A model generated the notes under the pieces. The model worked only from the letters and a program-made list of their open reading frames with translations. It ran no database searches and was not told the DNA's origin. Source: Halovivax asiaticus JCM 14624 (lineage in GTDB: Archaea; Halobacteriota; Halobacteria; Halobacteriales; Natrialbaceae). From it: a stretch of DNA of 39,946 nucleotides. This document shows, piece by piece, positions 1-39,946 of the stretch; position 1 is the stretch's first letter, and the number at the start of each line of letters is the position of its first letter. Position numbers and translations under genes: made by a program. The stretch is from NCBI RefSeq assembly GCF_000337515.1, contig NZ_AOIQ01000008.1, forward strand, positions 1 to 39,946, in the 5' to 3' direction.

Positions 1-589
1 CGCCCTCGCCGTCTTCGATCTCGACGACGACGTCGAAGAGCTGTTTGAGCGTGTTCATCGTCTGGTCGTCGTGGGCGGTCGAGTCGATCACACAGAGACC
101 GAGGGCGTCGGCACTCTGGATACGGCCGGTGAAGACGTGGAGGAATCGGAAGACGGTCTGAAGATCCGAGTACATGAGCAGCGTGGAGATCGAGTGCAAG
201 AGGATGCGATTCTCCGTGAGCGATCGGTTCTCGTAGAACTCCTGGAGGAACTCGGAGAGTTTGATCCCGATCCCGGTCATATCGACCGGCGACGAGGCGT
301 ACTTGATGCGCGGATCGTCGTCGACGGTTCCGATCCCGCGCTGTTTCGTCACGCAATCGACGATACCGACGTCCGGGTCGGAGACAGTCACCGCCTCGGT
401 GAGGTCGTCTAACACCTTGTCCGCGCTGTCTTTCGTCGTGACGATGATCGACCCATCACCACGGTCCGCGCCGCTCGCCAACGCCTCGATCGCGAGATCG
501 CGTTTGCCGGTCAGCGGCGGCCCCGCGACGAGAACGTTCGTTCCAGCGTCGAGATCGTCGGCCGATGGGACGTCAGGGAGGTCATACAT
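1..589 (-). CDS. RecA/KaiC-fold ATPase-like protein, C-terminus outside window
   Basis: The reading frame starts at ATG 589 and runs off the left edge, so only about 196 N-terminal residues are visible. Residues 23-30 read GPPLTGKR, a Walker A (P-loop) variant in which Arg replaces the usual Ser/Thr after the Lys. The segment from about residue 150 (Asp-rich, with a CVIDST stretch) has the position of a Walker B strand. This pattern matches small RecA-superfamily, Rad55/KaiC-like or HTR-like proteins common in haloarchaea, where they often accompany signalling genes. The role is unknown. An alternative ATG lies one codon upstream-equivalent at 585, but 589 keeps the longer frame. Family assignment is moderate; the exact subfamily is not certain. 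Confidence 0.7.
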   Translation of the reverse strand, partial: MYDLPDVPSADDLDAGTNVLVAGPPLTGKRDLAIEALASGADRGDGSIIVTTKDSADKVLDDLTEAVTVSDPDVGIVDCVTKQRGIGTVDDDPRIKYASSPVDMTGIGIKLSEFLQEFYENRSLTENRILLHSISTLLMYSDLQTVFRFLHVFTGRIQSADALGLCVIDSTAHDDQTMNTLKQLFDVVVEIEDGEG

Positions 590-798
590 GGCAGATTACA
601 CTTCCTCTCGGCGTCCACCACAGCGAGCGCGTGATTCCACTGGTACCTATCCAGAGTGATACAGTGAACAGGTTATATTCCTTTTGATAACACAGAGGCA
701 CTGAATCCCGTTTCTATCGTCAATCACCGTCAGAGAGGGCTAGCGGTGAGTCTGTGGGTTGGCGTTCGCTCGGTTGCCTTCTTCGTGCGAACCGGCGA

Positions 799-1653
799 TC
801 ACGCCAGGATCGAGGTCGACGCACTCAGTCGACCGATCACGAACGCGAGCGCCGCCAGGAACATGCCGTACTTCAGGTGGTGCTGGCCGCGAGCCGGGTC
901 CGTGAGGCTCGTCCACGCTGCGTAGGTCATGTACGCGATCGCCGGGACGAGTACGAGCAGGTAGGCCAACCCAAACGTGTCGGTCAGGTACGGGATCGGA
1001 CTCGCGAGAATCGCAATCGCGAGCACCCCGACGGCGATCCAGAGGGCACGTCGCTCACCGATCGCGATCGGAAGCGTGTTGAGCCCTTCGGCGCGGTCGC
1101 CCGCGATGTCTTCGACGTCCTTGACGATCTCGCGGCTGACCGTCGAGAGCGCCGCGAGCGCGAAGAGGACCACCGCCGGCCCGATCCGTCCCGCGGCTGC
1201 CGCACCGAAGAGGAACGTACTGCCGCCCAGGTAGGCGACGACGACGTTGCCCGCTCCGGGCAGCCCCTTGAACACCTGCGTGTAACTGACCAGGGCGAAC
1301 AGATTGAACAGGGCGATTCCGATCGCGAGCACCGGGAGCGTCAACGCGAGCACGACGGCCGCGGCGAAGCACGCCAGCGAGTACCACAGCGCCTGGCGTG
1401 GCGAGACGGCACCACGTGGAATGGGGCGGTCTGGCTTGTTGTGGGCGTCGATCTCCCGATCGAAGTAATCGTTGATCGCGTTCCCCGCGCCCGTCCCGAA
1501 GAACGTCGCCGCCGCGGCCGCGCCGACGGCCAGCGGCGCGTCGACGAGTCCACCCGCCACGAACGCGCCGATCGCCGTGAGGACGGCCGCGGCGATAGCG
1601 TTCACTGGACGTAACAGCTCCCACAGTCCCCGTCCGGTCTCGACCGCCGTCAT
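799..1653 (-). CDS. UbiA-family prenyltransferase, probable digeranylgeranylglyceryl phosphate synthase
   Basis: This 284-residue protein has about eight hydrophobic membrane segments and the two Asp-rich motifs of UbiA prenyltransferases: N61-D-Y-F-D65 followed by D69, and K178-D-V-E-D182 with D186 in the second motif. These Asp clusters bind Mg2+ and the allylic diphosphate. In archaea the close homologues add the second geranylgeranyl chain to geranylgeranylglyceryl phosphate, the committed step of ether-lipid synthesis at the membrane. Length fits the archaeal DGGGP synthase family. Other UbiA enzymes (menaquinone or haem pathway) are possible, but the motif NAINDYFDREID is typical of the lipid branch. 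It appears to be a single-gene unit in G+C-rich core chromosome. Confidence 0.85.
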   Translation of the reverse strand: MTAVETGRGLWELLRPVNAIAAAVLTAIGAFVAGGLVDAPLAVGAAAAATFFGTGAGNAINDYFDREIDAHNKPDRPIPRGAVSPRQALWYSLACFAAAVVLALTLPVLAIGIALFNLFALVSYTQVFKGLPGAGNVVVAYLGGSTFLFGAAAAGRIGPAVVLFALAALSTVSREIVKDVEDIAGDRAEGLNTLPIAIGERRALWIAVGVLAIAILASPIPYLTDTFGLAYLLVLVPAIAYMTYAAWTSLTDPARGQHHLKYGMFLAALAFVIGRLSASTSILA

Positions 1654-1758
1654 GGGTCTGACTGGCGAGCGGACCGCTAAAAAGGGTCCGATGCCGTGTG
1701 GCGGAACCGACGGGTGTGCAACGGATTCGGGATAGTCCCGGCCGCTGGGTCGGCCCCG

Positions 1759-1941
1759 TTACCGCCAGTCGTCGAGTTCGAAAAGTGTGTCCGCGTCGAC
1801 GGTGAGCCACTGGGTGAGCCGCTCGTCGCCCTCGGCCGCTACCGGGACGATAGTCCACCGACCGTCCTCGTCGGAGAGGAGTTCGAGGTCATCGCCCGGT
1901 GCAGCCATCGACGGATCGACTGCTGCGTCCTTCGCGGACAT
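1759..1941 (-). CDS. Small conserved-looking haloarchaeal protein
   Basis: A 60-residue acidic protein when started at ATG 1941 (MSAKDAAVDP); the frame can be extended to 2019, but the extra 26 residues are basic and hydrophobic and unlike a haloarchaeal N-terminus. The core alternates acidic loops with beta-like stretches (LELLSDEDGRWTIVPVAAEG, then a WLTVDADTL segment). It looks like one of the short single-domain proteins widespread in haloarchaea (DUF7511-like from memory). No function can be assigned. It sits between the lipid enzyme and the stress protein, all on the minus strand but separated by about 100-180 bp. Confidence 0.6.
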   Translation of the reverse strand: MSAKDAAVDPSMAAPGDDLELLSDEDGRWTIVPVAAEGDERLTQWLTVDADTLFELDDWR

Positions 1942-2121
1942 GGTACCTAGTACCAGACGACGGGAGTACGTAAGGGTCACGGCCTTTCCCACAGTTACCG
2001 GAATCCACCACACCCTCAAGTACCAGGGCTGGACCGGCCGTCTGGGATCGGTCGATCGATTCGGATGACACCAATCGAAATCGTACGCGGGTGCTCGGAA
2101 ACTGTGACCAATGGATTGGAG

Positions 2122-3018
2122 CTAGGGCGCCCGAGAGACGACGAGCACCGGGACAGAAACCGTGCGCAACACCGTCGAGGCGGCACTGCCCAACAACTGT
2201 CGACCGACGGTTGACCGACCACGTGAACCCATGACGACGAGATCGACCGCATTTTCCTCGGCGTACTCGCGGATTCCCGGGGCGACGCCCTGGTGGGACG
2301 AGATCCGTTCGACGGCCGTCGTGACGTCGAGGGTCGACTGCTCGGCGTCGAGATCCGCGACCGCGTCGTCGACGATTTCGTGACCACGCGCTTCGAGCCG
2401 TTCGAGGAATTCCGACTCGAGGCCACCAGCACTGAACAGACCGCCGGCCGCCTGGACGTCGACGACGTTGAGCACGTGTAACGCGGCGCCCGTTCGCCCT
2501 GCAATCGCACTGCCGTAGTCGGCCGCCGCTGCGGCCGGGTCGCTGCCATCGGTTGGCACGAGGACGGTCTGGTAGTCCTCCTCGGCCGGCGTCAGGTCGT
2601 CGTCCGCCGGGACGACGAACACCGGGACGTCGCACCCCCGAAGCAGTCGTTCGGTCACGCCGCCCAGCAGCCGTTTCCCCAGCCCCGTCATCCCCTGGCG
2701 GCCGACGACGATCGCATCCGCCGCGTTCTCGGTCGCGTACTCGCCGATCGCCGTCGCGGGAGCGCCCTCGACCACCGCGGTCGTGATCGAGCGATCGCGC
2801 TCGGCAGCGAGTGCCTCGACGTCTGCAAGCACCTCTTGTCCTCGTGCTCGAAGCCGTTCCCGTTCACTCGACGAGCGCGTGAGGCGGAGCGCCGATTCGT
2901 CCACGACGAACAGTGCGTCGACGGCCGCCCCGAACGCCTCGGCGAGATCCAGCCCGCGTGCCGCGGCGTGGCGCGCCTCGTCACTGCCGTCGACGGCGAG
3001 GACGATCCGATCGAACAT
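2122..3018 (-). CDS. Tandem universal stress protein (two UspA domains)
   Basis: Starting at ATG 3018 (MFDRIVLAVDGSDEA) gives 298 residues with two Usp domains, residues about 1-140 and 150-298. Each begins with the beta1-Asp signature (VLAVDGSD and VLVPTDGSD) and ends with the nucleotide-binding glycine motif, GRQGMTGLGKRLLGG in the first copy and GSRGRSTVGRQLLGS in the second, followed by the PVxVV strand. ATP-binding Usp proteins help cells through stress; the exact target is unknown for this family in haloarchaea. An upstream in-frame start at 3114 adds 32 residues lacking the family fold, so 3018 is chosen. It is the last protein gene before the tRNA and the island junction. Confidence 0.9.
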   Translation of the reverse strand: MFDRIVLAVDGSDEARHAAARGLDLAEAFGAAVDALFVVDESALRLTRSSSERERLRARGQEVLADVEALAAERDRSITTAVVEGAPATAIGEYATENAADAIVVGRQGMTGLGKRLLGGVTERLLRGCDVPVFVVPADDDLTPAEEDYQTVLVPTDGSDPAAAAADYGSAIAGRTGAALHVLNVVDVQAAGGLFSAGGLESEFLERLEARGHEIVDDAVADLDAEQSTLDVTTAVERISSHQGVAPGIREYAEENAVDLVVMGSRGRSTVGRQLLGSAASTVLRTVSVPVLVVSRAP

Positions 3019-3227
3019 GATACAGCCGACGATTGGTCGCAGAGGACCATGATCGTTTGCACTCCGAACACGACACATTGTCGGAAGCTGAACAAAGATC
3101 GACCTGACGAGCAAAGTGCCGTATCGAACCGGCCGGGAATTGTACTCGCGACCGAATCAGAGGCTCGAAAGAGAAACCGTCTTAAAGGTGCGGCGAAAAC
3201 GTACGTTCGCAACCCAAAACAGACCGA

Positions 3228-3302
3228 GGGCGCTTAGCTCAGTCTGGACAGAGTACTTGGCTTCGGACCAAGCTGTCGCGGGTTCAAATCCTGCAGCGCC
3301 CA
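3228..3302 (+). tRNA. tRNA-Arg (anticodon TCG)
   Basis: A full cloverleaf can be drawn by hand. The acceptor stem GGGCGCT (3228-3234) pairs perfectly with AGCGCCC (3295-3301). The D stem is GCTC/GAGT. The anticodon stem CTTGG (3256-3260) pairs with CCAAG (3268-3272) around loop CTTCGGA, giving anticodon TCG at 3263-3265, which reads Arg CGA codons. The T stem is GCGGG/CCTGC with loop TTCAAAT. The discriminator is A3302; CCA is not encoded. There is no intron. The gene is intact, and its 3' end serves as the integration site of the downstream island. Confidence 0.95.
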
Positions 3303-3340
3303 TTCGTTTTTTGCACGAACCAAATCCAAGGGACGGGAGC
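3290..3340 (+). repeat. Left attachment site (tRNA 3' end)
   Basis: The sequence CCTGCAGCGCCCAT at 3290-3303 covers the T-stem 3' strand, the acceptor 3' strand, the discriminator and one base beyond. It is identical to 32308-32321. The similarity continues imperfectly through CGTTTT (3305-3310), ACGAAC (3315-3320) and ATCCAAG (3324-3330). It is interpreted as attL/attB of the island. Confidence 0.75.
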
Positions 3341-3489
3341 GACCCGCTTATAAAGAAGTCGCTCTGCGCGCCGTTGAGTTCGTTCGTTTGCCGAATGGTG
3401 GTCGTCGCCATCGTGCGGTTCGCTAGAGCCAACGTTGTTCGCAGTTCACATAAAGTCCCGCTATTGATGATACAGTCCCAGAACGGAAC

Positions 3490-5988
3490 CTAGTCGCTCA
3501 AATTAGTATTTTCACGGTCCTGAGGTTCTAATGCCATTTGCTCCAGAATTACGCTTGGCTGTTGGAATAGTTCGAATTCCTGGCTCTGCCGATCGTAATC
3601 AATCATTCCTGTCGATACAGCAACTGCTTCGATGACGTTCGCGACTTTATTTTTGGGCACCTCTCTTTCAAGAATGCGTGCATCAGCTAACACCATCCCA
3701 ATAGAGGGCTTATTAACGCGGTTCTTCTTTTGTGCTTCCCAGCCAATTTGCAATATTTCTCCCATTATTCCTGGCTCAGGCGTCTCTTCCCACTTCTCTT
3801 CGACATATTCAACCAAATCATTGGGATGTTCATTGTTTGTGAGGATATCGATGATCTGCTGGTGAGTGAATCGACGACGTTTGTGCCGACGAAGCAGTTT
3901 CTCCATGGCCTCATTAGTCATTAGGGAAACATTCTCATCCATCTCACGGAGAAATGCACTATCCTTGTTTCCTTTCCCCTCAAGCTGAAACTCCCTCGCA
4001 ATCACAACAGCATGGTCACAGCCTGCCTCTTCTTTGTGCCGAGATACCGTTGCTTCCTTCGCATCTTCGTGATCAACAATGCCTTTGGAACCTTTCGCCT
4101 CAATAGAGAAGGACATATTTTCCTCACCAGCCTGTGGAATTGTCAGAATCGCATCTGGTTTGTCGGATGCACCTTCGTGTTGAATTGCAACACTGATATG
4201 TCGAAACACACCCACAACCACCTTCTCGTATCTAGTCCCACCTTCGAGTGATGCATCATGAATCTCGCTAATGAAGTACTCAATCTCGTCCCTGATGTAG
4301 CCCGCAGCACTTCTTAACGAATCGTCAGTGATCGACTTCGAGATATCCAAGAGATTATCTTCAACGCCATGATGTCCAAGATAGCCAGATGCCAGTAGAT
4401 TGCCTGCAACGGCCTCCCCGAAAACTTGCTTGAGTTCGTCAGACATCTTATTACTTTCTTCAAGAGATTTGAATAGCGGATGTTCTTCATTGATGAATAT
4501 GGTTTGATCTTCGGAGGAATAGTGGGTGATTTCGTCGGCCTCATCGTAGGAACTGAATTGGACATCGACCGAACCAAGACCTCCATCCGGGAATTGCCCT
4601 TTGGAAAGACCTCTGAGCCCTTGAGTAGCATCAAAAGGGGCTAAGGTATTAAGCCGGGTTCCAAAGGATCGTACCGCTTCTCCTGCCTCGGACTCCTCTT
4701 CAATCTCTTCCAGTTTCTGTTGGTCTAACCGATTTGCTTTTCTGCGACAGTAGTTGAAGAGACCCTGAATTACTTCCCTTGTGAGTTGAGTTTCAATATG
4801 CTCTTCGGACACCTGGTTCCGCTGGACAAGAATGGCATCATCTAGGTCGGGCACCTCAACTTCGGCAAGGAACCTTCCGAAGTGCCCATGGGGAGGATTA
4901 TCAAGCCCAAATAATGGATCTTCTCGATTGACTAACTTGCCTTTGACAGTGATTCGGAATCCATGGTCTTTTAGCCCCCTTTCTTTCCTTTTCCCTTTCG
5001 TCAAAAGATTCTCGTAGTAGGTAGCATTCCCGGTTACAGGCCCTAGCTCCGGAACTTTGAGGCAACGAACTTCTTCGTCAATGTTCTGGTAATCTGCTGT
5101 TTTGTCAACTGAGCACTCGTACTTCTCTTTGGGGACATCCTCTAAATCCCCATAATCCTCTTCTTCCCTCCAAAACGATTGGAGTCGGTTTTCGATATCA
5201 TCTCTAACGTCTTCTTCGATGAGATCTACATTGAAGCGTTCGTCAGTATCCGGTTCCCTCCTCGAGATTTTACTGTTATCTAACGACACTTTAAACTGGG
5301 AGGAAAGCGGAATAGAGGTGCGTATCATGTGGTGGAGGTATTGTGGTTTCAATGCACTCCCTGTATACTGTTCCTCGATATGGTCAACGATTGCGAGTGT
5401 CCAGGAATTCCATCCCTCCTCCCACGGATTTGGCAAATCCTTTCCTTCTAGGTACTCTCCTACGACATCCTCAGCTTCGTCGAAGCCCAATTTGTAAACA
5501 TTAAAACGTGGGGGGTTACCCGCACCACGCTCTTTGATCTCCTCTTCCGAGACGGAGATGATTCGAACAACGTTATCCTTTGCAGCAATGTGAGTGAGTT
5601 TTCGGCCTAGAGCGAATGCAGCAAGCTTGCCAACGCCAAACTTTCCGATTTGCTTTCGACCGTGCTTTACTCTATCTTCTCCGAGTTCCTCGGCTTTCGG
5701 ACTTTTTGCTACGCTCCAAAGCCATTCGAAACCATCCATATCCATAGAAGACCCATCATCGAGCACGGCAAGAAAATCAGTTCCTGACTCGGGAGTGTTC
5801 ACGTAGCACTCGTTCGCACCAGCGTCATAGCTGTTACAAACAAGTTCTTCGACTGCCTTTCGGGGATTGGTGTAGAGCTGTGAAGAAACTTGTCGAATGA
5901 TTTGGTAGCTAACATCAACCTCGATTTTTTCCTCTTCTTGTTCTCCCTCAGACGCAAAATCTTGTTCCAGATCGCGGGCAGTAGACAT
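3490..5988 (-). CDS. GHKL (Hsp90/MutL-like) ATPase fused to a PD-(D/E)XK-like nuclease domain
   Basis: The start ATG 5988 is preferred over 6018 because GGTGGTGAT lies directly upstream as a Shine-Dalgarno-like sequence; this gives 832 residues. The N-terminal 200 residues carry the GHKL ATPase boxes: E47-E-L-V-C-N52 with D55, the D77-D-G-S80 box and G115-K-F-G-V-G120. A long middle region (about 200-580) has no recognised domain. Near residues 585-660 there is P611-D612, then E630-A-K632, followed by a hydrophobic strand, matching the PD-(D/E)XK nuclease core. The gene is divergent from the helicase gene across 118 bp, suggesting a shared control region. Base composition is A+T-richer than the chromosome. 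Nuclease activity is inferred; the ATPase fold is well supported. Confidence 0.75.
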   Translation of the reverse strand: MSTARDLEQDFASEGEQEEEKIEVDVSYQIIRQVSSQLYTNPRKAVEELVCNSYDAGANECYVNTPESGTDFLAVLDDGSSMDMDGFEWLWSVAKSPKAEELGEDRVKHGRKQIGKFGVGKLAAFALGRKLTHIAAKDNVVRIISVSEEEIKERGAGNPPRFNVYKLGFDEAEDVVGEYLEGKDLPNPWEEGWNSWTLAIVDHIEEQYTGSALKPQYLHHMIRTSIPLSSQFKVSLDNSKISRREPDTDERFNVDLIEEDVRDDIENRLQSFWREEEDYGDLEDVPKEKYECSVDKTADYQNIDEEVRCLKVPELGPVTGNATYYENLLTKGKRKERGLKDHGFRITVKGKLVNREDPLFGLDNPPHGHFGRFLAEVEVPDLDDAILVQRNQVSEEHIETQLTREVIQGLFNYCRRKANRLDQQKLEEIEEESEAGEAVRSFGTRLNTLAPFDATQGLRGLSKGQFPDGGLGSVDVQFSSYDEADEITHYSSEDQTIFINEEHPLFKSLEESNKMSDELKQVFGEAVAGNLLASGYLGHHGVEDNLLDISKSITDDSLRSAAGYIRDEIEYFISEIHDASLEGGTRYEKVVVGVFRHISVAIQHEGASDKPDAILTIPQAGEENMSFSIEAKGSKGIVDHEDAKEATVSRHKEEAGCDHAVVIAREFQLEGKGNKDSAFLREMDENVSLMTNEAMEKLLRRHKRRRFTHQQIIDILTNNEHPNDLVEYVEEKWEETPEPGIMGEILQIGWEAQKKNRVNKPSIGMVLADARILEREVPKNKVANVIEAVAVSTGMIDYDRQSQEFELFQQPSVILEQMALEPQDRENTNLSD

Positions 5989-6071
5989 ATCACCACCAAC
6001 AAATTCTGGGTAAATCAAACTTTGGAGAAAATGTGGAAATCATTTCAGACCAGTCGGCGTCAAGAACACTC

Positions 6072-6077
6072 TTATTA
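6072..6077 (+). promoter_or_regulatory. TATA-like box for the helicase gene
   Basis: TTATTA lies about 32 bases before ATG 6107 in the divergent 118-bp gap. That distance fits an archaeal TATA element of a leaderless or nearly leaderless transcript, and no Shine-Dalgarno sequence precedes the start codon. Confidence 0.4.
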
Positions 6078-6106
6078 CGATACCAATAACGTATCTGTTA
6101 GTATCG

Positions 6107-8146
6107 ATGGCCTCTGACACCGCGACTTTCAAAGATCTCGACCTCCCTCGCGTACTCAATACCTCAAAAACAGACTTCGTCGACGAGTTCTACGAACCGC
6201 TCCTATCCCGCTCTGTCGAATACAAACGCGGTGTCGGATACTTCACCTCCAATTGGATGCAATCCGCCGCACGAGGAATCGCTGAACTAGCCGATAACGG
6301 CGGTGCTGCGAAATGGATCACCAGCCCAAAACTCACCGGAGAAGACTGGGAGGCCATCAAGAAAGGGGACGAAGCGCGCAGCGATGAAGTCCTACGGGAA
6401 ACTCTCGAAGAGACCATCAACGACCTCCGGTACGACTTGGAATACGACACTAGAAACGCCGTCGCTTGGATGATCGCAGACGGCCTCCTTGAAATCAAAT
6501 TCGCCATCCCCACTGAATCTCTCTCTGGTGGCGACTTCCACGACAAATTCGGAATCTTCTACGACGCAGACGGGAACTGCGTCGGGTTCCACGGCTCACA
6601 AAACGACAGCGAGCAAGCTCTTCGAAACTATGAAGCGTACAGTGTTGATTGCGACTGGCTCGGCGAACGGGATGCTGAAGGGGGAGACAGCCACGAACAA
6701 CGCTTCAAAGACCTCTGGGAAGGTCGAGATTCGAATGTCAGCACGTACTCTATCCCCGATGGCATTGCAGAGGACATCGCAGAACTACGCGACTACGACA
6801 ACCGTCCATACACACCCTTCGAGGAACCCGACAACTCTACGGTGAAGGCCAGCAACGAAATCACGCTCCGAGACTACCAGCGCGAAGCAGTCGATAACTG
6901 GTTCGAAAACGACTGCCATGGGCTCCTTCGGATGGCTACCGGCACCGGAAAGACATTCACCGCGCTTGCTGCGCTCGACGAGTACCTCGAACAGCAAGCC
7001 TCGCCGACACTCTGCGTGATTGCTGTACCGGTCACGCACCTTGCCAACCAGTGGGCCGAGGAGATGGAAATCTTCGGGTTCCCTTCCCCACGCTTCCTGT
7101 TCGGCACAGCCAACAGCGACTGGAAATCCGACCTGTCCAGAGTCGTTAGCAACATTAGGCTCGAGTTCCGTGATCGGGAGTTCATCATCACCACACACAG
7201 GACTCTCAGCGAGGAGTATTTCCGAGAGAAAATCAGCACTGTAGACGAAAATACCGTCCTCGTCGCTGACGAGGTTCACGGTCTCGGCTCCGAGGAACAA
7301 CGCAAGGGTCTCCTCGACGAATATGATGCCCGCCTCGGGTTGTCGGCCACACCGGAGCGCTACTACGACGAGGAGGGCACTGAGTTCCTGCTGAACTACT
7401 TCGGTGACATCGTGTACGAGTACTCCCTCTCAGACGCAGTCCCAGAGTATCTGACGCCATACGATTATGAGCCAATCATTGTTGAGATGACGCAGGAGGA
7501 ACTGGAGGAATACCGGAAAGAGTCCAAGAAACTCGCGAGTGCCGCAGCGAGCGAAGATATCGAAGAGGAGGTCGTTGAGCATCTCGCCATGAAGCGCGCG
7601 TCCATCGTGAAGAGCGCTGAGAACAAATATCGGCACTTACGACGCATCTTGCAGCGTATCGATGATCCGGATCACCTACTGGTGTACACGAACCCGGATC
7701 AAATCGATGACGTGCAGCAAATCCTGAACGATGAGGGTGTCTTCCATCATAAATTCACCTACCACGAGGACGAAGACCAGCGTGACGAGCTGTTGGAAGG
7801 GTTCGACGCTGGGGACTGGGATGCGCTTGTCGCGATGAAGTGCCTTGACGAGGGCGTAGACGTGCCGGCCACACGCCAAGCAATCCTGATGTCGAACAGC
7901 GGCAACCCCATGCAGTTCATCCAGCGACGAGGCCGAGTGCTTCGGCAAGCAGAGGGGAAAGACAAGGCAACCATCTACGATATGGTTGTTGTACCGTCGA
8001 AAAACCCATCCGAAGATATCGCAACGTCAGAGCGTAACCTCCTCGAAAAGGAACTAGATCGGTTCGCTGAATTCGCCGAGAATGCCAAAAACCGGCATAC
8101 GGCGCTGAATGTGATTGACGATATTCGCGTGAAGTACCGCATATAG
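6107..8146 (+). CDS. PLD-domain SF2 helicase (SSL2/Snf2-like)
   Basis: This 679-residue protein joins an N-terminal phospholipase-D-like domain (about 20-200) to an SF2 helicase (about 250-640). The PLD part shows one HxK motif, H145-D-K147, followed by a GSxN-type segment (HGSQND, 162-167). Helicase motifs are clear: Q-rich start LRDYQREA, Walker A A277-TGTGKT283, DEVH 388-391, SAT in LGLSATPER and motif VI Q606-R-R-G-R610. Such PLD-helicase proteins occur in several phage-defence loci and may translocate on and cut foreign DNA. It opens the seven-gene plus-strand operon and is divergent from the GHKL-nuclease gene. Whether the single PLD motif is catalytic, perhaps as a dimer, is unknown. 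Confidence 0.85.
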   Translation: MASDTATFKDLDLPRVLNTSKTDFVDEFYEPLLSRSVEYKRGVGYFTSNWMQSAARGIAELADNGGAAKWITSPKLTGEDWEAIKKGDEARSDEVLRETLEETINDLRYDLEYDTRNAVAWMIADGLLEIKFAIPTESLSGGDFHDKFGIFYDADGNCVGFHGSQNDSEQALRNYEAYSVDCDWLGERDAEGGDSHEQRFKDLWEGRDSNVSTYSIPDGIAEDIAELRDYDNRPYTPFEEPDNSTVKASNEITLRDYQREAVDNWFENDCHGLLRMATGTGKTFTALAALDEYLEQQASPTLCVIAVPVTHLANQWAEEMEIFGFPSPRFLFGTANSDWKSDLSRVVSNIRLEFRDREFIITTHRTLSEEYFREKISTVDENTVLVADEVHGLGSEEQRKGLLDEYDARLGLSATPERYYDEEGTEFLLNYFGDIVYEYSLSDAVPEYLTPYDYEPIIVEMTQEELEEYRKESKKLASAAASEDIEEEVVEHLAMKRASIVKSAENKYRHLRRILQRIDDPDHLLVYTNPDQIDDVQQILNDEGVFHHKFTYHEDEDQRDELLEGFDAGDWDALVAMKCLDEGVDVPATRQAILMSNSGNPMQFIQRRGRVLRQAEGKDKATIYDMVVVPSKNPSEDIATSERNLLEKELDRFAEFAENAKNRHTALNVIDDIRVKYRI

Positions 8147-8220
8147 TCCTTACAGCATCTCGACAAATTTTCGAGGGAATGTATTATCTTACCCTAGTTT
8201 CATGTATCGAGTAGTTACCC

Positions 8221-8424
8221 ATGAAGGACTCCGAAGTGCACTCGCTCATTTTGGATAAAACCGATGAGATCGAGGAAGATGAATACCGGTCATTCATTCG
8301 TGAAATTTTGAAACACGAACGAACGAAACTCGACCAGGAGCGTCCGAAGTACACCGACAAGTACCACCAGCTTGTGGAGGACTACGCAAACAACGAGTCG
8401 CTCGAAGAGTACACTGACGAATGA
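8221..8424 (+). CDS. Small charged protein of the helicase-ATPase locus
   Basis: A 67-residue, strongly acidic and helical-looking protein with no recognised domain. It begins 74 bp after the helicase stop and overlaps the next gene by ATGA (8421-8424), so it is almost certainly co-translated with the DndD-like ATPase. A TATA-like ATTATCTT about 35 bp upstream may give the second half of the operon its own promoter. Its size and position suggest an adaptor or partner of the ATPase; this is inference only. Confidence 0.7.
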   Translation: MKDSEVHSLILDKTDEIEEDEYRSFIREILKHERTKLDQERPKYTDKYHQLVEDYANNESLEEYTDE

Positions 8425-10394
8425 ACAACATCCAAATCTTCAAAATCGAACTCAACAACTACCGGCAGTTTCAGGGCGTCGAAGAAATTCCCCTCGAGAC
8501 CTCGCCCGATAAGCACATCAACGTCATCGAAGGCCAGAACGGCTCCGGGAAGTCAAACATCCTGAACGCCATCACGCTCTGCTTCTACGACGAAGAGCCA
8601 CACATCGACGAGAACGACGACCGTGGGCTCGGCGCCGACCCGATAGCCAATCTGAAGGAACTCGAGTCGGTCGACGTCGGAGACAGCGTGCGCGGACACA
8701 TCGAGATCACGCTCGGGAAAGACGAACCGCAGTACGTCTTCACCCGGAAGTTCCGTACGGCCAAGGTCGGGGAAGACGAGTACAACAGCGTCACCGAGGA
8801 TCTTCAACTTCGGCAACGGTTCGGAGCCGACTGGCAGAACGTGGAAAACCCGAACACACGTCTTCGCGAAATCCTCCCCACACGAGTACATCAATACTTC
8901 CTGTTCGACGGAGAGCAACTCGACAAATTCTTCGAAGAAGGATACACCCAACGCGTAAAAGACGCCGTTCTCGACGTCTCACACATCCAGTTACTCGAAC
9001 GTGGTATCGACCACCTCAACTCGGTACAAAGCGATCTCGAGAAGGAAGCATCCGACGTAGAGGGCAAACCCCAAGAACTCCACAAGGAGTACGAAGATGC
9101 TAAAGACGAACTTGATGAACTCAAAGAGGACGAAAAAGAACTCGAAGAGAACATCGAGGAAGCAAACGAGCAGATCGAGGGCATCGATAAGGAACTAGCC
9201 GACAGTACAAACCCTGACGTTCGCGAAAAGCAACAACGACGTCGATACCTTAACGAACGCCTCGAAGACCGGGAAGAGGAACTTCAGAACGCGCGTGAAG
9301 ACGCAGCTATTTCCCTCTCTCGTGCCGGGCCAGCCGCGTACAACCAAGACGCGCTCGAATACACCATCGAACAGTTCCGTGACCGCGAAGAGAGCGGCCA
9401 AGAGCCACCGGACATTCCGGAATGGTGGTTAGACCAACTTCTTGATGACGGCGAGTGCATTTGCGGTACTGACATCGACAGCGAGGAGGAAAAGCGCGAG
9501 CACCTCGAGCACTTCAAGGAGAAAATCACCGAGGCCGCATCCAACAGCGTGAATGGCCGACGAAAAGTCCAACGTACGCTCGATCGAGGCGACGACTTGG
9601 TGAGTGAAGCCAAGGAACGGAAGCGTCGTGTCGAGGACATCAAAGACGACATCGACGAAATCAACGAGGAATTGAGAGAGATCTCTGCCGAGTTGGAGAG
9701 CAAGACCATCCCAGATGACGTGGATGTTTCTGACTTGGAGAAACAACGCAAGCGCATCGACGGTCGCATCAAGGATATGCGGGAAGACCTCGGGCAGCTC
9801 CGAGGCAAAATCGAGCAGCAAATAGAGGTTGTGGAGGAGCGTAAGGACGACTGGCAGCGGGAGGTAGAACGGGAGAAGAAACACGAGACTATCCTTCGAA
9901 AGATCTCGTTCGTCGAGACCGCACGCGATAAGGTCGAGAGTATTGAGAAGGAGATTCTGGAGCAGGTTCGGACGGAAACTGAGAACTCGCTTCAGACGTT
10001 CTTCAACGACCTCATTTGGAAGGAAGAACCGTACGATATCGAACTGACTGACGACTACGAGGTGCACGTGTACGGCCCGAGCGGGGAGAAAAACCTTGGG
10101 TCTCTATCCGCAGGAGAACGCCAAGTGTTGGCGCTGTCGTTCATGAGTGCACTCGCACAAATCAGCGGGTTCAGCGCACCAATCCTTATCGACACACCAC
10201 TGGGTCGTATCTCCAGCAAACCGAAGAAGCGTATCGCACAGAACGTACCGAACTACCTCGAGGATACGCAGGTGACGTTCCTGATGACCGACGAGGAGTA
10301 CACCGACGAAGTGCGCGCGTTCCTGAAGAACAAGGTCGCGAACGAGTACCATTTGGACTACTCTGACGAAGTGACAGAGGTGCCATCTGCATGA
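8421..10394 (+). CDS. DndD-like SMC/Rad50-type ATPase
   Basis: The 657-residue protein begins with an SMC-type head: ELNNYRQF, then Walker A G38-QNGSGKS45. Residues 156-168 hold VHQYFLFDGEQLD, a stretch I associate with DndD and its relatives. Residues about 200-540 are charged coiled coil interrupted by a hook-like turn with C346-x-C348. The C-terminal head has the ABC signature LSAGERQ and Walker B APILIDTPLGR. DndD is the ATPase of DNA phosphorothioation systems, but no DndA, DndC or DndE homologue is seen here. It probably acts as a DNA-sensing or remodelling ATPase with the neighbouring helicase and methylase. ATGA overlaps at both ends tie it to its neighbours. Confidence 0.85.
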   Translation: MNNIQIFKIELNNYRQFQGVEEIPLETSPDKHINVIEGQNGSGKSNILNAITLCFYDEEPHIDENDDRGLGADPIANLKELESVDVGDSVRGHIEITLGKDEPQYVFTRKFRTAKVGEDEYNSVTEDLQLRQRFGADWQNVENPNTRLREILPTRVHQYFLFDGEQLDKFFEEGYTQRVKDAVLDVSHIQLLERGIDHLNSVQSDLEKEASDVEGKPQELHKEYEDAKDELDELKEDEKELEENIEEANEQIEGIDKELADSTNPDVREKQQRRRYLNERLEDREEELQNAREDAAISLSRAGPAAYNQDALEYTIEQFRDREESGQEPPDIPEWWLDQLLDDGECICGTDIDSEEEKREHLEHFKEKITEAASNSVNGRRKVQRTLDRGDDLVSEAKERKRRVEDIKDDIDEINEELREISAELESKTIPDDVDVSDLEKQRKRIDGRIKDMREDLGQLRGKIEQQIEVVEERKDDWQREVEREKKHETILRKISFVETARDKVESIEKEILEQVRTETENSLQTFFNDLIWKEEPYDIELTDDYEVHVYGPSGEKNLGSLSAGERQVLALSFMSALAQISGFSAPILIDTPLGRISSKPKKRIAQNVPNYLEDTQVTFLMTDEEYTDEVRAFLKNKVANEYHLDYSDEVTEVPSA

Positions 10395-10831
10395 GCGAAC
10401 AACAGAGCGAGAAGTACGAAGAAACCGACCCACGTCGTGACGTTCACATCGAGAAGGAACGACGGAGTCTGTACGAGGATCTCCGCACCAAGGAAACCTC
10501 ACCGTTCTACGAGGTGGATCTACACGACCTGTTCACGTTCGCGATGAGTTACGGTCGACGCAAAGCAGGACGAGTAGAACTGGAGGGTGAAGAACATGCG
10601 CTGTTCGGTCGTTCCTCGCTCCGAGAGGAACAGGAAGGTGTTATTGAGGCTGTGGCCGTCCGCGAAGAACGGTCTCTTGACGTTCTGCAAGACAAGAGGT
10701 TCGTGTACGAGATCGCTGAAGAGTTTGCGAACGGTGGGATTGAGAAGCTCCATGGCAGGGTTTTCGGCCCTGAAGACGACGCGTTGAGCGAATTGACGAT
10801 AGAAGTTGCGGAGGAATATGACTCAAAATAG
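10391..10831 (+). CDS. Unknown 146-aa protein translationally coupled to the DndD-like ATPase
   Basis: The start overlaps the ATPase stop by four bases (ATGA at 10391-10394). The protein is acidic, with an unstructured first 35 residues and then alternating helices; the stretch FYEVDLHDLFTFAMSYGRR is the most hydrophobic part. No catalytic motif or known fold was recognised. DndE of phosphorothioation operons is also a small protein next to DndD, but I see no specific similarity in sequence. A dedicated partner of the ATPase is the simplest reading. Confidence 0.75.
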   Translation: MSEQQSEKYEETDPRRDVHIEKERRSLYEDLRTKETSPFYEVDLHDLFTFAMSYGRRKAGRVELEGEEHALFGRSSLREEQEGVIEAVAVREERSLDVLQDKRFVYEIAEEFANGGIEKLHGRVFGPEDDALSELTIEVAEEYDSK

Positions 10832-10906
10832 ACAGTTCTCGGGGAAACTAGCGGCAGCAGAGCAAATACAGAATGTTCACAAGGGTGGAATGAGCCCGAT
10901 TAGACA

Positions 10907-12319
10907 ATGAGTAAGGATGGATCTGAATCACCGGAGGCTCAATTGACTATGGATCGGCTTGATCCAGGCGTTCGAGAAGTAATCTCGATCATCAGCGAAT
11001 ACCTCGACGACACCAACAATCTCTCGAGCCTCGAAGACTTCACCGATGGGGACTCTCCCTCGGCAAATACGCCCACACCATCTGTCTACAATCACCTTTC
11101 AGCAAATCCGGAACTCGCAAAGAAACTTCACGGGGGACTCAAAGATCAACTCAAACACCACGGAGAAGTCAACGTTGAGGACGTTCAAGAGCAACAAGGC
11201 CCAATCCCCGAGCCGAACGGAGAACTCCGCGCGGACATCGAGGAAGCGAACGCGACCCAAATCATCCCAAAGGATGCTGACGAGAACGCTAAAACGGAAG
11301 ACAGCACGCGAATCGATCTCCCCGAGAACTCCGTTGATCTGATCGTCACGTCACCACCATACTGGAAGAAACGTGATTATGGGATAGACGACCAGTTAGG
11401 CCAAGAATCAGAGCCTGACGAATACATCGATAATCTGGTTGCTGCACTCGAACAGTGGCGGCCCTTCCTTCGTCCCACAGGGTCGATCTTCCTCAACATT
11501 GGCGATACGTACCATAACAAGAGCCGTGTCGGTCTCCCAGGTCGCTTCGTGCCTGCCGCGCAAGAAGCTGGGTGGACAATCCGGAACGACATTATCTGGG
11601 CCAAAGACAACGGGATGCCGTCATCAGTGAAGGATCGGCTAGTCCCACGGCATGAACACATCATCCACCTCGTCTGGAACGACGACTACTACTACGACCT
11701 TCACGGCTACGCTGACGTCTACGGTAACGGATCGAACCCCGGAGACGTCTGGCGGATGAATCACGACCTCAACTCCGGTGGGCATCTCGCGCCGTTCTCC
11801 GACGAACTTGTGCAGCGCGCAATCACACTTGCGTGCCCACCAGCAGTATGCACCAAGTGCGGAGAACCCAGAACTCGTGACCGGAAACGAGGCCTCACCA
11901 ATCTCGATACTAGTCGTTCACAAGCGAAACGTGCTCTCGAGATTTACGAAGAGTCCGACCTGACAGAAGACCACCTGCGAGCAATCCAGGCAGTCGGTAT
12001 TTCTGACGCTGGCAAAGCAAAACAGTTCCAGGAGGGCGCTGGTGAAAACTCCAAAGAAGTACAGAAACTCGCAGACGAAGCGAAAGAAGTACTCGGCGGG
12101 TACTTCCGTGAATTCACGTTCCCACAGTGGACAACCGCAGGCTGGACTCACTGCGAATGTGAGGAACCGGACTATGAACCCGGTGTTGTGTTCGACCCAT
12201 TCGCTGGCTCAGGAACCACCATCAGGGCCGCTAATGAACTGCGCTACCACGCATGGGGAACTGACCTTGACACCTCCAACTTCGAAAAGAACCAGTCCTT
12301 AGCACGGTATTCCGAATAA
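10907..12319 (+). CDS. DNA methyltransferase, beta-class SPPY type (N4-cytosine or N6-adenine)
   Basis: This 470-residue protein has catalytic motif IV T148-S-P-P-Y-W153 before the AdoMet-binding motif I F429-D-P-F-A-G-S-G436, the circular order of beta-class amino-methyltransferases. SPPY is commoner in N4-cytosine than N6-adenine enzymes, so N4-methylcytosine is the likelier product. About 130 N-terminal residues form a poorly conserved extension. Between the motifs is an insertion of about 110 residues bounded by C315-x-x-C318 and C416-x-C418, a probable zinc-binding, target-recognition element. It lies 75 bp after the 146-aa gene and abuts the next gene (TAATG). In the locus it probably marks self DNA. 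Confidence 0.88.
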   Translation: MSKDGSESPEAQLTMDRLDPGVREVISIISEYLDDTNNLSSLEDFTDGDSPSANTPTPSVYNHLSANPELAKKLHGGLKDQLKHHGEVNVEDVQEQQGPIPEPNGELRADIEEANATQIIPKDADENAKTEDSTRIDLPENSVDLIVTSPPYWKKRDYGIDDQLGQESEPDEYIDNLVAALEQWRPFLRPTGSIFLNIGDTYHNKSRVGLPGRFVPAAQEAGWTIRNDIIWAKDNGMPSSVKDRLVPRHEHIIHLVWNDDYYYDLHGYADVYGNGSNPGDVWRMNHDLNSGGHLAPFSDELVQRAITLACPPAVCTKCGEPRTRDRKRGLTNLDTSRSQAKRALEIYEESDLTEDHLRAIQAVGISDAGKAKQFQEGAGENSKEVQKLADEAKEVLGGYFREFTFPQWTTAGWTHCECEEPDYEPGVVFDPFAGSGTTIRAANELRYHAWGTDLDTSNFEKNQSLARYSE

Positions 12320-12921
12320 TGCCAGAATACGTCCTGAAACCCAGCGTCGTCAAAGACTGCTTCTGGCGGCTAGTCGAGGCACCAATACACCGGTTGTTCT
12401 CGGGATACCTCTGCCTTCAACAGCAAACTGGGATCGAAGGGCAGACGAACGAACTCTCGTTCCCCTACAACGCCTTCTTCGACACGTATTTCGAGGTTCA
12501 AGATGGTGACAAACCATACCTCGTGCCATTCACTCAGGCGAAGAACCCCTCAGATTCGACGCTCTGGAACAACAAGAACGTGTCCGGCACTTATGCTCCA
12601 TCGTCAATCCGAATGAGCTCGCCACTGATGCAGGTGGCCACGCTCGAGAAAGAGGGGTACCACTCAGAATGGGGCCTGAACGAAGATCACTGGAAACTCG
12701 CTCGGTTACATCTTTGTGACGGCGAGCAAATCCCGATCGAATCCCTCGCCGCCTACCTCTTCCGGGATTTCTCGTTCGAGACTGACGAACCGTCAGCGTA
12801 CACGCTTGTATCGGCTTTCGCAGAAGAGTTCCACTACGACATCGGAGGTAGTGCATTCGCGCATCTGTATGAGACAGGCGACTCAAACATCACAGCGGAG
12901 TCCTTCGAACACTATGACTAA
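12319..12921 (+). CDS. Unknown 200-aa protein between methylase and deaminase-like gene
   Basis: Starts on the last base of the methylase stop (TAATG) and overlaps the next gene by eight bases, so it belongs to the same translational unit. The sequence is rich in aromatic residues (FWRLVEAP, FFDTYFEV, SEWGL) with no motif I recognise: no PD-(D/E)XK, HNH or PLD signature. The globular, aromatic-rich character suggests a folded structural or binding protein rather than a regulator. Its position beside a modification enzyme makes a specificity or restriction role possible, but this is not shown. Confidence 0.75.
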   Translation: MPEYVLKPSVVKDCFWRLVEAPIHRLFSGYLCLQQQTGIEGQTNELSFPYNAFFDTYFEVQDGDKPYLVPFTQAKNPSDSTLWNNKNVSGTYAPSSIRMSSPLMQVATLEKEGYHSEWGLNEDHWKLARLHLCDGEQIPIESLAAYLFRDFSFETDEPSAYTLVSAFAEEFHYDIGGSAFAHLYETGDSNITAESFEHYD

Positions 12922-13405
12922 CCAGAAACAAACGAAACTGGGTGCACAGAACTCGATCCTGTCTGCTGCAAGAGTCCGTCGACTGTCCCCTGAGCAGCTC
13001 GGGATCAGCGCTCCGGGCCAGCAGTCCGACCAGATTGATGACTCTGATCAGGGTGAAAAGTTGCATTCTGCGGCGGTTGACGCTGTTGGTGACGATGAGG
13101 ACGGGATTGGCGCTGCAGTTCTAACGAGTGACGAAACCCTGCATACGGGTATTCCAATAAAAGGGGAGGGGTGGGGAACTCATGCTATTGAACTAGCCGT
13201 TTCGAAGGCTGTCTCGAATGGCGCTGACGGAATTTCGAGTGTTGCTGTGTACTCGGTTGATGGCCAGTCCGGGCTTTGCGGTCGATGTCTGCAAGCATTG
13301 GCAGACACTCGTGATGGTGAAGTAACAATTGAAGTACTCAGTTCCGAAGGCTTCGAGAACAGTTTCGAATTGACCGACCTCACACCGTGGGTATCACAAA
13401 GTTAG
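12914..13405 (+). CDS. Divergent cytidine-deaminase-fold protein
   Basis: ATG 12914 lies inside the end of the previous gene and gives 163 residues. Residues 62-125 follow the cytidine-deaminase core: a beta strand, H90-A, the helix ELAVSKAVSNGA, a beta strand VAVYSV and C122-G-R-C125-L-x-x-L. The zinc ligands H90, C122 and C125 are present with spacing (32) close to that of bacterial CDAs. In the family the catalytic Glu is two residues after the first ligand ([HC]-A-E). Here that place is Ile92 and a Glu occurs one residue later (E93). The Pro usually before the first Cys is Leu. The first 50 residues are a separate extension. It may be an altered deaminase or a zinc-binding pseudoenzyme ending the operon. 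Confidence 0.72.
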   Translation: MTNQKQTKLGAQNSILSAARVRRLSPEQLGISAPGQQSDQIDDSDQGEKLHSAAVDAVGDDEDGIGAAVLTSDETLHTGIPIKGEGWGTHAIELAVSKAVSNGADGISSVAVYSVDGQSGLCGRCLQALADTRDGEVTIEVLSSEGFENSFELTDLTPWVSQS

Positions 13406-13630
13406 TTCCTTATGCGCGACCGCATCCGATCGGCTAGCACGCCACCCTCTACTATTTACGAGCATGTCATAAAGTCCATTTCATAGCTTCTCACAACCCG
13501 GATCGTTTCCCTTTTCAAAGTTGGGGACTGAAGCGATGAGCCGGAGGAACAGCGCAAGGAACTCGTGGGTGGACGGGGCCTCAGGCGCGAACATGCCCGA
13601 GGCGCGTCCTTAACCGCGTCGTTGGTTCGT
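13406..13630. other. Non-coding gap after the eight-gene locus
   Basis: No gene was found here. A G+C-rich stretch at about 13580-13608 can pair (GGCCTC with GAGGC arms) and could end transcription of the operon or be part of an old repeat. The next 420 bp on the minus strand are a decayed gene, described separately, and 14048-14233 has no support for a gene. Confidence 0.3.
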
Positions 13631-14047
13631 TCAGCTCTTGTTCGATGGGTATACGTCTTGTCTAGGATGGATTGCTTCAGCTGAACGACCTCGCTGTGTT
13701 CTTCGATACGGTCTTCGACCCAGTACTCGATGAATTAGGTCGTCAGTATTTGGCGTCAGCCGTCCTCTGGTACTCCCAGCACTGGAGTATGTTCCCGACC
13801 ACATAGGACGTCTACTTCCAGTTGAGGTCAGTCGTCTGAATAATTTCGAGGAACGCGAGTCGATTCTCGGCCTGTTCTCGGCGTCAGGAAGCCAGGCGCC
13901 GTGGTGCGATCGCGAACGGTCCAAGTGTGGTTGGTCGAGACGCCGGTTCAGGGCACTCGTCATCGGCGCATCCGGTACGAGCACAAGGTCGAAATTCTTG
14001 CATTCTTCGTAGAGAGAATCGATAGACTCCGTTCGTGTAATTGACAC
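13631..14047 (-). pseudogene. Decayed fragment of a haloarchaeal nuclease-like (AddB/PD-(D/E)XK-type) protein
   Basis: A GTG start at 14047 opens a frame of good haloarchaeal protein sequence (IDSLYEECKNFDLVLVPDAP...). The sense shifts frame near 13922, where PFAIAPRRLAS continues in the next frame and then meets a stop. After the stop the same frame resumes (RREQAENRLAFLEII, then a second stop, then VVGNILQCWEY). Later matching sequence (EYWVEDRIEEHSEVVQLKQS) is in yet another frame. At least two frameshifts and two stops show loss of function. I recall the intact family as a large haloarchaeal protein with a nuclease-like domain; this identification is tentative. Confidence 0.5.
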
Positions 14048-14233
14048 GGACTATCGGACCCAGATGGGTTTCAAAAATGTGTCGTCGGAACAGTCCACTC
14101 AAACTAGAGTCAGTACAGAAACACCATAGCCTCTAGAAAATGCACAAAACCGGCCCTGTTGAGGTAGTGGGAGTGCGAATCACGTGCGCAGGCACAGTGT
14201 CCAGAGGGTGAGAAGGATAATCGATACCGGAGC

Positions 14234-17197
14234 CTAGCCGTCAATGGGGGTTCGGTCAAATTTTGGCGAGTCACCAATCTTCCGCTCCAACAGGTCTGCA
14301 ATGTCCTCATTTGCAGTCGCGAAGATCACTTGCCGGTCTTGCTCACCATCTCGGCCTGTTGCCAGCTCAATGAGCAAGTTGAAGAATGAAATCGTGTTAA
14401 TGTCATCCAGATGTGCGAACGGCTCATCTAGTAGCATCACTGGCGGCGCATGTGCGTGGGTGAGATTGTTCGTCACGAAGATTGCGAGTGCTAAGGCAGC
14501 CCGTTGGCCTGAACTCATATCGGTGATCGGCTCTGGCTTCGGGTCGTCCTTCCCCCGGCGAATCACACGAACTTCGTCATCGTCATTGAGTTGCACCTCG
14601 TTGAATTGATACGGGCGTTGGAACGCCTGAAATAGCGTCGTTATTGCCGACATGTGTTCCCGGACATATGCTGTGAGGTTCTCGTCACCTCCCGCTTTGT
14701 CGAAGACGGTTTGTAATCGCTCAATGCCGTCTTCATAACCTTCCTTCCTGTGTTGATGATGATCCAGATCAGTTTGCTTTTTCTCGATTTGCTCGTTAAT
14801 CTGCGCGACCGACTCAACTACGACCGCATCGCTTTGGAACTCCGACTTTGCGGTGTGCAGCACTGTTCGATCAGCCGCCACACGAAGCTCGTTCTGTTGG
14901 CGTTCTCCGAGTGCGTGATCCTCGAGGATTTGAATGCCAGCTTCAAGCTCTATACGCCGATCTTTTAGTCGCTGAATGGCTTTCGGAACTTCATCAATCG
15001 GTCTAGCGAAGTCTTCGACGGATTTCTCCAGTGACTCCAACTTCTCTGTGACTTCCTGATGGCTATTCCCCACTAATTCAATAGCTTCTCCACCGCTAAG
15101 ATTCCAGAGCGGGTTTTGTCGGATCGCCTCACCAAACCTGGTGACGTGAGCGTCGGACACGCTTGGTAAAGATTCAAAACTTGTTCGTTCAAACACTCCC
15201 CAGAAGTCTTCAGCACGACAAACATCACCAAATTGGTTCTCGAATTTGTCAGTTACCAATGCCCAAGTGGGTCGGTCCAGAACTTCGAGTGCATTTTTAA
15301 TGTGTTCGATATCCGCTTGTAGCTGATCGGGGACGCCCGATTCCGAAGAAAGAAGGTCCTCTGGCTGCTCTCGATTTCGAATCGACGCTTCTGTTTGCTG
15401 AACATAACAAGCTGGACAGTGTGCAACCTCGTTAGTAATATCGAGATACTCCTCAGTCTGTGAGCGGATCTCGTCTAAGAGCTCCTCACGCCTCTCCTGT
15501 AGGTCAGAAATCTCTCGAATCGCCTCTCTCTTCTCGGAGAGTCTTTCGAGCTCTTCCTTGAGAACAGCGGTTACTCGTGTTCGCCATTTTTTGAGCGACT
15601 CCTCTGACTCAGGACCTTCATCAGAGAGTGCCTTCTCTATGGCGTGGAGATCTGAAATATCGAATTTTTCAGTTGAGAGGATAGTTGCAACGAATGCGAC
15701 AGTTGACGGCGCTTCTCCCCAGCGTGTACTATTGAGTTCTTTCTGAAGCTCTCTTAGCTGCTTCTGCTTATTTTGCCACTCTTCAATATCCTCAAGCTTG
15801 TCAATCGCTGTTTCTGTTCGGTTTCTCTCGGTAGCCAGTTCGGATGCTAACGTTTCAGGCATCTTTGGCTCATCGCTGCTCAGGCCCACACTCTTAAGGC
15901 TCTCGTCAAGCCTAGCAACTCGTTCACCCCAGGTTGTCCAGGTATGAACCCACTCTTCGTTGGAGTCCCCACTTCCTTCGTCGTCATGGCGGCGCGGCGG
16001 AGGATTCGGAATGAGCTCTCTCATCCCTGGCGATAGTTCTTCGCGAGCTGCCCGTGCAGTAGAAAACAAGTTCTCTGCTCGATCAGCCTTATTCTCCAAT
16101 TCTCTGATTTCGGCAGTCAACTCCGCAATCCGCTTTTCTTCCTGTTCGATCCGGCTATCGGCTTCTTTTACCAACTCTCTTTTTTCACTACGGGCCTTCG
16201 ACAACTGCTCACCGTACAACGAACGCCGGATTGTTTGTTCAATATCTAGGTCCGTATCGAGTTCTGCGAGTCGCGTAGTCGACCCTGCCTCGTGATAATT
16301 CACATGATAGAACTCGGTGTGACGTGTTGCCTTCCTCTCTGGTCGAAAGCCGTACCAAGCGCTGATCCGATCAGCCACGTCGGACGTGTCATTCGAAAGC
16401 CGGACCGGTCCGTCTCCGTTGCCTGTGAGGGTTACATTCAAGTCACGATATTTCCAGCTCCGCTGAGTAGTGTCACCTCGGACTTGCCCAACCATTCCAA
16501 GCGTGGCCGCATCGAGAAGACTAGTCTTGCCACTCCCATTCCGTCCGTAGAGAAGTGTGAACGGTTTTGCATCCAGCGTTCTCTTGCTAGCCGGCCGGCG
16601 GAAGTCTGGCCCCAATTCTACTGAGTCAATAATGCCCTCAGGTCCCGTCGGCAAATTCGGTTTCGTGGGTCCAGCCTCCAAATCGCTTCCTTTACGTAGT
16701 TTTTCAAGCCGCTCATCCCGGTTGGTTGAGTCGGTCTCAAAGAGAAGTCCTAGATCTGCTTCGAGAATCTCCTGAATAAGTTCCCCCCGGTTGAACTCGA
16801 CTTCCATCGATTCGAGATCTCGAATAACTGTTTGGAGCGGTTGCAGAAACGCATCCAACGAGTCGACGGCGACAAACCGTCGTATCGCAAATCGAGTATT
16901 AGACTCGAAAGTTGTACGCCTTGATTCGTCTATGTCCATCTCTTCGGGATATGCCCAGAAGAGCTGAATGTTCCACTGATTCGGAATCTCATCATCATAG
17001 AACAGGACCTCGAGCTGGCGGTTATCCTCCGTTTCGAGCTCGTCCAAATCATCATCTGGTTGTATAAACCGAATAAGGATCGTCTCGTCATCGTACCCTC
17101 TTCGAGGATGTGTGATTTTGTAGAGTTCGTCCGAACCCTCTACCTGTTCTACGTGTTCTTCATCGTATAGCCGTTCAAGGCGATTGTATCCGGTCAT
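14234..17197 (-). CDS. Rad50/SMC-like ATPase of a two-gene defence-like operon
   Basis: A 987-residue protein. The first 200 residues are an unfamiliar N-terminal domain. Walker A then appears at G218-RNGSGKT225, followed by long coiled coils (about 330-420, 480-580, 690-830) and a zinc-hook-like C-P-A-C near residue 593. The ABC signature SSGQRAALAL is near 894 and Walker B VMLLDEPFAHLDD near 919. The start codon overlaps the stop of the nitrilase-like gene (ATGA, 17194-17197), so the two are translationally coupled. SMC ATPases paired with a variable enzyme domain are typical of Lamassu-like and Rad50-type defence systems, in which the ATPase senses foreign DNA ends or structures. The N-terminal domain before the P-loop is unusual for Rad50. 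Confidence 0.85.
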   Translation of the reverse strand: MTGYNRLERLYDEEHVEQVEGSDELYKITHPRRGYDDETILIRFIQPDDDLDELETEDNRQLEVLFYDDEIPNQWNIQLFWAYPEEMDIDESRRTTFESNTRFAIRRFVAVDSLDAFLQPLQTVIRDLESMEVEFNRGELIQEILEADLGLLFETDSTNRDERLEKLRKGSDLEAGPTKPNLPTGPEGIIDSVELGPDFRRPASKRTLDAKPFTLLYGRNGSGKTSLLDAATLGMVGQVRGDTTQRSWKYRDLNVTLTGNGDGPVRLSNDTSDVADRISAWYGFRPERKATRHTEFYHVNYHEAGSTTRLAELDTDLDIEQTIRRSLYGEQLSKARSEKRELVKEADSRIEQEEKRIAELTAEIRELENKADRAENLFSTARAAREELSPGMRELIPNPPPRRHDDEGSGDSNEEWVHTWTTWGERVARLDESLKSVGLSSDEPKMPETLASELATERNRTETAIDKLEDIEEWQNKQKQLRELQKELNSTRWGEAPSTVAFVATILSTEKFDISDLHAIEKALSDEGPESEESLKKWRTRVTAVLKEELERLSEKREAIREISDLQERREELLDEIRSQTEEYLDITNEVAHCPACYVQQTEASIRNREQPEDLLSSESGVPDQLQADIEHIKNALEVLDRPTWALVTDKFENQFGDVCRAEDFWGVFERTSFESLPSVSDAHVTRFGEAIRQNPLWNLSGGEAIELVGNSHQEVTEKLESLEKSVEDFARPIDEVPKAIQRLKDRRIELEAGIQILEDHALGERQQNELRVAADRTVLHTAKSEFQSDAVVVESVAQINEQIEKKQTDLDHHQHRKEGYEDGIERLQTVFDKAGGDENLTAYVREHMSAITTLFQAFQRPYQFNEVQLNDDDEVRVIRRGKDDPKPEPITDMSSGQRAALALAIFVTNNLTHAHAPPVMLLDEPFAHLDDINTISFFNLLIELATGRDGEQDRQVIFATANEDIADLLERKIGDSPKFDRTPIDG

Positions 17198-18927
17198 AGC
17201 GTGATCTCCTCCAATCCATCGGTTGCATCGACTCGCTCTGGATTACGAACCATATTAGAGACGTCTTCATATCCGGCCAGTGTCTTCGCTTTACTGGAGC
17301 TGAAATTAGAAGTCAGCGCAACTGGCTTGAAATTGACTCCATCTACTCGCAACCACTCTACGAACCAGCGAGCTCGGTCGATCTCACTGTTAGGTGTTGA
17401 CTTGGGAAGCGTCGTCAAACAGATGGGAACCTGTTCAACCCGATATTCTGCGTTGACCGGAACGTCGGTTCGGTCGAAGGCGCTCTTGAGGACAATATCG
17501 GCTTCATCCTCTGCAAATGAGAGTGCTTCCATTAGCCGTTCGGCAATCGTTTTAGGCGCATCCCTCGTACTTGGCGTGATCTCACCGGCACCGCGTCTGC
17601 GTGGGTGATTCTCCAGGAGATGTCCTAATTCTTCAGACATCTCGCCGTTGAGGGATTCAACAGATTTCCAAGAAACTTTCTGGTTGGTGGGAAATTTTTC
17701 TGGAAGACTGTCCGCTTCGATTTCTGCGCGAAGGAGTGCGGTCAACAGCTCTCGGTTGAGTGGGGTCGTGTTAAGCTGCTCTCGCCACTCCTTGCAGGGA
17801 TCCGGTTCAGGCGCCGGATAGACCGGGGTTTTGTGTTGGTACTCATCTGCAGCTGTATCGAAGACAGCTGTCATTGAGACTTTGAGATCCGCCATCATCG
17901 CCGACCCACTGGGCGTTCCGTGGTTTGTTTTTCGTCGGAATATGACTGTACTCACGATGTCATCTGGGATGAGGCAGAGATACTCACATCCGATGTCCGG
18001 CTGGGTCGCTACCAACCCTCCTCGCTCGTATGAGTCATTGTACTCTGATTCCAGCGTTGTTGAATCATCTGTTGTAGTGTAGACTCCAGAATAGCCAAAG
18101 GGGCCGATCGGTGGCACACTCCCCCAGTTTGCGACAATACACGACACCTGGGCTTCGGTCTCAAAGAGTTCCTTTCGATAGTTGACCCACGTTTTGTTGA
18201 ATGGATCGGGGTTGCATTGGACATGGACAGAATACGAGGGACCGTCTTGGCAGAATGTAAGAACCTCATTCTTGAGTTCTCTATGCATTACATCGGAGCA
18301 TGTCCACGGAACAACGGCAGCGCCACCGAAAAAGCGGAAGCCCCAGATCTTTGTGCCCTCACAGAGCCTCTTTAGCTCGACATCATTCGCACGGCTGCTC
18401 ATGTGCTTGTTCTTAAATTGGACGAATAGCGCGTCTTTGTCCTCACCACGCCTCGCATTCGCCGCTATTGGGATGATTGTCGGTGTGACGAATTCCCCCG
18501 GTTCGTCTGGCACGGCGGGGCCCATATCAGTTTCACCTTCCGCCGAATAGCAGTCGTACTCCTCATTCAATTCGGCGAGCCGGGTCGCCATTTTGTCTAC
18601 TTGAACGGGGGCGCATCCAAGGACAAATAGCGGACCCGTATCCGCGAAGAGGAAGTCGTCATGATCCTCGACCCAATCGATATTGTAGGCCCACTCGGGC
18701 GCTGCTGCGAGGTGGGCATCTTCTGCGGACGCCCGCTGGAGGAAGGATTTGGCTTTCGAATGCATACCGACTGGTTTCGGAAAGACAGTGATGTCTTCCA
18801 CCCTGCCGCGTGGCTGCCAAATCGTAACGATATTTTGCGAGTCGTCCTCTGCAAATACCTCATACCGCTCATCATCAAATTCAGTGAGAATTCTTCCAGC
18901 TTCGCGGATTCGGTCGGATTCAGACAT
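17194..18927 (-). CDS. Nitrilase-fold (carbon-nitrogen hydrolase-like) protein, probable effector
   Basis: The 577-residue protein shows the nitrilase Glu-Lys-Cys triad: E78 in AAAPEWA, K172 or K174 in QFKNKHMSS, and C210 in VPWTCSDVM, each after a hydrophobic strand. It also has the later strand CIVANWGS that follows the catalytic Cys in this superfamily. Nitrilase-fold enzymes hydrolyse amides or nitriles or form glutaminase domains. The C-terminal 190 residues are unrecognised. It is the first gene of an operon with the SMC-like ATPase. Upstream TATATTAT at about -30 and no Shine-Dalgarno indicate a leaderless transcript. An effector role, for example cleaving an amide-containing metabolite when triggered by the ATPase, is inference. 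Confidence 0.72.
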   Translation of the reverse strand: MSESDRIREAGRILTEFDDERYEVFAEDDSQNIVTIWQPRGRVEDITVFPKPVGMHSKAKSFLQRASAEDAHLAAAPEWAYNIDWVEDHDDFLFADTGPLFVLGCAPVQVDKMATRLAELNEEYDCYSAEGETDMGPAVPDEPGEFVTPTIIPIAANARRGEDKDALFVQFKNKHMSSRANDVELKRLCEGTKIWGFRFFGGAAVVPWTCSDVMHRELKNEVLTFCQDGPSYSVHVQCNPDPFNKTWVNYRKELFETEAQVSCIVANWGSVPPIGPFGYSGVYTTTDDSTTLESEYNDSYERGGLVATQPDIGCEYLCLIPDDIVSTVIFRRKTNHGTPSGSAMMADLKVSMTAVFDTAADEYQHKTPVYPAPEPDPCKEWREQLNTTPLNRELLTALLRAEIEADSLPEKFPTNQKVSWKSVESLNGEMSEELGHLLENHPRRRGAGEITPSTRDAPKTIAERLMEALSFAEDEADIVLKSAFDRTDVPVNAEYRVEQVPICLTTLPKSTPNSEIDRARWFVEWLRVDGVNFKPVALTSNFSSSKAKTLAGYEDVSNMVRNPERVDATDGLEEITL

Positions 18928-18952
18928 TGGAGACAGGTGAGTTATGATACCC

Positions 18953-18960
18953 TATATTAT
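18953..18960 (-). promoter_or_regulatory. TATA-like box of the nitrilase-SMC operon
   Basis: On the minus strand the sequence ATAATATAGG lies about 28-30 bases before ATG 18927, as expected for an archaeal TATA element with transcription starting at or near the start codon. A second A+T-rich candidate (TTATATTAG) is a few bases further upstream. Confidence 0.45.
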
Positions 18961-19037
18961 GTTGTGCTAATATAACTTCGCTTTTCTTACCAAAACGCTT
19001 ACCAAACAATTGGTATCGCCTCGGGCGGGCATCTACA

Positions 19038-19585
19038 GTGGTATGTCTCCAATTCATTCACGGGATCTACACCGACGCTACGAAAGCTGCTGCAGTCGAC
19101 AACGAAGATCAGAGCTACGGCTACGATTGGACGATTTCGGTCAATCCCTCCGGTATTGCTCCGCCAACCGTTGAAGCGGCCCGAACAGAGGCGATCGGAG
19201 ACGAATCTCTTCAACTTCGCCGACATTCTGCACAGGATACCACCCGATACGACTTCATCAAGGACATTGGTCGACTGGAAACCGTAGTAGACGAGCACGA
19301 CTGTGATTGCGGTGCCGCGATAACGCTTACTAAAGGCCACCTGTTCTGGCAGCCACCGAATAGGGACGACGTCAACGATCGAGAGTTCCGAATCCACGAC
19401 GGCGATACCTTGCAGGGAAAAGGGAGTGGGACGACGTCGGTTCGAAATCGATTGGGAAGTCACGCCACAAACAAATCGAGTTGGATGGAAATTGCAAACT
19501 CACCTGGCGTGACTACGAGTATAAGATCCCATCCAGTCCAGATGATAGTGATGAATTACGCTATTTGTTCGTACGGATAGGTTGA
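19038..19585 (+). pseudogene. Frameshifted gene remnant of unknown family
   Basis: One frame reads plausible protein from 19038 to about 19415 (for example ARTEAIGDESLQLRRHSAQD and LTKGHLFWQPPNRDDVNDRE). The next 170 bp look protein-like only in the frame two bases on (RHKQIELDGNCKLTWRDYEY and onward, ending at TGA 19585). The original frame becomes Ser/Thr/Asn-rich nonsense there. A single-base change around 19415-19460 would join them. The family is not recognised. The neighbourhood is full of decayed genes, which supports the pseudogene reading, but a functional gene in one frame cannot be excluded. Confidence 0.4.
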
Positions 19586-19614
19586 CGGACGTTCGTGAGT
19601 GTAAACGGTGGCCC

Positions 19615-20571
19615 CTAACTTCCCCACTTGTCTTCTAGAGTGGACGTGGTAGCGGGACGCTCTCGCAGTGAAAAAGCGGACACGTACCGGTGACCCTGTA
19701 CGAATGCAACGGTTCGGTCGGATTCTCCGGCGGTATTTTCGTTCGTTATCGGTTTGTCGAGTGGGATTCCCGCCTCCTTATCGAGGAAGACGACCTTCTG
19801 ATCGCTGTCGTTCGGTCTGAACCCGCTTCCACGAGTTCGTCGACCGCGTTTCGCAGTGCCTCTCGTTGCCCTTCGATGATCGACGTCGCGTTCTACACGC
19901 CCCGTTTCAGTTCGACAATCCCGATCGAATCGGTGATTTTGGGCACGATCGGCTTGATCTCCCCGTGGTGTAGAACGCGAGATACCGGGACGGTTTGAAC
20001 GAGCGATTCGGCTGGCAGAAGTAGAGACCGTGCCCTTCGAACTCCGGCCACGCTTTCCGGGCGCCAAAAACCAGCACCCGGTCCTCCTCCCAGCTTACGA
20101 GCTATCCACTTTCGTCATAGTATAGGAATCGGACAGGCTCCCGGAGCAGGAACGCCTCCCGTTCGGTCGGGACGGCGAACGATTGCTCGGTGCTACCCGG
20201 ATCGCGCGCGGGTTTCAACTCGACCGCATCAATGACGTCGTCGAAATTCGCCCACACTAAGCGGTCGTCGTCGGTTGCGTCGAGCGCCGGCGGTTCCGCA
20301 TGATCGGGAGTGAGTACGACGAGCCGTTGGTGTCTGCTCCCTCCTCATCAAGATACGTGAGGTGCTCGCACAACTGGTTCACGTCGACCTCGTTCGGCCG
20401 CATTTTCGTCTCGAACAACAGCGACGTCGAGCTCCGGATCCCGGCGTCCGGAACCGATCCGTTTCCGACAAGTTGGTTCTCGAAGGTGACCAGTGCGAGG
20501 TCAGACTCGTCAAGGACTGCCTCAAGCAAGTCCTCCGTCAGTTGGTTATTGATGTTCTCGAGTACGGCCAT
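19615..20571 (-). pseudogene. Broken PD-(D/E)XK-like nuclease-family gene
   Basis: Read from ATG 20571, the protein starts well (MAVLENINNQLTEDLLEAVL) and contains PD at residues 41-42 and an E-T-K strand (SLLFETK), the core of a PD-(D/E)XK fold. Sense then changes frame near 20330 (QRLVVLTPDHAEPPALDA continues in the next frame) and hits an in-frame TAG at 20102-20104. It resumes in the same frame (SWEEDRVLVFGARKAWPEFE), shifts again near 19972 (GEIKPIVPKITDSIGIVELK, then another stop) and shifts a third time near 19818 (DSDQKVVFLDKEAGIPLDK) before the final stop at 19615. Three frameshifts and two stops over about 318 codons make inactivation clear. Confidence 0.75.
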
Positions 20572-21885
20572 TAGCGTGGATGTGACGCGGTTCTCGCCTT
20601 AGGTGTACGTCGAGAATAATGGATTTGCCATGTGACTCCCTGTTACGTGCCAAATTCAAGAGTTTTGGCATACCGATGGACCCGGTACCGGACCGGTCGG
20701 GAGACCGGCTTCTGGACTCACACCTGGAGTTGATGGTTGGTGATTAATGGCTGATGGGATCCACGGACATTCTGTCGACTCAAAATGCGGTTTTCCGGCA
20801 TTTCGACCGGCGAATATCCTGGATTTCATGCACAGGGATCCTACTGATCTAATCGACCACACATAGACGGTATTACAAGTCTACCATCGTGAGTTAGACC
20901 AACCAATTGACGACCACTCCGACCGACCATTTTACCCGACGTTCAGGACCGACATCTTGGGACAGACATTGACGTCTCTGGCAAGCGCTGATTTTCGGCA
21001 TTTCGACCGATGAAAATGCCGGTATTTGACGCGAGAGCCGAGCCAAAATGGTCGGGTCCGATGGCCGGGCCTGTGTTCGTCAAGATCTCACGAGTTATCG
21101 ATCTCGTACTCACCCCATCGTCCCGCCGGCCGAACCGGGATTGCGACCCGCCCTGAGCAACATGAGATTGAAGCAATTTGAAGGGAGAATTCTTCCATTT
21201 CAGCCGACTGAAATCCCGGTTCTTTCGACTCACCCTACTAACGAATCCCCGATGGGAGCCTGAACTGCATCACTGGGTCATAGGTTAAGCAATAATCCCG
21301 GCACTCCTATCGATCCGATACCCTTCGGCCGGACGGGTACCCGACCTTTGTACCCGGCTCACAAGCCTTCGATAACCATACTATGGAATCTCAGCAACCC
21401 TGCCGATTGGGCCGACGAGAATGCCGCTTTTCGACGGAATCGGCATCAAAAGACTGGACCGGTATGGCCGGGACGCAGGGTCGGGTTTGTCGGTGATTGG
21501 TTAGAATCTGGAACTAGCGAAAAAGCGCGAACTATCGATCTAGGCGAGTTGACGTAGCAGCGAATGGCGCTAAAACAGACGCACGCCACCAATTAATAGG
21601 GCGAATACGGCCGATTTCGCATTTTGAATTGAATCTTCCGCAGCTACCACCGCGCCTGAGCGCGGAAATCTTTGAAATTCTCTTAGAGAAGTAGATTCCA
21701 CATAATAGACGCCACAACAAACTCTGAGATAACGATGGCCAAATCATCGAATCACCATTTCTTGCCACCTATTATCAACTGCCGTCTGCCGATTTTTGTT
21801 TACCCACCAATTCGTGGACGAAGGTGCCTTTACCAACCCCAATTCTAAATGGGAACTTATGTACCAGTAGTTGAACGGCGCTGCT
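20572..21885. other. 1.3 kb gene-poor region with spaced stem-loop repeats
   Basis: No convincing coding frame on either strand; the open frames present are short and of repeated, non-protein-like composition. The region holds the spaced palindromes listed separately, several GGCCGG/ACCGG-type G+C blocks and an A+T-rich 200 bp ahead of the ribbon-helix-helix gene. A 6-bp-arm palindrome (TTCTCG...CGAGAA) at 20586-20611 lies about 200 bp before the first listed copy but differs in sequence. Confidence 0.4.
20795..21446 (+). repeat. Four related stem-loop motifs about 200 bp apart
   Basis: Copies centre on TTTCGACCGG (20801), TTTCGACCGA (21001), TTTCAGCCGA (21198) and TTTCGACGGA (21429). Copy 2 is a perfect hairpin: CGGCATTT (20996-21003) pairs with AAATGCCG (21014-21021). 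Copy 3 differs in sequence but forms another 7-bp perfect stem, ATTTCAG with CTGAAAT. Copy 4 has outer arms ATGCCG and CGGCAT. Spacings are 200, 197 and 231 bp, suggesting the remains of a tandem array with a unit near 200 bp. Function unknown. Confidence 0.5.
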
Positions 21886-22092
21886 ATGGAGCGGATCCAA
21901 TCGGAGGCAGTTTCCGGCCGTGTTTCGGCAGACGTGGTAGCGCAAATCGAACGAGCAACCGAAGAGACCGATCTCACCAAATCCCAACTCGTGGCTCGGG
22001 CCGTCGAGTACTACATAGAAAAGAATCCAGACGACATCAGTTCGTTCTACCCCGACGGATCGCTCGCGGAATTCGTAGAGGGGCTCTGCTGA
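21886..22092 (+). CDS. Ribbon-helix-helix protein next to integrase
   Basis: From ATG 21886 this is 68 residues; a TTG at 21871 would add five. The layout is a short N-terminal beta strand (EAVSGRVSADVVAQIE) followed by two helices (TDLTKSQLVARAVEYYIEKN), the CopG/Arc/MetJ DNA-binding fold. Its stop overlaps the integrase start by one base (TGATG at 22090-22094), so the two are translated together. It is probably the regulator or excision factor of this integrase module; this role is inferred from position. Confidence 0.75.
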   Translation: MERIQSEAVSGRVSADVVAQIERATEETDLTKSQLVARAVEYYIEKNPDDISSFYPDGSLAEFVEGLC

Positions 22093-23192
22093 TGGCACGA
22101 ACAAACGACGCCCCGGCTCTCGCTGAGGACCTGGATGCCGAGACGCTGGTCCGGCAACTCCAGGAGGCAACTGATAGCACGCTCGAACCGATCCATCCTG
22201 AAGAGGCGCTCGAGCTCTATCTTGAAGACAAGGCTCGGGAGTGTCGGAAGTCAACCGTCAACTCCCACCGATCCAGACTCGGATTCTTCATTGAGTGGTG
22301 TGCGGACCGAGAACTCGACAACCTCAACGACATCAGTGCTCGGGACCTCCACGAGTACCGCGTCTGGCGACGCGAGGGCCTCAGTGTCGCGAGTGAGAAG
22401 ACCCAGATGGACACGCTCCGAGTCTTTCTGGAATGGTGCGAGACCATCGACGCAGTGCAGCCCGGACTATTCAAAAAGGTCAAGTCGCCGGTTATCCCCG
22501 ACGGCGGGAACGTCGACGACACGGTCATTCACACCGACGAGGCAAACGAGATTCTCGACCACCTCGAACGGTACGAGTACGCCACGGTAGAGCACGTAGT
22601 CTGGGTAATCTTGGCCGAGACAGGTATGCGAATGGGGGCCGCCCACGCGCTCGACGTTAGGGATTATCAGCATGACTCCGAGCAACCCCATTTGACCGTC
22701 CGCCACCGACCGGAGACGGACACGCCGATCAAGAACGGACAAAACGGCGAGCGGCCGATTGCGATCGACCCAGACGTTTGTGCAGTCCTTGACGATTACA
22801 TCAAACATCGAAGACCCGATGTGACCGATGGGCACGGAAGAGAGCCGTTGCTCGCGTCTAGTCAGGGCCGCCTCTCCAAATCAACTATCCGGACGTACGT
22901 CTACAAGTGGTCTCGTCCGTGTGTGATCGGCCAGCCGTGTCCAGACGATCGTGAACCCGACGAATGTGAAGCTGTGGCTAATCTCGATCAGGCGTCGAAG
23001 TGTCCGGCCAGCGTGACGCCCCATCCAATCCGTCGCGGATACATTACTCGACTGCTCGGGGCCGGTGTACCGATCGACATCGTAAGTGAACGATGCAACG
23101 TCTCACCCGGAGTCATTGAAGAACACTACGACGTCCGGTCTGCGGATGAAAAGATGCGACAACGCCAGGACGTGCTTCGCAACGCGCTGTAA
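22092..23192 (+). CDS. Tyrosine site-specific recombinase (internal integrase)
   Basis: Starting at ATG 22092 gives 366 residues. The N-terminal half is a SAM-like DNA-binding domain (YLEDKARECRKSTVNSHRSR). The catalytic domain has R180 (ETGMRMG), H311-x-x-R314 and the nucleophile Y346 (EEHYDVR). A Cys cluster (C277, C283, C292, C304) inserted before the HxxR motif may bind zinc and is shared with the second integrase of the island. The two proteins are clearly homologous throughout, with many identical blocks such as KTQMDTLRVF and MRMGAAHALD. No attachment repeats for this copy were found, so it may be the remnant or core of an older element nested here. Confidence 0.9.
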   Translation: MARTNDAPALAEDLDAETLVRQLQEATDSTLEPIHPEEALELYLEDKARECRKSTVNSHRSRLGFFIEWCADRELDNLNDISARDLHEYRVWRREGLSVASEKTQMDTLRVFLEWCETIDAVQPGLFKKVKSPVIPDGGNVDDTVIHTDEANEILDHLERYEYATVEHVVWVILAETGMRMGAAHALDVRDYQHDSEQPHLTVRHRPETDTPIKNGQNGERPIAIDPDVCAVLDDYIKHRRPDVTDGHGREPLLASSQGRLSKSTIRTYVYKWSRPCVIGQPCPDDREPDECEAVANLDQASKCPASVTPHPIRRGYITRLLGAGVPIDIVSERCNVSPGVIEEHYDVRSADEKMRQRQDVLRNAL

Positions 23193-23558
23193 GGACATCA
23201 ACTGATCATCATAACCGGGTCAATAGAAACCGAAGAACACCAACGAGCGGCCAGATCTACTCGATGACTTTAGGCGATCGTCTGCGGAGCGTCACCATAC
23301 GCCCCATCAATACGACCGATGCCAATGGTTGCAGTGTATCGATGCTCTCACTTCGACAAAACACGCATGGATTTGAGAGGTTGTGCGAAAATGCAGTAAT
23401 ATATTCATCCAAATAGCGCCACTCTTAACTAGATACTCAAGCAGGTATCCCACTAGAAATAGTCTGAAAATGACCTCTCTACACACCCGTTCAATCGGCT
23501 CGTTTAGCGGCCCTATTTTACCGGTGGATTTATGGCTCCTAGTGAGCGACCTAGAGGT
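23193..23558. other. Non-coding gap after the internal integrase
   Basis: About 366 bp without a supported gene, tRNA fragment or repeat that I can see. The last part (23515-23558) holds A+T-rich promoter-like sequence for the 34-aa reading frame that follows. Confidence 0.3.
23529..23534 (+). promoter_or_regulatory. TATA-like box before the 34-aa reading frame
   Basis: TTTATG lies about 28 bases before ATG 23559, the spacing of archaeal TATA elements in leaderless genes. It supports expression of the small frame. Confidence 0.35.
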
Positions 23559-23663
23559 ATGACCCTAGAAGATAACATCCGAGAATTAGAGGAACGTCTC
23601 GGAATGAGCCGGAGCGAAGAAGTGGAAGAGACCGGCCGGACTATGGCTCGTCTTCAGGACTAA
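23559..23663 (+). CDS. 34-aa small protein, convergent with the Fic-like gene
   Basis: A charged 34-residue peptide (MTLEDNIRELEERLGMSRSE and 14 more) predicted to form one or two helices. It is supported by a TATA-like box at -28 and normal haloarchaeal codon use. Its stop is two bases from the stop of the convergent Fic/Doc-like gene. It resembles the dimerisation helices of small antitoxins but lacks the [S/T]xxxE[G/N] motif of Fic inhibitors. It could also be the truncated start of a longer lost gene. Function unknown. Confidence 0.45.
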   Translation: MTLEDNIRELEERLGMSRSEEVEETGRTMARLQD

Positions 23664-23665
23664 TT

Positions 23666-24547
23666 TCACCCGAGTTCCTTGAGTTCGTCTGCAAATTCGT
23701 GTTTTGAGAGTCCATCAGTGTCGAGCAAGTCGACCATTTCTGCTCGACGGACGGCCCTTTCCGTGAAGTCGATCCACAGTTCTTCGTGCTGTTCTGCATA
23801 CTTTCTCCACCGCTCACTTCGCTGAAGATCTAACTCGTATTCTTCGAGAGGGATTTCGATATCGTGCTTTCGCACGAGTACGTCACAACCGAACTCCTCG
23901 AGATACTTGAACCGACCACCTTTTCGTCGAACCGTCAGCAGTCTCTTTGATTCGTTGATGTAGTCGTTGACCCACTCCATCCAGTCATACTCGTCAGCCC
24001 CATCGGGCTGAATTGCTGTCTCTGGCATCGAAAACTCCGGATCCACGCGCTTTAGATAGAGTTGGCTCATCCCGATAGCCGTTCGGTGGTTCGCGTTGGG
24101 AAGGGCGTGCTTGAGAATCAAGTTTGATGCCAGTCGCCCGGCTACCTCAACCGCCGTGCCGTTCCAGTCGACCTGATTGAGCGCGGGCTCAATCTCTTCG
24201 GCTGCGATGTTCTTGTACGCTTGCACCCGGTTTCCTTCCTCCTGGTAGTTCTCGTCGAGAACGTTTCTGAACACCTCAACCAGCCTGGTCGCGATGACGC
24301 CGTTCGCTGGGCCCATCGAATCGATATATTCGACGAGATCGTAGTCTATCTCGTCTGCGGCTCCGCTTGCACCGGACGCAGTATAGACGACGTAGACGGT
24401 CCGATCTAACTCGAAAGATTCGACCTTGACCGATTTGTGAGCTTCATACCCGACGATGCGGTCCCCTACAGCTTCCAGTTCAGGGGTGACGAAGTCCACC
24501 GAGAACTGCTTGTCCAGGTCGTGGTGGTAGGGAACCCGGTTTGTCAT
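23666..24547 (-). CDS. Fic/Doc-like protein with altered metal-binding residue
   Basis: The 293-residue protein contains H147-A-L-P-N-A-N-H-R-T156, which aligns residue by residue with the Doc/Fic active site (HPFxDGNxRT). His147, Asn153, Arg155 and Thr156 are kept. The acidic residue that binds Mg2+ is Asn151 and the following Gly is Ala152. The sequence before it (about 70-145) is helical, as in the Fic fold, and the C-terminal 100 residues form an extra charged helical domain. Fic and Doc proteins modify target proteins with AMP or phosphate and often act as toxins. The Asn change may alter or reduce activity, although PNANHRT-type motifs appear familiar in archaeal members. Confidence 0.75.
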   Translation of the reverse strand: MTNRVPYHHDLDKQFSVDFVTPELEAVGDRIVGYEAHKSVKVESFELDRTVYVVYTASGASGAADEIDYDLVEYIDSMGPANGVIATRLVEVFRNVLDENYQEEGNRVQAYKNIAAEEIEPALNQVDWNGTAVEVAGRLASNLILKHALPNANHRTAIGMSQLYLKRVDPEFSMPETAIQPDGADEYDWMEWVNDYINESKRLLTVRRKGGRFKYLEEFGCDVLVRKHDIEIPLEEYELDLQRSERWRKYAEQHEELWIDFTERAVRRAEMVDLLDTDGLSKHEFADELKELG

Positions 24548-24777
24548 TACGTCTGCAATCCTACGAACCCCGTCATACTAATCACACCGATTTGTAACCG
24601 CCAGCAGGGAAGTACAATTCCGATAGCAACAAATATCCTAATATTCCCATCTATGCCCGACGTCCGCTATGGCGATCATTTTGAAACCTTCAATTGATTA
24701 TGGTTTCAACGGTTCTGGTGAATTCAGGGCGCGCATATAGAGAAGGATAGGGAGCAAGTGACATTTTTTCGATCAAA

Positions 24778-25551
24778 ATGTATGAGTTTGCTAGCTGCAC
24801 ATGGTCTTACATGAGAAATAATGGCCTTCTTGACTTTATATTCGAAGAGCACCGCCCCCTGGTTGGAATAGCCATTATCCTTCTTGGGATAATAGCCATT
24901 TCTGCCGGAGTATTCAGACAAGGGCTGCCGGTTCCTACTTATACCGATGTAGCGAACCTGATCGTCGCCTATGTAGCCATAACATCACTCTATTTGGCAT
25001 GGAGGGAGTTAATCAGAAAAACTCGCCCAAATGTCACTCTTGACTTCACATACGATTATCCAGATAACGATGACGTACAGGAACAAATGATATTGAAATT
25101 AACCAATTCTGGAACAAACGTAGTCACACCGAGTAATGTTTGGTACGGCTACGTGAAACGATCTGGGAATGAGTACACCTTCAAGAATGCCGAGATGAGT
25201 GAATTTCAGGAGGATGGGTTAGAACCGGGAGAAACAGCCGAAATCAAAATTGGAAACGATATAGTGATGCTGCGAGTCACGAATCTCAATATTCGTGACT
25301 GGAGGGGTGAAGGGGTGACGATTAGCCAGTTTCCAATTACCGATACACAAAATCGTATTCACGTAGTTGGAAAAGGAGAAGATATCGAAGTTAAGGTTCA
25401 AAAGTTATTTGACGAAGTGATGAAGTCGAATATCGGTTTGGTGAGAAGGTTTTCAAAAGACAGGATTCAATCCTCCGAAGTCGATAAAGTCCTTTCTGAA
25501 GCCGGTTTAGCCGGTGATTCGAACGATGAGGAATCAATAATCGTATCATAG
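24778..25551 (+). CDS. Two-TM membrane protein of unknown function
   Basis: A 257-residue protein (alternative start at 24811). Two hydrophobic helices at about 29-46 and 59-75 are followed by a soluble domain of about 180 residues with beta-rich spacing (VTLDFTYDYP, MILKLTNSGTNVVTPSN), reminiscent of an immunoglobulin-like fold. The ending is acidic. The gene is A+T-rich relative to the chromosome, suggesting acquisition with the island. It is divergent from the Fic-like gene with about 230 bp between. Two-TM plus soluble-domain proteins are frequent among defence effectors, but nothing specific identifies this one. Confidence 0.75.
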   Translation: MYEFASCTWSYMRNNGLLDFIFEEHRPLVGIAIILLGIIAISAGVFRQGLPVPTYTDVANLIVAYVAITSLYLAWRELIRKTRPNVTLDFTYDYPDNDDVQEQMILKLTNSGTNVVTPSNVWYGYVKRSGNEYTFKNAEMSEFQEDGLEPGETAEIKIGNDIVMLRVTNLNIRDWRGEGVTISQFPITDTQNRIHVVGKGEDIEVKVQKLFDEVMKSNIGLVRRFSKDRIQSSEVDKVLSEAGLAGDSNDEESIIVS

Positions 25552-25974
25552 GACGGTCTGATAGAAGGCTAAGATTACTATGAGCACGTGCCAACTCCCA
25601 AACAACATCTATACCATCTGCATCATTAAATAATACGCTTCTAGATAAAGAAATATGATGGACCAACCCCCTCTATTCAGCAGGCTACTTTTGGAAGCGA
25701 CGTGGTAAGCCGATTGAGGACTGCTGCATACATAGATAGAATCTGTCACGATGCCAGTGGTAAAATCCACTACTCTATTCTCCAAGATTCGTGATGTAGG
25801 TGTAGCCCCGGGTGAGAGTTGCAAAACTTGTTCTCTGAGAGTGCGGAGTGGATACGCAATATCAAGTAGTAAACACCCTCACTCGATCCCTATTGTCCTT
25901 CTGAATGTGGCACTCCAAGATATCTAATTGGAAAACAAGTGTCCGGAATTCAGGGAACATTTGATTAAATTCAC
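25552..25974. other. Gene-poor gap before the McrBC-like operon
   Basis: No supported gene. Short frames on both strands lack haloarchaeal composition. Together with the adjacent MutY-like fragment and the unassigned 26110-26294, this forms a roughly 740-bp stretch of decayed sequence. Confidence 0.3.
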
Positions 25975-26109
25975 TCACGATGGTCCCACCTGGTCCCAGT
26001 CAAGATTCTCTACCACATCGTTTTTTGACCGTCCGGATTCGCGCCAGGGCAGGTCGTGTCGTCCGTTCTCCTGATGCCAGTCGAGGAGGGTGGAAACGAA
26101 GGCGTGACA
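25975..26109 (-). pseudogene. MutY-like (HhH-GPD glycosylase) N-terminal remnant
   Basis: The last 45 residues of a minus-strand frame read CHAFVSTLLDWHQENGRHDL followed by PWRES. The LLDWHQENGRHDLPWRE segment matches the N-terminal signature of A/G-specific adenine glycosylases, where LPWR is highly conserved. The continuation that should carry the helix-hairpin-helix, catalytic Asp and iron-sulphur cysteines is absent; unrelated sequence and a stop follow at 25975. It is read as the cut-off start of a glycosylase gene. Confidence 0.45.
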
Positions 26110-26294
26110 GCCCTGAAGGGGCATATGACACCCTGCCTCGAAATCACGAAAATACGTATGGAGGCAGAGACCCACCGGCCAGAGCGTTAGTTCCAGACGC
26201 AGTCTCCTGCTGTGTAGGTTTGCATGGCATGATTCTGATTTTGCTATCCCCTCATTCGATACTACTTTCTGAGGTCGTGACAATTGGGAAGTAG

Positions 26295-29192
26295 ATGACA
26301 GACAACTCGGATTTTTCTCCCTTTGATGTGGTAAACGTCTGGGCCATTGGAACGAATGATAAATGGAGCGAATACCACGACGCGGGCCTTATCGCTCTTG
26401 GTTGGGATAGCGATGACCCAAGTATGGCTGGTGTGTCTGATCCTGATGACGTTGCAGAGAGAAGCCCAAGTCGGGATACTCCCGTTAGTGGAAATTCATG
26501 GGAGCAGTTCCTCTATCGATTCGTTGACCAAGTTGAGGTTGGCGATATCGTAATCGCCAAATCTGGAATCGACACTCCTGAAGGCATTGGTATTGTTGCC
26601 AGCGGGTATGAACATGACCAGAATCTCTCAGTCGGGGATAGCTCTGATTGTCACTTCCGTCGTATCAACTGGCAAGTTAACCTCGCCGGCCTTGATAATG
26701 AGCTAACGCTTGAGAACAACCTCTTTGAACAGAACACCGCGGTATCGGAAAAACAGAGTTCGTTCGAGGAACTGCAGAAGCAGCTAAAAGCCGACGATTC
26801 ATTCGAATATCGAGAACCAAGCAGTCATCTGAGTTCTGTGCCATATCTGGCAGCAGCGAAGAAAACACATTGCGTTAGACCGAGCGAAGCAGTTTCTGTA
26901 GCCCAAGGGGTCACACAGCTGTACGAGAACTATGGCTCCAATGATACTTTTCTCAACAATCTGCATGGTTCCGTAGGGTCAACACTTTCAAAGGCAGAAC
27001 GGAACGAGGTAGCAGAGACAGTCGAGAAGCTTCCAGATGTGCGAAATCAAGTCCAGTGGGCACTTGAAGCAGAACACCTCACCGCTTGGTGTACAAAGAA
27101 CTCACGAGAGTTCCACTCAATTCGGTCGGGTGATTGGATTGCGCATATTTCTGGTAGAGGAACCTCTTCGGTTGAGTACCTCCAGCGTGCTGATGTCGTT
27201 CTCGATGATCTCCCGAAGCCAGTTCGTGAGGAGATCGCAGAATCCCTCCATGGAAGCACCAGTTACAGCGATATTATCCTTTCAACAACCCCGGTTATAG
27301 AACCAGATATCATACGGTCGGAATTCGAGGAGGAGATTCGAGAGATTGCTAATGCTGACGATATATCTCCCTACCTGTATGACATTACAGGAATGTTCTG
27401 TCAAGTGAATTTTAAAATTTCTCTTAAGGGAGGGGGTGCAAACACCATTCTCGAAAATCTATTCGGAGACCTTGGTCAAACTAGGCCAGCTGTTCTATCA
27501 TCTTCGGACGCCTCATTGTGGACTCCGGCCGGTCTAAGGGGAACTCAGAACACCTCAAACCTCGAGCCCATACGAGACGCCCTCCAGGAGAGTAGCTCAC
27601 AGTTTCTCCTCACGATAAATTCTGGCGAGTATAGCGACGAGATATCCAATGAGTACCACTTGAAGGAAGGTATCCCCGGATATGATCAGCTCAAATCAGC
27701 CATTGAACGGTCAGAAGAGGTGCCGTTTGCCGCCCTCGAACAGCAAGAAAACTACTGGGCAATCGTTGCAGCCGGTACACTAGGTGATGTCCAGCTTGAG
27801 AGTATAAATGAAAATGGCGAGAAGGAATGGGTGGCAAAAACCAGGCGTCTTGAGTGGGTTGAGCCGATAGACCTCGAGGCCGTTAATCCCCTTATCGATA
27901 AAGGAGAGATCCGGCGACGTGGCATTAACGAGCTAACGCAGCAGGAACTCACCTTGATCTTCGATTGGCATCACGGTTCTGGTGTTCGGGCAGTGGAAGA
28001 AATCACAGAGTCCGAGAGAGCAGATCTTCTCAAGGAGGCATTCGCACATCTCATTGCGGGACGGAACATCGTCTTCTACGGGCCACCAGGTACAGGGAAA
28101 ACCCATGCGGCAAAGCAGCTGAGCAAAGCCATCTGCGGCGAGCAGGCCCTCACAATCGAGACAGCAAATGCTGAATGGACAAACTACGACATGATTGGGG
28201 GCTGGGCACCAGGCCCGGCAGACAGCCCGAGAATAGTCGATAATGAGGCCTCGGATTGGCATGCCGAGCAGGGTATCATCACGAGGGTCGCAGAGGACTG
28301 TGCAGAGAGCCTCGATAATTCGGCTCGACCTAGCTGGCTGCTCATCGACGAGCTAAACAGAGCAAACCTCGACCAAGCTTTCGGTGACGTCTTCACACTG
28401 CTTGACCTCGAGTACCGCGCCAGCAAAGCTCTCGAGTACGCAAACGAGACGCAACCCCTGCCGTACGCGTTCCGCATTCTGGCGACGCAGAACACCTACG
28501 ACTTGGCACAGCTGTTCTCACTTGGGTATGCATTCCGTCGGCGATTCGCTTTCCTCGAAGTTCCCTCACAGCTTGGATCGAGTAGCTCGACCTCTGTCAA
28601 ACCGAGCGAGTACACTGTGCCGCAAATTGATGCCAGTGAGGCTCTTAAATCGGTCTCTGCGTCAGATGTGGAGGCAGTTGCCTCATGGGCATCAGATCGT
28701 CTAAACTACGCCGAGCAGGATGAACATCAGGCGGAGGGCGCGCCAGAGATCGATCCACGGGCCCTGTATCCCCAGTTCGCGAACACTCCTCGAATCAACG
28801 ACACCCTCAAGTCGGTTCAGGAGCGTAACATGGGACTCGAGGGAGACAACTTCATCCATGCTGTCCTAGCGCTGTCCAACGCTGCCACCGAGTATGACGT
28901 GATTGAGGTCGGGCGAGCCATCGTTATGGACGTCGTCGCCTACGTTCTTGCGTATGAACTGGCATTCCCTGATGAGGCGGATCAGGAAACCGTTGATCAG
29001 GCCTGCTGTGCGTACCTAGTCCCCCAGTTCGAGAACGTGATGAGTGACCTCCGACAGGCAGACGCTCTCAGCCAGGACGACGAGATTGAGAGCGAGTTCA
29101 AGAAGATAATTGTTCTCGCGGAGAATTTGGGCCTCTCCGAAACTGCCAACCGACTGGAGGACGCACTCGACTCCCACTCTATCCTGGGCTGA
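26295..29192 (+). CDS. McrB-like AAA+ GTPase/ATPase with N-terminal modified-base-reader-like domain
   Basis: A 965-residue protein. Residues about 12-130 resemble EVE/PUA-like readers found at the start of McrB homologues: WAIG, then GLIALGWD, VEVGDIVIAKSG, GIGIV and a final FRRINWQV strand. Residues about 480-560 (YWAIVAAGTLGDVQLE, TRRLEWVEP) may be a second such domain. The AAA+ module has Walker A G596-PPGTGKT603, Walker B W681-LLIDELNRAN and an ATQNTYD sensor segment like the McrB MNTAD region. With McrC it would form a type IV, modification-dependent restriction enzyme that translocates and cuts modified foreign DNA. The downstream nuclease gene starts two bases after its stop. Confidence 0.85.
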   Translation: MTDNSDFSPFDVVNVWAIGTNDKWSEYHDAGLIALGWDSDDPSMAGVSDPDDVAERSPSRDTPVSGNSWEQFLYRFVDQVEVGDIVIAKSGIDTPEGIGIVASGYEHDQNLSVGDSSDCHFRRINWQVNLAGLDNELTLENNLFEQNTAVSEKQSSFEELQKQLKADDSFEYREPSSHLSSVPYLAAAKKTHCVRPSEAVSVAQGVTQLYENYGSNDTFLNNLHGSVGSTLSKAERNEVAETVEKLPDVRNQVQWALEAEHLTAWCTKNSREFHSIRSGDWIAHISGRGTSSVEYLQRADVVLDDLPKPVREEIAESLHGSTSYSDIILSTTPVIEPDIIRSEFEEEIREIANADDISPYLYDITGMFCQVNFKISLKGGGANTILENLFGDLGQTRPAVLSSSDASLWTPAGLRGTQNTSNLEPIRDALQESSSQFLLTINSGEYSDEISNEYHLKEGIPGYDQLKSAIERSEEVPFAALEQQENYWAIVAAGTLGDVQLESINENGEKEWVAKTRRLEWVEPIDLEAVNPLIDKGEIRRRGINELTQQELTLIFDWHHGSGVRAVEEITESERADLLKEAFAHLIAGRNIVFYGPPGTGKTHAAKQLSKAICGEQALTIETANAEWTNYDMIGGWAPGPADSPRIVDNEASDWHAEQGIITRVAEDCAESLDNSARPSWLLIDELNRANLDQAFGDVFTLLDLEYRASKALEYANETQPLPYAFRILATQNTYDLAQLFSLGYAFRRRFAFLEVPSQLGSSSSTSVKPSEYTVPQIDASEALKSVSASDVEAVASWASDRLNYAEQDEHQAEGAPEIDPRALYPQFANTPRINDTLKSVQERNMGLEGDNFIHAVLALSNAATEYDVIEVGRAIVMDVVAYVLAYELAFPDEADQETVDQACCAYLVPQFENVMSDLRQADALSQDDEIESEFKKIIVLAENLGLSETANRLEDALDSHSILG

Positions 29193-29194
29193 CC

Positions 29195-30673
29195 ATGGCC
29201 ACCTTTGAGACCTACACGTGGAACCGAGTGCAGAGTCGACCGGAGTTAGATAGCGACCAGCAATCCCATCTGAACAAGCGAGTCAGCCTCGTAGTCAGCG
29301 CAATTGAAAAATCGCTGGAGGCCAGAGATGATGCTGCTCAGCGGACGGAGCGTACTGGTTCTGAACGATTTGTTGAACCAGCAGATAGCGATGCTCTGAC
29401 AATTGATGAAGGCCCTCCAGAGTACAACGAGGGCTCGCTGGATCCGAAAAGTTGGGTCGGTGAGCTGACACCCGCTGTGGAGATTCTTCCCCGAGATTAC
29501 CGGAACAATGGGCAAAAACTTAGCAAGGACCAGTACTTGCAGATAGCGAATGAAGTCCAAGATTGGGCTGAGATTATTGGCCCCAGCACGATCAGCGCGG
29601 CACTTCCGTTAAATCCGGACGTGCTGCTCGACCGCTACGCGCAAATTGCACCGATCAGCAACGCGCTGATTGAGCAGACTGAGGCACTCTTGGCTCAGCG
29701 TCCACCTGTCGAGGTGGAGCGCATCGAGCGCCATGGCCCGGAGCCACGCGGTCGGATTAAGCCTAACCAGACGATGCGGAAGGCTGCTCAGCGCTCAGGA
29801 GAAGTGGTGTCCACAGAAGTCAATTTCACACCAGACACGCTTCAGAACAGGCTCCTGGTTCGATTCCATGCGGAGCTGGCTGGCAAAATGGTCCAGCTCT
29901 CCGAAGCGTATCCGCAGTACGGTGAGATGTTCGAGAGCCAGCTCTCCTACCACCAACATCTACTCGAGCAGCGTATCTTCAACAAGCTGCGCGACGTCGC
30001 TCTCGAAACTGACTTCGCCGATGCTGCGGTGCTATCTCAGCTGCGAGACCAAGCTGACCAAGCATTCCAAGTCATCGTGGACCTATGGGAGGCATATCTC
30101 CAAAATGCTAACCTTGAGCTCGCGCTAGCGAACAATTTCACGTCCGCTCTTAAGCCGCTCAGCAACACCTACGAGCTCTGGTGCTTGCGGCTCTTGCTTG
30201 AGGTTCTCTCGGATTTGACTGGCCAGCAACCCTCACAGCGACTGCAAGGGACGTATGATTTCCCCGGCGATATCACCCTTCATTACAACCAATCTGGAGA
30301 TCGGCCGCGGGGGAGCAAAGACCAATCGGGATTAGTAAGTCAGTACTTCAGGACAGAACTTAACTTGGGCCGCGGGAGTGGGTTCCCTGACTTTGCAATT
30401 ACACAGGATGGAGATGGGCTCTGGGTGGCAGATGCGAAGTTCAAGCACCAGAAGAAACTTGATGATCACCGGCAGGTGCTGGCATATGCTGTGGATTTGC
30501 TCAGACCAAGCAAGGATGCAACTGCCGCCTTGCTGTATGGCAGCACCGAAGTTGACGAGACTGAAGGGGAAGTAAGAGAGTACACGTTCATCCGCCGTAG
30601 CATCCATCCTGACGCGCACCTCGACCCGCAGACAGCGTTATCAAAGCAGCTCAAATCCACTCTCAGCCTTTGA
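29195..30673 (+). CDS. McrC-like PD-(D/E)XK nuclease subunit
   Basis: Starts two bases after the McrB stop and encodes 492 residues. The N-terminal 380 residues are mostly helical with a DUF2357-like look (GEVVSTEVNFTPDTLQNRLL, ANNFTSALKPLSNTYELWCL). The nuclease core is P398-D399 followed by D413-A-K415 in VADAKFKHQ and a helix starting DDHRQVLAYAV, typical of McrC-type PD-(D/E)XK domains. It provides the DNA-cutting activity when docked on the McrB hexamer. Two genes, no methylase in the operon: consistent with type IV restriction. Confidence 0.85.
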   Translation: MATFETYTWNRVQSRPELDSDQQSHLNKRVSLVVSAIEKSLEARDDAAQRTERTGSERFVEPADSDALTIDEGPPEYNEGSLDPKSWVGELTPAVEILPRDYRNNGQKLSKDQYLQIANEVQDWAEIIGPSTISAALPLNPDVLLDRYAQIAPISNALIEQTEALLAQRPPVEVERIERHGPEPRGRIKPNQTMRKAAQRSGEVVSTEVNFTPDTLQNRLLVRFHAELAGKMVQLSEAYPQYGEMFESQLSYHQHLLEQRIFNKLRDVALETDFADAAVLSQLRDQADQAFQVIVDLWEAYLQNANLELALANNFTSALKPLSNTYELWCLRLLLEVLSDLTGQQPSQRLQGTYDFPGDITLHYNQSGDRPRGSKDQSGLVSQYFRTELNLGRGSGFPDFAITQDGDGLWVADAKFKHQKKLDDHRQVLAYAVDLLRPSKDATAALLYGSTEVDETEGEVREYTFIRRSIHPDAHLDPQTALSKQLKSTLSL

Positions 30674-30797
30674 AGGTGCATATTCAAGCCGGCTACTGAG
30701 TCATGCAGTTCACGGCATTCAATCTTCACTGAATGATACTCCGACAGAAACACCCACATCACGAATTTTCATCCAGCTCGGCTGAGTGCTCTGAGAC

Positions 30798-31098
30798 ATG
30801 TATGCCGGCGTCGATGGCTGCTCCGGAGGCTGGATTGCAATCAGCTACACGGACGAAGTGTACCGCGGCACTAATTTCTACGAGAAGATAGAAGCGCTCT
30901 GGGCGGAACACGACAATGTCGAGCGAATCCTTGTAGATGTTCCAATCGGCCTCCGAGAGCGTACAGGCGCCCGCGACCCTGTGATGCTGCCCTGCGAGAG
31001 TTCCTGAAACCAGACCGCTACCGGAGCGTATTCATTCCGCCAATTCGTGCTGCAACGGGAATACATCCTCTGTATTCAGCAGACATACACTATCAACT
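30798..31098 (+). pseudogene. Truncated, frameshifted DUF429-family gene
   Basis: The frame from ATG 30798 gives a good DUF429 start (MYAGVDGCSGGWIAISYTDE, then a VDVPIGLRERTG segment). Near 30975 the protein sense moves to the frame one base on (CDAALREFLKPDRYRSVFIP, then IRAATGIHPLYSADIHYQLL). The homologous sequence fades by about 31100, at about 100 of the usual 230-250 residues, right before the convergent integrase gene. One frameshift plus loss of the second half indicate a non-functional relic. Confidence 0.7.
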
Positions 31099-31178
31099 AT
31101 TGAGGGTTTTAAGAGAACCGCCAGATGGGCTTTGCCAAATTCTGAGCAAAAGACGGGGTGGTTCTATAGAGCCCAGAC

Positions 31179-32189
31179 TCAGATGTTCTTCAGATACTGC
31201 CGTCGTTGTTCCATCTTCTCCTTCTTCGTCCGCTGGTCGTAGTGCTTCTCGATTACCTTCGTGCTCACGTTCGCCCGATCACTGACGGCCGTCTCCGGAA
31301 CGTCGCTCGTCAGGTGGTGGGTGATGCTTCCCCGACGAATTGCGTGCGGACTGATCGACGATGGACACTTCGAAACGTGGTCAGAACGAGTCGCTTCGCA
31401 ATCGTCGGGCTCTCGTCCGTGTGGACATTCGTCTCCGTACGCACAGGGCTGCGTGTACCGGTAGGAGTACGTTCGAATGGCTGACTTCGAAGCTCGGCCC
31501 TGGGACGTCGCCAGGAGCGGCTCACGACCGTAGTCGTCCGTCACATCCGGCCGACGGTCTCGAAGCCAGTCGTCCAGCAACAGACACAGCTCGCCGGAGA
31601 GGCCGACCAGGCGTTCCCCACGAGTGCCGTTCTTGATCGGCGTTCCCTCATCAGGGCGATGGACGACCGACACGCACTGATCCTCTGGAGAGTAGTCACC
31701 GATGTCGAGCGCGTGAGCAGCACCCATCCGCATCATCGTATGCCACAGCAGCGCCATCGTCACGTGGGGGAGCGACGCGTACTCGTACCGCTCGAGATAG
31801 TCGAGTGCTGCCTCGGCGTCCTCACTGTCGAGCATCACCTCTCGGACGTTGTCACCCGGACGCAGGTTCGGCGACTGGACCTTGACGTGGAGATCCGGAT
31901 CGACTGCGTCGATTGTCCCGAGCCACCTGACGAACACCCGGAGCGTGTCCATCTGGGTCTTCAGCGACACCTTAGATAGTTCGCCTTCGTTGCGACGCCA
32001 GAGTCGGTACTCGTGGATCTTCCGCCCGGTCAGTTCGTTCAGGTTGGTGAGCTCACGATCGTCGCACCATCTGACGAAGTGGCCGAGACGCGATCGGTGT
32101 GAGCGCAATGTCGCAACCGATACTTCCGTCTCTTTTTGGTCGAGATACAGTTCGAGCGCGGTCTCCGGATCGATTGGTTCGAGTGTCAT
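31179..32189 (-). CDS. Tyrosine integrase of the tRNA-Arg island
   Basis: Starting at ATG 32189 (MTLEPIDPET) gives 336 residues; the frame extends upstream through the attachment site, but that part does not match the paralogue, so the inner start is chosen. Catalytic residues are R154 (MMRMG), H282-x-x-R285 and Y317 (EKHYDQR). A Cys cluster (C249, C255, C264, C275) lies before HxxR as in the internal integrase, with which it shares many identical blocks (KTQMDTLRVF, MRMGAAHALD, GREPLLA). It sits just inside the right tRNA 3'-end repeat, as expected for the enzyme that inserted the island. Confidence 0.92.
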   Translation of the reverse strand: MTLEPIDPETALELYLDQKETEVSVATLRSHRSRLGHFVRWCDDRELTNLNELTGRKIHEYRLWRRNEGELSKVSLKTQMDTLRVFVRWLGTIDAVDPDLHVKVQSPNLRPGDNVREVMLDSEDAEAALDYLERYEYASLPHVTMALLWHTMMRMGAAHALDIGDYSPEDQCVSVVHRPDEGTPIKNGTRGERLVGLSGELCLLLDDWLRDRRPDVTDDYGREPLLATSQGRASKSAIRTYSYRYTQPCAYGDECPHGREPDDCEATRSDHVSKCPSSISPHAIRRGSITHHLTSDVPETAVSDRANVSTKVIEKHYDQRTKKEKMEQRRQYLKNI

Positions 32190-32307
32190 GGTTCGCTGGA
32201 ACGCGAACCTCACGAAGTCGACAAACCCGATTTCTAAACAGGGGTTATAGGGCCCGAATCGGGTGGGATTCGGTGTCTTACCATTGTTCGCTCGAAATGG
32301 CCTATCC

Positions 32308-32350
32308 CCTGCAGCGCCCATCCGTTTTCCGAACGAACTGGATCCAAGTG
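32308..32350 (+). repeat. Right attachment site (duplicate of tRNA-Arg 3' end)
   Basis: CCTGCAGCGCCCAT at 32308-32321 is identical to the 3' part of the tRNA-Arg gene. Looser similarity continues through CGTTTT, ACGAAC and ATCCAAG to about 32348. The rest of a tRNA is not present. It is interpreted as attR of the island. Confidence 0.75.
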
Positions 32351-32425
32351 ACGACAGTACCTACTTGTCGAGAATGTGCCCTGCACATCTGCCCACAAGG
32401 GTAACAGAACGACGTGAAACCTCGA

Positions 32426-32935
32426 CTACGGCCAGGGGTCGTCGAACTGCGTGAAGATTGGCTCTGTTCGAAGGACAGCGTATTCGCTATTGCACTCCCC
32501 CAGATAGTCGTACCAGACGCTCTCGAGTCCGGGGACGGGTGTCAGTTCATCACAACCGCCGACCGCTTCGAGGTGTCGTTCAGCAGCGGCACGAGTCGTG
32601 AATAGGCGTCTGGAACGGGTGGTTCGTGGGTTGTGGTCGTCAGCGATGTACGCCAGCCACTGCTGTTGAGGCCTCGCATCGGTGAGTGTCGCCTGCTCGT
32701 GTGGATTCTCAGTTGGACGATGGAGACGAACTCGAACGTGCATGTTACTCCCGCTGGTATTGATGTATTCGAGCTCGCCAAACCGAAGGAGATCGCCGAT
32801 TGCGTCACTGATGTCGTCGGTGTCTGCGTCGACATTCTCGAGGATCCTCGCGCTCGAGACGGCGTGGCCATCCGGCGGTGACAGTTCCTCCAGAATCTTC
32901 CGATAGATGGCTCCCGTCCCCTCGTCTGGGTGCAT
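32426..32935 (-). CDS. Unknown protein with possible winged-helix N-terminus
   Basis: ATG 32935 gives 169 residues (a TTG at 32944 adds three). Residues 5-55 (GAIYRKILEELSPPDGHAVS, then ILENVDADTDDISDAIGDLL) have the helix pattern of a winged helix-turn-helix. The C-terminal half contains aromatic segments (WLAYIADDHN, VWYDYLGE) with no recognised motif. It lies just outside the island, in G+C-rich DNA, and stands alone. A haloarchaeal transcription regulator is possible but unproven. Confidence 0.65.
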   Translation of the reverse strand: MHPDEGTGAIYRKILEELSPPDGHAVSSARILENVDADTDDISDAIGDLLRFGELEYINTSGSNMHVRVRLHRPTENPHEQATLTDARPQQQWLAYIADDHNPRTTRSRRLFTTRAAAERHLEAVGGCDELTPVPGLESVWYDYLGECNSEYAVLRTEPIFTQFDDPWP

Positions 32936-33135
32936 ACTAGACAATGGCGAGGTGATACGTAATGAGTCTCACTGACCGCCTCTCGATCGGGCAGTCAGCA
33001 TACGACAGACAACAGTAAACCGCAAAATTCGGGAGGGGCTACTTGAGAGTTCCAATTTGAGACAGGCTAATCGACCCGGGTTCACAACCACATCCAAACC
33101 ATAATTTTTACCCCCAAACGCAGCACAGAACCGGT

Positions 33136-33975
33136 ATGAATCGACGACGTGTCCTCCTCTCAGTAGCGACAGTTGGGAGCCTCTCCTTGAGCGGCTGTCT
33201 CGAGCAGTTCACGACATCGGACGACGATGACTCGCCCACGAGCGACACGAGTCCGTCCGACGACCACCCCGCACTCTCCGTCCTCGAATCGTACTACGAG
33301 GCTGCCCAGTCGGACGATCCGGACGCGATCCGCGAGTACCTGCACTCGGCACACCCGTACAACCGCGTCGAGAGCGACGAGAGCGGATTCACCTACGAAC
33401 CGGCACCGGAGGCGGACGCCGAACACGAGATCGTCGACGAATCGTTCGATCCGGAGGCCATGAGCGACCGGCCGTCGGTCGCGTTCTGGTTCGAGGGTGA
33501 GGACACCTCGTTCGAGGCGGCTATCGAGGGTGAGTCGGCGGTCCTCGCCAGTTCGACGGTCGACACCACCGAGGATGGCCTCCCGGTCGAACGGACGGAA
33601 GAGATCGTCCTCCTCACGGAAGACGGCGAGTGGGCCGTCTTCTTCCCGTACGGCCAGTCGATGGAGATCGACGCCGAGCCCGTCGACGACGAGGCCTACG
33701 ACATCGTCACCGACGTCACGTTCGACGACGAGAGCGAGCAAGCGACGGTCTCCCTGGACGGTGCTGGCGAGGTCGCCGCCGATGAACTCCGGGTGTACGC
33801 CGAAAGCGTCGGGGACTACAGCAGATACTGGCAGCAAGACGGCGATACCCTCCCGCCGGTCACCGAAGCGACGACCTCGTTCGACCCCGACGGTGACGAG
33901 ATCGTCGTCACATTGCTCCTCGAAGCGGACGAGCAGGTTGTTATCCACCGCGAGCAGTACGATCCGGAAAACTAG
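33136..33975 (+). CDS. Tat-type haloarchaeal lipoprotein, unknown function
   Basis: The 279-residue protein begins with MNRRRVLLSV, a twin-arginine signal, and a lipobox ending LSLSGC21, so the mature protein is lipid-anchored outside the cell. An acidic Ser/Thr/Asp linker follows. The segment ALSVLESYYEAAQSDDPDAI resembles SnoaL/NTF2-like proteins that appear in many haloarchaeal lipoproteins. No catalytic residue can be named. A TATA-like ATAATTTTTA about 34 bp before the ATG suggests its own leaderless promoter. Confidence 0.85.
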   Translation: MNRRRVLLSVATVGSLSLSGCLEQFTTSDDDDSPTSDTSPSDDHPALSVLESYYEAAQSDDPDAIREYLHSAHPYNRVESDESGFTYEPAPEADAEHEIVDESFDPEAMSDRPSVAFWFEGEDTSFEAAIEGESAVLASSTVDTTEDGLPVERTEEIVLLTEDGEWAVFFPYGQSMEIDAEPVDDEAYDIVTDVTFDDESEQATVSLDGAGEVAADELRVYAESVGDYSRYWQQDGDTLPPVTEATTSFDPDGDEIVVTLLLEADEQVVIHREQYDPEN

Positions 33976-34075
33976 CCGAAGGCTGTAGCGGTCGAGGTCA
34001 ATCCGACGTGGAGCGATACCAGCAATCGTTCACCCGATACGCGTGCTTTTCCGCCTCAGCCACGTCTATCCGGGT

Positions 34076-34825
34076 ATGACACCACCGACAGCTGCGGGCG
34101 ACCGAACGAGTCCGATCGCTGGCCAGCGCGTCCAGCACGGGCCCGGCGTCACCGCCACTCGCGCCTTCCCGACGAACGCGTATCAGTCGAGTCTGGACCC
34201 GTTCGTCCTCTTCGAGCGCTTTTTCATCGACGCCGACCGTGGCTTCCCGATGCACCGCCACGAGGGATTCGAGATCGTCTCGTACATGCTCGAAGGTGGG
34301 ATGGAGCACGAAGATTCCCTCGGCGTCGAACACACGGCCCGCGAGAGCGAAGCGATGCACATCACCGGCGGGCAGGGAATCAGTCACTCGGAGTTTCCGG
34401 CCGACGACGCTGCCTGTTCCGGCCTCCAGCTCTGGATCAACCTCCCACCCGAAGCGAAAGACGCCGAGCCCGCGTATGCGGACGCGACCGCAGCCGAGTT
34501 ACCGACGGAGGAGATGTCCGGTGCGACCGTGACGACCGTCGTCGGCGACGGCTCGCCGTTCGACCTCCACACCCCGATGGAGTACCTAGACGTCCACGTC
34601 ACCGACACCTGGACCTGGACGCCCGACGAGGAGTGGGCCGGCTTCCTGTTCGGCACCGACGGGACGGGCACCGTCGACGGCCGCTCGTTCGGCGAGGGCG
34701 ACGTCCTTCCGATCACGAACAGCCGTCCAGTGGAGGTAACGAGCGAAGAGACGCTCCGGGCCGTCGCCGTCTCTGGCCGACCGCACGACGAGCCGATCCG
34801 ACTGCGCGGGCCGGTCGTGCGATAA
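34076..34825 (+). CDS. Pirin-family cupin protein
   Basis: ATG 34076 gives 249 residues; an earlier start at 34043 adds 11 residues without family match. The N-terminal cupin has the pirin metal ligands H60-x-H62, then the conserved GFEIVSYMLEGG and EHEDSLG segments, and H104-x-E106 in GISHSE. A second, degenerate cupin barrel covers about 140-245. Pirins bind Fe or another metal and act as redox-sensitive cofactors or as quercetinase-like dioxygenases; the role here is not determined. It is a single gene. Confidence 0.9.
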   Translation: MTPPTAAGDRTSPIAGQRVQHGPGVTATRAFPTNAYQSSLDPFVLFERFFIDADRGFPMHRHEGFEIVSYMLEGGMEHEDSLGVEHTARESEAMHITGGQGISHSEFPADDAACSGLQLWINLPPEAKDAEPAYADATAAELPTEEMSGATVTTVVGDGSPFDLHTPMEYLDVHVTDTWTWTPDEEWAGFLFGTDGTGTVDGRSFGEGDVLPITNSRPVEVTSEETLRAVAVSGRPHDEPIRLRGPVVR

Positions 34826-34875
34826 CTCGGGTCCACCCAACAACAGTTGCGTTCGACGGGAGAATGGAATGTCGA

Positions 34876-35361
34876 CTACAGCATCGTCTTCTCGGGGTGT
34901 TCCTGGCGTCGGACCGCGTCCCGGAGTTCGGATCGAGCGTAGACTCCGTCGCCGACTTTTTCGACACACGCGGGGCAGAGTGCGACGAGGTTCGTCCGAA
35001 CGTTCGCACCCCCGTCGGCCCGCGGCGTGACATGTTCGACTGACAACGAGTCGGACTCGGTCCGGCAGAACTCACAGTTGCCATCCGCTCGCTCGTCCCG
35101 GACTTCGCGGCGGAGTGGGTCTGGCAGTGGCGGCGTGGGAATCGGCTGTTCGGGTTCGTCAGTATCGCGTTCGCAAAGGAATCGCCAGCCGAGAGCGCCG
35201 ATACCGAGTGCGGAGAGTACCACCAGCCCTCCCCAGACGAACGACAGTCCGCTCCCACCCGGGCCGGCGACGAGGCCGTACCCACCCACAAGCAGACCGC
35301 CTCCAAGAACGGCCAGTGCGATCGGAGTGGCGGTGTCCGCGATGGAAGATCCGTCAATCAT
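34876..35361 (-). CDS. Membrane-anchored HNH endonuclease-like protein
   Basis: ATG 35361 (MIDGSSIADT) gives 161 residues; a longer frame to 35445 adds a basic stretch without support. Two hydrophobic helices (about 11-33 and 38-62) form an N-terminal hairpin. The C-terminal domain is a zinc-type HNH: C96-x-x-C99, H110 in VEHVTPRADGG, N124 in TNLVALC, and C129-x-x-C132. HNH domains cut nucleic acid or, when inactive, bind it. A membrane hairpin plus nuclease domain is a notable arrangement; either DNA handling at the membrane or a non-nuclease zinc-finger role is possible. Confidence 0.8.
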   Translation of the reverse strand: MIDGSSIADTATPIALAVLGGGLLVGGYGLVAGPGGSGLSFVWGGLVVLSALGIGALGWRFLCERDTDEPEQPIPTPPLPDPLRREVRDERADGNCEFCRTESDSLSVEHVTPRADGGANVRTNLVALCPACVEKVGDGVYARSELRDAVRRQEHPEKTML

Positions 35362-35671
35362 GCACGGGATTCTGGCCGTACCAACAATAAACGTGGCGTG
35401 AATTGCCGGCGAGACAACACGAATCCGGCACGCGTGTCTCCACACCGGAGGCCCGCTGATTCCGGGTCGTGAGTCACGTTTGCCTTGCGGACACGGCCCG
35501 TGAAAGCCGGGGTGATTTCCGTCGGGCGGTCGGCAGGTACCTATTCATGTACCGGCGACCCGGCGTCCACCGACAACCGACGCGGCGATGGTGGCCGATC
35601 CGTGGCCGTCGAACGCCGTCCCGGCAAACACACGTCCGTCTAACGGCATTTCGGACCACACGCGGAGTCGA

Positions 35672-36247
35672 ATGACCGACCGAAACGAGTTGCTGACGAC
35701 CGAACGCGGGACCGCCCTTCGCAGCTGGATCGTCGTGGCCGGTCTGATCGCGGCCACGATCGCCACACTCGTGCAGGGGGCGTATCTCTGGGCCGGGCTC
35801 TCGGGGACGATCGTCGCACTTGCCGTCCTCCCTGCCGTCGCGAGGGGGACTCCACTCGTAGTGGCGCCGTGGGTCGTGTTGCTCGTCGCTGCCGTCCCGA
35901 TCTGGGTTCGCCTCGTCGGCGCGTTCCCGGCCGCGGGATTTCTCACCGTCGCCGCCATCGCCCTGCTGGTCACCGTCGAGCTCGACGCGTACACGCCCGT
36001 CGAGATGACACCGCAGTTCGCAGCGGCGTTCGTCGTGATCGCGACGATGGCCGTCGCCGGCGTCTGGGTGATCGGCCAGTGGCTCTCGGATACGCTCGTC
36101 GGGACCACCTTCCTCACGTCGACGGGGGAAGTCATGTGGGACCTGATTCTCGCGACGGCGTTCGGCGGGCTCGGCGGCGTCTTCTTCGTGACGTACGTCG
36201 CTCGACGGGACGACGTGGCGCTCGACGGGTCGGGTGAGACCGCGTGA
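35672..36247 (+). CDS. Multi-pass membrane protein, unknown
   Basis: ATG 35672 gives 191 residues with about five hydrophobic helices (for example SWIVVAGLIAATIATL, PLVVAPWVVLLVAAVPI, AAFVVIATMAVAGVWVI) and a short charged tail. The short loop LDAYTPVEMTPQFA between helices three and four is the most polar part. It overlaps the next gene by four bases (GTGA), so the two are co-translated and may form one membrane complex. No family could be named. Confidence 0.8.
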   Translation: MTDRNELLTTERGTALRSWIVVAGLIAATIATLVQGAYLWAGLSGTIVALAVLPAVARGTPLVVAPWVVLLVAAVPIWVRLVGAFPAAGFLTVAAIALLVTVELDAYTPVEMTPQFAAAFVVIATMAVAGVWVIGQWLSDTLVGTTFLTSTGEVMWDLILATAFGGLGGVFFVTYVARRDDVALDGSGETA

Positions 36248-36900
36248 CGGTCGCAGACGGGGGTACGAGCGAGGGAGCGGTTTCGTCCCGACGAGGGTGG
36301 CAGTTCGTCCACGGGATACAGCTCCTGCTCGGATTGATCGTCGGCTACGCGGTCGTAACGGTGAACCTCACGCTCCTCATCAACGCCGGCATTCCGTTGG
36401 TCATCACGACCCTGCCGTGGGTGCTCGATCGTCTCTACGGACACCAGATGGGCGTCGGATTGGCTGCGTGGATTTCGATCGCTTCCGTCCTCCACGCAGT
36501 GGGCGCACTCGGTCCGTACACGATGTTCGGCTGGTACGATTCGGTCACGCACACGGTTTCTGCGACGCTCGTCGCCGGAGCGGGCTACGCGATCGTCGAC
36601 GCGATCGACCGCTCGAGCGAAGCGGTCGACCTCCCCGGCGAGTTCCGGTTCGTGTTCATCCTCGTCTTCGTCCTGGCGTTCGGCGTCCTCTGGGAGATCG
36701 CAGAGTTCGCCTCGGCCGGCTTCGCGAGCCTGCTCGGCGGCGAACCCGTCCTGGCGCAATACGGGACCGACGACATCGTCTTCGATCTGATTTACAACGC
36801 CGTCGGGGCGGTACTCGTCGCCCTGTGGGCCACTGGGTACTTCGACGGCGTGGCAGGCCTCCTCGATCGTCGCATCGAAGAAGGTGACGATACGTCCTGA
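36244..36900 (+). CDS. Membrane protein, DUF2238-like
   Basis: Begins at GTG 36244, overlapping the previous stop. The 218 residues contain about six membrane helices. The segments MFGWYDSVTHTVSATLV, LWEIAEFASAG and YGTDDIVFDLIYNAVGA follow the pattern of the DUF2238/YjdF family (polar YD, H, E and D residues in helices, then a TxxD-DL-N-GA motif). The function of that family is not established. It is the second gene of a two-gene membrane operon. Confidence 0.8.
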   Translation: MTVADGGTSEGAVSSRRGWQFVHGIQLLLGLIVGYAVVTVNLTLLINAGIPLVITTLPWVLDRLYGHQMGVGLAAWISIASVLHAVGALGPYTMFGWYDSVTHTVSATLVAGAGYAIVDAIDRSSEAVDLPGEFRFVFILVFVLAFGVLWEIAEFASAGFASLLGGEPVLAQYGTDDIVFDLIYNAVGAVLVALWATGYFDGVAGLLDRRIEEGDDTS

Positions 36901-37025
36901 GGCCGTCACATTCAACCGTTACGCGGAGATCACTCGACACCCGCCCCGACCCAGACAGAACGTAGCACCAGAAACCGGCGGGGCCGGTCGGATTGGACCG
37001 GATTCGCTCGATCCTTACAGGAGCG

Positions 37026-38186
37026 TTACAACTCCCCGTCGACTATCTCGGCGACTCGCTGCCGATCGAACAGGTTCTCCTCGACACCGTAGAGCTGTCT
37101 CGCCGCTCGCTCGGTTACCACGAGGTTCGTGATCGGACCCTGGTAGAGCGGCCCGCCGCGGTAGACGTCGCCGTTCTCCACAGCGGAGAGCTTCCGCGCC
37201 GTGTTATCGGATTCCATGGTGGAGACGATCGTGTCCTGGAACTCGGCGGCCGTCTTCGCCTCTTGCCCACGGAAGAGAATCACGTCGGGGTCGATGTCGA
37301 GGAGAGTCTCGTAGCCGACCGCGCCACGTGAGTTGTGAAAGTCCCGGACGTCCGTCTCGGCAAAGGCGTCGACGACGCCCAGCTCTCGCCACTGCTTGAA
37401 ACTCGTCCCCTCGTCGATGAGGTACGGAGAGAACTCGCCCATACTCGCCTCGGTCGCCCACATGATCGCGACGCTCGGGCGCTCTCCCTCGGGCGGAACG
37501 ACGTCCGAGAGCGTCTCCTGGAACTCGTCGTGAAGGGTCGCGAACGCCTCGTAGCGCTCGGTCTCCTGAAACAGTTCGGCGAGTTTCTCGAACGCCTCGT
37601 ACAGCGAGAGATACTCGTAATCGTGCCAGTCGTAACCTCTCGAGAAGATACTGTTGGCGAAGAAGGGTGTGCCCGTCTGCTCGATCAGGTCGATATCGCT
37701 CTGCTCCCAGCCCGAGGTCCGCCCGAGAATGAAGTTCGGGTCGTTGACGAACACGTCGACGTCCTCGGCGAGCCCCAGGAACTTCTCCGGCGTCAACTCG
37801 CCCTCCCAGAGAGACGTCATGTCGCTCTTGTCGACGCTCACACCTGGAATTTCGTCGTAATACTGGGTGTGATAGCGCGAGGCGAGGTACACCGCGTCGG
37901 GCGGTGACTGCCCCAGTGCGATCCCCATGTCCGCCCAGCTACCGTTGTTCGCCGCCCACGACTCGGGGACGGCGTCGAACTCGACCTCGCCGACCGGCGG
38001 CATCGACACGGTGTATGGACCGCCATCGTACCCGTCGTCGCTATTCCCGTTTTCACCAGTACTGTCGTCACCGGAGTTCCCGTTCTCGTCCTGTTCGGAG
38101 AGACACCCCGCCAGTGCGCTTACGCCCGCCGCAGCCACTCCGGTTCGAAGGACGGTTCGTCTGGTCACCCGCGAATCGTCGGTCAT
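37026..38186 (-). CDS. Iron/siderophore ABC transporter substrate-binding lipoprotein
   Basis: The 386-residue protein starts with a twin-arginine signal (VTRRTVLRTG, R9-R10) and a lipobox LAGC28, followed by a low-complexity Asn/Asp/Gly linker, the usual haloarchaeal anchor. The body has the two-lobe layout of the Fe3+-siderophore/cobalamin binding family (GVDAFAETD-like and DPDVILFRGQE segments, long connecting helix near 220-250). It captures a metal chelate outside the cell and hands it to the permease. The downstream order on the other side (ATPase, permease) and the DtxR-type palindrome directly before its ATG support iron. A cobalamin role is possible but less likely. Confidence 0.85.
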   Translation of the reverse strand: MTDDSRVTRRTVLRTGVAAAGVSALAGCLSEQDENGNSGDDSTGENGNSDDGYDGGPYTVSMPPVGEVEFDAVPESWAANNGSWADMGIALGQSPPDAVYLASRYHTQYYDEIPGVSVDKSDMTSLWEGELTPEKFLGLAEDVDVFVNDPNFILGRTSGWEQSDIDLIEQTGTPFFANSIFSRGYDWHDYEYLSLYEAFEKLAELFQETERYEAFATLHDEFQETLSDVVPPEGERPSVAIMWATEASMGEFSPYLIDEGTSFKQWRELGVVDAFAETDVRDFHNSRGAVGYETLLDIDPDVILFRGQEAKTAAEFQDTIVSTMESDNTARKLSAVENGDVYRGGPLYQGPITNLVVTERAARQLYGVEENLFDRQRVAEIVDGEL

Positions 38187-38190
38187 CGGT

Positions 38191-38206
38191 TTTAGGTTGG
38201 CCTAAA
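38191..38206. promoter_or_regulatory. DtxR/IdeR-type iron-responsive operator
   Basis: TTTAGGTTGGCCTAAA is an inverted repeat (TTTAGG and CCTAAA around TTGG) ending four bases before the ATG of the binding protein. It closely resembles the TTAGG-containing sites of DtxR/IdeR/SirR iron repressors. On the minus strand it overlaps the A+T-rich promoter stretch TGTAAATTTAG, so a bound repressor would block transcription when iron is plentiful. Confidence 0.6.
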
Positions 38207-38288
38207 TTTACAAAAGCGTTCCGAAAGCGCCCGGTTCGGTTCAGATTCGTGCCGATCAGCCGGATAGGAAACGATATCCAAACGCCCC

Positions 38289-39155
38289 TCACCGGTCTGG
38301 CAGTGCCCGTCTCGGCAAGACCTGCAGGTCGGGCTCCGTCTTGACCGTCGCCTCGACGCCGAAGACATCGGCGAGTAGCGACTCGGTGACAACCTCCTCG
38401 GGTGGTCCCCAGTCGTACAGTTCGCCGTCGCACATCGCGATCAGATAGTCGGCGAAGCGGGCCGCCTGCGAGATGTCGTGGAGGATGACGGCGACGGTGA
38501 CGCCCTGCTGTTCGTTCAGCTGGCGAATCGTTTCGAGCACGCGGAACTGATGGTGAACGTCCAGGAACGTGGTCGGCTCGTCGAGCAGGAGGACGTCAGT
38601 TTCCTGGGCGAGGACCATCGCGATCCAGGCCAGTTGTTTCTGGCCGCCGCTCAGCTGGCCCAGTTCCGTCTCTCGCAAGTGGTCGATCCCGGCGAGTTCG
38701 AAGGCCCGGTCGACCGCCTCGTGGTCGGCCGCACTCACCCCCTCGAAGAACCCGCGGTACGGATACCGACCGTGATAGACGAGGTCCTCGACCGAGATGG
38801 AGCCGACCGAGTCGTTCTCCTGGGAGAGGACGCCGAGTTCGCGGGCCAGTTCCTTGCCACCGAACGAGTCGAGGTCCTCGCCGTGGATCCTGACCGATCC
38901 GGCCGCCGGTTCGAGGTGAGCGGAGAGCGCTTTCAGTAGCGTCGACTTGCCGCTTCCGTTCGGTCCGACCAGGGCGGTGATCGCCCCCTCTGGAACGTCG
39001 AGACGGGCACACTCGACGACCGATTCCTCGCTCGTCGGGTATCGGAGGTCGAGATCGTCGCCGACGAGTGCGCTCTGGACGGCGACGCCGTCCTCGTCGG
39101 TGAGTCCGATCGACATTTCACCCGGTTCAACCACGTTGGAGTCGGTTTCTGTCAT
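38289..39155 (-). CDS. ABC transporter ATPase for iron/siderophore uptake (FecE/BtuD-like)
   Basis: The 288-residue protein has Walker A G64-PNGSGKS71, the Q-loop segment VLSQEND, ABC signature L168-SGGQKQ, Walker B LLLLDEPTTFLD (D192-E193) and the H-loop VILHDISQAA, in the usual order for the Fec/BtuD family. The first 35 residues are an acidic extension. It energises uptake through the FecCD-type permease, whose stop overlaps its start by the shared ATGA. The binding-protein gene follows on the same strand after about 100 bp. Confidence 0.93.
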   Translation of the reverse strand: MTETDSNVVEPGEMSIGLTDEDGVAVQSALVGDDLDLRYPTSEESVVECARLDVPEGAITALVGPNGSGKSTLLKALSAHLEPAAGSVRIHGEDLDSFGGKELARELGVLSQENDSVGSISVEDLVYHGRYPYRGFFEGVSAADHEAVDRAFELAGIDHLRETELGQLSGGQKQLAWIAMVLAQETDVLLLDEPTTFLDVHHQFRVLETIRQLNEQQGVTVAVILHDISQAARFADYLIAMCDGELYDWGPPEEVVTESLLADVFGVEATVKTEPDLQVLPRRALPDR

Positions 39156-39946
39156 CAGAGTTCACCCATGGACTGGTTTCGCCGCATCAGGTAGAGGAAG
39201 TACGGCCCGCCAACGACGCCCGTGACGACGCCCACCGGGAGTTGCGTGCCGGACAGGGCGAGTCGCGCGCCGACGTCGGCGACGACCATCAACGCTGGGC
39301 CCGCGAAGACGCATCCGAGGATCACGCGGCGGTAGTCGCCCCCGACCGTGTTTCGCACGATGTGGGGGACGACGAGGCCGAAGAAGCTGACGATACCTGC
39401 GACGGCGATGGCGACGCTCGCCGCCACGATCGCGACCACCGACAGCAGAAACCGCGTTCGTTCGACGTTCATGCCAAGCGACTGTGCGGTGCGCTCGCCG
39501 AGCACCAGCACGTTGAGTTGGCGCGCACCCGCGAGAGCGAGGACGATCGCCACGATTCCGGGAATCAACGCGATCCTGACTTCCTCCCAGCCTGTGGCCG
39601 TGAGCGAGCCAGTCAGCCACGAGACCGCCGTCTGGACGACGCCGAGGTCGTCGGCGAAGAAGAACAGCCCCTGCTGAAGCGACTGAAAGACCATGTTGAC
39701 GATCACGCCGGCCAGGACGAGCCGGACGGGGCTGGTGCCACCCTTCCAGGCGATCGCGTAGACCGTGAGGAAGGCGACGGCCCCACCGATGGTCGCAAAC
39801 AGCGGGAGCAAGGTCGCCAGCCCACTGAAGACGATCAACGTCGCGAGCACGGCGAACCCGGCGCCCGAACTCACGCCGAGAACGAACGGGCTCGCCAGTT
39901 CGTTGCGCGTCACCGCCTGGAAGATCGCACCGGAAACCGCGAGCGT
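39155..39946 (-). CDS. FecCD-type permease of the iron/siderophore ABC transporter, 5' end outside window
   Basis: The frame is open to the right edge, so the true start lies beyond the window; 263 residues are visible. They begin in the conserved VSGAIFQA...TRNELASPFVLGVSSGAGFA region of FecCD/BtuC permeases and continue with about eight membrane helices, ending GGPYFLYLMRR. The stop overlaps the ATPase start (39155-39157). Together with the ATPase and binding protein it forms a complete importer. Confidence 0.92.
   Translation of the reverse strand, partial: TLAVSGAIFQAVTRNELASPFVLGVSSGAGFAVLATLIVFSGLATLLPLFATIGGAVAFLTVYAIAWKGGTSPVRLVLAGVIVNMVFQSLQQGLFFFADDLGVVQTAVSWLTGSLTATGWEEVRIALIPGIVAIVLALAGARQLNVLVLGERTAQSLGMNVERTRFLLSVVAIVAASVAIAVAGIVSFFGLVVPHIVRNTVGGDYRRVILGCVFAGPALMVVADVGARLALSGTQLPVGVVTGVVGGPYFLYLMRRNQSMGEL

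What the first reader, a model, noticed from the sequence alone, without database searches (positions are those of the whole stretch)
3490..13405. Eight-gene helicase-ATPase-methylase locus with unusual extra parts
A divergent GHKL-ATPase/PD-(D/E)XK protein faces a tight operon of PLD-helicase, 67-aa protein, DndD-like ATPase, 146-aa protein, SPPY methyltransferase, unknown 200-aa protein and deaminase-fold protein. ATGA, TAATG and 8-bp overlaps link most of the genes. Helicase plus methylase plus ATPase recalls the published Hma type of defence locus. The DndD-like gene recalls phosphorothioation systems, but DndA, DndC and DndE are not seen. The GHKL-nuclease, the two small coupled proteins and the deaminase-like protein are not part of any scheme I can name exactly. 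The set may be a variant or an undescribed system for self-marking and attack.
Basis: partly seen in the sequence, partly recalled or inferred. Interest (0 to 1): 0.85.

Follow-up and report, generated by a model that had tools for sequence, protein, structure and literature searches.

The report
Methylase-paired Pbe defence locus in haloarchaea
This is a mobile antiviral gene cluster of salt-loving archaea in which a known defence engine (PbeABCD) is teamed with a DNA methylase instead of the usual DNA sulphur-marking enzymes, together with two conserved extra proteins, one of which is a cytidine deaminase that has lost its catalytic residue in every copy examined.

Summary
The eight genes are real. 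The core is not Hma: it is PbeABCD, i.e. the CxC ABC-ATPase/DndE system (HKD-SF2 helicase, small protein, CxC ATPase, DndE-like protein). No DndC was found in the genome; the marking gene is instead an SPPY-type (N4/N6) DNA methylase, a pairing already predicted in the literature. New here: (1) the 200-aa and deaminase-like genes accompany the methylase; PbeA-B-C-D-methylase-200aa-deaminase is conserved in 11 haloarchaeal genomes from five families, and PbeCs with this trio fall on one side of one tree branch. (2) The trio also occurs without Pbe, and a 200-aa relative sits with methylase plus McrBC, so it is an exchangeable cassette. (3) The deaminase-like protein lost its catalytic glutamate in 13/13 copies (kept in 16/16 housekeeping relatives) but keeps its zinc ligands; three copies are fused to the DNA-wrapping domain of gyrase A. 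(4) The GHKL-nuclease is optional (4 of 11 Pbe loci). The locus lies in a ~29-kb integrated island at tRNA-Arg. Best reading: a methylation-marked Pbe restriction system whose 200-aa and pseudo-deaminase proteins are recognition/coupling subunits. Confidence: core about 0.9; role of the two extra proteins about 0.4.

The parts
3490..5988 (-). GHKL-ATPase with C-terminal PD-(D/E)XK-like nuclease motif; optional accessory, divergent from pbeA
   Evidence: PF13589 1e-15; BbrUII-like N-terminus only; motifs ELVCNSYDAGA, GKFGVGK and KPDAIL..FSIEAKG aligned in 8 homologues, the nuclease motif degraded in one; adjacent to the module in G379, G291, G343, G220, absent from the other trio loci
6107..8146 (+). 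pbeA: HKD (phospholipase D-like) nuclease fused to SF2 helicase
   Evidence: PADLOC PbeA 6.6e-235; TIGR04095 2e-137; FHDKFGIF..GSQN motif conserved
8221..8424 (+). pbeB-like 67-aa protein
   Evidence: position and homologues at 32-79% identity in the same slot of other Pbe loci
8421..10394 (+). pbeC: CxC-type ABC ATPase
   Evidence: PADLOC PbeC 1022 bits; CxC zinc-hook in 12/12 homologues, Walker A and ABC signature
10391..10831 (+). pbeD: DndE-like partner of PbeC
   Evidence: TIGR04062 1e-8, under the curated cut-off; homologue next to DndCDEA in L114
10907..12319 (+). SPPY-type (N4-cytosine or N6-adenine) DNA methyltransferase with Cys-pair insert
   Evidence: PF01555 8e-37; PADLOC MTase_II 1.5e-122; TSPPYW and FDPFAGSGTT
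12319..12921 (+). X200: 200-aa methylase-associated protein, proposed recognition/adaptor subunit
   Evidence: no family in any library; 13 other genomes, next to an N6_N4 methylase in most
12914..13405 (+). Zinc-ligand-retaining pseudo-cytidine deaminase with ~40-aa disordered N-terminal tail
   Evidence: Foldseek to cytidine deaminases 2e-8; tail disordered in model; catalytic Glu replaced in 13/13, H-C-C ligands kept
3228..3302 (+). tRNA-Arg(tcg), integration site of the island
32308..32321 (+). 14-bp repeat of the tRNA 3' end (CCTGCAGCGCCCAT), presumed distal att site beside an integrase gene (31179-32321, -)

Best explanation
A mobile PbeABCD (CxC ABC-ATPase/DndE) defence system that marks self DNA with a methylated base, probably N4-methylcytosine, instead of a phosphorothioate. 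Shown by sequence: membership of the Pbe core, absence of DndC, conserved co-inheritance with methylase-X200-pseudo-deaminase, loss of the deaminase's catalytic Glu, gyrase-CTD fusions, and exchange of the cassette between restriction engines. Inferred: (1) the methylase with X200 and the pseudo-deaminase marks host DNA at a specific site; (2) X200 reads the site, doing in trans what the N-terminal reader domain of McrB does in McrBC-type systems; (3) the tail of the pseudo-deaminase docks on X200 or the methylase, and its deaminase fold (sometimes with a gyrase-type DNA-wrapping propeller) grips DNA or a flipped cytosine rather than deaminating it; (4) PbeC-PbeD scan DNA and PbeA (helicase plus HKD nuclease) blocks or cuts unmarked viral DNA, PbeB being a control subunit; (5) the GHKL-nuclease, where present, adds a second cut.
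For: PADLOC/NCBIfam matches to PbeA and PbeC; PbeA 56% identical to one beside canonical DndCDEA in L114; no DndC in own genome; PbeA-B-C-D-MT-X200-CDA order in relatives; trio-bearing PbeCs on one side of a branch; X200/PbeC co-occurrence 11 of 13, p 2e-14, or 2e-9 after collapsing near-copies; trio without Pbe in G007/G220; MT-X200-McrB-McrC in L105 and X200-McrB-McrC in L104, with McrB cut down to AAA plus a short tail; tail motif shared by CDA and the L104 McrB, the only non-CDA hit above inclusion; CDA catalytic Glu lost 13/13 versus 0/16 in housekeeping CDAs; GyrA_C fusions. Literature: all four pbe genes are needed for defence (PMC6459918) and pairing with methylases is predicted (PMC6459918; PMC10853773).
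Against: No experiment on any member of this variant. X200's structure prediction failed (pLDDT 36), so its role rests on gene context. The tail similarity to McrB is weak (E 0.009) and barely visible in L105. The methylated base is not established: the methylase is N4/N6 class and the closest solved structures include both adenine and N4-cytosine enzymes. Near-identical loci inflate simple counts. The published Pbe system did not cut viral DNA (PMC6459918).
Confidence: 0.6

Rival explanations
1. The deaminase-like protein is an active effector that destroys (d)CTP or deaminates phage DNA, as in nucleotide-depletion defence, with the rest sensing infection.
For: Clear cytidine deaminase fold and zinc ligands.
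Against: Catalytic Glu replaced by I/V/L in 13/13 members while 16/16 haloarchaeal housekeeping relatives keep HAE; it travels with methylases with or without Pbe.
Confidence: 0.08
2. Two independent systems lie side by side: a solitary Pbe module (perhaps needing Dnd in trans or inactive) and a methylase-X200-CDA-GHKL restriction-modification cassette.
For: The trio with GHKL occurs without Pbe on the Salarchaeum plasmid; trio and GHKL co-occur (p 2e-6); solitary Pbe is known (PMC6459918).
Against: Pbe-trio order kept across five families, and trio-bearing PbeCs group together; no DndC in the genome; GHKL not found at 7 of 11 Pbe-trio loci.
Confidence: 0.22
3. All eight genes form one new system in which the GHKL-nuclease is an essential partner.
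For: Divergent adjacency in the window and in G379 (79% identity); next to Pbe in G291/G343.
Against: Not found near 7 of 11 Pbe-trio loci; in L116 and L118 it stands beside other methylases without Pbe.
Confidence: 0.07

Closest known systems
PbeABCD / DndCDEA-PbeABCD (Xiong 2019, PMC6459918)
   Same: PbeA, B, C and D all present in the published order; PbeA 56% identical to one beside DndCDEA in L114
   Different: DndC not detected in the genome; methylase, X200 and pseudo-deaminase take the place of the sulphur-marking genes
CxC ABC-ATPase-DndE systems with cytosine methylases (NAR 2024, PMC10853773)
   Same: CxC ATPase, DndE-like partner, HKD-SF2, small protein and methylase; the authors mention an MTaX1 gene that may be X200 (could not be checked)
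   Different: the words deaminase and GHKL do not occur in that paper's main text; pseudo-deaminase, gyrase-CTD fusion and cassette exchange are not described there
McrBC-type R-M with methylases (LlaJI, described in PMC12707154)
   Same: an X200 relative sits between methylase and a small McrB plus McrC in L105
   Different: here the partner is Pbe and the tail-bearing protein is a pseudo-deaminase
BbrUII/HgiDII GHKL-containing restriction enzymes; GHKL (MORC/paraMORC) proteins in R-M loci (PMC2292703)
   Same: GHKL N-terminus, nuclease motif, methylase neighbourhood
   Different: only 48.7 bits against a 550-bit cut-off for BbrUII/HgiDII; optional in this locus

Membership tests
PbeABCD (CxC ABC-ATPase/DndE system) | PbeA: HKD nuclease fused to SF2 helicase | tested here: met
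   PADLOC PbeA 6.6e-235; HKD-type motif aligned
PbeABCD (CxC ABC-ATPase/DndE system) | PbeB: ~60-70 aa small protein between A and C | tested here: met
   67 aa, homologous small protein in the same slot of other Pbe loci
PbeABCD (CxC ABC-ATPase/DndE system) | PbeC: ABC ATPase with CxC zinc hook | tested here: met
   1022 bits; CIC at 346-348, CxC conserved 12/12
PbeABCD (CxC ABC-ATPase/DndE system) | PbeD: DndE cognate | tested here: inconclusive
   TIGR04062 E 1e-8 but under cut-off; homologous to PbeD beside DndCDEA in L114; RHH fold not tested
DndCDEA-PbeABCD phosphorothioation defence | DndC sulphurtransferase in locus or genome | tested here: not met
   TIGR03183: no match in the whole genome
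DndCDEA-PbeABCD phosphorothioation defence | defence depends on phosphorothioate | not testable with these tools
   needs wet-lab work
Hma (PADLOC 2021) | HmaB is an m5C methyltransferase | tested here: not met
   methylase is PF01555 N4/N6 class; Hma definition from PMC8565338
Hma (PADLOC 2021) | matches HmaA/B/C profiles | tested here: inconclusive
   best PADLOC hits are PbeA, PbeC and MTase_II with no Hma profile among the 25 shown per protein; full lists not printed
Active cytidine deaminase | H/C-A-E catalytic Glu plus CxxC zinc ligands | tested here: not met
   zinc ligands present, Glu absent in 13/13
BbrUII/HgiDII restriction enzyme | full-length match to NF050001 | tested here: not met
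   48.7 bits vs 550 cut-off, N-terminal 130 aa only

The most novel reading that the evidence does not exclude
X200 is a detachable target-reading subunit that serves different restriction engines (Pbe, McrBC, a GHKL pair) through a short N-terminal docking tail on its partner, and the pseudo-deaminase is a repurposed cytidine-binding fold that senses the (un)methylated cytosine on wrapped DNA.
Probability: 0.25. Interest if true: 0.75.

Novelty: new variant of a known kind. Interest (0 to 1): 0.5.

Why it matters
It gives a concrete, conserved haloarchaeal example of the predicted but, as far as I could find, untested idea that Pbe defence can run on base methylation instead of phosphorothioate. 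It adds two proteins not described in the papers I could read, including a deaminase fold turned non-catalytic in a restriction setting and fused in some species to a gyrase DNA-wrapping domain. Because the cassette swaps between restriction engines, deleting single genes would show directly which part carries specificity.

Tried and rejected
Hma: rejected, the methylase class does not fit and the best profiles are Pbe. Dnd proper: rejected, no DndC in the genome. Active deaminase effector: rejected on the catalytic residue. AlphaFold of X200 gave a useless model (pLDDT 36) and its profile had no credible PDB relative (best E 0.14). X200 was not found in phages or viral contigs. X200 of L105 and the window CDA had no plasmid match at the thresholds used. 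Bacterial McrB relatives on plasmids carry long N-terminal regions; no X200 partner was annotated next to them, so the docking idea rests on two haloarchaeal loci. Equating X200 with MTaX1 could not be tested: the only held paper naming that domain in this sense gives no sequence.
Full report
Setting. The window is the start of contig 8 of a 3.24-Mb, 24-contig genome; the named close relatives of the locus are all haloarchaea. A tRNA-Arg lies at 3228-3302. The 14 bases around its 3' end (CCTGCAGCGCCCAT) recur at 32308-32321, at the 5' end of a tyrosine-integrase-like gene (31179-32321, -), and G+C is 0.47-0.56 for most of the stretch between, against 0.64-0.66 in the outer flanks. The locus is therefore cargo of a ~29-kb integrated island. 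Among the 391 genomes searched, the four other members of the genus lack X200, close PbeC and GHKL.

The observation.

The core is PbeABCD. Gene 2 matches PADLOC PbeA over its length (6.6e-235) and gene 4 PbeC (1022 bits). NCBIfam gives TIGR04095 'DNA phosphorothioation system restriction enzyme' for gene 2 and TIGR04062 'dnd_assoc_4' for gene 5, both below curated cut-offs. Gene 4 has the CxC zinc hook, conserved in 12 of 12 homologues, and gene 2 the HKD-type motif. Genes 3 and 5 have homologues in the same slots of other Pbe loci, matching the published 66-aa PbeB and 152-aa PbeD (PMC6459918), which a later paper reinterprets as a small disordered protein and a DndE cognate (PMC10853773). 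In L114 the same four genes lie next to DndC, DndD, DndE and a DndA/IscS-type desulphurase. The window genome has no DndC. Elsewhere, for example L106, related Pbe loci carry D12 and N6_N4 methylases. So in haloarchaea the Pbe engine is found beside at least three kinds of marking module.

The conserved trio. The 200-aa protein (X200) matches no family in Pfam, PADLOC or NCBIfam and occurs in 13 other genomes of 391. In the 12 of these with a full copy of the same type, the deaminase-like gene follows directly. Eleven genomes including this one have PbeA-B-C-D, methylase, X200 and CDA; in G101 the methylase is displaced, in G362 the locus is split over two contigs, and G219 has its methylase beyond the CDA gene together with a second X200 fragment. 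Hosts include Halobiforma nitratireducens, Halogranum rubrum, Haloarcula amylovorans, Halorubrum salsamenti and Natronomonas aquatica, and a Haloprofundus plasmid. PbeCs with the trio lie on one side of a single branch (support 86/81; 100% of bootstrap trees). Co-occurrence of X200 with the close PbeC clade is 11 of 13 (p 2e-14; 2e-9 with the near-identical loci collapsed).

The trio is exchangeable. In G007 and on the Salarchaeum japonicum plasmid (G220) methylase-X200-CDA stands without Pbe, behind a 685-aa weakly GHKL-like protein and a 247-aa protein. In G227 (L105) a distant X200 (24% identity) lies between an N6_N4 methylase and a 308-aa McrB plus McrC; in G219 (L104) an X200 fragment at a contig end lies before a 311-aa McrB and McrC. 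Those McrBs have only 58-64 residues before Walker A, whereas the window's own McrB has 595 and the plasmid relatives inspected are 543-869-aa proteins (lengths from the coordinates). This suggests, but does not show, that X200 supplies the reading function in trans.

The deaminase-like protein. Sequence and predicted structure agree on a cytidine deaminase fold (Foldseek best 1ux1, E 2e-8; residues 41-160 well predicted, 1-40 disordered). Housekeeping relatives in these genomes read HAEE...PCGMC; all 13 members here read H-x-[ILV]-E...CxxC: zinc ligands kept, catalytic Glu lost. From general knowledge, the ADAT3 subunit of tRNA deaminases is a comparable zinc-binding pseudo-deaminase. In G101, G118 and G219 it is fused to a gyrase A C-terminal propeller (PF03989 with five stretches, down to 4e-59, for G101 and G118; GyrA profile for G101; G219 by alignment), a DNA-wrapping domain in gyrase. 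A profile of its N-terminal tail found, apart from CDA proteins, one hit above inclusion in the ORFs of loci L092-L130 and the window: the N-terminus of the X200-linked McrB in L104 (E 0.009). That is a lead only.

The GHKL protein. It has intact GHKL motifs and a D...ExK stretch conserved in most homologues, degraded in L117. It is next to the module in this genome, G379, G291, G343 and G220, but was not found at the other Pbe-trio loci; elsewhere it stands near a C5-methylase (L118) or beside another methylase-like gene (L116). It is an optional accessory; co-occurrence with X200 is above chance (5 of 9, p 2e-6), though defence genes cluster anyway and some loci are near-copies.

Interpretation. 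Best reading: an R-M-like Pbe system marked by base methylation, with X200 and the pseudo-deaminase as recognition/coupling subunits of the marking cassette. The Pbe identity is firm; the marking base, X200's role and the pseudo-deaminase's ligand are inferred. The main rival is two neighbouring systems, which the conserved joint order and the PbeC tree make less likely. The concept (Pbe plus methylase) is published as a prediction (PMC6459918, PMC10853773); the X200/pseudo-deaminase cassette, its fusions and its exchange were not found in the papers I could read, but most subscription papers, and apparently the 2020 ABC-ATPase survey that named MTaX1, were not available.

Noticed in passing
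3228-32321: A ~29-kb integrated island between tRNA-Arg and a 14-bp repeat of its 3' end at an integrase gene; carries several defence-like loci and a second integrase (about 22092-23192).
   Followed up: partly
14234-18927 (-): Two-gene operon (4-bp overlap): 987-aa SMC/Rad50-like ATPase with weak LmuB/mad3 matches and a 577-aa protein with no family in three libraries; possible uncharacterised defence pair.
   Followed up: partly
26295-30673 (+): McrB-like (965 aa, long N-terminal region) plus weakly McrC-like gene pair.
   Followed up: partly
23666-24547 (-): 293-aa protein with a Fic/Doc-like HALPNANHRTA motif read by eye; no Pfam match.
   Followed up: no
L105:7176-11618 and L104:6521-9069: X200 relatives linked to McrB and McrC (with an N6_N4 methylase in L105); the McrBs lack a long N-terminal reader region.
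   Followed up: partly
L095:12130-12321: Apparent remnant of a second deaminase-like gene resembling the G007/G220 type, downstream of the intact one: possible trace of cassette replacement.
   Followed up: no
L102:11515-12864 and L095:12345-13712: A ~450-aa family of unknown function recurs beside the trio in otherwise different loci.
   Followed up: no
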